A stretch of 64,000 nt of DNA from Amblyomma americanum (taxonomy: Eukaryota; Arthropoda; Arachnida; Ixodida; Ixodidae): NCBI RefSeq assembly GCF_052857255.1, contig NC_135502.1:156164599-156228598 (forward strand), given 5' to 3'. The notes under the pieces are model-generated. The model saw only the letters and a program-made list of their open reading frames with translations. It was not told the origin of the DNA and did not search any database. Made by a program: the position numbers and the translations under genes. Positions within the stretch are counted from its first letter, which is position 1. Each line of letters opens with the position of its first letter. Of the stretch, positions 1 through 64,000 are shown in pieces.

Positions 1-96
1 TCATGACAATAGCCAGCCCTCAATAGTATGCTCGCACGGTAGCATCACCTCAGACTGTTTGTACAGGCTGAACATGACAGATTGCACATTACTACA

Positions 97-709
97 TTAA
101 TGTTTAGCTTTATTGATTGGGATCTGTAAGTTGGTAAGCACACCGCACATGCAAATTATTTTGGACACATGAGGAAGCAAATGAGCAGAAAACTTTTCTG
201 ACAATATCCTGAAAAGCTTCATATTTTGAATACATCTTTCAACGTGTACTCTTGCACTTGCCACTTTGTATGGGTGTAAAACTTCCTCGCGAGTAAAAGG
301 CGGGTTTGGTCGTGCAATAGGCATCTGAAATTGCACTCCTCGTTCCACAAGTGCACTTCTGATTTGAGGAAAACACTTGTCAGCAAGCACAACCTCTCAT
401 GGGCTAAGCAAGTTAAAAATGCCGGAATAAGTTGTTATAAATCAATCGTTACGACAGGCAACATAAGGCCCTGATAAGAAACTTATAATTCCGCTAGGCG
501 TTATCTCTACGATAACTTTTACTGTGTATGTGACTGTACAAAAAGAAAAAATCACTTTTGATTTTCACAGTGCTTGGTGTTGAGCACAAAACCTCAGTGC
601 AATCTCTAAAGATTCGACATTTTGCATACTCTAGCTTGAAACATTCAGGCATAAAGAGCTCAATGGTTGACCGTGAAGGCCTATCCATTTGATCACGTAA
701 AAGCTTCAA
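97..709 (-). pseudogene. PIF/Harbinger-type transposase relic (DDE_Tnp_4-like)
   Basis: Two minus-strand open stretches match the start and end of the DDE_Tnp_4 nuclease family, the transposase of PIF/Harbinger-type DNA transposons. The upstream piece (709-494) has the family's opening block, with MPECFKLEYAKCRIFRDCTE resembling the usual 'P..FK..Y..CR.IIDCTE' that carries the first catalytic Asp. The downstream piece (390-97) has ADKCF followed by a region ending in VHVERCIQNMKLFRIL, like the family's 'RIHVERAI.R.K.F.IL' with the catalytic Glu. The roughly 100 bases between them contain stop codons and are too short for the missing middle, so the gene is broken and internally deleted. I see no terminal repeats. 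The family match is by motif memory and fairly clear; the subfamily is uncertain. Confidence 0.7.
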
Positions 710-1352
710 AATCAGAAAAAAATGCCGTGAATGGGTTGTGCTATGTAAACCAAAAAGATCCGCTAAAGTCGATTAGGAAAGGTGGAGCTTTAGCTTCATG
801 ACAAAGAGGAGGAGCTTGTTTGATCCATTTGCAACTTATTTTTCCATACGTGCATTAAGCGCCACCACAACAATGATCTGAAATTTTGAAAATTCTGGCA
901 GTGGCACGCCAGCAATTAATTTTAAAATGTCTCAGGCCTTTTCACTGGAGCAGGCAGTTACACTTGGGTAGCCTCAAAATCCAGAGGTAGATTTGAAGCT
1001 GTCGATGTTCGTTCCGTCACACGCACTGTCCTTGACGTCATAGGAAGTGCCCCGTGCGGCATTCTTTGTTTCCTTCCTGCTAGGAAAGGTAGTCTGGAAG
1101 AAATTACCCGCACAATCATTTGAAGCCTTGCTTGTTAAAAGGTAACAAAGGTATTTATGTATACATAAGCCTTAAGTTGTTCCTAAAGCTATTGATTTCG
1201 CTGAACAATGAAAAAACTGAAAATGCGCTTAAGAAAAAACTAACGCATAGTTTATTTCCCAGACGTATGTATTGCAGCTATCATACACACTAGCTGGTAT
1301 CTAAATGCTGTACCTACACAGCCCAACATCCAGTCCACACATCCAGTCGACA
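710..1352. other. Unassigned AT-rich DNA
   Basis: No open frame, RNA gene or recognised repeat was seen here. The part next to 709 could hold the unrecognised N-terminal end of the transposase relic, but nothing supports that directly. Confidence 0.4.
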
Positions 1353-1964
1353 TTCATTGCAGCAGCGGTTGCAGTCATCGAACCTACCGCTAAGCGTCGG
1401 TCCTTGTTCACCCAGGTTTCCATGCCCCTGCTGATCGCAAAGTGCCTGCCAAGCGTCTGCCTGGTCATTCCAAGCTGGTCTGATTCCTGCCGGCTGATTC
1501 CTGCCTCGTGTCAACGGGGCGGTACTACGGTATCTTCATTGATACGTATACCACGGAACCGTGCCTTCACTGTAGCGCCTGCGCAAGCATCCTTCTTCTG
1601 GCCTTAAAAGCCGTCACCTCGAGAACCCCAGCTTCATTGCAGCAGTGGTTGCAGTCATCGAACATACCACCAAGCATCGTTCATTGTTCACCCTGGCTTC
1701 CAAGCCCCCGCAGATCCCAAAGTTGCTGCCAAGCGTCTTCCTGGGTATTCCAAGCTGGTTTGATTCCTGCCTCGTGTCAACGGGGCGGTACTACGCTATC
1801 TTCATTGATACGTATACCACGGAACCGTAACTTTACTGTAGTGCGTGCGCAAGCATCCTTCCTCTGGTCCTAAAAGCCGTCACCTCGAGACCCCCAGCTT
1901 CATTGCAGCATTGGTTGCAGTCATCGAATCTACCGCTAAGCATCGTTCCTTGTTCACCCAGGTT
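1353..1964 (+). repeat. Tandem repeat of about 270 bp, 2.25 units, at the LINE-A 5' end
   Basis: Three units each begin TTCATTGCAGC, at 1353, 1633 and 1899. The first two are 280 and 266 bp and the third stops after about 66 bp at 1964. Units are roughly 85-90% alike by eye; unit 1 has a short internal duplication of the GATTCCTGCC block. The end of each full unit reads TAAAAGCCGTCACCTCGAGA. Directly after the partial unit comes non-repeated leader and then a coiled-coil LINE ORF1, so the array sits where a monomeric 5' UTR promoter would be, as in some mouse L1 families. The promoter role is inference. Confidence 0.75.
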
Positions 1965-2059
1965 GGCGCCTTTAATCTTTTGCAATTCTGACTACCTCGA
2001 CTGCAACCACTCCTGCTGCCAATTTTGCTTGCTTTGCTGTGCTATTTGTCTTCGCTTTT

Positions 2060-2268
2060 CTTGAACAAACAGCGCGAACAAAGACTAATTTCGAGCAGGC
2101 TAAAAAAATTGAGAGTTTGGAGGCTATGTTTGAGGCCAAGATGACTGATTTGGTTAATCAACTTGTCACAAAACTAAGCATCAAGCTTCAATAATCTGGT
2201 CTATACTTAGGTGGACTGGCCAAGGAAGTGTCTGACATGGATGCTAGTCTCACGCTCTTGAATGATAT
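2060..2268 (+). pseudogene. LINE-A ORF1, N-terminal part
   Basis: The frame reads a charged, helical segment (KIESLEAMFEAKMTDLVNQL) typical of the coiled-coil trimerisation region of LINE ORF1 RNA-binding proteins. A stop codon interrupts it near 2192 and it then continues to the Gypsy-1 insertion at 2268. Removing the insertion and one ATAT copy leaves the frame continuous with the ORF1 part at 7455. No start codon was chosen because the 5' end of the frame is unclear. Confidence 0.55.
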
Positions 2269-2441
2269 TGTTACGTGCTTTGCACGCACGGGGGTTTATT
2301 CAAAGAGGGGACCGGTCGAAGCAGGATGGAAGCAGGAAGCCTAGCAGCGTCCTTTAGCTCTCTCTTTTTCTTCCTCTTTCTCCGCGGGTCAGTCCTTCAT
2401 CTTCTGCTTCTTCCGTCGAGGTTCTGTGGAAGCACGTTACA
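2269..2441 (-). repeat. Gypsy-1 3' LTR
   Basis: 173 bp, with TGTTAC and GTTACA ends. Identical to the copy at 7282-7454. On the minus strand it contains TTGAATAAAC, a polyadenylation signal, near its end. Confidence 0.95.
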
Positions 2442-2456
2442 TTTCCCTCCTCGCAG
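2442..2456 (-). promoter_or_regulatory. Gypsy-1 polypurine tract
   Basis: On the minus strand the bases abutting the 3' LTR read GCGAGGAGGGAAA, a purine-rich run in the position where second-strand DNA synthesis is primed. A similar run lies at the same place in the related element beside 41994. Confidence 0.7.
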
Positions 2457-2475
2457 ACGATGCCCGTCGGGCGAG

Positions 2476-5400
2476 TTAAACAGACCGTCTGGGATGGAAT
2501 CGCTTGAGGCGGGCTACATGCACCACCTGAGATTGGCGTGACCGTCGACCACTAGCAGTTAGTCGTGCTATAACGTAATTAACGTCACTTATGCACTCCA
2601 ACACAACAAATGGTCCAGTGTAGTGGGATAGCAGTTTCTGACACAGACCACGCTTGCGTAGAGGGGTCCACAACCACACAATGTCACCAGGAACATAAGA
2701 AACTTCTTGGTGTTGGACGTCGTAGCGGTTCTTGGAACGCTCTTGCGAAGATAAAATTCGAACGCGGGCAAGCTGGCGAGCTTCTTCAGCTCTGCAGAGT
2801 GTGGTCGCAAGAGAAGGTTCATCGTGGATGAAAAATGGTAGCATGGTGTCAAGGCCGCAGCGAGGCGAGCGAGCATAGAGCAGGTAAAAGGGGCTGTAGC
2901 CAGTTGTCTCATGTTGCGCGGTATTGTACGCATGAGTGATGAACGGGAGTACGCCATCCCAGTCCTTATGATCTGCAGCGACGTGCATGGCAAGCATGGT
3001 GATGAGCGTACGATTAGTGCGTTCTACCACACCGTTCGTTTGGGGATGATATGGCGTGGAGTGGCGAAAACTGCAGCTGCTGAGGTGGAGAAGTTCTTCA
3101 ACAACGTCCGCTGTAAATTGACGTCCACGGTCGCTAATGAGAACTGCAGGAGGGCCGTGCCGAAGAATGACGAATCGAAGTAAGAAGTTAGATACTTCAG
3201 ACGCAGTAGCAACTGGTATCGCGGCTGTCTCACAATAACGGGTTAAGTGGTCTACGCACACAAGAATCCATCCATTTCCTTTAGAGGATCGTGGGAAAGG
3301 TCCAAGGAGGTCAATGCCAACTTGCTCAAACGGGGCTGTTGGAGGTGTGATTGGCCGCAATTTGCCCGGTGGACTTGAAGTCGGCAGCTTAAAGCGCTGG
3401 TATTGCACACAGCTGGCTACATAGTGCTGGATGGTTGAACGCATGTTAGGCCAGTAAAATCGTTGTTGTGTGCGGTGGAGTGTGCGTGTCACTCCCAAGT
3501 GCCCAGACGTGGCGTCGTCGTGCATCATTTCAAGAACTGTGATGCGTAGGCTTTCGGGTACGACAAGAAGCATGCGTGCTCCTCCAGAAGCGAAATTCTT
3601 CTTATAAAGCAAACCGTCGCGAATGCAAAAAGTATTCTTTACAGAATCTTGAGCGGCATCAAACAAAGAGGTTAATGTTTGGTCCTTGCGTTGCTCAGTT
3701 CGAAAAACTTGAAGATCGGGGAAGGCTTGTGAAAGTGACGACAAGTATTCATCAAAGTTGTCTGCGTCGTCCTCAGTCGTTAGAAGCGGCAAACGGGAAA
3801 GACAATTGGCATCTGAGTGTTTACGGCCGCTTTTATGCACAACAGTGAAATTAAATTCTTGTAGGCGCAAAGCCCATCGAGCAAGCCGGCCACAGGGGTC
3901 ACGAAGACTCACTAACCAGCAAAGCGAGTGGTGGTCGGTCACGACGGTGAAAGCATTCCCGTACAGATAGGAGCGGAAGCGCTGTACAGCGAAAACAACG
4001 GCGAGACATTCTTGCTCAGTAACCGTGTAATTTCTTTCGCTCTTACTCAACGAACGGCTGGCATATGCTACCACGTGCTGATCGTGACCATGGCGTTGTA
4101 TAAGTACAGCGCCGATACCGATACCACTTGCATCAGTGTGCACTTCAATTGGTGCAGATGGGCAGAAGTGGCGTAGGATGGGGCCCGAGGTCAAAAGAAA
4201 TTTCAGATGCCGGAAAGCTGCGTCACATTCGCTGGTCCAATTGAACGGTGCATCTTTATGTAGCAAACACGTGAGTGGGTAAGCGATGTCCGCAAACCTA
4301 GCTATAAAGCGTCGAAAGTACGAGCAGAGCCCTAAAAAACTCTGCAGCTCTTTCACTGATTGAGGCACCGTAAAACTTTTGACAGCTTCGATTTTCTTTG
4401 GATCTGGTCGAACACCTTCTTTATCAACTAAATGACCAAGAACAATTGTTTCACGGTTCCCAAAATGACATTTCTTGGAATTGAGGATAAGGCCAGCTCG
4501 TTCCATGCAATCAAGCACAATATCCAGACGGCGGTTGTGCTCACTAAACGTTTTGCCAAAAATTACAACGTCGTCCAGATAACATAAACAAATTTGCCAC
4601 TTGAGGCCACGCAGGATTGTATCCATGAACCGCTCGAATGTTGCAGGTGCATTACATAATCCGAAAGGCATAACGTTGAACTCGTAAAGTCCGTCTGGTG
4701 TAATGAATGCCGTTTTTTCCCTATCTGCAGCGTGCACGGGGATTTGCCAGTAGCCGGATCTCAAATCAATAGAAGAAAAGTATGAAGCGGAGTGCAGACA
4801 ATCAATTGCGTCATCTATACGTGGAAGCGGGTAGACGTCCTTCTTCGTGGCCGTATTTAAGCGACGGTAGTCAACACAGAACCTCCATGTGCCATCTTTT
4901 TTCTTAACAAGGATAACTGGAGCCGCCCAAGGACTGGAGGATTCTCGAATTATGCCTCGCTTTTGCATCTCTTGAACTTGGTCATCTATTAACTTACGTT
5001 CAGTGGCTGAGACTCGATAGGGCTTCTGGCGTATAGGAGGTGCGGAGCCGGTGTTGATCGTGTGATGAATACGACTGGTAGGCGGTGGTGTTGAATCGTC
5101 TTTGGCAAAGTCGAACACGAACACGTGTTTCAGAAGGAGTTCCACTAGAGTGCGACGCTCGGTTGGGGAAAGAGCCTGATTAATCATAGCCTTAACTTGG
5201 GTCTCCATATCTCTTTTCACGTGCTGCTCACTGACAGAGTTGGTTAACGCCGCGACGAAACCTGACACACCTTCCTCGAAACGGGCGAGTTTGAGGCCCC
5301 GGGGCAACACAGCTGGCTCTTCAGAGTGGTTCACTGTCCACAGCTCGGTACGGCCTCTCACCACGGGAACGACGCAACGAGGCACGACGATACTCTTCTT

Positions 5401-5943
5401 AGAGCAGGCGAGTGTCGTAGGCTCTACCACAGCTTCAAAAGATTCGCACTGATTGTGAATAGAGGAAACCCGCACGAATGCTGCAGAGAAAGCTGGTACA
5501 ATAGTATCTTCTTCCACCGCAAATGCTCCAAAATCCGGTGTCGAGTTATCCACAAGAGCTGAAAGTAACGAAGAATTCAAAGCAACTTCTCCCGTACGAC
5601 AGTCTAAAGTTGCACCACACTCTTGCAGAAAATCAATCCCAAGAATCACATCATGCGTTGACCGTGGTAGCACTGCGAATTCTGTTCTAAACGTTAGACC
5701 ACCAATAACAACATCCGAAGCACAAACACCAAGTGGAACCAAAGGTTCACCACCGACACCACGGAATAACGCTGCACGGTCACCACTAAACATCACTTTC
5801 CTACCTAAACGATTCTTAAACCTCAAACTCATAACGGATACGGTAGCACCAGTGTCCACAAGAGCCATTGTTTTCACACTATCAATAAACACTTCCAGTT
5901 TGTTCTTCAACATAAACACGGGCAGAGGTAGATTGGACGTCAT
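2476..5943 (-). CDS. pol: Gypsy-1 pol polyprotein (PR-RT-RNase H-IN)
   Basis: 1155 codons without interruption. Aspartic protease: LVDTGATVSVMS with the catalytic Asp at residue 30. Reverse transcriptase spans roughly residues 300-490, with PVILVKKKDGTWRFCVDYRR and the catalytic CYLDDVVIFG block. RNase H spans about 590-710 (VHTDASGIG; TEQECLAV; VTDHHSL). Integrase follows from about 810, with a His-His-Cys-Cys finger, then D (VGIDLLGPF), D (LISDRGRQF) and E (GVVERTNRTL). The finger's second Cys is replaced by Tyr848 (codon at 3400-3402), while the decayed relative at 43 kb keeps Cys there. The frame stays open upstream of this Met to about 6216, overlapping gag, so the real start is probably the frameshift site and not this ATG. 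The protein would copy the element's RNA and insert the DNA. Confidence 0.93.
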   Translation of the reverse strand: MTSNLPLPVFMLKNKLEVFIDSVKTMALVDTGATVSVMSLRFKNRLGRKVMFSGDRAALFRGVGGEPLVPLGVCASDVVIGGLTFRTEFAVLPRSTHDVILGIDFLQECGATLDCRTGEVALNSSLLSALVDNSTPDFGAFAVEEDTIVPAFSAAFVRVSSIHNQCESFEAVVEPTTLACSKKSIVVPRCVVPVVRGRTELWTVNHSEEPAVLPRGLKLARFEEGVSGFVAALTNSVSEQHVKRDMETQVKAMINQALSPTERRTLVELLLKHVFVFDFAKDDSTPPPTSRIHHTINTGSAPPIRQKPYRVSATERKLIDDQVQEMQKRGIIRESSSPWAAPVILVKKKDGTWRFCVDYRRLNTATKKDVYPLPRIDDAIDCLHSASYFSSIDLRSGYWQIPVHAADREKTAFITPDGLYEFNVMPFGLCNAPATFERFMDTILRGLKWQICLCYLDDVVIFGKTFSEHNRRLDIVLDCMERAGLILNSKKCHFGNRETIVLGHLVDKEGVRPDPKKIEAVKSFTVPQSVKELQSFLGLCSYFRRFIARFADIAYPLTCLLHKDAPFNWTSECDAAFRHLKFLLTSGPILRHFCPSAPIEVHTDASGIGIGAVLIQRHGHDQHVVAYASRSLSKSERNYTVTEQECLAVVFAVQRFRSYLYGNAFTVVTDHHSLCWLVSLRDPCGRLARWALRLQEFNFTVVHKSGRKHSDANCLSRLPLLTTEDDADNFDEYLSSLSQAFPDLQVFRTEQRKDQTLTSLFDAAQDSVKNTFCIRDGLLYKKNFASGGARMLLVVPESLRITVLEMMHDDATSGHLGVTRTLHRTQQRFYWPNMRSTIQHYVASCVQYQRFKLPTSSPPGKLRPITPPTAPFEQVGIDLLGPFPRSSKGNGWILVCVDHLTRYCETAAIPVATASEVSNFLLRFVILRHGPPAVLISDRGRQFTADVVEELLHLSSCSFRHSTPYHPQTNGVVERTNRTLITMLAMHVAADHKDWDGVLPFITHAYNTAQHETTGYSPFYLLYARSPRCGLDTMLPFFIHDEPSLATTLCRAEEARQLARVRILSSQERSKNRYDVQHQEVSYVPGDIVWLWTPLRKRGLCQKLLSHYTGPFVVLECISDVNYVIARLTASGRRSRQSQVVHVARLKRFHPRRSV

Positions 5944-5981
5944 CGACTCGCCGGCGGCCTCACCTCCATCGGCCGCGCCTC

Positions 5982-7190
5982 CTAGTTTCCCGGAGGCGGA
6001 GGGGATGCACGACGTCGAGGAGAAGGTGACCGCCGTTGGCGCTGAGGTGGCGGCGTCACACTGCGGTCAGATGCGGGTGATGAACTCCGCAAATTGCTCG
6101 GACGGTACGGGTCCCAAGCGGACGTTGGGGGTCTCTGCTGCGCGGTGTGCAGTTGCCCGTAAGTATTCGCCGGGGGTTGGCAGTCTTGAGAAGTTGGGAA
6201 ACGACGGCGGCAATATCTAGCGATATGCCCTGCAATGCCACACCGGTAGCACAAAGGTTGAGAGCGCCAGCGACCGCCATAAGAGTCCTGGCGAACAAAG
6301 TCGCGACGTTGGCTGAAGCCAGGATCTCGCTGCTGACGAACCACGTCTTCTGGGTAGGTGGGCCTCCTTTCTGTCGGCTGGTGGCGATAACGTTGGGCAA
6401 TGTTCCGATCGTCCATGGGCAAAGTGCCGTTGGGTGGAGCCCACGGAGTCGACAGGGCGGCAACATCTTCCTCCGGTGCAGAACTGTGCCGCAGATATTG
6501 TGTGTGGCAGAAGGTATCCCGGGATCTGGACAATTCCTCGCGCACAATCTCTCGAATCATATCAGCCATAGAATTTGGAGGACTGGCTTCAACACTGGCT
6601 ATAGAGGTGACATTGGCCAATCTTCCGAATTTAGGGGTGATTCGACGCAGCTTAAGAGCTTCAAATGTTCTGCAATGTTCTATAACGTCAGCGGTGGTGC
6701 TCAGGCTCTCTTTGCTAATCAGGAAATTGTAAACATCTTCCGCAATTCCTTTTATAAGGTGGCCGACTTTGTCTTCTTCAAGCATTCTTGAGTTAACTAG
6801 CTTGCATAACTTTAAGATGGCTTCGATGTATGCCGTGCAAGTTTCTCCGGGTACTTGCGCGCGGTGAAGCAATGTCTGTTCCGCACGCTTCTTCTTTGCC
6901 GATTCATCCCCAAACATTTTCTTTATCTCGGTCGTAAAGGTAGCCCATGAACTCAGTGTATCCTCATTATTGTCGAACCAGTCAAGGGCAGTGGCGGCAA
7001 GGAAAAACACAACGTTAGCCAGTTTAGTAGCAGCGTTCCATCGATTGTATTTGCTCACCCGCTCGTAGTGTTTCAGACACTCGTCAACGTCCTCTTCAGG
7101 TTTTCCAAAAAATGTGCGGGGCTCTCGATAATGTGGCCAGTTGTTCGCTGTGGATAGCCCGGGTTGCTCAGCATTGTCGTCTCCAGGCAT
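5982..7190 (-). CDS. gag: Gypsy-1 gag (capsid-nucleocapsid)
   Basis: 402 codons. Residues about 25-190 are a Ty3/Gypsy-type retrotransposon gag domain (FFGKPEEDVDECLKHYERVS; AATALDWFD; ETCTAYIEAIL), which forms the particle shell. Near residue 320 is one zinc knuckle, CYRCGIAGHIARYC (C-X2-C-X4-H-X4-C), for RNA binding. The C-terminus is rich in Arg, Ser and Pro. The Met at 7190 lies about 90 bases inside the 5' LTR boundary, the first good start. The stop at 5982-5984 comes directly after a GGGAAAC heptamer. Pieces of the same gag, with the same N-terminal and C-terminal blocks, recur at 48885-49338, 53684-53885 and 55815-55996. Confidence 0.9.
   Translation of the reverse strand: MPGDDNAEQPGLSTANNWPHYREPRTFFGKPEEDVDECLKHYERVSKYNRWNAATKLANVVFFLAATALDWFDNNEDTLSSWATFTTEIKKMFGDESAKKKRAEQTLLHRAQVPGETCTAYIEAILKLCKLVNSRMLEEDKVGHLIKGIAEDVYNFLISKESLSTTADVIEHCRTFEALKLRRITPKFGRLANVTSIASVEASPPNSMADMIREIVREELSRSRDTFCHTQYLRHSSAPEEDVAALSTPWAPPNGTLPMDDRNIAQRYRHQPTERRPTYPEDVVRQQRDPGFSQRRDFVRQDSYGGRWRSQPLCYRCGIAGHIARYCRRRFPTSQDCQPPANTYGQLHTAQQRPPTSAWDPYRPSNLRSSSPASDRSVTPPPQRQRRSPSPRRRASPPPPGN
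5985..5991 (-). promoter_or_regulatory. Candidate -1 ribosomal frameshift site (GGGAAAC) at the gag stop
   Basis: On the minus strand the last gag codons read G-GGA-AAC in the correct phase, followed at once by the TAG stop. GGGAAAC fits the X-XXY-YYZ slippery rule. Pol lies in the -1 frame relative to gag and is open across this point (about 6216 to 5943). A short GC-rich stem can form downstream: minus-strand CGGCC (+ 5971-5975) with GGCCG (+ 5955-5959). Sequence and phase are seen directly; use as a frameshift site is inference. Confidence 0.75.
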
Positions 7191-7260
7191 GTCCGATGGC
7201 AGTGGTGGGAAGCCTGCGAGTCTACGGCTCCTTCGGTAGATGGAATGCTCCGTGGTCGAT

Positions 7261-7278
7261 ACCCGGCACCTCTCACCA
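7261..7278 (-). promoter_or_regulatory. Gypsy-1 candidate primer-binding site
   Basis: Three bases inside the 5' LTR, the minus strand reads TGGTGAGAGGTGCCGGG. The plus-strand complement ends CTCTCACCA and is preceded by CGATACCCGGC, like the 3' half of a tRNA (T-loop, T-stem, acceptor and CCA). I could not name the tRNA. Confidence 0.55.
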
Positions 7279-7281
7279 ACC

Positions 7282-7454
7282 TGTTACGTGCTTTGCACGC
7301 ACGGGGGTTTATTCAAAGAGGGGACCGGTCGAAGCAGGATGGAAGCAGGAAGCCTAGCAGCGTCCTTTAGCTCTCTCTTTTTCTTCCTCTTTCTCCGCGG
7401 GTCAGTCCTTCATCTTCTGCTTCTTCCGTCGAGGTTCTGTGGAAGCACGTTACA
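7282..7454 (-). repeat. Gypsy-1 5' LTR
   Basis: 173 bp, identical to 2269-2441. It would supply the promoter of the minus-strand element. No clear TATA box was seen. Confidence 0.95.
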
Positions 7455-8008
7455 ATATAGTCGAAAAAGTTCAGAGTAGTCAAGCGGAACTCTTGGCCGC
7501 AAACAAAGCGCTCAAACTCGAAAACGAAATGCTAAAAAATCAAATCCCCAATCAGGATCAATATTCCGGAATCAATAATGTTGAAATCAAAGGTGTCCCT
7601 TGCACACAGGGCGAGGACTGTGTTGCAATTGTGGCGTCGATTGGAGAGAAAATAAGCTGCCCTGTTGAAACTGCCGACCTTGACATTGTTCATCGGGTGC
7701 CCACTCAGTCAGGGGAGAACATCATTGGTCGCTTCATTTCCCGCGCTAAAGGAAATGACTTCTTCGATAAAGATCGTAAGTCACGGCTTGACACCCGTAC
7801 GTTAGGTTTCCCAAGTGCAGCAAAGGAGCCTGTTTATGTAAATGACCACCTCACTGTGGAAAACAAGAAACTTTTCAGTAAGGCAAGAACACTCAAGAAA
7901 GAAAAGGGTTTCTCTGGACGAAAAACTGCCAAATTTTGGCACGTAACGACAGAGACCATTCATGTTTTTCGCATTATATTTGAATCCGACCTTTCCATTT
8001 TCACTTGA
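7455..8008 (+). pseudogene. LINE-A ORF1, C-terminal part
   Basis: About 180 codons, open from the insertion point to a stop at 8008. It starts with a coiled coil (ELLAANKALKLENEMLK), continues with an RRM-like segment (NVEIKGVPC; IVHRVPTQ; IIGRFISRAKGNDFFDKDRK) and ends with the domain shared with baculovirus FP-like ORF1 proteins (VYVNDHLTVENKKLFSKAR). Such ORF1 proteins coat LINE RNA and act as nucleic-acid chaperones. The Met at 7439 lies inside the Gypsy LTR and is not the true start. ORF2 begins about 35 bases downstream. Confidence 0.75.
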
Positions 8009-8041
8009 AATTCTGCATTTTTTTTAATCTCTTCCACCAGT

Positions 8042-10261
8042 ATGACCTCATACTTCACGCCTTCAAATCTAAAATCTTATCTTTCCCCTTCTTGCCGATC
8101 TCTTATTCATTTCAATGCGCGAAGTCTACGAAAACATTCGGACGACTTTGTTAACCTCTTATCAGCCACTCAACACCAATTCTCCGTAATCTGCGTGAGC
8201 GAAACTCGGCTGTCGGATGCCGACAAGAACCTGTGCACGTCGCCTTCATATAGCGCTGAATAGTGCCATCGTAGCGATAGCGCGCATGGTGGCACAGCGA
8301 TCTTTATTTCCGCTTGCTATCACTATCGCCGCCGACTTGATCTATCGATAAAAGTGGGAAATTGTGAATCTGTATGGATAGAACCAGACAAATTTTTTTT
8401 CACCAGATATAAAAAATATAGTCATTGGCTGCATATACCGGTCACCCTCGTCCCATGTGAAAGATTTCTGCTCAGCTCTGCACTCAGTCTTAGGTGTATT
8501 GTCAATGGAACGCCAAAATGGTATAATAATGGGTGACATCAATATTAACACACTAGATCCTGACTGCTCCTGATAAGTAGATTATATGGAAGTTTTAATT
8601 ACTCATGGCTTCGAAAATTTTATCAACATTCCCACACGCATTTCCGCTACTGGTTCAAGCTCCCTCATAGATCACGCTTTATCAAACCTAATGTCCACCC
8701 CTGATGCAGGTGTCATAGAAGCTGATATAACAGATCACTACCCTATTTTCATACAGTTGGATAACTGTGTTAACTATGTTAGGCACACTCAGTTCATTAA
8801 AAAAAACATTAAACTCTGCATTATTACTTGAACGGTTTGCTATCATTGACTGGTCAGTGGTTAAGGCTCTGGATGACGCCGATATTGCATTCAGCAAGTT
8901 ATTTCTTATTATCACTAATACAATCGATGAGTGTTCTACTATATATATTTGCAATAAGAAGTTCTCAACTCCGAATAATCCCTGGATGACTTCTGGCCTT
9001 CTAAGCAGTTTGAGAAAAAAAGATGACCTCTACAGAAAATGCAAAAAGCAACCATTCAACTTAAGGCTTTTAGCGCGTTATAAGAAATATTCTAATGTAT
9101 AAGGTTTGTTCCTTAGAACAGTAAAGAGAAAGTACTATGAAAGAGAAACAAATCACGCTGTAAATAACGTTCATAAGCAATGGAAAGTTGTTAATTCCTT
9201 CCTAAACAGAAACAACTCGAAAGCTCCCAAATTAAAAATAACTTCCGGTAAGGTAACATATACCAATCCCTCAGACATTGCTGAAGCCTTTAGTGATTCA
9301 TTTGCTTTAGCCTCAGGAGTAATAAATACTGCCGCTAATCAAACATTACAACCATCTCCTCATACCATTTTCCTTTCCCGTATCTCCCCTGATGAAATCG
9401 GCAAAATAATATGCAACCTGAAAGACGCCAGTCCAGGTCTCGATAATATTCAATCATCCCATATTAAGTTTTTTGCGCATCTCATTTGCGATGTCCTCGC
9501 CATATTGTCAATCTGTTCTTGAAATCGGGCACTTTCCCTACTGCATTGAAGAAGACAAAGCTAATTCCAGTCTTCAAATAGGAAGATAAACAAATCATTT
9601 CTAATTACCGCCCAATCGCTATTTTATCGTTTTTAAGTAAAATTATTGAAAAGCCATTGTTAACAGAATAAACGATTACTTAACAAAATTTGACATTCTC
9701 TCACTTAACCAGTTCGATTTCAGAATGGGATTCTCCACCGAATTAGCTGTGATCGCTCTCACCGATAAAATGAAATTCTACATCGACGCAGGTGACTTTG
9801 CTGGTGCATTATTTATTGTCCTTTGCAAAGCTTTTTATTCCCTCAACCATGCTATTTTATTCAATAAGCTTGACGCTGTCGGCATAACTGGGCCTCCACT
9901 TTCGCTAATCAGAAGCTATTTATTTTAATAGAAAACAAGCCGTGTTCATCTCGGGAACATACTCAATATTCAAGACTACTAATGTTGGAGTTCCCCAAGG
10001 TTGCCTTCTTGGCCCTCTTCTATTCTTATTTTATATCAATGACCTCTCTAGGTGTCTTTATAATTTCAACTGCTATCTTTATGCTGACGAGACAACAATC
10101 TTAACCTCAGATTCACATATAAATAAAGTGGTCGATAAACGTAACATTGATGCGCGGAGTGTATTCGATTAATGCAGAAATAATTTGCTGTTCATTAATG
10201 CATACAAATCCAGCTTTAAAGTTTTTAGGTCACCTCAAAAAATTCTTTGCGAAAACCCGTC
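8042..10261 (+). pseudogene. LINE-A ORF2: endonuclease and reverse transcriptase, broken
   Basis: ORF2 of the LINE, read in several frames. 8042-8263 gives the start of an APE-type endonuclease (SLIHFNARSLRKHSDDF; ICVSETRLS). 8586-8831 gives its end (SSLIDHALSNLMS; ADITDHYPIF). RT follows: LKDASPGLDNIQSSHIKFF near 9420, NYRPIAILS near 9605, GFSTELAVIALTD near 9725, GVPQGCLLGPLLFLFYINDL and YLYADETTIL at about 9975-10095. In the last motif the usual YADD reads YADE. The frame breaks at the Gmr1-like element (10262) and resumes at 17623. At least five frameshifts or stops make it non-functional. Confidence 0.8.
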
Positions 10262-10552
10262 GGTAGGGTTCGGCGCGCTGTCGCATCTTTTTGTACATGT
10301 GTTCCGAATATTCCGCGAGAGGGCAGCGACCTAGGCTACGCGTCCGGTTTTGTTTTATTTTGTTTTACTTTGGTGCACGCCGTTAGAAGGAGACTCATAC
10401 CTTTTTGGTTAGTCTCCCCATTCGTTCTTGCGGTTCCCTTAGCCGCTCCGGACGGCGGGGCTATCTGCCGGCCTCGACCTTGGACCCCTGTCCCCTTGCC
10501 GAAGGATTGCTAGACCACCTGGAAGGAACTCGGGGGTAAGGGAAAACGGTGA

Positions 10553-10589
10553 CATCAGTTTTGAGCTTTCCTATTCGTCAAAACTGATG
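10553..10589 (+). repeat. Perfect 12-bp hairpin in the Gmr1-like LTR
   Basis: CATCAGTTTTGA and TCAAAACTGATG form a perfect inverted repeat around a 13-base loop. The same hairpin is intact in the other LTR at 17185-17221, although the LTRs differ at about 3% of sites. Confidence 0.8.
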
Positions 10590-10880
10590 AGCCGCAGTTA
10601 GCAGTTTACTTTTACGTGTGGAAAGGGGTGCGAGCATCTTCGGGGTGTACCTGCGAAGGGAGCCGCGCCCGGGGGCTTTTGTCTCTAGCGACAGCTAGCT
10701 GGCAGGCGCTCGGTCTGGGCGAGTGCGGAGGGAGTGGCCGTTGAGAGCTGGTGCGAGGCGCGCCAGTTTGACTGTTGGGACGCGGTGTCCCTCGCCTCTG
10801 TGCAGGTGGTCGGCTAGGCCAGCCGCGGGTAGTTATGGCCGTATACTGACTTTTGTTTGTACCCATCTGTAAATAGCCTG

Positions 10881-10887
10881 TATAAAA
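10881..10887 (+). promoter_or_regulatory. TATA box of the Gmr1-like LTR
   Basis: TATAAAA in the context GCCTGTATAAAAGTTCG, about 110 bases before the LTR end, a usual place for an LTR core promoter. The 3' LTR has the same sequence at 17499-17505. Confidence 0.6.
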
Positions 10888-11202
10888 GTTCGTTTCTCTA
10901 TAAATCGCTTCGCCTGCAAGTCGTATCATCGCGAAGCCTTCAAGCAGTGCATCCAGTTTCTGGAAATCACCGGACCAACACCACCGGCAAACCTTTACTG
11001 GCGCAGTCGACAGTACTGGTGCTCTGCAGCGGCCCCGAGGAACGGACGAAGACCGACGAAGAGAACGACGAAGTTCGGCATCCAAGGCGAGAACGACAGG
11101 CTACGGCGGTACGAAGGTACGAACCGCATCGGGCGTGAAACGCCGAAGACAAGGCCTTCAACAGACGGAGTGGTATCCCCGAGAAACGGCGGCAGTTGGA
11201 AG

Positions 11203-12073
11203 ATTTCATTTCATTTCATTTATTTACCCTCAGGGCCGTTAGGCGTTGCAGAGGGGAGTGGGAATAGCATATAAGAACAAAAAACAAAAACAGCAGCTAA
11301 AACATTTGAATATAGTTACAGCACACATTGATTTAAGATTAGTAACAGCACTAGCAAAAGGCAGCATTACACAAAACAAACCACAAAAGAAAACAGCAGC
11401 GAATAAAATAAAACATTGATATAGACAGAGACTTATATAAAATTAGTAACAGCGTTTCGAAAGGCAGCAGTATCGGTAATTTCAACAATATCGTGGGGAA
11501 GGTGATTCCAGCTGACACAAGTTCTGGGTATGAATGAATCGTGAAAACATCTCGTGCGACAAGGAGGGATCCAAATTTTGTGGCGGTGATCCATGCGTGC
11601 TGAAATATATGATGGTCTTCTTAACAACCTCTCTTTAAGATAAAGATTATGATAAATTTTGTGAAAAGTACATAATGAAGCTATTGACCTGCGATGGGAA
11701 AGGAGCGGTAGGGAAAGGTTAGCTTTCATGGCAGTTACACTATTAGTACGATGATAGTTGGAAAGTATGAAACGACAACCGCTGTTTTGAACTGATTCTA
11801 AGTCAGAAATGAGAGATTCGACCCCAGGGTTCCACACCGATGAAGCATATTCCAATTTAGAGCGGACCAAAGTTTTGTAAAGTAGTAGTTTTAATGAACT
11901 CGGTGCACATGAAAAATTTCTGCGAAGGTATCCAAGGATGCGGTTAGCGTTATATATAATGTAGTCAACATGAGGTTTCCAAGACAGGTTAGAAGCGACA
12001 TGAACACACAGATATTTATAAGACGACACAGTTTCAAGAGTGATGCCATTAATGCATTATTGCCATTAATGCA
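11203..12073 (-). mobile_element. 5'-truncated CR1-type LINE inside the Gmr1-like leader
   Basis: The minus-strand frame 12029-11433 (198 codons) is the C-terminal end of a LINE ORF2 downstream of RT: SYKYLCVHVASNLSWKPHVD, KTLVRSKLEYASSVWNP, SCVSWNHLPHDI. The 3' UTR ends in an (AAATG)n-like tail at 11203-11225 on the minus strand. The 5' end is cut beside a direct repeat GCCATTAATGCA at 12045-12073. It belongs to the same family as the 4.2 kb LINE at 24236-28476, sharing the 3' UTR block TACCCTCAGGGCC near its tail. The element interrupts the leader between the left LTR and gag. Confidence 0.8.
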
Positions 12074-12303
12074 CGGCCTTCAGCGGACAGAAAACCGCAT
12101 CCCCGTGTAAAGGCAGCTGCTAGCGGCTTCAGTCGGCACCTGGTCCGAGGTCGCCGCCATTCCTGCCCGAAAAGAGGACCCTGAGCGCAGCTCCGAGTGA
12201 GTTCCCTGGTTCCTTCGTTTTCTTAGCGGTCACTGTTTGACTAAGGCTTGCGTAGTTGATGATAACCCGATTTGGTCATCTTAACCCCGACAAGGCATCT
12301 ACG

Positions 12304-13260
12304 ATGGACAGCGGTAGTGACAGTGGTGACAGAGGGGACGGTGGAGACAGGGGCAGCAACGAGGCGTCGGGGTCACGGCATGTCCAAAACATTGAGAAAG
12401 AGTTGGAATTGTATGAAAAAAAATAAGAGCCTTAGAGCTCGAGATGAAAATCATGCGTGCTCGAAGCCAGAATGCGGCGCCTTCCGAGGGCTATCGGTTG
12501 AGACAGTACGCTAAGCTACTCGCCGGCGCGTTCCCCAAATTGCCGGCAGACGGTGAAGTACTCGTCTGGTTTGAGTCAGTGAAATGCTCGCTCGTGGTAC
12601 AACGTGCCGAAGGAACATTGGGCGCAGCTTGTGTTCCCGGTGCTGGCTGAGCGGGTAGCCTACTTATCGACACGGTTCACCGCAGAGCAGCACAGGGACT
12701 ATGACAAGTTGAAGGCGGTGGTCCTAGACGAGTTGAAACTTTCAGCCGCAGAGTATCAAAGGCGGTTTTCTGGGGCCACCAAGCGCCGCGAAGAAACATG
12801 GAAGGCTTTTGTCACACGCGTCCAGAGTTACTTAAACTTTTATTTAAAGTCACGATGCGTGTCGTCTTTTGACGGATTATTGAAGCTACTGGTTGCCGAC
12901 CAGCTCAAGGCGGGGCTATCAGAAGAAGCACATAAATAAGTCAAGCTGCGCGAGGGTGAGAAATGGCTGAATGCGGATGAGATAGCTGCCCTGCTACAGA
13001 CATAAGAAGAAGCCGCCGGGGAGAGAAGCGCTCAGAGGAAAGCCGACAGCTTTAAAGGTTTTGACACGCCCCCAAAACCGAGAACTGAAGCAACACCTAT
13101 GCAGAAGCATGGAGCAGAGCGAGGAGACAGAATAGCCGCAGTCAGGCCAGGAGGAGAAAAGAAAAAGGTATCGCGGTCGGGTGGCTGTTTCCGATGCGGA
13201 AGCTGGAGACATGTTGTCGCGAACTGCCCATTTGATCGTGAGAACCCAGCTGATAGACGA
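12304..13260 (+). pseudogene. gag: Gmr1-like gag with SCAN-like capsid and zinc knuckle
   Basis: Gag begins with an acidic Ser/Gly-rich leader at the ATG 12304, then shifts frame twice (near 12420 and 12600). From 12604 to the integrase the frame is constant, with stops at 12937 and 13003. The region 12751-13020 reads [20 protein letters not shown], then [29 protein letters not shown] and ADEIAALLQT. That order matches the SCAN domain of vertebrate zinc-finger proteins, a capsid-derived dimerisation fold reported to come from Gmr1-like gag. A zinc knuckle CFRCGSWRHVVANC follows at about 13186-13227. Gag would form the particle and bind RNA. The copy cannot be translated through. Confidence 0.75.
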
Positions 13261-13329
13261 GAGAGTCCGCCGCGCGATGATAGGCTAACGGCACGCGTGT
13301 CCACCCATGCCTTGCAATCCACGCGTCCA

Positions 13330-16300
13330 GCGCTCAGGGACATTAAAATCCGCTGTAGGGAAGCGGTTATTGGCGCTATTGTGCACACCGGTGCAGATAT
13401 CACCGTAGTGCGCGAAAGCCTTGTACCTGAGGAGTTCGTATCCCCACATGGGACGATCGATCTCGTCTCCGCTTTCGGAGAGAAGGTAGAGGCAAAACTG
13501 GCAGTAGTTCTGTTGGCGCTGTGTCGGGGCGCTCCCCTGATCAAAAATGTGGACGATGCGACACCGGTGTTGTGTGCGCTCACCGACAAGCTCACACAAG
13601 CCGACTGTCAAATTTCCGCAGACGCATGGGAACAGCTGCACGACTCGGGCAAGACGGACAGTGAGGGTCTCGTGCAGGCGGTGGGAACTCTGTCGCCGCC
13701 GTCTGAAGACAGACCAGATAGATCAGGGCCAGACGTGGGCACCGAGCTCGTCCTGGCGTTCGCAGACGAAACCCTGCCCCAGCAGACAGTTGACAGTAAT
13801 GAGGTCGAGCCATCACAGCCGGGCGGCACGGCTGAGCTTAGCGGGGCACAGAAGTTTCGCGTGGAGCAGCATGAGGATGAGACTCTGCGTCAGGCCTGGC
13901 AGAACGCCAAACAAGGAAAGGCCGGCATGTCTATCGTAGACGGAGTTTTGTATCATAAAGACCAGGTGCTAGGCCAAGGGGTACAGCAGTTAGTACTGCC
14001 AAGATTACGGCGCGAGGCCGCACTCAGCCTAACACACGAGTCCTATTAGGGGGGACACCTGGGCTTTCGCAAGAATGAAGCTCGCGTAAAGTACAGTTTC
14101 TACTAGCCGGGCATGGAGTCGGATATTCGCAAACACTGTGACAGCTGCCATAGCTGTCAAGTGCGTTCAGACCACCGGCGAACCGACAGGGTACCGATAA
14201 CGCCTCTCACTCGCCCGAAGTTTCCCTTTCAGAAAGTGAATGTGGATATCATAGGTCCGATTGAGCCATCGTCTGGCCGAGGACATCGGTACGCGCTTTG
14301 CATAATAGATCTGTGCACGCGTTGGCCAGAAGTAGTCTGCCTAAGGTCTTTGTCCGCCAGGACAACCTGCGACGCGCTGTTTTCGGTGTTTAGCCGGACT
14401 GGGGTTCACGAGGTGGTGTGCTCAGACTGCGGCACCAATTTCACAGCCGCACTTACGAAGGAGTTCCTCGAAAGACTCGGCTGTACCCCGCGCTTTTCCG
14501 CTCCCAATCATCCGGAGAGCAATGGGGCGGTGGAGAGGTGGAACAGAGACTTTAAGACCATGCTCTCACACGTGATCGAAAATGAACCGAAAGACTGGGA
14601 CAAGTTCGTTCCCTTTCTTCTTTGGGCCTATCGGGAGGTGCCACACGACACCACTGGCGTGTCACCCTTCCGAATGCTTTACGGCCGAGACCCAGTGGGA
14701 CCACTCGCTATCCTGAAGCAAAGCTGGGCAGGAGACATTGAGGTACCCGGGGAGCTCGCGAGTGCTCCTGTTGAGTATTTGAAAAATCTGAAAGCACAGC
14801 TCGAGATCGCGGCCGACATTGCAGAGCTAACGACTAGAAAACAGCAAGAGGCGTACTCGTCGCACTACAACAAGCACGCAATGGTAAAAACCTTTCGCGA
14901 AGGTGAGGCGGTCCTCGTCTTTGATGACAAGAGGCCAGGGAAAATGTACCCCAAGTGGCTAGGGCCGGCGGTGGGGACAAAAAGGTACCGCGAGCACTCG
15001 TACTATGTGCAGATGAGTGACGGTCGCCGCATGCTAGCACACGCAAATAAGCTACGCCACTACGTCGGGAAGGTAGGTTCGGTGAGCGTCATATTTGAGG
15101 ACGACTGCGATTTTGGAGAAATCGAATATACCCCGCGCGCAAGCAACGTCCCGAAGGACAGGGTAATGCCTACGCCGGATAAAACAAGCCACTTAGACAG
15201 GGATGCAGCGGAGCTGGTGCACGCCACGTTCGAGCAGCACCAGGCATTATTTGCGAACGAACCGTCGATCGCGCGCGTGGGCGAGCACAGCATAAAGCTC
15301 GCGGAGGGGGCAACTCTAAGGAGGGGCCACCCTTATAGGATCCCAGAGGCTTTAAAAGACGAAGTAGCGAGGCAAATTGATGAGCTCCTTGCACAAGGCC
15401 TCATCTACCCCTGTAAAAGCCCTTCTGCACACCCGATCGTGTGCGTTCCCAAAAAAGGCGGGTCGGTACGTCTTTGCATACACTACCGAGCGCTGAACGC
15501 GGTGACCGAGACGGACGCATTTCCTATGGTTTGCCCCCAGGAGGTGATCATGCGAGTCGGAGCCGCGAGGTTCATAACACTTCTGAACCTCAGGCGCGGC
15601 TATTGGCAGGTGCCACTCGCTAAGGATTCTCAGCTTCCGACAGCGTTCTTCTCGCACCTAGGTCAATTTGCCTGGCGGGTGATGTCTTTCGGTCTTAAGA
15701 ACGCAGCGGCAACCTTCCAGAGGAACATGAACCAGTTGCTAGCCGGGCAGGAAGAATACGCTTGCGACTATCTAGACGATATCGCCGTATTCAGCCAATC
15801 TCTAGAAGCGCATATCCATCATTTAAATCGGGTGTTTTGCACTCTGGAGGAGGTGGGCCTGCACGCTAGCTGGGAGAAGTGCCAGGTGGCGATGCCTTCA
15901 ATCCGCTACCTGGGGCACGTTGTCTGCTCCGGCCGGCATGGTCCAGCCAAAGAGAAAATGAGGTCATCGCAGGAATTCAATTCCCTAAGACAAAGAAAGA
16001 ATTGAGGAGCACCCTTGGGCTGTGCGGCTACTACCGTAGCTATGTCCCGAATTTTGCAGGAGTCGCTCTGCCACTAATACGCCTGACAGGAAAAGGCGTG
16101 CCGAACAAAATACCGTGGCCAGATGACGCGGACAAAGCCTTGAAAGCCCTGAAGAAAGCTCTAAGCGAGGCGGTTTCACTGACCACTTCGGACCCGCGAA
16201 AGCCGTATCTGCTTTTTACAGACGCGTTGGCAGTAGCAGCCGGTGCCTGTTTAGCGCAGCTTTCTGACAACGGCACTGAGGCGCCGATAGCCTTCGCCAG

Positions 16301-16598
16301 TCACAAGTTCACACCATCGCAGATGCGGTGGGCGGCAATCGAGAGGGAGGCATTCGGGGTAATCTGAGCATTAAAAAAGTTTGAGACGTGGGTGTTCGCC
16401 GCCACCGTGACTGTCATCACTGACCACAATCCGCTCTCCTTTCTTACGAGCAGTGTGCCTCAAAGTGCAAAGCTTACGCGCTGGGCTCTTGCGCTCCAAC
16501 GCTACAATGTTACCATTGAACATCGCAGAGGAGCCGACCACGCTAACGCAGATGCCTTGTCTAGAATACCCAGTGCACTGGCTGACGTCCCGCAGTGA
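13330..16598 (+). pseudogene. pol: Gmr1-like pol in the order PR-IN-RT-RNase H
   Basis: Protease: the active-site block at about 13378 reads IVHTGADITV, with His where the catalytic Asp belongs. Integrase: His-His-Cys-Cys finger at about 14035-14170 (HESY, GGHLGF, CDSCHSCQ), then D (VDIIGPIEP), D (CSDCGTNF) and E (GAVERWNRDF) up to about 14550. The usual integrase C-terminal region follows. RT: about 15290-15960, with PSAHPIVCVPKKGG, GLKNAAATFQRN and the catalytic DYLDDIAVFS near 15770. RNase H: to 16598, with [26 protein letters not shown] and a final DALSRIP. Stops lie at 14047, 14104 and 16365, and a frameshift near 15900-16005. Integrase and RT lie in one uninterrupted frame of 630 codons, so the unusual order is not an assembly of separate insertions. 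Confidence 0.88.
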
Positions 16599-16893
16599 CC
16601 GCTGGGGATAGTGGACCAAGGAACTGTGTGCATGGACAACATACTCGTTGTACTCAAGAAAGGCGCAAGTCGATTGAACGAAAGTGTGGGATTTCTGTGC
16701 GTGTTTTTTGTCTATATTTTGTGGACCTTAGTAGCATGTATCTGTGTGTGTGACGAAGGGTCGCAGCATGCGGTCTCGCGGGCTCCGGTTGCTTGCTCGT
16801 GCAGAGGTACTCAACCGCCACTTGCCGAACCCTTTTTGTTGTTTGTTGCCTCTGCTTATCTCTGAATAGATTAGCTGAGTCTTGGGGGGAAAG
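16599..16893 (+). other. Gmr1-like 3' untranslated region and polypurine tract
   Basis: No open frame of interest. It ends in CTTGGGGGGAAAG (16881-16893), the purine run abutting the 3' LTR. Confidence 0.65.
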
Positions 16894-17617
16894 TGTAGGG
16901 TTCGGCGCGCTGTCGCATCTTTTTGTACATGTGTTCCGAATATTCCGCGAGAGGGCAGCGACCTAGGCTGCGCGTCCGGTTTTGTTTTATTTTGTTTTGC
17001 TTTGGTGCACGCCGTTAGAAGGAGACTCCTGCCTTTTTGGTTAGTCTCCCCATTCGTCCTTGCGGTTCCCTTCGCCGCTCCGGACGGCGGGGCTATCTGC
17101 CGGCCTCGACCTTGGACCCCTGTCCCCTTTCCGAAGGATTGCTAGACCACCTGAAAGGAACTCGGGGGTAAGGGAAAACGGTGACATCAGTTTTGAGCTT
17201 TCCTATTCGTCAAAACTGATGAGCCGCAGTTAGCAGTTTATTTTTACGTGTGGAAAGGGGTGCGGGTATCTTCGGGGTGTACCCGCGAAGGGGGCCGCGC
17301 TCGGGGGCTTTTGTCTCTAGCGACAGCTAGCTGGCAGGCGCTCGGTCTGGGCGAGTGCGGAGGGAGTGACCGTTCAGAGCTGGTGCGAGGCGCGCCAGTT
17401 TGACTGTTGGGACGCGGAGTCCCTCGCCTCTGTGCAGGCGGTCGGCTAGGCCAGCCGCGAATACTGACTTTTGTTTGTACCCACCTGTAAATAGCCTGTA
17501 TAAAAGTTCGTTTCTCTATAAATCGCTTCGCCTGCAAGTCGTATCATCGCGAAGCCTACAAGCAGTGCATCCAGTTTCTGGAAATCACCGGACCAACACC
17601 ACCGGCAAACCTTTACT
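16894..17617 (+). repeat. Gmr1-like element 3' LTR
   Basis: 724 bp, from TGTAGGG to CTTTACT, about 20 differences from the 5' LTR by eye. Keeps the hairpin (17185-17221) and TATA box (17499-17505). Followed by the CCGTC duplication. Confidence 0.9.
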
Positions 17618-17622
17618 CCGTC

Positions 17623-18590
17623 TGTTAGCATAAGCTCAAATTCAATACTTTCACCTGATCACGTATCCTTTCTAGGCGTAGTACTGGACAAACATCTTAA
17701 ATTTCAGGCCCACATCTGATCCATTTCTCGAAACATGGCGTATGGTATTAGATTAATTATTAAAGTTCGCCCGTATTTCCATGTACCCATTCTCATTTCC
17801 CTCTCTTACTCGTTCATCCACCCTCATATTCAGTATTGCATTTCATCTTGGGGAAACACGTATCAGTCGCATTTATATTCTCTGCAAACTATTCAAAATT
17901 AAGCAATTCAAATTATCACTTATAGTCACAACTCTGCAAATACTCCTCATCTGCTCCTATCATACAATATTTTTTCGGCGCCCAAAATATTCGACTACAA
18001 GTTATGTATTCTTATGTACAAATCTGTTAGAAATCTAATTCCTTTTTCGTTAACTACCAGTGATCAAAATCCGCGTCGCAACGACACGCGTTTTGCTAAT
18101 TTGCTAATCACATTAACTTTTTACTCTCTAAACCTAACACTAATTATGGAAAGCAAACAGTTCGACTCACTTCCACTACATTATGAAACTCATTACCAGT
18201 TAGCATTACAATCATCTTATATCTGTGCCTTTAAATCCGCTCTCCGTCAGTTTTTACAATCCCCCTAATGGTATTTTACTTGGTATATGGTACTAGTTTT
18301 ATCATTCATATCATTCAATGATTTGTCTTTTGTATTGGTCTGTATGCTATTAGGTGTATAATCATTTTTCATTCAAATAAGGGTTTGCGATATTTCTCGT
18401 ATTTCACTCACTGCTCATTTATGATGCCAACAACTTTATTTTTTTTGCATCTGCTGTATGTAATTCGTTTTTGCAATTGTTCTTACAGGAGGTTCCGTCC
18501 AGAGTCTCTAACTTTGCGACCTCCTTCTGTATTCTAAGTGTTTTTCTCTAACCTTGTACCATAAACATCAAATAAACGAACCTTGAATAT
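17623..18590 (+). pseudogene. LINE-A ORF2 C-terminal region and 3' UTR
   Basis: Continues LINE-A after the Gmr1-like element. In mixed frames it reads a post-RT segment: FLGVVLDKHLKFQAHI, then a block like SFIHPHIQYCISSWGNTYQS and NSLPVSITI near 18200. Stops and frameshifts are frequent. From about 18270 it is 3' UTR. The end is placed near the AATAAAC and TTGAATATAAATAAA run at about 18565-18590, but no matching target duplication was identified for the whole LINE. Confidence 0.7.
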
Positions 18591-18704
18591 AAATAAACTG
18601 GGGCGCTGCATCAGGTATCAACAAGAAAACATTTGCAGTTTTAGGCACAAGTCTATTCATGTGGAATTAATTATTGCAAATATACATACAGGCTCAAATC
18701 CTAC

Positions 18705-21500
18705 TTGTGTCTCGGCATAGCAATCTTGCATGCAGGAAAGGAACAGACTCTGCATATCTGGCTCCAAGTTCCAAGCACTGGGAGTCTGTTTGTGTTTCTA
18801 CCTGTTTACATTAAATGGCACAGTCACTTTTTGTCTTAATTTCGTGCCCACTTCACACAATGCACTCATGCAGTGAATCATAGTGCTTCGTTAGCAGCAG
18901 TATAAACTGCAACCTTTTGAAGAAAAAATATGTCTGACATATATGCGAACGATTTTAAAGAGTGCTATAACGATTAATGAAACCTTCTGTAGTGTTATGT
19001 TCACAAACACAAAAATTGTTTTAAAATGTGTTGGGTAACATTTCTAGATAACAGCAGAACTGAAAGCACAAAGTGTCAGCATCTGATGCGCAAACTGGCA
19101 CAAAGATAGAAACCAATGACTAGAACAGCAATATTTCCATGCACAAAACCGTGATTAAGGGCAAAGAAACTGGAAAAAGCATTAAATCTAACGTGCCAGA
19201 GAGTTCAAACCTTTGTTTCTTGTACCTGTCAGCACAGAAATTTTTGAAGTAAGCTTAGTAATGTTGATATTTTGAGTGCTTTTCGGGGTTGGTATGTGAA
19301 TAAACACAAACTTATGATTCCATTTGTGGAATCATAGCATTCTTCAACAGTAGCCGCTTCCTGCGCACGGCTTGATGCGGGTTCTTTGCTCTGTTCACGT
19401 GACCGCAACCTGGATTCAGAGAACTCTTTGAGGATGGTTATATTGTGAAATAAAATACATTGAAAAAACCATGAACTAGAACAAGGTACAAAAATTGCTC
19501 CCACACTAAATTATTCTTTTCTTACCACTGCTCTATTTGCTCTAGCACAAGTTGTATCTGTTTCATATTAGCTGCATTATTGGTATACGATATATGTCGT
19601 TAATGCCATGGCACCAATTTGCAGTTATATTCCTACTATCATAGCTGCTAACCACTAGAACCTACAATGCGTAAATCTATCATAACTAACGTTTGTATTA
19701 CCGCGTGCCTTGTTTGGTTCTCTCTATCAGAGTTCATTCATTACAAGTTCCGTTTCACCCACACTTAGGTTTGGCTTATGGGGGGTTTAACGTACCAAAG
19801 CGACTCAGGCTTGAGAGACGCCATAGTGAAGGGCTCCTGAAATTTTGACCGCCTGGGGTTCTTTAACGTGCACTGATATCGCACAGTACACGGGCCTCTA
19901 GAATTTCGCCTCCATTGAAATTCGACCACCGCGGCCGGGATCGAACCCGCGTTTTTTGGGCCAGCAGCCGAGCGCTGTAACTCGTTTGCCACCGCGGTGG
20001 CTGTTCCACGCATATTTATTAACACCACCCACAAAACACACTGTTTGATTAAAATTTTTGCTACTGTACCTTACCTTACGTATCTCTCAGCAGAAGGCGT
20101 CTTGGTGCGCCTGTATTCACTTGGAAATAGGGTAGGCAGATATGTTGCACTCCGAGGGTCGGTGGATTTCTCACCGTTTACAATATGGTTGCTGGAGATC
20201 CTGCTGTGTTTGGTCGGCTCCCACAGGCTCCTCTCTTTTCTGATAATATTACGGCAGAAGCACGCATAAAACAGCCATTACAGCAAAATGAAATAAATTA
20301 TTTGGTTTATGGACACGTAGGCAACGAGGGTCACCGTAGTAAAGGGCTTCAAATCAATTTATCACCTGGGGTTCAAAACAGCTTACTGTTGGTCTAGTTG
20401 GTGCTTTGACGTTATATCCATCTGACTTAACAGCACAGGACAGCGTGTTCGTCTTTTTTTCTCCTGTCTATTGCAGTAAATGAGGTGATTATGACGTTAC
20501 ATAGGGGTCTTTAACTTTCTCTGACATCGTACAGCCCACGGGAATTTATTTCTAAAATTTCGCCTGCATCGAAATGCTGCCTCCGCGGGCGCAGTCAAAC
20601 CCATGTCTTTGGGATCAACAGCCGAATGACAAATCCTCGGAGCTACCACGACGGGAGAAACCTGATAATGCGATGTGTTGTGCTGCCTCTAGACACAATT
20701 AAGTACAAGAAAAAAATGGACACAAAGTCACTGGAAGCATGCGGTCATCACGTCACAAACGAAGCTCAGAGCACATCCATGCAAAATGAGCAGCGGTCTT
20801 GCAGACTGCAACAGTCCCAAGTTTCAGTGCGCGAACACACAGCCTAGAAACATCAACATGCGGAAAATGAAGACTAAGCTTCGAGCAATAGCGAAGCTAT
20901 CTCTATGACGCCAGGACATACTGATGCAGGGGACAAATGCAGCATGCTGCATATCTTAATCGAAATAAAGCACATTATCGCGGAGCAGTCAATTTCAATT
21001 TATTCAGCACCGCATCATTGTGCTAGGAGCGCGGCAAAAAAGCCAACAAAAATCGTCGGCTTCATGGGAGCCGCCCCGCCGTTGTAGACAATGGCGGCGG
21101 CAGCGGTGCCGCGTTTTGTTACACTGAACAGAAACTCATCAATTCGAGAGCAAAAAAGTGTTAGACATAGAGCATCAACAAATTATTTTATCATGTAGCT
21201 TAAAGAGCATGTAGACAATCGCCTTTAAACACGCCTTTTCTTAAGAGAAAAAATTGATGTGAGGTGACATGCAGAAGCACAGACTCCAAGGAAAACTGTG
21301 GTCACAAAAATGCAAGAGCAAAGGAAAAACAAAAGCAAATGCACTGACAGAAATTTGACATCAAAAGGTGATACTCATGCGAGGCATTGCAGTTTCGATT
21401 TTTTGCTGTAAGAGAATGGGGATGTATGTTTAAGGAGAGAGTTTTGTTTTGTATATACGGTATCTGATGTTCGATCCTTTGCTGTCTGTAATTCATACGG
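18705..21500 (+). repeat. Left arm of a large imperfect palindrome
   Basis: This stretch is the diverged reverse complement of the DNA at 22330-24235 plus 28477-29175. Anchors found by eye: 18890-18960 with 28950-29010; 19201-19400 with 28490-28690; 19415-19560 with 24110-24235; 19590-19765 with 23745-23905; 20640-20960 with 22880-23130; 21010-21120 with 22730-22850; 21200-21500 with 22340-22640. Identity is about 75-85%. The left arm alone carries a SINE at 19769-20002. A short frame starting MRCVVLPLDTI (20651) has a counterpart MRCAVLPLDTI in the right arm (23110). Neither looks like a known protein. Confidence 0.8.
19769..20002 (-). mobile_element. tRNA-derived SINE with Ruka-like core
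   Basis: Minus-strand head CCACCGCGGTGGC plus B-box-like GGGTTCGATCCCGG, then the core CAGTGCACGTTAAAGAACCC shared with the Ruka-like SINEs of this window. The 3' part differs, with GTACGTTAAACCCCCCATAA. It interrupts the left palindrome arm; the right arm lacks it, so it inserted after the arms formed. Confidence 0.75.
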
Positions 21501-21559
21501 TTTGACGGAATGTACCAAGGTGGGATTTGGAGAGCTATGTCTTGTTTTTGCATTAAGTC

Positions 21560-22255
21560 TCAAGTTTTAAATGTTTTGCAGTATTGTGGCGTGTGTCTTT
21601 CTTTTATATACTAAAACATGAGCATGTATTCATACACTCTTTTCGCTAGCACAATTTTGAGTTCCACGAATAAATGTGTAGCATGCGGGTCATGTGAAAG
21701 CTTAGTTATACTCCGAAAGTCTTTATTTTGCAGCATTTATATCTTTATAATATTCGCATCTGTTTGGTTCCCCATGCTAAATGAGCGTAGGTTACATGAC
21801 TAGTGAGAAATTAGTTATATATTAGTAGTTTTATATCCTGAGGCAAGACGTGTCTTTACTTGTTTAGGACTTCGCAAGCTTTTGAGCGCTTCCCTTTTAT
21901 TTGATCGGTATGAGTGCCCCAGGAAAGGCAATCATTTAAGGCTAATCCCACAAATTTGATGTCTTTTATGTAGGGTATGTTTGCGTTACCTAGAAAAAAT
22001 TCTGGAACAGACTGCACAGCCTCAGTTATGATCATAAACAGAACTACTTTTGTTTCCTCTGCAGTTATGGTTGATGAGCTATTTATGCCACATTCATGCA
22101 GCTTTTTTAATCTGAAATTGCCATCTTCGGATAGCTGGTGAGAAGTGGGTGCAGTGAATAAGAGTGTGGTGTCATCGGCGTATATGACAAATTTTGTGTC
22201 TGGGTTTATTAAGACAATGTCGTTGATGTATAGGCTAAAAAGATTTCATTTTAAA
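21560..22255 (-). pseudogene. LINE RT fragment in the palindrome centre
   Basis: Minus strand, RT blocks SLYINDIVLI and FVIYADDTTLLF (about 22245-22156), then a post-RT region with IKFVGLALNDCLSWGTHTDQI (about 21960-21890). It is truncated on both sides and broken by stops. It lies in the stretch between the two palindrome arms. Confidence 0.7.
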
Positions 22256-23912
22256 ATGTTAGAATTTTAAAAAATGTTCCTTAAGTACCGCCTCCAATAC
22301 GTAGCAATAAATAATACACAATAAACATTTCTTCTAATAAAGGCAGGTGTTCCGCAAGCAGCATACTTGGACCACTACTACCGCATATTCTATACAAAAC
22401 GCTCTCCTTAAACATCCATCCCCATTCCCTTACAAAAAAAACTATGAAAACTACGATGCCTAGCATAAATTTCACTTCTGATTTCAAAGTTTTTTTCATG
22501 CATTTGCTGGCGTTTTTCCTTAACTCTTGTATTTTCGGTGATCGCAGTTTTCCTTGCATTTCTTGCTTTTGCATGTCGCTTGACATCAATTTTTTTTCCT
22601 TTAGAAAACGAGTTTATAAATGTGATTGTCTACATGCTCTATAAGCCACATGATAAAATTCCTTGTTCTTTCTGAATGTCTTTAAGTGCTTTTTTTTCAC
22701 TAGAATTGATGAGTTTCTTTTCAGTGTAACAAAATGCGGCACCGCTGCAGCCGCCGTTGTCTACAATGGGGGCACGGTTCCCATCAAGCCGACGATTTTT
22801 GTTGGCTATGATGTGGCACTTTGACGTGGTGCTGAATAAATTGAATTCAAAATGAAATTGAGTGTTCTGTGATAATGTGCTTTATTTCGATTAGGGCATG
22901 CAACATGCTGCGTTGGTCCCCTGCATGTTGATGTTTCTGGCCTGTGTGTTCGTGCATTGAAATTTCAGACTGCGACCGCGTGCAAGACCGCTGCTCATTT
23001 TTCACGTACGTGCTCTGAGCTTCGTTTGTGACCTGTGACCGCATGTTCCAGTGATTCTTCGCCCATTTTTTGTACCTTATTGTATCTAGAGGCAGCACAG
23101 CGCATCGCATTTTTCTGTTTCTCCCACCGCGAGAGCGCAGTGAATTTGGCTTCTGCTGTTGACTCCAAGAACATGGGTTTAACCCCGCCCGCGGAGGCGG
23201 CGTTTCGATGCAGGTATAATTAAATTTAAAAAAAAATGTCCGTGGGCTGTACGATGTCAGCGACAGCTAGACCCCTAGGAAACATTACAATCGCCTCATT
23301 TATAACAATGGACAGGACAAAAGAAAAGGCGACCACGCAATCTTGTGCTCTTAAATTAGATGGATATGATGTCAGAGCACGAACTAGCCCAACATTAAAC
23401 TGTATTGAACCCCGGGTCCTAAGTTAATCTGAAGCTCTCCACTATAAACCAATCTCTTTACTTTTGCTGTAATGCCTGTTTTTATGCGAGCTTCTGTCAT
23501 AATATTTTCAGAAAAGACGGGCGCGTGTGAGAGCCGACGAACCACAGCAAGATCTGCAGCAACCATTGAATAAACGGTGAGAAATCCCACGACCCTCTGA
23601 GTACAGCATATATCCCGACCCTATTTCCAGGTTAATACAGGCGCACCAAGACGCCTTCTGCTGACAGACATGAAAGGTAAGATACACTAGCAAAAAAAAT
23701 TATTCAAATGGTGTGTTTTGTAGGTGGTGTTATAATTACGGATGAAACAGAACTTATAATAGACGAACTGTGAGAGAGAGAACCATAGAAGGCACGGAAT
23801 TCTGGAAATGTTAGTTATGATGGTTTTACATATTGTAGGTCATATTGGCTAGCAGTTATCATGGTAAGAATATAACTGCGAATTACTGGCACGGCTTTAA
23901 CTGAATTCTCAG

Positions 23913-24000
23913 AGTTCTTTATAGCGCAACAAAAAAATAGGGTCACAGGAAGAAGTGTACTTCTTCCTGTGGCCTTGTTTTTTGTAGCCCTATAAGAACT
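23913..24000. mobile_element. 88-bp near-perfect palindromic MITE
   Basis: Two arms of about 42 bases around a GT centre: AGTTCTTTATAGC... with GGTCACAGGAAGAAGT, then ACTTCTTCCTGTGGCC and ...CCCTATAAGAACT. The left palindrome arm has no counterpart, so it is an insertion. No transposase family could be assigned. Confidence 0.65.
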
Positions 24001-24486
24001 TCGAGAAACTATGTTTCACCAATTAGCCCCACAACGTGTTTTGCTAAATGAACTTTAACTATATATATTCATATACCAATAATGCAGCTAGTAATAAACT
24101 GATTCAACTAGTGCTACTGCAAATACGTCAATGATATCCAAAGATTCATTAACTCTGGGAGCAACTTTTGTAGCTTGTTTAAGTTAATGACTTTGGTCAA
24201 TGAATTTTATTTTACAATCTAACAATCCTCAAAGAGTTTATTTATTTATTTATTATTTATTGTACCCTCAGGGCCAAAGGCATTAAAGAGGGGAGTGGGT
24301 TTGGGATAAACAACAATGAAATAGGTATTACAAAGGAATTTCCTCCAGAATCAATAAAATAACAACATCCAGAAAACGTAAATAGTATAGAAACAATGTA
24401 TACCATACAGTGAAACAGATAAAACACACAATCACCTTACTTCAGAATAGACAATATTAGCTACAGCGTTATGAAAGATTTTATTA

Positions 24487-27232
24487 TCAGGAATGGCTGC
24501 AATATCGGGGGGGAAGGCGGTTCCAATCCACAGATGAGCGGGGAAGACAAGACTGAAAAGAAGATTCGGTGTGGCATGTTGGGATGCCAACCTTGTGGCG
24601 TTGATCGATGCGACATGAAATGTATTCGGGGGGTGACATGAAATAGTTGTGAAGCGCAACGTGATGATATAGCTTGTGAAATAGCGTTAGGCGACCAATT
24701 TTGCGGCGAGATTGTAAAGGTGGGAGTGAGACGTTAGAGTTCATGGCTATGATGCTTGCCGTACGGCTGTAATTTGAAAGAATGAAGCGAACGGAATAAT
24801 TTTGGACTAATTCCAAGGAATATGTGAGGTTTTCATGCGTAGGGTCCCATATTGATGCTGTGTATTCTAGTTTAGGACGTATGAGTGTTTCATAGAGTAG
24901 AAGTTTAAGGAAAGAGGGAGCGGTAGAGAATTGGCGACGTAAGTATCCTAACATGCGGTTAGCGTTATTAATCACGTAGTCAATATGAATAGACCATGTT
25001 ATGTTTTGAGTGATATGAATTCCTAAGTACTTATATGTTTTTACCCAATCAAGAGGAGTGCCATCTATATAATACGAAGGAAGACCGTTAGATGTCCGTG
25101 AAACACGCAAAGCTTTACATTTATTAGTGTTTAATTTCATATTCCATGTAGTGCACCAGTTTGACACCAAATTAAGGTCTGACTGGAGAGAGTCAGTATC
25201 GTTGACGTTATTTATTTCCCGAAATATTACACAATCGTCAGCAAAAAGGTGAATGTTAGAAGATATGGCAGAAGGAAGGTCATTAATATAGATTAAAAAT
25301 AGGAGTGGCCCAAGGACCGACCCCTGTGGAACACCAGATAGCGCGTTAGCAATTGATGAATTGGTGTTATTAGCATGCACAAATTGCCAACGGTCTAGAA
25401 GGAAAGATTTAATCCATTGAAAGACGTTAGGATCGAGATTAAGATTGCTCAGTTTATGTAGTACCAATTTATGGCATACTTTATCAAAGGCTTTGGAAAA
25501 GTCCAAAAAAATTTCAGTCAGCGCAAGATGAGTTGTCAAGTATGCGGTACAGCTTACCAGTAAAGGCAAGTAATTGAGTTTCACAGGAGTATGTTTGACG
25601 AAAACCATGTTGTTCAGGCGTGAAAAATGAATTCTCATCGAGAGAGGTAACGACATTCTTGAAAATGGTATGTTCTAGTAATTTGCAGCATGTGCTGGTG
25701 AGCGAAATGGGACGAAAGTTTTGAGGGCAGTGCTTACCACCGGACTTGTGAAGTGGAACCACCTTCCCCATTTTCCAGTCGATAGGAAGGCTTGCTGTGT
25801 CGAGTGACTGTTGAAAAAGTTTGGTTAGTATAACTGAACTATAAGCACAAGTATTTTTTTCGATTTTAGCGCTAATCGCATCAGAACCAGGTGAAGAATC
25901 ATTTTTTAAAGATTCGATTAATTTGGCTACACCAGGTGGATCGACAGTTATGGGTGGCATTGTCGGGAACCTGTGGTGCGGTATGAATTTAAGATAAACA
26001 CTTGAAATGGAAGAAAAGCTTTCAACGAATATGTCATTCAGCACGGGAGCACAAAGATCATTGGGGATAAGTTTACCGGAGGTGTCTTGTAGTCTAATTA
26101 ACGGGTTGTTCGCAGGATGTATAACGCGCCAAAAATTTTTAACACTAGTTTTCAAAATTGTTGGCAATGTGGCAGACAAAAAGTTATTCTATGTAAGTTT
26201 AATCGCGTTGACGTAAGCGTCTAAAGCAGACTTGTACTTCGCCCATCGCGCATTAGATGGTGAAAGCTTCGCGCGGCGGTATAGACGTTTCTTTTTGTTA
26301 GATAATCGTCTAATGTGAGAGATGTGCCATGGTGCTTGTGGATTAGAGGTGACGATGCGCTTTGGGATATACTTATCAGTTAGTTCGTGAACCTTTGTTT
26401 TGAATTATATCCAGTTATCCTCGACAGAGCAGTAGTCTGAGTTTGCAATAAATTAATCAACAAAAGTGCCCAGCTCATTGTTAATAGCGGTAAAGTTGGC
26501 GCGTTTGTAATGTAGAATGATTTTTTTATTTTATACACTTTTGGACGTGGTATACTAATGCAAAAATTGAGCAGAACGTGATCGCCTATGCCTGGAAGAT
26601 ATGTTATGTCAGTAGCTAACTCTGGATTAGTTGTTAGAACTAGATCGAGAGTGTACGAAGCGTTATTTACCGTCCTTGTGGCTTTTGTAACTGAGTTAGC
26701 GAAAATGTGGCGCATAGTTTTAAGAATTCTTAGCTTGATGCGAAGGGGGAGATGAAGAAGGCGGCTGAGCAGTCCATAAAATAGTTGGGAAATTAAAGTC
26801 CCCAGGTATAAAAAGCGGTGATGAAGGAAATCGTGCGCGAACAAGATTTATAGCGTCGTGAAGTTCGGTAGTGAATGTATTCGAATAAGAATGAAAACGG
26901 TAACAGACGCCAATATCCAATTTGAGAAGACCTATCACTATTGACGCAAAAATTAGTTCTAGTTCGCTGAAGACTTGGATACACGAAGATGGAATGTCTT
27001 TGGAAATGGCAAGTAAAGCACCACCACCACGCTTGGCTGTTCTATCGTAACGATATACCGAATAGCAATGAGGGTTATGGAATATTTCGGAATCTGACAC
27101 ATGCGTTGGGAGCCAGGTTTCTGTTAGCGCTATAATGTCAGCTGAGCATGTGTCTATGGCAGAAGATAAAGAAGTATGCTTGTTAAGTAGGCTTCTGGCG
27201 TTAGTATAAAGAGCTGATATCGATGATGACAA
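24487..27232 (-). pseudogene. CR1-type LINE ORF2: endonuclease and RT, broken
   Basis: 27232-26720 gives the APE endonuclease start: ALYTNARSLLNKHTSLSSA, ALTETWLP, KRGGGALLAIS, PGDFNFP. 26844-26380 gives its end (LDLVLTTNPEL; PGIGDHVLLNF, where GDH stands for the usual SDH). RT begins in 26179-25514 (SLKNDSSPGSDAISAKI; WKMGKVVPLHKSG; NFRPISLTSTCCKLLEH; EQHGFRQTYSCETQL). It continues in 25656-24487 (FLDFSKAFDKV; GVPQGSVLGPLLFLIYIN; LFADDCVIFREI; KYLGIHITQNITW). The catalytic FADD is intact. Frameshifts near 26840, 26380-26180 and 25560 split it. It would nick the target and copy the LINE RNA there. Confidence 0.85.
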
Positions 27233-27279
27233 CTGTCCACTACCCCTCGCGATTCTCTACAGTGAAGCGGAAGATCCAG

Positions 27280-28350
27280 CTACGCAATCCAATGCAGACA
27301 ATTCCAATGCAGAGGATTCGCACGTGCCACGATTTCTTCAACAGTGTCCGTGGTAGGGTTATATATGAAGCATTTTTTATTGATGTGCAGCTTGTTATAT
27401 CGTATCTTAAGAGAGTGAGGGCCAGCGTGGTTAGATCCGAATTCAAAAAGTTTTTTTTGAGCCTGGCGCGTAGCAGGTGAGAAATCTTCACTGATAGTGA
27501 TGTTATCTGTTTTAAATTGGTTACGAAGGGTTAATATCTTGTCTTTCATTTTAGTGTCCGAAACTTTAGCTATGGTCGGTCGACACTTGTTTTCTGAAAA
27601 AACGCCGAGGCGATGTGCACGTTGAATTGGACTCGAGGAGCATACTTCGACAACCTTAGACAAGGCTTCCAGGAGTTTAGATTCAGTATCTGCCCAAGTC
27701 TGTTGCGCATCGGGTATACCCCTAAATAATAAATTCTCACGTCGCGATCTATCTTCTGCTTCATCAAGGCGAGACTGCTGCAAATCATTTCGAATGCGTT
27801 GGTCTTCTACAGATTTCTTTAAAAATGAAAGTTCTTGGCCCATTTCGCTGAATTTCTTTGCCTTTTCCTCGACTTCATCAAGCCTCTTACACATGCCAGC
27901 TAACTTTGATTCAATGTTCTTCTGACTACTCCTAATGTCTTTTATATCAGCTGCTAATTCGAAGCGATCTTTTTAGCTTTGCAACGTACGACAATGTACA
28001 TCCTTGAGCAGCTTAAACAGAACTTTCATTTGTTCAGACGGATTGTCTGGCAGGTTGTCTATGTCAAGGGAGCGAGTCGTAGGACCCGGGTTAGATTCAA
28101 TGTCGCCAGAGCATAAAAGCAGGAAAATCATTGAAACACATTCACAAGCAACATCAAAGCACGCCCGTGGGCACCGGAACAGAAGTAAACAGCGATCGTC
28201 GCATTTCCTTGCGTGCAAAGAATTGTGAGCACAAACCTGCACAGTGAAGAAACGAAGCATTGGAGGCATGCCGATGTCACTGTTCCCGTGCCCACTGAAG
28301 GGAAAGCCAGCGTGTTGTCGCTTTAAATCCGGTGTGGGTGTCGATGCCAT
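27280..28350 (-). pseudogene. CR1-type LINE ORF1 with signal-like 2A leader, one stop
   Basis: Read from the Met at 28350 (MASTPTPDLKRQHAG), the first in-frame start inside the LINE. A Cys-rich segment leads to a hydrophobic run (VSMIFLLLCS) and then GDIESNPGP, a 2A-like motif. Next comes a short acidic part, then a TAA stop at 27973-27975. In the same frame a coiled coil follows (ELSFLKKSVEDQRIRNDL), then an RRM-like/FP-like domain (NLLFRGIPDAQQTW; IQRAHRLGVFSENKCRPTI; ISEDFSPATRQAQKKLF). The single stop is the only break. Such proteins bind LINE RNA; the 2A would release the leader from the RNA-binding part. Confidence 0.8.
28081..28107 (-). other. 2A-like StopGo motif in LINE ORF1
   Basis: Minus-strand codons give GDIESNPGP, matching the 2A core D(V/I)ExNPGP. 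It follows a hydrophobic stretch, the layout known in 2A-bearing CR1-like LINEs of sea urchins, where 2A can also act in a signal sequence. Cleavage activity is inference. Confidence 0.75.
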
Positions 28351-29234
28351 CGTCGATGACGCTGTTCGGGTGTGGACGAGGGATTCGATGAGCAGAAAAT
28401 CTTGGACGGGTAAAAGGCTGAATTTGACGGTGAACCGAAGTCCAGAACATTCAACCACTGGACCAGGGAAAGACGTCCAAATACAGGTTGCGGTCACGTG
28501 AACAGAGCAAAGAACCTCAAGCTTTTTGCAGGAAGCGGCTACTGTTGAAGAAGGCTGTAATTCCACAGACGCATAATTGTTAGTTTCTTCACATACCCGG
28601 CGCTGAATAGCTCTCAGAATATCAGCATTACTAAGTTGATTTAAAAATTTCTGTGCCGACCGGTACAAGAAACAAAGCTTTAATATCACTGACAAGGTAC
28701 ACTTTATGCTTTCTCCCAGTTGATTTGCCGTTAAGTATGCTTGTGTCTATGGACAAGACGATGTTGTAGTCATTGGTTTCTATCAATATACCGGTTTGCA
28801 CATCACATGCTGATATTTTGTGCTTTGAGTTGTGCTGTTGTCTTTAAATTGTACCCAAGGCATTTTAAAAACACCTTTGGTGTTGGTGAACATAACGCAC
28901 CACAAGTCTTCATTAATTGTTACAGCACTCTTTAACGTCATTCGCATATATGTCAGATTTTTTCTTAAAAAGTTTGCAGTTTATACTGCTGCAAACAAAG
29001 CACTATAATTCACTGCATGAATACATTGTGCAATGTGGGGACGATATTATGAAAAAGGTTACTGTGGCTTTCAATGTATGCTGGTAGAAACACAAACAGA
29101 CCCCCGTACTTGTACCTTGAAGCCAGATATGTCGAGTCTGTTCCTCTGCTGCATGCAAGATTGCAATGCCTAGACACCTCTTTCGAAAAATCTCATATGG
29201 ATGCATTATGAAATTATGTCTAGAATATGGTCAT

Positions 29235-29620
29235 ACGAGATCATATGTGTTCAGTATGTGTCTCAAATGAGGCACTATGTGTCTTTTATGGGCTGATTTG
29301 TGTCCCTCCTATCCCTCGTACGGACTGATATGTGTCTTGTGGATCCCTCGTTTGGGCAATATGTGTCCCTCGTATGCCTCGTATGGACTGATATGTGTCT
29401 TTCATATCTCTCTTTGGGCAATATGTGTCCCTCATATCCTTCGTAGGGCTGATATGAGTCTCTCATATCAGTTGTATGATTCGAAATATGGCTTTCGTGT
29501 CAGTCGAATAGGCCAAAATGTGTCTTTCGCATCACTCATTTGAACCAATATACAGCTCCCGTATCACTCATATGGGTGCACTTCGTCTCTCAGTCAGCTC
29601 ATATGTGTGCCTTTTGTATG
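29235..29620. repeat. Degenerate tandem array, period about 31 bp
   Basis: About 12 units built on ATATGTGTC(C/T)(C/T)TCGTAT with a following CTCGTATGGACTG. Successive ATATGTGTC starts fall near 29329, 29360, 29391, 29421 and 29452, then the units decay. It begins about where the right palindrome arm ends. Confidence 0.75.
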
Positions 29621-30124
29621 GCTCATAAGAACTTATTGGGAAACATTTCATCTTGTCTTCACGCGGTGCACTTGACCGCATAATAAAGAACACAGCTGAT
29701 GAAAATAGGTCCCTCTAAAGTGGTGGGATGTTAAATCCCAAGTATAGTACCATTGCAAGTTGTATCAGCTTAGCGCAACATGTATGAACAAGTGTATGGC
29801 ATTCCAATACTGTGCTGTTTCAAAGCTACATCTCAGCTGAAGCACACGCATTTCGAAAACATTTTAGAAAACCATCAGGAAATGAAGTATAGTTAAGCCA
29901 AAGACACGACCAAAACATAATAGATAATGAGGCCACAAAACATTGATCCATGGGATAAATGACTTAAGTAGCCTTCAATAATAACAAAGTGAATATGCAG
30001 ATGCAAAAACTTCCTGTACATATATCCTAAGCTTGACAGGTATGTCGAATAATTTGCCTCCTTGTCTATAACATGCTAATCACTGAAAGTGAAATATAAT
30101 ATTGTAAAAATAAACATTCAGATG
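29621..30124. other. Unassigned AT-rich DNA
   Basis: No gene or recognised repeat seen. Confidence 0.4.
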
Positions 30125-30420
30125 TCTTTTTTCAGAGGAGTAATTATTTTTTGATATAGTCTCCCGCTTACACTGATGCCCTTCCGTCATCGATGCACTA
30201 TTGTTTACACGCCCTAAGAGAAGAATGAGGCTGATGGCCCCAACTGGGCACTAAAGGTCTTCAAAAGTTTTTTCAGCGACTTAATAGGCAGCAGCTACAA
30301 AGCACTAGGTCAGAACTATGAGTGGGTGAGGCAGAACATCCCAAAACTGCAGGTTATTCAACACAGCGGTTTTGCCACCTAACTTGTTGTCATGCCAAGC
30401 ATTGTCACGTCAAATGATGA
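30125..30420 (-). pseudogene. Mariner-like transposase relic
   Basis: On the minus strand, GKTAVLNNLQFWDVLPHPLI (about 30375-30316) resembles the mariner/Tc1 block before 'PHPPYSPDLAPSDY', preceded by a DNA..H-like segment. Near 30200-30140 the frame-shifted text resembles 'RW.KCI...GDYI.K', the family's C-terminal end. Stops and frameshifts are many and no terminal repeats were found. Confidence 0.5.
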
Positions 30421-31354
30421 ATTTTTTTAGGACAAACTTTAAGCAAAAGTGCACGGTCCTTCAGCATCCTCAAGTTCTAGAATGCCCGCAATAACCGTCT
30501 GCTTATTGTAAAATCATCACAAATAAATTCATCCACATATGCCACGAGCTCAGATGTGAGATGCAGACAGCAGCATGCACTGCGCTCATTGTCCTTCACA
30601 TTCAACACAGCTGGATCTTGCATGTACGTACATTCTGTACCCACCTTCTCACTGAAAACATAACGTACACATGACCACAAATAGGACTCATTCGACGGTA
30701 GATATTCATAAGGAGAACACCATCTTCCATCCAAAATTTGGTTTAGAAAAACTCTTCGAGCCATGCACTGATGTGCACTGACAATTTCCTTGTGACTACT
30801 TCAATATCAGTGGTGCCATGTGCAAAATGAAAACACCATGAAAAGTGGAAACATTAAGCATTGTTTTCATTGTAACGCCTTTCCCTTTCATGAGATAATA
30901 AATATGTTACAGACAAGGAGGTAAAAATTATACTTAACACCCCTCCTACAAACAGAAATCACCAATACCGTCTGTTCAATAAAACAACCCTACATAATAC
31001 ACAAAACACAACATAATATATCATGGCACACGAGTAAGAGCTTGTACAGAGGCCACACGAACAACACAGCTGCAAGTCAGATACAATATTAGTTACATTT
31101 CTTCATATTTACTATTCTCGAATACATTTTAAGAATGAAGTGGCAGATGCCTCTCAAAGAACCAGGCGTTGTAATGAGCCTGGAGGAGGAGGACACAACC
31201 AGCAGTGTTCATGGGAGTTTTGATGATGACGATGAGATGTGAGCCCGTTAAGAGGACAATGTAATCTATTAAACGTATGCGTATACAAGTCGGGCACATG
31301 GAGCACTGCCACAATGAGATTAGCAAAAACGAGAACGACAATGTCTCTGATGAG
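30421..31354. other. Unassigned DNA
   Basis: One 95-codon minus-strand frame (30764-30477) has no recognised motif and no sign of selection that I can judge. Nothing else seen. Confidence 0.4.
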
Positions 31355-31485
31355 CTATTGCAGACGCCATGGTGGAGGGCTCCAGATTAATATAAATCGG
31401 ATATGCGCTGACAAAGCACGGCAAAGAGGCGTGTTTCCCACTTCACCTCTATCAACATGTGGCTGGATTCGCCTGCATTTGACTC
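31355..31485 (-). mobile_element. Decayed tRNA-derived SINE relic
   Basis: CATGGTGGAGGGCTCCAGAT and the following bases resemble the 3' half of the Ruka-like SINE (GTGGAGGGCTCCGGAATAAT), followed by a blurred core (GACAAAGCACGGCAAAGAGG) and a weak GGATTCG B-box remnant. Heavily diverged. Confidence 0.4.
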
Positions 31486-32559
31486 AGCTTCCTTGGGCAT
31501 AGATCACAATGGAGTTAATAAATGTACATCCAAAAAAATGTGACGTGACAACTATAGAACTGAATATGGTCAGGTAATGACAAAAAGATAAGTGGGCCAT
31601 ATATGCCCTATTCGCTATGCGAACATCTCCACCAATCTGAAAACAAAAAAATAAAAATAAAAAGGCACCAAGTGTCACTTGCTGAAGAAATAAACAGCCT
31701 AAACACTAGTATACCTTCATTCTCAGTAAAGGAGCCACCTGTCAAAAGGTAATGGGTGTGGCAGGCACGCAGCAACACAATTATATAGTGTGCGCCATCC
31801 TGACTGGCTCAGGTTGTCGTACCTTCCATGCAAACAACTTGCGAGATGAATTATAAAGAAGCATTTGCCACTTCATTCTTGAGTTGTATTCAACTGCAGT
31901 TTACACAACACACAAAAGAAAATACGTACTGCATCTCAAAGGGACACTAAGGACATGTCAATGCAATTTCTGTTCTCAGTAAAAATATGCTGTATGGCCC
32001 TTTCTAGCCATCCTCTTCAGCAGCAAAATATATATTTATTGTTTGGAAACCTAGATTTAAAAATGCGATTTTTTTCTGGTTACTTCATTGAAATTCATAT
32101 CTAGACTTAAAAAATGCTCTCATCCCTGCTACAAAGAGAATGGTGGGAAACCAGTCTTGGCACCACCACAATTTCCTTCAGAAAAGGGATGTATTCAAAT
32201 TTTTACCTTTACCAGCTTAAAATGTTTTTCAGTAAAAGTAATCACTTCGTCATTGGAATGCAGAAATCTGTTGACACATAGCAACTGCAATTTGTCTTCA
32301 GTGTCCATTTAAACATGGTACCTAACACTGCACCTCTGGTATTCACACATTGACAAAAAAGTTAGATATGAGCTGTCATGAACTGAATTGGTTGGTCATG
32401 TAAAACACTGGTTGCAAAGAGAGTTTACAACCAAAAATGCTTTGGTTAACGATAAGACCAGTTTTAAAATACCTTTTAATGCAACACATATACGATTTAC
32501 CACAGGTTTGTGAGCGTTGTTTATTGGCATTTCAGTCAGCAGTGGTTTGCAACAAATCC
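31486..32559. other. Unassigned DNA
   Basis: No gene or recognised repeat seen before the CR1 LINE begins. Confidence 0.4.
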
Positions 32560-34408
32560 ATTGACCTGTGTACAATTAAGGTTTCTATATTACGGTATCA
32601 TTCATCTCAGACGCCGAATCAAAAGGCTAAAAAAGCATTATGCACAGCAGAGCACAATCAACCATGTAAGAGAAAACCTCGCCCTTGCTGTACGCCGTTC
32701 AAAAGATTATTATTTCAAAACAACTCTGCCGAACTTCATAAAAAACGACCCGGGTAAATTCTGGCGCCACATTAGCGATAAAAAAGCCCCTATATCAGAA
32801 ATGACTATCAACGGTACAACGGTTACCAATCAGCCTGCCATTGCTCACCATTTTAACAATTACTTTCACAGTGTATTTTCTAAACCAAAACTGTACGATG
32901 CACCAAGCACAACTTCAGCACATCCATCTGAAGTTAACTTCATCTCGTATGATGGTGTCGTTTCAATGTTACTAAACCTGAAAACTAAATCATCCCCAGG
33001 GCCCGACGATATTCCTAACGGTTTTCTTCGGAGGTATGCTGAATCTCTGGCCAGGTTTTTGGTTATTATATTTCGCGCGTCATTGTTAACCGGGTGTGTA
33101 CCTGAGGACTGGAAGATAGCCCGAGTCGTACCTGTATTTAAAAAAGGCGACCGCCTTCAGGTGACCAATTATCGACCTATATCCTTAACGTCATCTTGCT
33201 GCAAATTAATGGAACATATTGTCGCAACTAGCATTAATGAATTCTTAGATCGCAACAACATTCTGACAGATTACCAGCATGGTTTTCGCAAAGGGTTTTC
33301 CACAGTAACTCAACTACTTTCAGTTATCCATTCATTTGCGGCATCACTTGACAATAACAGCCAGATTGACGCGATCTTTCTAGATTTCAGTAAAGCGTTT
33401 GACAAAGTTCCACACCACAGCCTTATTCTAAAACTAAAAACTATTGGACTTCCGCCTATATTTATTTCCTGGATAAATGATTATTTAACTAACCGGAGTC
33501 AACATGTTTCAATCGGTCGTCACCAGTCTGGCTGTCTCCCAGTCCCATCAGGTGTGCCACAGGGAAGCGTACTGGGGCCACTACTCTTTCTAATATACAT
33601 TAACGACATCATCGGTGAAGTTTGTACTGGCGTACATATTCGATTATATGCTGATGACTGTGTTTTATTTCGCGATGTTAGCAATGAAAACGATCAGAAT
33701 GACCTACAAAATACGCTTACTAATATTGTAGAGTGGTGCAAGCGCTGGGACATGACACTGAACGCAGATAAAAGTGTTTCTCTTCGCATAACTAACAAAA
33801 TAAACGCTCTACAATATGCATATAAATTAGAATCATCACCATTGCAACAAGTAGCGTCCGTAAAGTACTTGGGTGTAACACTTACTAATAACCTTTCCTG
33901 GAACTCTCACATAGATAACATCTGTTCACTCGCATTCCGTAAGCTTTGTTATATAAGGCATAAACTTCGAAACGCCCCCGCTAACGTTAAGCTCTTAGGT
34001 TACAATGCTCTAATTAGACCCAAGCTTGAATATGCTTGCATAATTTGGGACCCGTATACTAAGTCTAACATAAGAAAGCTCGAGAACGTTCAAAGGAAAG
34101 CGATTAGATTCATATATTCAAAATATCTACCCACTGACTCCCCCTCAGACTTGATGCGTGCTAACGGTATTGAAGAACTACAGGTAAGAAGACGAAATTT
34201 TCGTTTGGATTTTCTTTCATTACTTCTTAATAATAAACTCAGACTTGACCCTTCTGCTTATCTTTCCCCAATGCCAACACGGAATACACGACACTATCAC
34301 AAAGCTCTTTTAAAACCATATTTTGCCCGGACTAACTCATTCAAGTTTTCCTTTTTCCCACGCACCATATCTGACTGGAACTCATTAACCGAACCAAATC
34401 AACCCTGA
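32510..34408 (+). CDS. CR1-type LINE reverse transcriptase, open but 5'-truncated ORF2
   Basis: 632 codons without a stop; the first 20 or so are flanking sequence, so the Met at 32510 is not a real LINE start. RT blocks in order: MLLNLKTKSSPGPDDIPNGF, WKIARVVPVFKKGDR, NYRPISLTSSCCKLMEH, QHGFRKGFSTVTQLL, FLDFSKAFDKVPHHSL, GVPQGSVLGPLLFLIYIND and the catalytic RLYADDCVLFRDV. The post-RT part has KYLGVTLTNNLSWNSHI, ALIRPKLEYACIIWDPY and FSFFPRTISDWNSL. All RT motifs including YADD are intact. The copy lacks its endonuclease and promoter and should be immobile, but its open frame argues for a young insertion. Confidence 0.88.
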   Translation: MSVVYWHFSQQWFATNPLTCVQLRFLYYGIIHLRRRIKRLKKHYAQQSTINHVRENLALAVRRSKDYYFKTTLPNFIKNDPGKFWRHISDKKAPISEMTINGTTVTNQPAIAHHFNNYFHSVFSKPKLYDAPSTTSAHPSEVNFISYDGVVSMLLNLKTKSSPGPDDIPNGFLRRYAESLARFLVIIFRASLLTGCVPEDWKIARVVPVFKKGDRLQVTNYRPISLTSSCCKLMEHIVATSINEFLDRNNILTDYQHGFRKGFSTVTQLLSVIHSFAASLDNNSQIDAIFLDFSKAFDKVPHHSLILKLKTIGLPPIFISWINDYLTNRSQHVSIGRHQSGCLPVPSGVPQGSVLGPLLFLIYINDIIGEVCTGVHIRLYADDCVLFRDVSNENDQNDLQNTLTNIVEWCKRWDMTLNADKSVSLRITNKINALQYAYKLESSPLQQVASVKYLGVTLTNNLSWNSHIDNICSLAFRKLCYIRHKLRNAPANVKLLGYNALIRPKLEYACIIWDPYTKSNIRKLENVQRKAIRFIYSKYLPTDSPSDLMRANGIEELQVRRRNFRLDFLSLLLNNKLRLDPSAYLSPMPTRNTRHYHKALLKPYFARTNSFKFSFFPRTISDWNSLTEPNQP

Positions 34409-34620
34409 AAAACAGACGCGTTCCTCAGCCATCTTTGATATTGCGTATTATGCATTTTTTCTGCTTTGTCTTGCATTGCTGTATTGTTGTTTTACTACAT
34501 TATCTTTGCTGTATTGTATTTTTGTTGCTTTACTTTTGCTTTTTGTGCACCTGCCCTTCCTGCTTGGACCTAACCATGGTCTGCAGTATGCACATAAATA
34601 AATAAATAAATAAATAAATA
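32560..34620 (+). mobile_element. 5'-truncated CR1-type LINE with (TAAA)n tail
   Basis: Starts within the endonuclease-RT linker and runs to a (TAAA)n tail at about 34597-34620. The endonuclease and ORF1 are absent, as expected from incomplete reverse transcription. The 5' end is approximate and no target duplication was found. It is related to, but distinct from, the LINE at 24236-28476. Confidence 0.8.
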
Positions 34621-34921
34621 TCAGTACGGCAGTGTCAGAGGCATCAATCACAATAACATGGAGAGCTTGACGAGTTAGTTGTTTCATTCTAAAAAGGAAC
34701 AGCACGAAACGATGATGAACTTGCCTTTAAAGCCGAGTCCTATATTTTTGTTGAGGGCATTTTTGGAGCTTCTCAACTTTAATTTGTATTTTGCATGTCA
34801 TCGCTGTTACTTGGGTATCGAAACTGTACATACAAAAAGCCAGTATCTGCCAGTGTCTCTTATATTGTAAACAAGATTTTCCAAGGTATAAAAAGAGGGC
34901 GTTGCAAACTACGTTTGAAAG
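34621..34921. other. Unassigned DNA
   Basis: No gene or recognised repeat seen between the LINE tail and the SINE. Confidence 0.4.
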
Positions 34922-35234
34922 ATTTATTATAATTGGTTTTGGGGGGAAAAGAAATGGCGCAGTGTCTGTCTCATATATCGTTGGACACCTGAACCGCGCC
35001 GTAAGGAAGGGAATAAAGGAGGGAGTGAAAGAAGGCAGGAAGAAAGAGGTGCCGTAGTGGAGGGATCCGGAATAATTTCGACCACCTGGGGATCTTTAAC
35101 GTGCACTGATATTGCACAGAACACGGACGCCTTAGCGTTTTTCCTCCATAAAAACGCAGCCGCCGCGTTGGGGTTCGAACCCGGGAACACCGGATCAGTA
35201 GCCGAGCGCCTAACCACTGCGCCACCTCGGCGCG
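34922..35234 (-). mobile_element. Ruka-like tRNA-derived SINE
   Basis: On the minus strand it begins with a tRNA-like head: A box TGGCGCAGTGGTTAGGCG and B box GGGTTCGAACCCC. It continues with the core CAGTGCACGTTAAAGATCCC and CAGGTGGTCGAAATTATTCC, and ends in a tail containing CCAATTATAATAA. Very similar to the copies at 57804 and 63116. Right after it (35235-35300) lies another SINE 3' fragment (GAATTTCGACCACTTGGGGT), suggesting insertion into an older copy. Confidence 0.88.
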
Positions 35235-35300
35235 TAAGGGTGGAGAGCTCTGGATGAATTTCGACCACTTGGGGTTTTCAAGCACGAAAATTGGTTTTTG

Positions 35301-36599
35301 AGGAAAGCTTTCATAAAAAGATTTTGGAGTATGTCAGCGTCTACATGTTTTTTTAAAGACAGAAACAATGGGCAACATGAGCTGCAAAAAGTTCAAAATG
35401 CTGTGGAGAGTATGCTGACAACAATCCTGGGGATTAGTAATCCGTACAGATTGGATGGCGACAAGCTCATTCTGATTGCCGGCATTGCTATTGACCACAA
35501 AATAGTAGCCATAACTACCACGACTACCCAGTGACACCAGAAGGCAGGGAACCACGAGCAGATGTCAAAATAAATTCCGGCCATCTCACGTCTCTCATTA
35601 TTTTCTTCAAGTTTTCACAGTACCCCGCTAGTATCTCTGATTGAATGTTTCAGGGTGGTTGTTTGCATCTGCCAGCCTGTTTCATATCGGAGTGGCTTGT
35701 CCGTTACCATGCTCTCAACTACTAGTTCTAAGATACTTGCTGTGATATGGAGTAAGAGTAGCTCAAAACTTAGCTTAGGCACGCAATGCTACCAGCATGA
35801 GTGTTACTCTACAAGTGGAAGCATCAGATTTGTGTGGTCGCTGAAAAGAAGCACAAATTACTCGCTGAAGAGAAGCACGAAAGCTGGACCTGCGACATGC
35901 ACTGTGCTGGAATATGGATGCCCTGAGGAGCACAAAGCATCACGTGTTCATCACACAGCAGCGGTGCTAACTTAAGAATATCATAGTGCTCAACTTCGCG
36001 GGCAGTTCGCAATGAAGAGACTGTTATATCCCTGGACACAGTGGGAAGGGATTACCCCCTTCCGTCTGCCACTCCCTGCTTGGTCACATCAGAAGGGTCA
36101 TGAGCATCGGCCGACGCCAACGGCTGGAAGAGGGTTCTTTGACGAGGAAAAGCCAAGAGTTCATAAGTTGTACTCGAGTATAGCTGTTCTCATAAATGCT
36201 TGAATGTTTGCGGCCTTTCCCTCTGCATAAGGGTAAATATGCTGGGATGTCAAAATCACTTCACCTTTGACCATACTTTGTGCTCTTGCGCCTTTTCTGA
36301 ATATGCACCAATACGCCTAGCTACAATTACTCCTTAGAAAACGTGTTATGTTAGGTGCGTTTCTTGAAGGAGCAACAAAGCGATGTTCAGCGGAAAATTC
36401 TTTGTCCGTGAGAAGGCAAAGCTGTTTCCTGAGATTCATTATCACAAATAAACAGCCTCTTTTCTTAAAAGTGAACGCTTCTGGTTGTGTTTTGCACACT
36501 TTGCAAGCTAGCTTCTTACTGTCTTTGCTGGAATGGAGGGGAGACATGCACACTTCGCAGTAAAAATGGCTTTGAACGAAGCTTGCACATTTCGGCGCT
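35301..36599. other. Unassigned DNA
   Basis: No convincing gene or repeat. Short frames (35298-35534, 35655-35975) show no known motif. Confidence 0.4.
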
Positions 36600-36707
36600 C
36601 ACAACTTTCTGAAGAGGTAATCTGAGTGCGGCAGGCCCGACCGGCACCAGAACAAGGCATCCAGTGCTGCCCAAATCAGCCCGTTAGCGAAAAGAACGGC
36701 CATAATT

Positions 36708-37092
36708 ATGACAACTGCCTCAGTCAATGTAGTCGACGATTCAGGCAGTGTTTTCGGCGTCATAAGTCCAGTACACTTTGAGCAAGAAGCATGCACCGTT
36801 AAAAAACAGTGGCATAGCACCAACGTGCGGTCCACCGGCCCCGTCATCTTGGGCGTCGTCCGGGTCACCGCACTTATCACTGCTGCTGCTGCAGTAACCC
36901 TCGCCTGTGGCATCTATCTGCGGTAGTCTGTTTCCGACAGAAACCATCGTGGGCCCCTCTGGTGTCGTCGTCTCTGCTGTCGTAAAAGAGATGGCATTAA
37001 TTGCTGTTGCCAGTTTCGCATGTGGCGTCCGCCAACGGCACAGCCCCAAAGTGGGATTCACTGCTAGGCTCAGCGGCACTAGAGCTACATGA
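36708..37092 (+). other. GC-rich patch with two similar membrane-segment-like frames
   Basis: Two plus-strand frames, 36708-36926 (72 codons) and 36907-37092 (61 codons), each hold a hydrophobic stretch: GPVILGVVRVTALITAAAAV and GPSGVVVSAVVKEMALIAVA. They align with each other, each preceded by a GP and ending in ACG, which suggests an old tandem duplication. Long open frames also exist on the minus strand (37115-36741 and 36913-36599), so the coding strand is unclear. I do not recognise the protein. It could be a host exon or a degenerate repeat; there is no splice or transcript evidence. Confidence 0.25.
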
Positions 37093-38689
37093 AACGCGAG
37101 CGGAGCAGGAGACAAGTTGGGTTCCGGTTGCCAGACGTCGAAGGCGGCGTTTCAGCAGCCTCGCTCGACGTGAGTGACCGCTGCGCTGCTTTCGTTAGCC
37201 AAGTACACCTTGCGACGCTTTGGAATCGTAGGTTGGCTGTTCTAGCTCAAGGCGACGTGATGTAAAGGGCTTTTAGGCCACTGCTGACTAACTGACTGTA
37301 GAAGACACGCCATACACGCTTTGCAAAGCTAGATCAGATCGATTGGCTAGATGCATGACTGGATGGATGGTGAACAAAGCCGAAGCCTTGAAATCAGACG
37401 GTGGCTCACGCCACCTAGCCCACGTCCACCGCAAGGCAGCGCTTTCAGATGACCGCTAGCAGACGACTCGCAATGGTTTTGTGACTGCCATTGTAACAAA
37501 ATGTAGCCCTCGCTTAGAGTTGTTTTTGAGTTTATTTCTTTTATTTGTTTCACGGAAGCCTGTTAAAAGTGACGCATAGAGGACCGTACATGTAACAATA
37601 CAAAAATGCACAGCTGCAACGTTCCAAATGTTTACTTCAAGTCATAGGAACAATTAACCGTGGTCTTATCACATTCAGGTTATCCCTGTCGGCTTAAGCT
37701 ACAGGGAAAACGGTTCAAGGTTTTGCCCTACAACAGAGCTACTATAAATGCCTTGCAAGCGTCCGCGAAGTTAGTTGCATGATGTTCCAAAACCGCAAGC
37801 ACATTCAGAAGCCTCTGGACACACATTGCTTGCTGCGAGTTTATAACTTTCCCGCTTAATTGTCCAGACCTGTGAAAACAAGGATAGAGGCGATTGGGAA
37901 TCACTCCTGCTGTTAATTTGCTAATTTTTTTTTAAAGCACTGTAAAGAATCCACGCCCAAAGAAACGAATGCAGACGTAAATTCAATATATACAACAAAC
38001 GCAGCTTTCTGTGAAAATTCGTGGAGCTGCAGTCAGAGACGATTTCCGCAGGCTGCATCGAATTTGCGCATTCCGTTTTTCCTCGAAACTGTACACGTAC
38101 GAGTCTGTTCCTTCTAGTCCAAGCACTATATTAGCATGTCGCGTGTACTTCTCGTTCTCATGGTTGCTGGGCACGTCCAACGATCGTACTTCGCTATTTC
38201 TTAATTACCTTAATTATTTGTCTGTTTAGACTGAGAGGAGACTTTCATGAACCTCGTTCACTGTGTTTTTTTCTTGCAGAAATGACGGCTTAATTCGAGA
38301 TATTTCAAAAAAAGAACTCCATTAAGTTTTTAGTTCGACGAATGAGCTATACATCCGGAAAAAACAATCCCATATACTGCGAACTGCCCTCAAAGATCAT
38401 TCCCGACAGACTCCTTCGTCGGATCGAACATCTCTCAAAACACCTTGGAAGTTTTAAACATGTATACCGATAGACATCGGATTGCGACGAATATCAGATA
38501 TACAATATGTGAGATACCCACTCCAGCGGGTCGATCACGTACCTAGAGGGCCGCCTACCCGAGTTCAGATACGCTATACTCAGGAACCCCGGAACAAGGG
38601 TGGGGGCAAAGGAGACGGTCGCCCTCCCCCTCCCCCCCCCCCAACATTTTTCCAGAGGGGGCAGCACCCCCCCCCCCAGTCTCCAATTG
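37093..38689. other. Unassigned DNA with poly-C tracts at the right end
   Basis: No recognised gene. From 38630 there are runs of 9 to 12 C's (38630-38642, 38671-38682), with another of about 18 at 38731-38748. Confidence 0.4.
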
Positions 38690-39840
38690 CTTCTACTTGG
38701 ATGGAAAAATGTTGGGTCGCCCTCGCCCTCCCCCCCCCCCCCCCCCCAGCGCGACCGCGTACATCACTGTCGTTCCGAACGCCTTACAAGAAGAAATTCT
38801 ATCGGCTTGTCACGACAGACAAGCAGCTGAGCAATTCAGCTTCACTCGCACCCTACACCGCATCCAATGTAAATACCACTCACCACGATTGTCGGCCGGC
38901 GTCGCACGCTCCGTAAAAACACGCGGTCAGTCTCGACACCGAAGGACTCCACCGGTCACGCCAGCCAGACTATTGAAGACCTTTCCACAACTGAGCAGGC
39001 CCTTTTATAGAAGTGAAATTGATCACCTCGGCCCCTTCCCAACGCCAAAAGCGGGCAACAAGTGGATAATTGTGTCCACCAACTACTTGATCAGCTGCGT
39101 CAAAGAAAAAGCTCTGCCTAGTGGAAAATTGCCGCAAGTGGCAATATTTTTCGTCAAGCAGGTCCTTTCGCACCACTGTTCCCCAAAAATTATCATCTCC
39201 AATGGGGGAACAACAATTATGGCAGAAGTTATCGAAGCCATTTTGAGCTAAAACCAAACAAGCTACTGTATAACTACTGCATACCACCCACAGAACAACT
39301 GACTTCACGACAGACCAACTGACAAACAGACCAACTGAAATTCACGGCATAACCATCGCTAACATGCTCGCCATATATGTAGACGCCGAACATAAGGCCT
39401 GGGATGCCATCCTCCCTTACTTCGTCTTTGCGTATAACGTCGCTGTGTAGAAGACTACCCAGATAACACCTTTTTGGCTCGTCCACGACAGGGAAATTCA
39501 TGCTCAACACTATGCTACCGAACATCTCCGATGAAGGCAACGTCGACCTCGCCACGTAACTGCAGCGCCAGAAGAAAGGCTAGGACTTGGCCGGATAGGG
39601 ATCAAGGACAAACAGCGCACATAGACTCCCGACGCTACAGATTATGCCGACACCACACAGATTTCAAGTCCGGTGAGCGTGTTCTGGTGTGGACGCCCAT
39701 TTGCCACAGCGGTTTCAGCAAAAAGTTTTTCCACCGGTACTTCGGCCCGTACAAGATTCTTGGTCGAATCAGAGAACCTAACTATGCGGCCTACCTCGGA
39801 GGAGTAATTTCCTCTTAGCGGAGCAGTCCACGCCCACAAA
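38690..39840 (+). pseudogene. Ty3/Gypsy integrase relic
   Basis: Plus strand in mixed frames. LQEEILSACHDRQAAEQFSF then TRTLHRIQCKYHSPRLSAGV is a blurred integrase finger. IDHLGPFPTPKAGNKWIIVS carries the first catalytic Asp. KIIISNGGTTIMAEVIEA is the second block, with the usual SDRG-type Asp changed to SNGG. The third block is lost in the stop-rich part 39250-39450. 39474-39818 holds the integrase C-terminal domain (FKSGERVLVWTPICHSGFSKK; FGPYKILGRIREPNY). No LTRs, RT or gag remain around it. It is a different lineage from Gypsy-1. Confidence 0.75.
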
Positions 39841-41239
39841 TCCTGCACGTTGTGCGTCTAAAGCTATAATATATATGTTAACAGACGCTTGCGTTTGCAT
39901 TCTCAGGGCTTATTTTTGCTTTAATGGGTATAGCCGGTGGTTCTTTGAGTGGAGTGTAAGGCCGTGAACCTTAGCCCTGTTTATTATTTCACCCTCAAAG
40001 GTGCCGGCACGTGGCGTTATTGGTGTTTAGCTCTTCTATAGGCGTCAACCCTGCGAATGTATGATCTACTTCTGAGACAAGGTCAAAATATGTCTGTATA
40101 GAAAAAAGGAAGCAGAAGAAATTAATCCACGACTGGGTGTCGAAATCACGGCGATGTGAACAGATCCGCTTCACAGGACGCTGCGCGTGGAAGCTAGGCT
40201 ATCGGCACATTTCTTTTGTTTATGGCCTTTTATAGACACTAAACCACCCCCCCCCCACCCGTGTCGGTTGGTATGACATCAAAATTTATGTGCTTTCGTT
40301 TTAAAGACGACATCCGTCACATTAGTGACTTTATGACAGAATACATGGTTCCTGAGGATGTCATACAGCTTGCATACATTCTCAATAAAATAACTGCGCA
40401 CAGGGCGGACACGGAGATCACAACTTCTGACTACCGTTCGAGACAGCCAGCTCGCATGAAAAGCATGAAAAAGCAGCACCTCATATAGGTTACCATTTTT
40501 GCTAACAGCGTCAAACCGAATACCTCAGGATGTGTGCGGGACGCCTTTTTTAAGGGCACGTTGGAGGACATTCAGAGTCAGGACATACAGCGCCATACAG
40601 GAATACAGCGTCAAGGCAATCAAAAAATACATTTTCGAGAGTATCTGGTTTTCTACATTGGAGTCAATTAGTCCTCCACGGCAGAAGCACGCCTCTTTCT
40701 TGCAGCCAAAGTCATTTTCTTATCCAGTTTTACTTTGTACTTTGGCTTACAGGAACCTACACATTGATTCTGGAAACATAATGTGTACTACGTTTTTTAT
40801 TTATTCCATTCTGCCAGCCGACAAGACAGGAGTGGGTTCAAGATGTGTGCAATGCTTTGTCCACAGCTGACAGCAACATCAGCAGCAGCAGCAAAAAAGA
40901 AAGCATATAAGTAAGCGCTGTAAAGTTCCTGCAGAACAAATCAGCTTATAACAGACAAATGGGTCACATTTACATCCAATTACACTGGCGATTAAAAGCA
41001 GATATTTGAAAATTCCAACAAGATTTCTTAACTTAGCAGATGGAATTGATTGCGGATAAAAATGTTTCTGTTTATAATGGGGTTAACACATTCTAAAGTT
41101 ACTTGTTTCATTCAGCTATCGTTGTTGGATTGTAGGCATTCGTTTTGCACTGAGGTAATATTTGGTTTTGCCATGTTTGTGCCGAGGTTTTCGTGCTTTG
41201 TTGCTCTGCATGTAAGTAGAAAATTATATTTTAGTAGGA
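39841..41239. other. Unassigned DNA
   Basis: A 75-codon plus frame at 40261-40488 and a 123-codon plus frame at 40499-40870 lack known motifs. A poly-C run precedes the first. Nothing else seen. Confidence 0.4.
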
Positions 41240-41850
41240 TTTTTGATGATGGAGGATAGCACTTGTGAAATGGTGCAATTTTTTACCAGGTTTCATAATG
41301 GGCAAATCGAAGTGCCTGAGAAGATTATATATCGATACCTGTCTACCATAGGCGTTGTATATAAATCACAATGTATTCCTTTGAACCCCTCTATACGTTT
41401 AACATTCGTTTTCTTATGCGGGTACCAGAGCACATCAGCGTTTTCGACTAAGGAACGCCGGAGTGAATTTTATGCTACCAGCTTTGTTTTAGGGGACGTA
41501 TGTCTTAGCCGGTGTCTTATTACCAATAGTGTTTTGGAAACAAACCATGTGTTTAATATGAGGGTTCTAGTCCTTACAGCAAGGTGTTAGAATTTTTTCA
41601 CTTGTTCGATAGGAACATTATATATAAGTAAAAGTATTTCATTGAAGTACTTTTACATGTTATGGCCATTTTCACAGTTCTTGGCATTCATTGACATCCT
41701 CCAGTTTCCACACCAACCACTAATAGCACATAAATAGTTATTTAGAATGAGCTGGTATTCTTCAGATAGATTGGTATAAAATATTGCACAATCAAGTCCA
41801 AAAAATTGAGGTTGCAAAAGAGAGCCAACTTGCAGGTCGTTTAAATACAT
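41240..41850 (-). pseudogene. LINE-F RT, second half
   Basis: YLNDLQVGSLLQPQFFGLDC (the YADD block reads GLDC), then AISGWCGNWRMSMNAKN, matching 'WC..W.M.LN..KC'. After frameshifts come VENADVLWYPHKKTNVKRIE, matching the post-RT 'LEYA..VW.PY.K..I.KLE'. It contains many stops and is truncated by the Gypsy LTR on its upstream side. Confidence 0.65.
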
Positions 41851-41994
41851 TTTTGCTTATTCAGCAGGCACTGAGCACGTCTGCGTTGTCTATTTAAGAG
41901 GTTTAGATTGCTCAACTCGTCCAGGCCGACCAGCTTCTTTTTCCTCTACACTTCCGATTCCCTCTGCTTCGTAGTCAACACAAAGCACGTTACA
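41851..41994 (-). repeat. Gypsy-3 3' LTR
   Basis: About 144 bp. Shares CAGCAGGCAC, CTATTTAAGAGGTT and CTTTTTCCTCTAC with the partner LTR at 56067-56222. On the plus side it ends AGCACGTTACA, followed by a purine tract (minus strand) as in Gypsy-1. Confidence 0.8.
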
Positions 41995-42029
41995 CTGCTC
42001 CCTCCGCAGAGGAAGCATCCCAAAGCGAG

Positions 42030-44565
42030 CTAAGCAATGTTCCGAGAGCTAAATCGTTTCATCCGGGCAATGTGCATCACTTCGCACTTACGTGAGCATC
42101 GGCCACTGTCAGTAAGGCACGAGACAACGTAGTTCAAATGAAAGATGCCCTCAAGCGCCACAAAAGGTAAGTGTAGTGGGACAGGAGCTTCTGACAAAAA
42201 CCGGGCTTGCGAAGCGGCTTCCACAACCACATTAGGTCGCCAGAATCATAGCAGGCGGGCTGGCGGCGGTAGTCGTAGCGGTGTCTATAGGGCAGTTGTG
42301 AGTCCGAAATGCAGAGGCGGGGAATTCGACGTGCTTCTTCAGCTCGGCAGAGTGTTGTAGCGATGGAAGGCTCGTCGTGGATAGAAAAAGGAAGGATGGT
42401 GTCGATGAAGCGGCGGGGAACGCGATCTTACTGGAGGTAAAATGGGCTGTAACCAGTTGTTTCATGTTAGGCAGTGTTGTACGCATACGTATTAAAAGGG
42501 AGCATGTCATCCCAGTTATGGTTAGAATCGGCGTAAATTGCCCGCATAATAGTGAGTGTTTGGTTTGTGCGTTCTACGAGAACGTTCGTTTGTGGATGAT
42601 ATGGTGTCGAGTGACGAAAATTGCATCTGAGGCGACGAAGTTCTTTGACAACATCCGGAGTAATCCAGCGCCCGCGATCACCGATGAGAATGCGAGGAGA
42701 TCCATGACGGGGAATGAAAAAGGGAAGGAAAAAAATAGACACATATCGAGAGCCGTGGTGGTGCCATGGCGGCTGTTTAATAGTATCGTATTAGGTGATC
42801 AACACACACGATAACTCAGCGGTTACCATTCGCATAATGGGAAAAGGGGCCTTACAGGTAGATGCCCACATGCTCAAATGGTGTTGCCGGACATGTGACA
42901 GGGTGCAGCTGGCCTGGCGAACACGACGTAGGGAGTTTAAAACCCTGGCACTGGGCACAGCTGGCTACGTAGTGTTGAATCGTTTGACGCATTTTGGGCC
43001 AGCAAAAACGTTCTTGTGAGCAGTGAAGGGTCCGGGCAACTCCTAAGTGGCCAGAATTGGCATCGCCATGCATCAGGTGAAGAACATGGCTGCCAAGGCT
43101 TTCCGGCATGACGAGAAGAAACCGTGCACCGCCGGGTGTGAAGTTCTTCATTAAAAGTAAACCGGCGCGAATACAGAAACGGGAATCAGGGGAGTGACTA
43201 GCGGCGTCGAAGAGCGCCGTTAATATCGTGTCCTTGCGCTGTTCGGTCTTGAACCGGTTAGGATGAGGAAACGTGGCTGATAGAGAAGCGAGGTAGTCGC
43301 CAAAGTTGTCGCCATAGCAACCAGTGGCCGCAAGCGGCAAGTGCGAGTGACAGTCAGCGTCAGCGTGTTGACGACTGCTCCTGTAGACGACAGGGAAGTT
43401 GAACTGTTGTAGCCGTAAAGCCCAGCGGGCAGGTCGGCCGCATGGGTCACGGAGGTCCACGAGCCAACAGAGTGAATGATGGTCGGTGACGATCTTAAAA
43501 GCATTGCCCTACAGGTAGGAATGAAAGCGCTGCACAGCAAAAACTACCGCCAGACACTCTTGTTCAGTAACTGTGCAGTTCCGTTCCGACTTTCTGAACG
43601 ACCGGCCGACATAAGCTATCACATGCTGGTCTCCTCCGTGGCGCTGGATGAGCGCAGAGCCTACTCCGACGCCCCTGGCGTCGGTTTGAACTTCGATGGG
43701 AGCACACGGGCAGAAATGGCGCAAGATACGGCACGACGTGAGGAGAAATGTCAGATGGCGGAATGCAGACCCACAGTCAGGGTTTCACTGGAATACGTCT
43801 TTCTGTAGGAGGTACTTGAGAGGGAAATGACGGCGGGTAGCCGCGGAACAGAATGGCAAAAATACAAGCATAGCCCTAAAAAACTGCAAAGATCCTTCAC
43901 TCATTGCGTCGCTGTAAAGTTGGTGACAGCCTCCATTTTATAGGCATCCGGCCTGACACTGTCCTTATAAACCAAGTGACCGAGGGCAATTATTTGGCGT
44001 CTGCCAAAGTGACACTTCTTAGAATTAAGGACCAGGCCCGCTCTTTAAATGCAGTCGGGGACGATAGCGAGGCGGCTGTTATGTTCTTTAAATGTCTTCC
44101 CAAAGATCACAATATCATCAAAATAACGCAAACAAATCTCTTACTTCAGGCCACACAATATAGTGTCCATAAATATTTCAAATGCGGCAGCTGCATTGCA
44201 TAGGGCCAAGGGCATAACATTAAATTCCTACTGTCCGTCAGGTGTGACAAAGACCGCCTTTTATTTGTCGTACGCGTGAATTGGTATTTGCCAGTACCCT
44301 GATCTCCACTCAAGAAGGAAAAGTATGAGGCGGAGTGAAGACAGTCGAGGGCATCGTCTATGCGTGGGGGCGGATATAAATCGTTTTTTGCATGGCGTTG
44401 AGGCGACGATAGCCTGCGCAGAATCGCCACGTATTATCTTTGTTTTTCACGAGGAGAACTGGAGCCACCCAAGGGCTTGGAGATTCCTTGATAACTCCTC
44501 GGTTTACCATGTCATGAACTTGTTGGTCTATTAGCTCACAATCGGCCGGTGATAAGCGGTAAGGA
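42030..44565 (-). pseudogene. pol: Gypsy-3 pol, RT to integrase
   Basis: From high to low coordinate: RT start (RLSPADCELIDQQVHDMVN; PWVAPVLLVKNKDNTWRFCA; YPPPRIDDALDCLHSASYF), RNase H (VQTDARGVGVGSALIQRHGG; TVTEQECLAVVFAVQRFHSY), integrase finger (SGHLGVARTLHCSQERF; YVASCAQCQGFK), and integrase core (PRILIGDRGRWITPDVVKEL; YHPQTNVLVERTNQTL). These match Gypsy-1 pol almost block for block. Here the finger keeps both cysteines. More than ten frameshifts and stops are present. The upstream part of pol continues beyond the RTE insertion at 47785. Confidence 0.85.
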
Positions 44566-44587
44566 GATGGCGTAGAGCAGAGATGCA

Positions 44588-44655
44588 GCGATGGCGTAGA
44601 GGTAGAACATCCGCCTCGCGTGCAAGAGGACCGGGCTTCAAATCCTGGTGCCGCG
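44588..44655 (+). promoter_or_regulatory. tRNA-like Pol III promoter-like leader of the RTE LINE
   Basis: ATGGCGTAGAGGTAGAACAT resembles a tRNA A box region, and GGGCTTCAAATCCTGG resembles a B box (GGTTCAAATCC) about 40 bases on. Spacing and the CCGCCTCGCGTGCAAGAGG arm between them look tRNA-derived. A partial duplicate of the first bases lies at 44567-44590. Confidence 0.6.
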
Positions 44656-44929
44656 CAATTCTCCACCGGGTATAAAAAAAACGCGTGTCGATGGAATTGC
44701 ACAACCAGGCCTGGAGTGCGGCCTGATCTCGGTGACCAAAACCGACAACGCACTCCCTCACCAGAGCAGGATTTGGCCACCCTGGTGTAGCACTTGGCCA
44801 CAACCTTCTATGATCAAACCAATTAACCCTCGGCCCTCAGTCCCCAGCGGCTGCAGAGCAACTGACCACGGCGGCGGTCAGACCTGTGACGCAGCGGAGG
44901 GTGCTAAGAATCTCTGGCTCCGGACAGGC

Positions 44930-47744
44930 CGCCATTGGAATCTGAACCTGGCAACGTTTAACGCTAGAACTTTAGCTAGTGAGGCTAGCCTAGCAGTGCT
45001 GTTTGAGGAACTAGCGGGAATTAAATGGGATGTGATAGGGCTTAGCGAAGTTAGGAGGACAGATGAGGCGTATACAGTACTAAAGGACGGACACATACTG
45101 TGCTATCGCGGGTTAGAGGATAGACGAGAACTAGGTGTGGGTTCCCTCATTAATAAGGATATAGCTGGCAACGTAGAGGAGCTCTACAAGATTAACGAGA
45201 GGGTAGCAGCTATAGTAATTAGGCTGAATAGGAGGTACAAGCTGAAAGTGGTGCAGGCCTACGCACCCACATCCAGGCATGATGACCAGACCGTTGAAAG
45301 TTTCCTTGAGGACGTAGAATCGGCAATGAATAAAGTAAAATCGCAGTACACTGTACTGATGGGCGACTTCAATGCGAAGGTGGGCAAGAAGCAGGCTGAC
45401 GACCACGCGGGAGGCGACTATGGGATAGGCTCTAGAAATAGCAGGGGAGAGTTATTAGTCGAATTCGCGGATAGAAATAATTTACGGATCATGAATACCT
45501 TCTTCCGCAAACGAGAAAACAGGAAATGGACCTGGAAGAGCCCCAGTGGTGAGATTAAAAATGAAATCGACTTCATACTATGCGCTAAACCTGGCATCAT
45601 TCAGGATGTGGCCGTCCTCGGAAGGGTGCGCTGCAGCGACCATAGAATGGTAAGGTCTAGAATTAGCATAGACTTGAAGAGGGAACGGAAGAAGCTAGCG
45701 AAGAAGAAGACCATTAACGAGTTAGCCGTAAGAGGGAAAGCACAGGAGTTTAGGATAGCGCTGCAAAACAGATACTTGGCTTTAACTGAGGAAGATGATC
45801 TTGATGTTAATTCACTGCACGATAATCTGACATCAATAATTACGGAGTGCGCAGTAAAGTAGGCGACAGGACAGTTCGAAAAGATACCGGGAAGCTATCT
45901 CAGGTGACGAAATATCTGATTAAGAAGCGCCAAAACATGAAGGCATCTAACACTACCGATGGAATAGAACTAACGGAGCTATCAAAGTTAATAAATAAGC
46001 GCAAGGTAGCCGACATAAGGAAGTTTAATATGGAGAGAATCGAGCATGCTATAAAGAACGGAGGTAGCCTAGAAACAGTGAAGAGGAAACTAGGCATAGG
46101 TAAAAACCAGATGCATGCATTAAGAGACAAGCAGGGCAATGTCATTAGCAATATGGATAAGATAGTTAACGTAGCCGAAGAGTTCTATACAGACCTGTAC
46201 AGTAGCCAATGTAATCAGAGCGCTAATGAGAAAGACAGCAGTGCACAGCAATGCGTCATCCCGCCAGTAACGAAAGATGAAGTAAAGAAAGCCTTAGAAG
46301 CAATGAAAAGGGGAAAAGCAGCTGCGGAGGATCAGGTAACAGCAGATCTGTTGAAGGATGGAGGGGACATCGTGCTAGAAAAACTAGCCACCCTGTATAC
46401 GCAATGCATTATGACCTCGACTGTACCAGAAGCTTGGAAGAATGCAAACATCTTAATTCATAAGAAGGGAGACGCCAAGGACTTGAAAAATTACAGGCCG
46501 ATCAGCTTACAATCCGTTGCCTACAAAGTACTTACTAAGGTAATCGCTAATAGAGTCAGGGCAACGTTAGACTTTAATCAACCAAATGATCAGGCAAGCT
46601 TTCGTAAAGGATATTCCACAATAGATCATATTCACGCTATCAATCAGGTGATAGAGAAATGCGCAGAATATAACCAACCTCTATATATAGCTTTAATTGA
46701 TTACGAGAAAGCATTCGACTCAGTGGAAACCTCAGCAGTCATACAGGCATTGCGTAATCAGGGGGTAGAAGAGCCTTATGTCAAAATACTGGAAGATATA
46801 TATAGCAACTGCACAGCTACTATAGTCCTCCATAAAGTCAGCAATAAAATTCCAATAAGAAAGGGCGTCAGGCAAGGAGACACGATCTCGCCAATGCTGT
46901 TCACCGCATGTTTGCAGGAGGTATTTCGAGGCCTGAATTGGGAACAGTTGGGAATAAGAATAAATGGAGAATACCTAAATAATCTGCGATTTGCTGATGA
47001 CATTGCCTTGCTGAGTCACTCAGGAGGTGAACTGCAAATCATGATCAACGAGTTAGACAGGCAGAGCAGATCGATGGGTCTAAAAATTAACATGCAGAAA
47101 ACCAAGATAAGGTTCAACAGCCTAGCAAGGGAACAACAGTTCACAATTGGCAGCGAGAGCCTAGAAATTGTGGCGGAATAAGTCTACTTAGGGCAGGTAG
47201 TGACAGCTGATCCTGATCATGAGAGGGAGATAACTAGAAGGATAAGAATAGGGTGGAGCGCATATGGCAAATTCTCGCAGATCATGAGTGGCAGTTTACC
47301 AATTTCCCTCAAGAGGAAAGTGTACAACAGCATGATCTTACCGGTACTCACCTACGGGGCAGAAACGTGGAGGCTAACGAAAAGAGTTCAGCTTAAGTTA
47401 AGGACAACGCAGCGAGCCATGGAAAGAAAAATGATAGGTGTAACGTTAAGAGATCGGAAGCGGGCAGAGTGGGTGAGGAACAAACACGGGTTAATGACAT
47501 CCTAGTCGAAATCAAGAGAAAGAAATAGGCTTGGGCAGGGCATGTAATGCGAAGGCAGGATAACCGCTGGTCTTTAAGGGTAACGGAATGGGTTCCAAGA
47601 GAAAGTAAGCGTAGCAGGGGGCGGCAGAAAGTTAGGTGGGCGGATGAGATTAAGATGTTTGCAGGCAAAGGGTGGATGCAGCTGGCAAAGGATGGGGTTA
47701 ATTGGAGAGACATGGGAGAGGCCTTTGCCCTGCAGTGGGTGTAG
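44930..47744 (+). pseudogene. RTE endonuclease-reverse transcriptase, lightly broken
   Basis: 44930-45862: APE endonuclease, with LNLATFNARTLASEASLAVL, VIGLSEVRRTDEA, VVQAYAPTSRHDDQTVESFL, MGDFNAKVGKK, SRNSRGELLVEFADRNNLRI, WTWKSPSGEIKNEIDFILC and CSDHRMVRS. The frame shifts near 45850. 45847-47181: RT, with MKRGKAAAEDQVTADLL, WKNANILIHKKGD, NYRPISLQSVAYKVLTKVI, RKGYSTIDHIHAINQVIEK, LIDYEKAFDSVET, GVRQGDTISPMLFTACLQEV and the catalytic FADDIALL. A TAA at 47179 and a frameshift near 47500 follow. The C-terminal part has VLTYGAETWRLTKRVQLKL and SRGRQKVRWADEIK. Only three defects separate it from an open frame, so it is younger than Gypsy-3. Confidence 0.88.
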
Positions 47745-47784
47745 TAAGGCTGATGATGATGATGATGATGATGAAGCGGTAAGG

Positions 47785-48689
47785 CCTCTCTCCTAGTGGA
47801 GTTGCGGAGCCAGTATCGATCACATGATGAATGCGAGAATGTGGAATAGGTGCTGGAATGTATCTGAAGAAATCTAAATTAGTGATATGCTTCGCAAGCA
47901 GTTCCACTAAAATGCGGCGTTCATTTGTGGAAAGAGAATAATTAAACATAGCCTAAACTTTGGACACTTCACGACGGTGTTCCGGCTCTCCGAAAGTGCG
48001 GTTACTGAGCTTCTCTGAAACAGACAGGCCTTCCTCGAAATGGGGAAATGGGCAAGTTTTATGTCATGAGGTAATACGTCGGGCTCTTCCGAATAGTTCT
48101 GTCCAAAGTTCGGTGTGGCCACTAGTCACAGGGACTGTAGAACGTGGCACGAGGACGCTCTTCTTAGCGCACGTAAGTGGAGTGGGTTCCACCACGGCGT
48201 CATAGGCGTCACACAAAATTTTAGATGAAACAACCGGTACGAATCCTTCGGACATCGCCGGGCCAGCTGTGTCCTCTTACACAGAGAACGCTCTAAAAAC
48301 AGGAGACGAGCTTTCCAGTAGCGCAGACATCCGAGTTGCGTTCAATGAAATCCCTTCAGTACGAAAGTCTAATGTTGCACCGCACAGGTGCAAAAAGTTA
48401 ATTTCAAGAATGACGCCATGCGTAGAACGGGACAGTACAGTAAATTCAGTCCTGAACACTTGTCCACTGATAATAATCTTCGCGGAGCAGACACTAAGTG
48501 GAACTAATGTTGCGATCCCAACACCCCAAAATATTACAGCCTGACCTGAGCCGAACATTACTTTTTGCCCCAAACTATTCTAAAGGGCAAACAAATTACA
48601 GATACTGTCGCACCGGTGTCTACTAACGCCTCAGTTCGAATTCCGTCGATAAGCACCTCAATTTTTTGAAGCTTGCTAAAAATCCACCT
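47785..48689 (-). pseudogene. pol: Gypsy-3 pol N-terminal part (protease and linker)
   Basis: Upstream continuation of the pol at 44565. It reads LSTNERRILVELLAKHITNL, then IHHVIDTGSATPLGERPYRF next to the RTE insertion. Earlier blocks are VVEPTPLTCAKKSVLVPRST and TEFTVLSRSTHGVILEINFL, all parallel to Gypsy-1 residues 60-310. The protease active-site region lies near 48600-48640 (a DTGAT-like stretch). It is broken by several frameshifts. Confidence 0.75.
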
Positions 48690-48884
48690 TGGCGCAAATA
48701 AATTCACACAGACAAAAGCGACAAGGAGACAACGGGCAGGCGCAAACTTCCAACTGTTGATTGCACAAACACAACCACAGAGATATATAGCCTCAGGATA
48801 CGCCCACTTTTTTCACTCAACTTGCCTTATCGCAGCCTTAACTTATCACCTGGCATTATCCGTTTTGCACAGAAAATAGTACTT
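48690..48884. mobile_element. About 195-bp insertion of unknown type between Gypsy-3 pol and gag
   Basis: Comparison with Gypsy-1 shows that this block, containing AAAAGCGACAAGGAGACAAC and AACTTCCAACTGTTGATTGC, has no counterpart. It has no coding capacity. Clear terminal repeats were not found; it could be a MITE or a SINE fragment. Confidence 0.4.
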
Positions 48885-49338
48885 AGCGGTTTACGTATGG
48901 CGCCTGCCAAGTGGGGTTAGAAGGTTGGTTGTGGGCAGGTCGACGCTGTTGTCGCGCCAAGTTGCCTGTGGAGGCGCGCCGTCTTCCCACAGACTGGTAG
49001 ATGGACCGTAACTCGCAGGGTCTCCGAACGGCGAAGTTCTGCGCACCGCCAGCTGGAACCCGAGAAGCGGGTGGTGTTGCGGGCTCTGCCTGCAATGCGC
49101 AACCGTCATGCTGGGCTTCATCAAGGCACACAACATTTTGATGCCGAAGAAGTTAGTCGCGCACAATTTAGTGAATCATGTCAGCCATCGACACTGGAGC
49201 AGAGACGTCAACGCTGGCGACGGCGGTGACATTGGCCAGGCGCCAAAGTCTCGGGAGGATACGAAGAAAGCTACAAGGCCTCGAACGTTCTGCAGTGCTT
49301 GAAGATGTCGGCCGTGGACTACAAAGTCTCTTGGTTAA
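48885..49338 (-). pseudogene. gag: Gypsy-3 gag, C-terminal part
   Basis: Nucleotide order parallels Gypsy-1 gag (6190-6720): the CGCGCACAAT...ATCATGTCAGCCAT block and GTGACATTGGCCA are shared. On the minus strand the frames are broken, with RLANVTAVASV recognisable near 49230. The zinc knuckle is not legible. It ends at the GTTAA duplication of the Mag-type element. Confidence 0.65.
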
Positions 49339-49502
49339 TGTGTCGTTGAAGATAGCATACGACGCAGACAACCGCTGAGCTCGAGGTGCAGATTAACAGT
49401 GACGATTATTGGGCGCTTGCGCTCTAATATCAGTAACCCGGCTGGCCGGCTTGCACAGCATGGTTGTCAGTCTTGAGGACCCTGGTTGCCAGATCAGATA
49501 CA
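49339..49502 (-). repeat. Mag-type element 3' LTR
   Basis: 164 bp, TGTGTC to GATACA on the plus strand. Shares GATAGCAT, AACCGCTGAGCTCGAGGTGC and CCCGGCTGGCCGGCTTGCA with the copy at 53515-53678. Confidence 0.85.
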
Positions 49503-49555
49503 TCTTTATCCCTCTAAAAACAGAACAAACGAGCAGACTACAACAGCTAATTGAT

Positions 49556-50611
49556 TCAAGCAATTTCATGAAAGTCCTTTTGATATGCGAGGCGGGTGGG
49601 CTCTTTTCTTAACGGGGTGCTACGGCGAAGCCCAGCCTCGTAGGGTTCGGAATTCGCGGTTTCCAGAGGACCATGTTGCCCTGGCGCCGGATACCCTTGA
49701 GGTGTGTGGGCAACCGGAGCTTGTTCGTCGCGCGTGGGGCTCCAGTTGCCATGGGACTCCTGTGGTGCCGCGCGGCCTGGAAGAGAAGCACAGTCGTTAG
49801 CACCGTCTTCCGTATAGTCAGGAATGGTTTGCAGTGACGGCTCGAACACTTCGTTTGTTCGGAGCACACGTTGACGGTTGCGACGAAGCTGATTCCCTTC
49901 TTCTGTGCGGATCATATATCAGTGAGTGGCGACGGCTTTTTCTACGATAGCCTTTGTGGTCCACCCTCTCTTGTCGAGCAGCCTAACAATGTCATGCTGG
50001 CCGAGTGGTTCTAGTGGACGCTTCTGAGGGTGGGCTTGGGTGTGTTTTTTGTCCTCTAGTGCTCTACGGTCTGCGAAGTCAGGCAGCCTTCCTCTTAACC
50101 TCCTGCCCATTAGTAGCTCGCACGGGGCTTTTCTGGCCTCTAGTGATGCTGTCCTGTAATTTAAAAGCCCGATCCAAAAGTCTTCATTCGCACATAGCGC
50201 CTTCTTGAGGAGACGTTTCACCACGTTCACCCCTTTCTGTGCCAAACCGTCTGAGCGTGGAAAACCGGGACTAGAAACAACATGAGAAAATTCACACTGT
50301 TTTAAAAATGCAAGAAATGCCTGCAATGAAAACTGTGGTCCGCCGTCCGTGCATACTTCAAGCGGGATGTCGTGACGTGCAAATATCATGGCCAGTTTCT
50401 CTATTACACAGTGGCTAGTGGTTTGAGGAAGCGGCTCTACTTCACGGTAATTGGCATAGGAACCGTAGACTGCAAGGTAGTTCTTTCCGGCATGCTCGAA
50501 AAACTCCACTCCTACCCTAGCCCACCGTAGTGCGGGACAATGCCTTTGCATTAGGGGTTCACTAAGGCTGCTTGTATGCGAAACGGCTGCAGGTTTGGCA
50601 CCTGGAAACAT
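49556..50611 (-). pseudogene. pol: Mag-type integrase and C-terminal tail
   Basis: 50611-49919 is open for 230 codons: GKNYLAVYGSYANYREVEPL carries the position of the first catalytic residue, where VDSYSNY is usual and YGSYANY is found, so that Asp is lost. LEVCTDGGPQFSLQAFLAF has the second Asp. FPRSDGLAQKGVNVVKRLLK has Gln where the catalytic Glu is expected. LNYRTASLEARKAPCELLMG follows. 49915-49556 is the Arg/Pro-rich tail. With two of three catalytic positions changed this copy is dead, if the alignment is right. Confidence 0.75.
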
Positions 50612-50829
50612 TCTCAGTTATTTCTGCTGCCATAGCAGGCCAATACATCTATACTCTCGCCATTGCTTTGCATTTTCCGACGCCCAAGTTACCCTCGTGT
50701 TGGTGCTGCAACATTTCTTTTCGCGGACACTTCGGAATGACAAATCTAGACCCACGCAACATTATGCCTTCCACAGATGATAGCTCAACTTCGAAGGGAG
50801 CTAGCTGACCTATTAGGCTGTGTACATCT

Positions 50830-52150
50830 TGTACGGCTTCAATGACTCGCTTTAGCTCGTCATCTTAACTCGTTTCTTTTGCAATCCCCTTGGCTGTCGT
50901 GTCGCTGACGAGAGCGGAGAGGACAGCCGTTGCATGGATGGCCACATATTCTAGTTCGCTTTCAATTGGCTAACCGCTGTCGCATCTTATTCTTGAGAGA
51001 GCATCGGCCAGAGCAAGGTCTCTCACTGAGACGTACTGCAGGGAATGTTGGACGGCATCAGGCGCAGAACGAAACGCTGCAAGCGAGGAGGCATGTCTGG
51101 CAGGTTCTTCTGGGCAATGGCTATCAGTGGGCGTTGGTCCGTTTCCACACTTACGCCGACGCCAGTGATAAAATCGCGAAACCGTTCACATGTGAACGTG
51201 ACCGCCAGGGCCACTTTCTCAATCTGCGCGTGTCTTGTCTCCGCGTCAGCTAGCACATGCGAAGTGCAAGCAACCGGTCGCGAGTGCTCGCCATGCGACT
51301 GCAGAAGTGCCGCCCCTAGCGCAAAGCTGGATGCGTCCGCTGTTATCTTGGATTGCTTCGACGGGTCAAATATAGCAAGCACTGGTGCTTTCGACAATGC
51401 TTCGCAAAGGTTTTTCCACTCCTTGTCGTGGCCAGCTGATCAATCAAACACGCAATCGTGATTTTACAGGGCTCGGAGATTCTCAATCTTTTAGACAGGT
51501 TTGGAATGAACCTTCCGAAGTAGTTTACTGCGCCCAGTAGTTCTTAACACCTCGTTATGATGTTTGAGGCAGCAAGTCAAATACACACTTATGTTCTCAT
51601 CTGGCTTGATTCCGTCTTTAGAAATAACGTCGCCTAAGAACTTTACTTCATTAGTGCCGGAAATACACTTCTCACGGTTAAGCGTTAGTCCTGCTTTTTT
51701 TTTCTGCCAGCAATACTGCTCACAGGCGTTTATCATGTTCCTCTTTCGTGGAGCCCCACACGAGTATGTCGTCAATGTAGACGCGGATACCTTCTAGGCC
51801 GTCAAAAATGTTGGCCATCGCTTTCTGGAACACTTCGCTCGCGGTGCATATAACAAAAAGCAGCTTTAAAAAGCGATACTTTCCGAACAGCGTGGCAAAG
51901 ATTCAGATTTTTGAGGTTTTTTCATCCAAGGGAATTTGATGAAATCCGCATTTAGCATCCAGTTTGCTGAATACCTTTGCATTTGCAAACTCAGGCTCGA
52001 TTTCGTGTCTGGATGGGAGCTGGTAATGATTTCTCTTCACGCACCGGTTTACGTGCCTAGGGTCCATTTAAATGCGCAAACAGCCATCTTTTTTCGGACA
52101 ATGACAAGGAGAATCACCTACTCAGCAGCCCCTTGCATCTTTTGGATGAC
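50830..52150 (-). pseudogene. pol: Mag-type RT and RNase H, broken
   Basis: RNase H: 51397-51023, SKAPVLAIFDPSKQSKITAD, DASSFALGAALLQSHGEHSR and VETDQRPLIAIAQKNLPDMP. RT second half: 51775-51491, GLTLNREKCISGTNEVKFLG. RT middle: about 52140-51780 in mixed frames, with the minus-strand text for 'VY.DDILVWG' at about 51785-51755. Several stops and shifts. Confidence 0.75.
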
Positions 52151-53300
52151 TCCTTCACTTTCCATGCGGGCTAGCTCTTGGCGGAGTGGCTCACGAAGCG
52201 CCTGTGGAATTCGGCCAGAGGGCAGCGACACTGGGCTTGCACCTTCATTCAGGTCGAGGCTGTAGGATTCCTTCAAGCACCCAAGACCCTCGAAAAGCTT
52301 TGGAAAATCGCTGAATACTTGCTTCTTCAAAACAGCAGGCTTTTGAATCGTTCGGATTCTTGAAACTAGACCGAAACGTTCGCAAGCCTGAAGGCCCAGT
52401 AGTGCTTGCTTTCCTTTCTTGACCGCGAAGAAATCGGTCGGTTCTTCGGTTTCGCCGATGCGAAGTGGCAGCCTCACAGTTCCAAAGTGCTTTATCACTG
52501 CGCCGTCGTAGCTGGTCAAGAGAGTGGATGATGGCACAAGGCGCCTTTCTTCGCTCACTTTCAGAAAAAGGGCATGAGGAAGCAGGTTGGCTTGTGCCCC
52601 CGTGTCAACTTTGATGCGCATGGCGCGATTAGACAGCGTTGCCCTGATTACCCAGTCTTGGCTTCTCAATACTTTGCTTATGCTCACGGCCAAAATTTGA
52701 AAATCGTCGTCGGATTCCGCTTCAGTCTGCGCTGGACAGTGAACTTCATTAATGCTGTTCGTTCTGCAACACACTGCAAAACGGTTTCTTTTCGACATAT
52801 GCCGCACGTTTTGCCCCACGCTGGGCATTTCCGCGGCTCATGACTTCGGTTACCGTAGGGGCACTGGCGAATATATTTCCTTATGGCGACTCGCTGCTCG
52901 TTTTGATTTTTCCGTAAGGCATTTAGCTTCACTTCGTCCTTCTCCCACGCTTGACTTTGGCACGAAGTTAGCTCTGCGGCTTTGCAGTAACTAGAGCCTT
53001 ATCCAGGGTGAGGTTTTTCCCCGTAGAAGCCGCGTCCGGAGATTCTTGTCAGCCGTTCCACACCAGTTGGTCTCGAACCATTGATTCTTTCAGGTCTCCC
53101 AAGTTACCGCTCTGAGCTTTCATCTGAACATCGCGTAAACGCTGTTCGAACGGCTCATCATCTTGTAGAGTTCTAAAAATGTAGCGCTCGTAGATCTTGT
53201 TACTCTTTGGCGTGCAATACTCTTCAAACTTCTTTACGATAGCGTCATAGCCCTGACGCTCTCCGGACGACAGTTTTTAACGTGTTAAATAAGTCAATTA
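52118..53300 (-). pseudogene. gag: Mag-type gag end, protease and RT start
   Basis: 52828-52118 is open: AVCCRTNSINEVH (end of a zinc knuckle), then protease IKVDTGAQANLLPHALFLKV with the DTGA active site intact. The RT lead-in is GLGCLKESYSLDLNEGASPV, then QELARMESEGVIQKM. Upstream, 52932-52684 has a Cys-rich knuckle region (QCPYGNRSHEPRKCPAWGKT). Gag proper lies in mixed frames at 53300-53040, including the minus-strand text for ESMVRDQLVW. Frameshifts separate the parts. Confidence 0.75.
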
Positions 53301-53514
53301 CTTCCTGACCTGCCACATGAAGGAAGACTGCATCTTTCTGTGCACTCGTGCGCTCTGTCGCACATGAAGTTGCCTTGAAGCACAAGTCCATCCTCTGCCT
53401 GAATTGCTTCCAGTTTTCCGTTGGCGCTTCGGAGAGCAGTAGAGGACCAGCGGGCGGTAGTTCTTCCTTTGCGCTGGCTCAGTTGAAGCGGGGAATGGGC
53501 GTGATAAGAACTAC

Positions 53515-53678
53515 TGACACCATCAAGATAGCATGCGACGCACACAACCGCTGAGCTCGAGGTGCAGAGTAACAGTGGTGTTTATTGGGCGCTTGCGCTC
53601 TTATATCATAAACCCGGCTGGCCGGCTTGCAAAGCATGGTTGCCAGTCTTGAGGACTCTGGTTGCCAGATCCGATACA
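53515..53678 (-). repeat. Mag-type element 5' LTR
   Basis: 164 bp, TGACAC to GATACA on the plus strand, partner of 49339-49502. Confidence 0.85.
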
Positions 53679-53683
53679 GTTAA

Positions 53684-53885
53684 TAAGGAAGTGGTAGACA
53701 TTTTCAGCAATCCCTTTGAACAAGTGACCAGCGTTATCTTCTTCATACAGCCATGGGTTAAATACCCTGCACAACTTCACGTTGTCTTCGACGTGCATGG
53801 TGCAAGTCTCACGAGGTAATTGGGCCCGTTGAAGGCGCGTTTGTTCGGCGCGTTTCTTTTTGGCAGATCCGTCACCAAAACACTT
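53684..53885 (-). pseudogene. gag: Gypsy-3 gag, middle part
   Basis: Minus strand CFGDGSAKKKRAEQTRLQRA, then QLPRETCTMHVEDNVKLCRV and EEDNAGHLFKGIAENVYHFL, matching the middle of Gypsy-1 gag (FGDESAKKKRAEQTLLHRAQ). It lies between the Mag-type element and the gag-only element. Confidence 0.8.
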
Positions 53886-55815
53886 GCGGAGGTCGCCCAG
53901 AAGGGCGACCACGGCCACATTTATTGAGGCCTACCGAAGCGCGACACAGCTCCCCCCTAGCCGATCAGTTGGATATGTCAACAGTCATGCAGGCCGTCCG
54001 AGGGCCTAGGGCGTGTCTTAGGCGAGTGACCATAACAGTGACGGGGAGGTCGAGCTTTAAGGCGTTGAGGGACGCGTAGCAGCAGTAGAGGAAACTGGAT
54101 AGGCCTTCTGTGTGGACCCAGCACTGGCGGTTCTGGTGCAGCAGTCAACGGCTGACGCATGATGGACGGTGGTGCCGAATGAGCTAGGCGTGCCGCGGGT
54201 TGTGAGATTCGAGTAACTGGCACCGGGTGCAGCTGCCCGGTACCCAGGCGGGCATCTACGAAAGGCGCAGAAAGGTGCGAGGCGGGGGAATGGCGGTGGT
54301 GGACTGCACGTAGCTGCTGGGACACGCACACAACCAGCCGTGTACTGATTGGCTTGGACACGACAGGCGGACGCACGATCGGCGGCCTTGCCAACGGCGC
54401 AGAGCACGTCATGATGGGGGACGGCACTGAGATAGCGGAATTTGTAGGCTCCCTCAGCACCGCAGTGGCGGCAAAACATCCGCTGGCCTGGTGAACCTAG
54501 GCAGCTTGCTAGACGGCGGCCGATGAAGCTGAAGCGTGGTGGTAACCGTAATTTGCTGTGAACGAGAGGCTGTGTGCGGTGGGCTTCCGTCGAACTTGCG
54601 TTTGCCAGCGGCCGAACCACTGGTGGCAGGCGTCTGTGAAGAATGTAACATCGCTGGGCAGCAAGAGGAACCCACACCAGAGGTCTGGGTTGGCTGGAGC
54701 ACAGGCGCTGGCACCGGTTCAGCATCCTTCGCAGCCAAAGTAGGGTCGGTGACAGTTGCCGTGCTTGATACTTCTGCCACCGGTTTTGCCTGCTCATCCT
54801 TCCTAGTGTGACTGTTAATGCGTTTCGGACCTTTGCAGGAGCTGGAAGTGTGGCTAGCAGGTGTGCGTGAGGCCGAGACCTCTTTAGCATCAGCTGGCCG
54901 CGGCGTCGACTTAGGTGCAGAGGCCAGTGGAGCTGCTGGCAGTTGTGACAAGGCAGACGGGGACGCCGAAAACTACGGCACGCATGCTGCTGAGCGTTCC
55001 TTGTCGTCAGGAGGCAGAGTGGGCCGCGCCGGAGGCAAGGATGGAGGTGCCGACGAACTGTGCGTGGAAGGCGATGGGGATCCACAGGTCGATGAACGAG
55101 CCGAAGAGATGGGGCTCTCGGCGAAGTGTACCCCATCCGGTAAAAGCGCGAGAGTACTCAAGGGAGTGTGCGAGCAAGGCTGAGCTGAAGCCGCGGGGGC
55201 GGCGGCGGAGTGCTCAACCCGGACTGCTCAACCACGCTGTCGGACGGATGCTTTCAGGTGTACTTGCTTCCCGTGCCCGAATATGTGGTGCATTGCTGGG
55301 AACGGGGTTGGGGTGTGGATCGCTGTAAAAACGGAAAAAAACTTCTCTCAGTCCATCGAACAGGTGGTCGTCCAGTGGCGGAAGGTCAAGCTGGTAAAGA
55401 TGTTGGCGGCAGCTTCTACTCAACAAGAAAGAACCGCCAATGCAGGGACGACACGCCGTTGACGTATAGATGGGCCTCCACTTGCGTTCACCATGCAGTG
55501 GGGATGTGCGGGCGGAAAGGCCACACCTGTACGCGGGACAGGTCCTGGGGCGGGATCGGGCGCCACTCATCTTGCGGTATGTTAATGTCGAAGCAGGTAC
55601 TTGAAGGTAATGCTGCGGTGCTCCGGTTGTGAGGGCGTTCGGTCTGTCCTAGGTGACAACAATGTGGAAGTCGCCCAGAAGGGCGACCGCGGCCACATTT
55701 ATTAAGCTCTGCCGAAGAGGAGAGAGCATCAAAGCGGCGGCGGCATCGTCCGGCCCTGGCCAACGTCTCGAGCGTTCTCACGAGCGCGTGCTGGGGACCG
55801 TCGTCCTTTTTGTCA
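53886..55815 (-). mobile_element. Gag-only LTR-like element nested in Gypsy-3 gag
   Basis: About 1.93 kb. Both ends carry a shared block GTCGCCCAGAAGGGCGACC then GCGGCCACATTTATT (53893 and 55671), an LTR-like polyadenylation hairpin: GTCGCCC/GGGCGAC stem, AATAAA on the minus strand. The outer halves of the two ends do not match, so one LTR is truncated or rearranged. Inside, minus-strand text VWPFRPHIPTAW-TQVEAHLY-LPP matches the DUF7041-type gag of CsRn1-like Gypsy elements (about 55545-55400). The rest (55140-53980) is Pro/Ser/Ala-rich. No RT or integrase was seen, so it is either a deletion derivative or non-autonomous. Confidence 0.55.
54000..55590 (-). pseudogene. gag: DUF7041-like gag, broken
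   Basis: It starts near 55590 with DINIPQDEWRPIPPQDLSRV, then the W-TQVEA block with a stop between W and T, and SSLHWRFFLVE before a second stop. A later segment, LPPLDDHLFDGLREVFFRFY, is in another frame (55360-55300). Downstream, 54951-54454 is a 165-codon Ser/Pro/Thr-rich frame (AKEVSASRTPASHTSSSCKG), followed by 54460-53978. A vague Cys-rich remnant lies near 54470. The 359-codon frame at 55136-54057 overlaps these in another phase and looks like a compositional artefact. Confidence 0.5.
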
Positions 55816-56066
55816 TTGCATCCCATCGGTTATACCGACTTATCCGCTCGTAATCAGTGGGTCCCTGGATCGTAGACTTCTTTATGGACCTTCCAGCAAA
55901 GAACCGCGTTTCGCGGTGATGCTGCCAGTGTGTTGCCGTGGGTGCTGCTTGCTCGGCGTCGCCGTCTTGAGGCAAATCCAATGGCAGGGGAGGCAATCCA
56001 ACAACTCAGTGGCTCCGTCGAGGACCAGAGGGATCTGCGCTGGTACCTAACAACGTCCACCACAAC
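55815..56066 (-). pseudogene. gag: Gypsy-3 gag N-terminus, leader and primer-site region
   Basis: Minus strand DGDAEQAAPTATHWQHHRET, then YERISRYNRWDAMTK, matching Gypsy-1 gag residues 3-60 (DDNAEQPG...; YERVSKYNRWNAATK). The match stops at the gag-only element. Between gag and the LTR the sequence GTTGTGGTGGACGTTGTTAG (minus strand) holds the likely primer-binding site. Confidence 0.75.
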
Positions 56067-56222
56067 TGTTACATACTCAGCAGGCACAGAGCACATCAGA
56101 AGCGTCTATTTAAGAGGTTCAGTGACGGGGGCGGAGTGGTCAACCCGGCCAGGCAGACAACGTTCTTTTTCCTCTACGCTTCTGATTTCCTCCGCTTCGT
56201 CATCGATACAGAGTACGTTACA
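56067..56222 (-). repeat. Gypsy-3 5' LTR
   Basis: 156 bp, TGTTAC to GTTACA on the plus strand, followed by ATAT. Confidence 0.82.
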
Positions 56223-57130
56223 ATATAAGAAAAGGAATTGGCCCAAAAGACTCAGCCCTGTCGCACTCCTCAAAAATAGCGGAGCGATCAGTAAACTTGA
56301 ACCAGAGACCTGTACGTTTTGCTGCCGGTGCGATAAATGTGAGTTATCCACTGCAAAATTAGTTCTTTCTGTAAAATATGCCTAGCTTAAGTAAATGTTT
56401 GATATGTAGTACTCGGTCGAGCGCTTTTTCACAATCCAGAAAATATAATCTATTTGTCCTTTCTGAAAAGTTCAAAAAAAATCATTGGTAGTGTGTGTCA
56501 AGTACGTCACGGTCGATAACCCACGGTGAAATCCACGTTGAGAATCAGAAAGAAAGTTATTTTCTTCCAAGTCTGTTGTGAGGTGTTTGAAAATGAAGAG
56601 TTTCATAATTTTACATGTCCACAACACCCTAACTGCCGTGTAGTTAGTAACGCGGAGATTATTACCAGATCTATGGACAGGAACAACCTTTGCCTGTTTC
56701 CAATCATAGGCGCCGCACCATTACTGATACTAGAACTGAAAATAATTCATGTGCCTGTTTCATGTGCCTAAAAACAAACATGTTCAGAATATCATCTGGC
56801 ATGAATGATTTCTTTATATTCCAATTAAGAAGGGCGTAGAAAACGCCTCCTTCTTTTAATGTGAGATCAGGTACATGAAGGCTGATTTAGCTGAAGTCAG
56901 CAGGTCTGTCATCACCACGTAGAAACAGAGAAGAAAAATAGGCGTTGAAAGTTACTGCTATTTTTTTGCTGTCGCTGACGTCTACAGTATTTTATGTTAA
57001 TTCATTTACACCATCTTTTTTTTGCGTTAGATGAGCCCAGAAAATTCGCGGATCTCTAACAAGGCATTTGTGCAGCTTTACAATAAAGAAGTGATATCTT
57101 GATAACCTTACTTTTATTTTTCAGTCCTGT
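56223..57130 (-). pseudogene. LINE-F RT, first half
   Basis: Mixed minus-strand frames. SSLFLRGDDRPADFS and the preceding SDSKKIAVTFNAYF match the linker before RT. MPDDILNMFVFRHMKQA, WKQAKVVPVHRSGNN-like text and NNFLSDSQRGFHRGLSTVTY are RT blocks. It continues to the LTR boundary with text like RQG-VFWANSFS. More than ten breaks; an old copy. Confidence 0.7.
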
Positions 57131-57803
57131 ACGAAGTTACGTCAGAGCAGTCTCTCCGACCTTCGACACGTTGTGGTGCGAAAATCGTTTATATACGGCG
57201 TTTTATGTTAAATATTTCACATGCTATCCGTGCACTCAGGCTACAGATTTTCCCCCAGAGCTGGACATACACATGAATACGTCTGTGCACCGTACTTTTA
57301 AATCCAACCACAACTCATACCATCGAAAAGTTTTCCATTATTTTTACTTTCTTTAACGACAGCGCTACTTTGTCACACTTGCCTCTGTGATCACGAGCCG
57401 ACCACAGCTTCTTCTTGTTTGATTGTACCCGATGGAAGAAATCTTCCGATATGCTATAGGCAGAGCCCTAGAGCTTGTTACAGTTCTTCATATTAATCCT
57501 CCGATCTCTGCCGTCAAGGAGATTGGAAATAACAGGATGACACTTGTTGACAGCTGGAGGGCCAATTCTACGAATACGCTCAATAGCCACGTTTTGAATT
57601 TCTAGTGTGTCGCCTAGAATGGTTCTAGAAGCCACCTGTTTGAGGAAATGTTTTTTAGGCCATATACAATGAGGTTGTCTCTTCTACACCTGTACTATAA
57701 ATCATCTGCTTTCAAAGCTAGTTTCTCGACATTAGACAGGATTTTATCCCTCTGCATGTGTAATCAGCCACCGCAGCAGAAATGTGGCTAATCTTCTTAT
57801 CGA
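57131..57803 (-). pseudogene. LINE-F ORF1, C-terminal domain
   Basis: Minus strand in two frames: VAIERIRRIGPPAVNKCHPV, then MKNCNKLQGSAYSISEDFFH and NKKKLWSA. This corresponds to the RRM/FP-like part of LINE ORF1 as seen in the CR1 LINE at 27.6 kb (IQRAHRLG; ISEDFSPATRQAQKKLF). ORF1 and RT lie closer than they should, so the endonuclease is deleted. Confidence 0.6.
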
Positions 57804-58121
57804 GCCCCGCCGCGGTGGCTCAGTGGTTAGGGCGCTCGACTACTGATCCCGATTTCCCGGGTTCGAACCCGACCGCGGCGGCTGCGTTTTTATAGAGGAA
57901 AAACGCTAAGGCGCCCGTGTGCTGTGCAATGTCAGTGCACATTAAAGATCCCCAGGTGGTCGAAATTATTCCGGAGCCCTCCACTACGGCACCTATTCTT
58001 CCTTTCTTCTTTCACTCCCTCCTTTATCCCTTCCCTTACGGCGCGGTTCAGGTGTCCAAAGATATATGAGACAGATACTGCGCCATTTTCCTGGACCCCC
58101 CCCCCAAAAAAAACAATTATT
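57804..58121 (+). mobile_element. Ruka-like tRNA-derived SINE with 13-bp target duplication
   Basis: Flanked by ATCTTCTTATCGA at 57791-57803 and 58122-58134. Head: GCCGCGGTGGCTCAGTGGTT (A box) and GGGTTCGAACCCGA (B box). Core: CAGTGCACATTAAAGATCCC. End: a C run, an A run and CAATTATT. The duplication and high similarity to the other two copies indicate a recent LINE-driven insertion. Confidence 0.92.
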
Positions 58122-58134
58122 ATCTTCTTATCGA

Positions 58135-59020
58135 TTGAAGACAGCTTAGCACACGTTTCGTTTAACTATCTGTGTATAGCTTACATAGTTTGTGTCAGTT
58201 CAGAAACGTACGTCATGCTTTAGGGTTCGAAGCATCTCTTCAGTAGTTGGTCTTGGGTTCGACTATACATCACAAGAAGAAGGCTTTACGGTTCACAAAA
58301 CACTGGTGAATAATAGTAAGCGCAACACTGAGTGATCAAGACATGTATACAACTCTCTGCATTACAAATTCGTGAGGTACTCGATTAAAAATTGCGCAAT
58401 CGGAAATAGGCAGACCCCTTGAAGTTTTATGAAATGCAGAATGAACGAGCTCACACGGTTGAGCACCGTAGATGCTTCGTTTTAGGTCATTTACTGAAGT
58501 CCGGTTTGTGAGGCGAAACAGACACCTTTCGCTTGGTTATGGCTGGCGTCGGCTCGCCTCAGAAGATAGGATATTGGGAACCTGAGGAAGAGCTCTTCCG
58601 GCTGGGGAGACAAAGTGAAAATGCAGAACGAGCGGAGAGCCCCATCGAAGAGCTTGTATTCTTTCAAGCTCTTGCTCCCTTCCTAATGAACACTTCGATT
58701 GTTTTCTTGTGTCTTGCAATATATCAAGTTACAAAAGAAACAAACGTCTACAGCTGCCTCCCTGCAGGTGCAGCTGCTACGTGCAGATGTTGGAGACTTG
58801 CGACACGACAAGTTCGTGAGCATCTGCAGGGACATCCCCGCAGGGGGATGATGTTGAGCAGTGCGTCACCACGGACCGGAGCACCCGTGCTTAGCCATGC
58901 GTAGCTCAGCCGTGTCCGGGGTAAAGAGGAACCTGGCGGTTGAGCTGTTGCCGATCGCTTGGACCTCTAAGGCCCCTGGGCGGAGGCAGCCCAACAGTTT
59001 GGCCCCAGTTTTTAGCCCCA
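58135..59020. other. Unassigned DNA with one unrecognised frame
   Basis: The first 70 bases or so may still be LINE-F. A plus-strand frame 58533-58904 (123 codons, from MVMAGVGSPQKIGYWEPEEE) has one hydrophobic stretch (MNTSIVFLCLAIYQV) but no known domain. I do not call it a gene. Confidence 0.35.
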
Positions 59021-59511
59021 CAAAGCCATTGTAGCGTGGCCTCGTAGTAGGGCAGCCGCCTCGCATTATGGAGGTGCTGAGTTCGATCCCCAGTGCCACC
59101 GGGTGCGCACCGGTTATTTAATAGGTGCAAGATTTCCCACGGCCTGGTGCTCGGCGCTTCAAGGGTGAGATGTTTAGGAAAATGGTCCTGGACCGAACAG
59201 TTGCCTTGACGGATATGAGGTAAGGTACGCCACCAAACAACCCAAAATCCGGCTCGTGCAATAGAAGCCCAACTTGTGGTTCTTCTTTTAAAACCGAAGC
59301 ATGGCTTTGCGGATGAGCATCCGCCACGCATTTAGGAGGTGCTGGACTCGATCCCCAGTGCCGCCGGGTACCCACAAGTTTTTTAATAGGTCCAAGATTT
59401 TCGCCAGCCTCGTTCTCGGTTCTTTCAGGGTTAGATGCTTGAGAAAAGGGTCCTGGACCGAACAGTTGCCTTGACGGATCAGAGATAAATTCCGCCGTCA
59501 AGCAATCCTAA
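59021..59511 (+). mobile_element. Dimeric tRNA-like SINE (family 2)
   Basis: Two head-to-tail copies with a period of about 260 bases: about 59030-59225 and 59290-59490. Shared blocks are AGGTGCT, CTCGATCCCCAGTGCC (B-box-like), GGTCCTGGACCGAACAGTTG and CCTTGACGGAT. Between them lies CTCGTGCAATAGAAGCCCAA, which recurs at 60225 after the MITE, so a third partial unit is split off (60216-60290). This family is distinct from the Ruka-like SINE. Confidence 0.7.
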
Positions 59512-60215
59512 GGGCGCGTTCACCCTTGTCCAAAAATCTGGCGAGCAAAGCGGATTCGGCCGCATTTGACACCAACGAAGGCGAAAACGGCGCGGCGAGG
59601 CCGATCGGTCCTGGACCGATTTCAGCCGCCAACATCCCCTCGGCGACAAACATGGCGGCGCCCTTGGACACAGGACCTCTCGCCTAGGAATGAATTTGTC
59701 GTTGTTGCGGCGTTTTTTCGCGCGTTCACTGGCCAATAATGGGACACCGGTCCATGGCTTCGTCTCACCTCATTTATAAGTAAATATAAAAGGAACAAAT
59801 CTGCTTTATTTGTTAGTTAGAGAGACTATTCTGCGCTAATAGGCTTAAGAGAAGCGCCGTTTTCTTGAGAGTACTAGTTCCTGACCTGACAAGCAGATGG
59901 CGCCACTAGGCTGGGCGTTTCGTGTCGAGTCTGTTGGCATACGTTGAACTAAAATTGGCAATGTGCTCTCGTCTACGCACGTAGGCCTGCATACGGTTAT
60001 AGTAAACAGACAGCATCGATTTATGCTCTTTTCTAACCATATCTGTTAACGACGCGGCGGTGACGTGGTGGCCGGGAAATGTGTGGAAAAGCGAGAAAGC
60101 AGCGGCGCGTCGGTTCCGCCTCGCCCGGGTGACAACAGATGAGAACAGAACGTAGTTGTTTCGGCGAGCGAAGCCGCTTCGCTCGCCGGATTTTTGGTCG
60201 CGTGTGAACGTGCCC
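59512..60215. mobile_element. 704-bp PIF/Harbinger-like non-autonomous transposon
   Basis: Terminal inverted repeats of about 48 bases: GGGCGCGTTCAC then CCAAAAATCTGGCGAGCAAA on the left, and on the right (reverse complement) GGGCACGTTCAC then CCAAAAATCCGGCGAGCGAA. Flanks are TAA and TTA, consistent with a 3-bp TWA target as in PIF/Harbinger elements. It splits a family-2 SINE unit. A minus-strand frame ending at 59906 (SLTDMVRKEHKSMLSVYYNR) may be the N-terminal exon of the lost transposase. Superfamily assignment is inference. Confidence 0.7.
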
Positions 60216-60629
60216 TTAGTCCGCCTCGTGCGGTAGAAGCCCAACTTGCGGCCCTTTTTCGTGATTTGCCAAGGCTGGGGCCCTAGCCTCGGCATCTGCC
60301 TTATCCTGTCCTCCCCTTCACCTTTCACTTTCCTATCTTTTTCTTACAACTTTCCTGCCTCCTGCTCTCTGCTTGGTTTTTCCTTTTTTCCTGGTGGCTA
60401 GGGTTAACCTCGTGTAGAGCACTACCCTGAGTTTTGTCACATTTAGTTGTAGTTGAGGTGTATAGCTGGCGTGGGTTGGACTTGCTTGCAAGTTCCTTTC
60501 CTGTCCTCTTGTTGGGCATCGTGGAGGGTGGCTGGCACCGTGACCGAAAAACTATTTTTAGGTCTCCCCCTTTCCAATCAAAAGTGGGTAGAACGAGGCA
60601 GCAAAAATTTTTAAAAAGAAAATAACCTT
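60216..60629. other. SINE remainder and unassigned DNA
   Basis: 60216-60290 continues the family-2 SINE. The rest shows only pyrimidine-rich DNA with no clear feature. Confidence 0.4.
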
Positions 60630-60880
60630 TTTCCAAATACCATGTCCTCCATAGTGAAGTAGAAGGTAAGCAAGCAAGAAATACTATCCCCCTTAATTGT
60701 ATCAAAGTGCTTGACAGAAACCTTAGGCTATGGCTTGAAGGCATCATAAGTGACCAGCGGTGACATATTTTTCGAACTGCGCGACAACATCCGACAATGT
60801 AAACTCTCAAACCTCGTCTCCATAGAGAAATTCTCAGTTTCTGTCATTTCCCATCAATTCAATTATATTCGGTTCCTTTA
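60630..60880 (+). pseudogene. Jockey/I-type LINE ORF1 (gag-like) relic
   Basis: Plus frame with stops: ILSPLIVSKCLTETLGYGLK, then VTSGDIFFELRDNIRQCKLS and NLVSIEKFSVSVISHQ. This resembles the ORF1 region of Jockey/I-type LINEs, 'PF.I...L....G....K..SGDLL.EV.....S..L........V.V..H...N', which precedes the zinc knuckles. The rest of the element is not visible downstream. Confidence 0.5.
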
Positions 60881-61199
60881 TTTTCCAGAGTGGTACAAAC
60901 AGAAACTCCGAGTAGTCCCCAGGACTAAACGTTGCACTAAGCAACTTGACGACGGCCCGGGGGCCACCTTACAAGACAGCAGTCGACGCAGATTTTCAAA
61001 GAAAGAAAGAAAACCGCACTCATCAAAGATCACATTTAAATATATGGGCAATAAAGTTGGTCTCAAAATCGTATATATACACGAAACAAACAGTGAGAAA
61101 AAAAGAAAAAATCAAGAGGAGATATGGAAGCACACGGTCAAACGACAATTAGTCATTTTAAAACCAAGTCAAGATACATCAATTCAGGGTGACGCGTAA
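60881..61199. other. Unassigned A-rich DNA
   Basis: Basic, lysine-rich open stretches on the plus strand reflect base composition. No motif recognised. Confidence 0.35.
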
Positions 61200-63520
61200 G
61201 AGTTCAGTTGAGGTTACAGAAATAATTTTTACATTCTTTCTTAGATGGAAAAAATTCATTTCGATATTTGTTTAGAAGTGATTGAACATTATGCTTTAAT
61301 GACTCAAACTTTTTTAGGCGCGAAAATAGGGAACAAGCAAGTGGGAGGGTTTCTAGTGAATACATCTGTTCGCTGTTGTAATGTTGCAACCGTCTTAAGA
61401 AATTTTGCAGATTTAACGGACGAAAAATAAAGCCGGTTCAAGGGTTCATATTCATAACTGAGCAGAAAACGAATGATCCCATACTTCGGAAAAAGGTTGT
61501 TTGTAGATGGGTGCGTTGTAACAATTCCCACATAGCGCAAGACTTTCTTCTGGAGCACAATAATTTTATCCATATTTCTTCTTGTTGTTGAGCTCCGGAC
61601 AAGACTGCAATAATTTATGTGGGGTGCAAATAACGCTTGGCACAACTGGAGTTTAAATCTTCCGGGAATGAGGCTTCTGCAGCAGGACAGAGTGCCTCCA
61701 ACAGTAGACAGCTTCTTGCAGACGTGATTAAGGTGGTGATCCCAGTTTAGGTGAGAATTAAAAGTAACGCCAGGAACCTTATGCTCGTGTACTATAGTTT
61801 TATCTTTATTCTTATAATTGATCTTATATTGCAGTGAGAAAACCTTATTTCTTTGTCTAAATAGTAACACCTTAGTCTTAGTGCTATGCAGTTAATGTGG
61901 GACCACCCTGATAGTGATTCAAGCGTTCGGTTGCACTGCAGAACTGAATCGTTTGAAACTTAACCCTTAAAAAAACGCTACTGTGACCAGCATATATAAA
62001 TAATTTAGCTGACTGATTAATAAAAACTATATCAATAGTATACATATTAAATATTAGCCGGCCTAAACCACTACGTTGTGGTACTCCGGTTTGTAGGGGC
62101 AGCAGAGACGACTCAACATTATGTACACGGACGCAGTGGACCCTGTCTTTCAGGTATAATATAATTAAATTGAGGGGTCCACCCCGTATTCTATACTGTG
62201 ATAACTTACCTAACGAGACATAGTGATTGAGGGAGTCAAAAGATTTACTGAAGTCAATCAACAGACCAAGAGTAAAAAGACCAGAATCTATGTTTTGAAC
62301 CATCTGTTCTTTTAGTAGAAGTAATGCCAGTTATGTCGATCGTCCTCTCCTAAATTCGTATTGGGAGTCAGTTATTATGTTGTTTTTCTCGAGGAAGTTA
62401 TTAAATATTTGAAATATTATCCTTTCAAGCCCTTTTGAAAAAATCGAGAGAATGGATATTGGCCTATAATTATTCACGACATTTATGTCATATCCTTTGT
62501 GCACTACAGTAAATCTAGACTTTTTCGTGTCATCAGGAAAAATGCTGGATTTGATAGCCAAATTAAAAATATGGGCTAAAACAGGAGCAATATATTCTAT
62601 TACGAATTTTACTGACCTCATCTGAATGTTATTGTGATCCAGCGATTTACTATTTTTTATGCTAATAAATGTGTGGTAGGCCTCAGTATCCGTGGGCTCA
62701 AGAAACAAACTGTGCGGAGGACTAAGGCTTCCTGTGCTTATCATTGGGGGGCTTAAATTAGCTGGCCGGGCAATAGTAGCAAAATGCTCGTTGAAATGAT
62801 CTGTAAGTTGTACACCACACAACTCTACGCAATTATGAAGTATCGTTTTGGGGGGAGCAATCTTCCTTCTTCTGCCAAGAATATCATTTACAATGTTCCA
62901 TACGGCAGTTGGATTCTTAGTTATAGTTTCAGTGAATAGGTTTTTGTAGTATAGATGTTTTGCCTGTTTAAGCGTAGCATTCAGTCTTTTTCACATATTC
63001 TTAAATTCTTTTAGCTTGTCTTGACATCGCGAATGTAAAAAGGTGTGATAAAATCTGTTCTTTTCTTTTATACGTTTAATATTTTGAGAGGTCACCCATG
63101 GTTTCTTACTTTTCGGGGATTATAATAATTGGTTTTTGGGGAAAGGAAATGGCGCAGTATCTGTCTCATATATCGTTGGACACCTGAACCGCGCCGTAAG
63201 GGAAGGGATAAAGGAGGGAGTGAAAGAAGAAAGGAAGAATAGGTACTGTAGTGGAGGGCTCCGGAATAATTTCGACCACCTGGGGATCTTTAACGTGCAC
63301 TGACATCGCACAGCACACGGGCGCCTTAGCGTTTTTCCTCCATAAAAACGCAGCCGCCGCGGTCGGGTTCGAACCCGGGAACTCAGGATCAGTAGTCGAG
63401 CGCCCTAACCACTGAGCCACCGCGGCGGGGCATATTTTGCTCATCGAATGAGAGATTGAAGAAGCCTTCAACATCCGACCAAAGAGCGAGGTATGTGTCT
63501 GCTTACCTTCAATAGGGCTT
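61200..63520 (-). pseudogene. LINE-G: decayed CR1/Jockey-superfamily RT, split by a SINE
   Basis: From high to low: linker KSKKPWVTSQNIKRIKEKNR (about 63110) and NLFTETITKNPTAVWNIVND, 62822-62331 (SIKNSKSLDHNNIQMRSVKF; NNYRPISILSIFSKGLERII; ITDSQYEFRRGRST), and 62303-61884 (IDFSKSFDSLNHYVSLGKLS; GVPQRSGLGRLIFNMYTIDI; KLFIYAGHSSVFL, where YADD has become YAGH). Then 61870-61304 is the post-RT part (HEHKVPGVTFNSHLNWDHHL; APHINYCSLVRSST). Above 63430 the text continues (VEGFFNLSFDEQN), so the SINE at 63116-63430 lies inside it. Inactive. Confidence 0.8.
63116..63430 (-). mobile_element. Ruka-like tRNA-derived SINE inside LINE-G
   Basis: Minus-strand head GCCGCGGTGGCTCAGTGGTT and GGGTTCGAACCCGA, core CAGTGCACGTTAAAGATCCC, tail CCAAAAACCAATTATTATAA. 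Nearly the same as the copy at 57804. The target duplication is unclear because the SINE starts with G/C-rich bases that match the target. Confidence 0.9.
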
Positions 63521-64000
63521 CGTGACAGACAAATTGATTATCTGCGTGCGATGTCTTAATATTTCACCACGTGTGCATCTTGTGCGTTTTTGATGCTTTT
63601 TTTCTCTTCCTTTTTATACGGGCTAGATGTATATATTCGACGAACATGCATTAAAAATCTGCTTGTTATTCAGCGTCGTGTCCCGCCTGTCTCTGTCTCG
63701 TGCTGCGCTGCTCCCGTCACAAAATCATGCGCCAACCAGCCCAAATTTTCACCTTGTTAAAGCACATTTCATGCAAACAGGTAAGTCTGAATGGCCCAGC
63801 CAGCAAGCATTGACGCAAGTGGACAGATGTATTACACCACCTGTAGTGCAGGAATGTACCTGAAATTTCGCACATATGTGCGCTTAGATGCCTGAAGTCG
63901 ATTCAGAAAGAAATATTGGCCGCCTTCAATTGGAAGGATGTTAGATGCATGATTACACCATGTTTTAGATATCATCAGGATTTTAAATTTTAAAGTAAAA
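63521..64000. other. Unassigned DNA at window end
   Basis: A plus-strand 78-codon frame (63627-63863) has no known domain. The block TGTCTCGTGCTGCGCTGCTC followed by CCCGTCACAAAATCATGC looks like a dispersed tick repeat from memory, but this is not shown by a second copy here. Confidence 0.3.

Follow-up and report, generated by a model that had tools for sequence, protein, structure and literature searches.

A decayed, very probably Gmr1-like Ty3/Gypsy retrotransposon with integrase ahead of reverse transcriptase in a tick genome

The window analysed here, a 64,000-nucleotide stretch of the Amblyomma americanum genome, contains on its plus strand a 7.4-kb LTR retrotransposon (10262-17617). 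The element is bounded by a 5' LTR of 738 bp (10262-10999, plus) and a 3' LTR of 724 bp (16894-17617, plus), and is flanked by a CCGTC target-site duplication (10257-10261 and 17618-17622), as an earlier note on this DNA had described. An alignment of the two LTRs, 724 columns long, contains 21 mismatches and 2 gap events (97.1% identity, K2P 0.030), and the LTRs terminate in ACT. The 3' LTR begins TGTAGGG directly after a polypurine-tract-like stretch, CTTGGGGGGAAAG (16881-16893, plus), and the 5' LTR differs at its first base. Adjoining the 5' LTR is a probable primer-binding site, TGGCGCAGTCGACAG (10999-11013, plus), which we take to fit the 3' end of a tRNA-Ser, the putative primer. Three tRNA-Ser-like sequences lie elsewhere in the window (35159-35232, minus; 57808-57882, plus; 63353-63427, minus), all with the printed anticodon act and two of the three reaching the Rfam tRNA cut-off. 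These may be genes, or else repeats derived from tRNAs, and were not used for the primer assignment. Between the primer site and gag sits a reversed piece, probably of a LINE, with approximate limits 11203-12080 (minus). It is similar to 24255-24316 and 24800-24988, which lie by a LINE-type reverse transcriptase (RT) frame at 24490-25674, and Pfam gave no match on the insert's own frame.

The window holds further retroelement sequence. A conventional Gypsy element occupies 2479-7283 on the minus strand, with a Retrotrans_gag frame preceding a 1196-aa pol frame that contains protease, RT, RNase H and integrase (INT), and with 66% identity to a Rhipicephalus pulchellus protein. Conventional Gypsy sequence also survives as two broken copies with RT, RNase H and INT in that order, at 42033-44567 and 49922-52109 (both minus), the former 58-70% identical to P0289, a relative of the 2479-6066 element. 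Outside the Gypsy elements there are four LINE-like RVT_1 frames, at 32480-34405 and 44606-47178 on the plus strand and at 24490-25674 and 62334-62990 on the minus strand, one of them adjoined by an endonuclease domain. At 38547-39492 (plus) lies an integrase remnant that matches the H2C2 zinc-binding domain and, weakly, the core; no RT was found beside it.

Within the element, all coding domains lie on the plus strand. Gag, interrupted by frame changes and stops, was located at 12259-13338 by tblastn with P0041, P0015, P0039 and P0060, and includes a zinc-knuckle motif at about 13186-13233. The protease follows at 13339-13467, where the frame 13006-14046 gives an RVP match just above threshold (E 4.9e-4; 20.8 bits against a cut-off of 20.7). 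Next comes the integrase (13927-15063; Pfam and tblastn with P0001 and P0003), comprising a zinc-binding region with two in-frame stops, a core at ~14224-14514 and a C-terminal part extending to ~15063. A linker (15064-15285) separates it from the RT (15286-15960; Pfam and tblastn with P0041). The RNase H (15966-16598) is in a different frame and contains a stop ending at 16367, with Pfam RNase H matches in frames 15870-16364 and 16368-16598 and further tblastn matches. The domain order is thus protease, INT, RT, RNase H, as the earlier note had read it; its span of 13330-16598 captured the pol part of an element whose gag lies further upstream. INT and RT share one stop-free frame of 632 codons (14107-16002; 630 had been claimed), in which Pfam recognizes H2C2, the rve integrase core (1.1e-13) and then RVT_1 (3.5e-27). 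Stops aside, gag, protease, INT and RT are in a common frame, 12598-15960. The domains are also of Ty3/Gypsy type as proposed, by RVT_1, by rve and by a best solved-structure match to Ty3 (7q5b, 1.1e-59); no Copia-type RT was detected in the element, for which Pfam reports RVT_1 only. In this element a pol of Gypsy type carries INT ahead of RT, an arrangement given as a trait of the Gmr1 clade in the accessible portions of two papers (PMC6238403, PMC3587641).

Judged by its reading frames and residues, this copy is dead. In-frame stops end at 12939, 13005, 14049 and 14106 in addition to that in RNase H, and the frame shifts near 12590, within gag, and a second time near 15960. In an alignment with 19 relatives, the protease of the copy is without an Asp that is invariant among them, and the RT motif that is LDL in the consensus is LNL in the copy, a change of one Asp to Asn; both Asp residues are presumably catalytic. 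The earlier description of LTR and pol anatomy stands, but it had left out this decay, the reversed LINE-like piece and the upstream gag.

LTR elements generally make RNA from the LTR, process Gag-Pol, carry out tRNA-primed reverse transcription and integrate. The parent element would have been transcribed from its LTR and, as the common frame suggests, translated as one Gag-Pol, whose pieces would have been cut apart by the protease. Reverse transcription by RT would have started at a tRNA primer, and INT would have placed the DNA copy in the genome with a stagger of 5 bp. We propose that, because the protease cut the pieces apart, the swapped order left the role of each enzyme unchanged.

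The same junction was found in proteins of other species. A protein search scored 7996 candidates and yielded 169 proteins at E <=1e-5, of which the best 120 were considered. P0001 matches the whole INT-RT frame at full length with 87% identity, a sequence match well above chance, while P0002 aligns as a single stretch through the junction (13447-16020) and P0003, from Ixodes scapularis, aligns over 13927-15960. The order INT, RT, RNase H is present in P0003, P0004 (Ornithodoros turicata), P0008 (Araneus ventricosus) and P0017 (Trichonephila clavipes). In Amblyomma americanum itself, LOC144115605 (P0060) holds gag, protease and INT within a single protein and matches 12598-14415 in one frame, with 93% identity over 606 columns, a match that points to a tick of or near Amblyomma as the host. 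Four gene models skip from INT to RNase H and P0041 is without INT; we read these as putative gene-model gaps. Because proteins of other tick and spider species cross the INT-RT junction, we conclude that the order is genuine, as the earlier note had maintained, and does not come from local rearrangement. A rearrangement or nested insertion of conventional elements might be suspected in a window rich in retroelements and in an element that itself carries an insert, but it is extremely improbable: a single open frame runs across the junction, one LTR pair with a matching duplication encloses the whole, and the relatives in other species in effect already refute it.

The sample was enlarged by a second search seeded with INT-first proteins and a third seeded with RT-first proteins, and comprised 362 proteins, of which 360 came from the searches and two are frames of the window. 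Among those with one INT and one RT, 146 were INT-first and 124 RT-first, totals that are not frequencies because of how the searches were seeded. Over 249 units, RT identity to the element of at least 50% occurred in 6 and INT identity of at least 50% in 12, all INT-first. In the 40-50% range there were 109 INT-first and 2 RT-first units by RT, and 32 and 0 by INT; RT-first units reached at most 43% RT and 39% INT identity. Among the sampled proteins, none in the element's family had the conventional order.

For phylogenetic analysis, 250 units with full RT and INT and a clean order were retained from the 362 proteins (130 INT-first, 120 RT-first; an earlier filter of the same proteins gave 130 and 101). 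From these, RT identity cuts of 0.68 and 0.62, together with forced rows, gave 45 tree rows, 22 INT-first and 23 RT-first; the forced row P0268 is missing from this set, and the RT-first sampling is thin, coming from one search seeded with three proteins. Gmr1 membership was judged by stand-ins, Xenopus P0178 and stickleback P0030 and P0121, as the Gmr1 element itself did not occur among the named hits, and the trees are unrooted, with no root inferred. In every tree the INT-first rows lay on one side of a branch. With the stand-ins as references, the separate trees agreed with the Gmr1-like reading of the earlier note for INT with its flanks (93/98; 93% of 200 bootstrap trees), and for RT recovered the same side with weak support (91/52; 92%). 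Joint trees gave 99/98 for the RT and INT cores and 100/99 for a longer set of RT-RNase H and INT with flanks, in each case in 100% of 200 bootstrap trees, and in both joint sets a single order change sufficed in 100% of these trees. Gmr1-like kinship is on these grounds very probable. The INT-first rows divide into a chelicerate-side lineage of 13 (five named rows from four species of ticks and spiders, seven without a host name, and the element) and a vertebrate-side lineage of 9 (stickleback, Xenopus and seven without a host name).

These data also bear on whether the INT-first order arose independently in chelicerates, so that the element works like Gmr1 while belonging to another lineage. 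AU tests, on groups picked after inspection of the tree, rejected on the core data a joining of either side with the window's RT-first clade (p 0.0074 for the chelicerate side, 0.0115 for the vertebrate side). On the same data, room for an independent origin is left by groupings of the chelicerate side with the Caligus/P0242 clade (p 0.211), with Salpingoeca P0290 (p 0.115) and with Cordylochernes P0243 (p 0.274), none of which was rejected, and the linkers of the two lineages differ. In contrast, all three groupings were rejected on the longer data (p 0.0032, 4.4e-7 and 0.0008), and the joint trees favor one change throughout. Since the longer set may align non-homologous tails, we prefer the core tree and regard a single origin as no more than probable. 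An independent origin is distinctly unlikely; the order change probably arose once, before the chelicerate and vertebrate sides split, as far as the trees can tell.

After the C-terminal part of INT, the chelicerate-side linker is mostly like VGVIFEDDxDFGEIxxxP, a form absent from the vertebrate-side rows. This linker may mark the chelicerate-side lineage; as evidence connecting the two sides it is of no help. A junction mark shared by both was sought with linker profiles at E<1e-3. The vertebrate-side profile matched 1 of 14 (13 chelicerate-side rows plus Physella), Physella alone, and also reached some RT-first proteins, P0284 and P0065 among them; the chelicerate-side profile matched 3 of 14 (13 vertebrate-side rows plus Physella). 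We therefore claim no shared linker mark. The Physella acuta snail protein, P0053, which bears the name K02A2.6-like, has INT ahead of a truncated RT and carries a vertebrate-side linker (E 7.5e-6); the accessible text of a mollusc survey names six known Gypsy clades as found, Gmr1 not among them (PMC6238403).

Gag offers a further comparison, as the SCAN domain is described as derived from the gag of a Gmr1-like element in the available parts of PMC3424704 and PMC4592553. The copy's gag has a weak SCAN match at 12583-12936 (E 0.072). SCAN was matched in 5 of 19 chelicerate relatives at E <=0.1, with a best value of 0.001 and, among the matches listed, below the Pfam cut-off; Xenopus P0178 and stickleback P0121 gave 4.6e-16 and 7.8e-6. 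No SCAN was seen among the best 25 of 40 families in 19 RT-first gag controls. Fourteen of these controls matched Retrotrans_gag, which is unsurprising because they were chosen partly for already bearing a gag model, so that only the absence of SCAN counts. The SCAN matches agree with Gmr1 kinship, for ticks weakly. If the kinship holds, the element would supply an outgroup from arthropods for the SCAN domain found in vertebrate transcription factors, which PMC3424704 traces to a Gmr1-like gag.

An alternative identity for the element is the Ixodes clade already described as Squirrel or Toxo. The accessible text of PMC4748124 names Mag, CsRn1, Squirrel and Toxo among Ixodes elements and reports two new clades that are likely Chelicerata-specific, and INT-first proteins are present in Ixodes. 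That text gives no domain order, but the lineages it describes have two ORFs, end in TG..CA and are flanked by a duplication of 4 bp, whereas our element has a common gag-pol frame, LTRs ending in ACT and a 5-bp duplication. By description, then, this identity is unlikely. There is a fair chance that the element stands for an undescribed chelicerate lineage. The fuller proposal is an INT-first Gypsy lineage that spans ticks and spiders, has not been described as one, and is sister to the vertebrate Gmr1-like elements, with its own linker and a diverged SCAN-type capsid; we rate it at slightly less than an even chance. If it is true, the domain swap would be older than the parting of the two lineages, or the lineages would have crossed between animal groups by horizontal transfer. 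The find presents the integrase-first order as a stable feature of elements in ticks and spiders rather than a vertebrate oddity.

Taken together, the findings describe a tick LTR retrotransposon of Ty3/Gypsy type, very probably Gmr1-like and decayed in this copy. The literature searched, mostly outside subscription journals and wholly outside Repbase, showed among the titles listed no report of Gmr1-like elements from ticks or spiders. The wider range proposed in the earlier note is a less strong claim than its wording suggests, since Gmr1-like elements from crustaceans and an annelid have been published. The copy adds a new group of hosts to a design already known. In their accessible text, four crustacean elements were called the first Gmr1-like ones described in protostomes (PMC3587641, 2013), Gmr1 is counted among clades occurring in several phyla (PMC8556966), and a frog genome contains about 200 Gmr1-like copies (PMC4131045).

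Among known systems, Ty1/Copia elements resemble this one in domain order only and differ in that its RT matches RVT_1 and Ty3. By description, in the portions available, the crustacean GyRex4, Gychoro2, GyMaja1 and GyLiva4 (PMC3587641) and the annelid family LGF3 (PMC8220671, 2021) are protostome elements placed in the Gmr1 clade by their authors. The vertebrate stand-ins share INT before RT, have gag, protease, INT, RT and RNase H in one protein, and occupy the sister side of the branch; the best of that side is about 43-47% identical to the element in RT and about 35-46% in INT, with a different INT-RT linker and with clear SCAN matches where that of the element is weak. Closest are the INT-first proteins of Ixodes, Ornithodoros, Araneus and Trichonephila, which have the same order and are the nearest rows in the trees, along with the gag-protease-INT protein P0060 of Amblyomma americanum itself; these tick and spider proteins bear generic names (uncharacterized protein, transposon 17.6/412/opus) rather than that of Gmr1.
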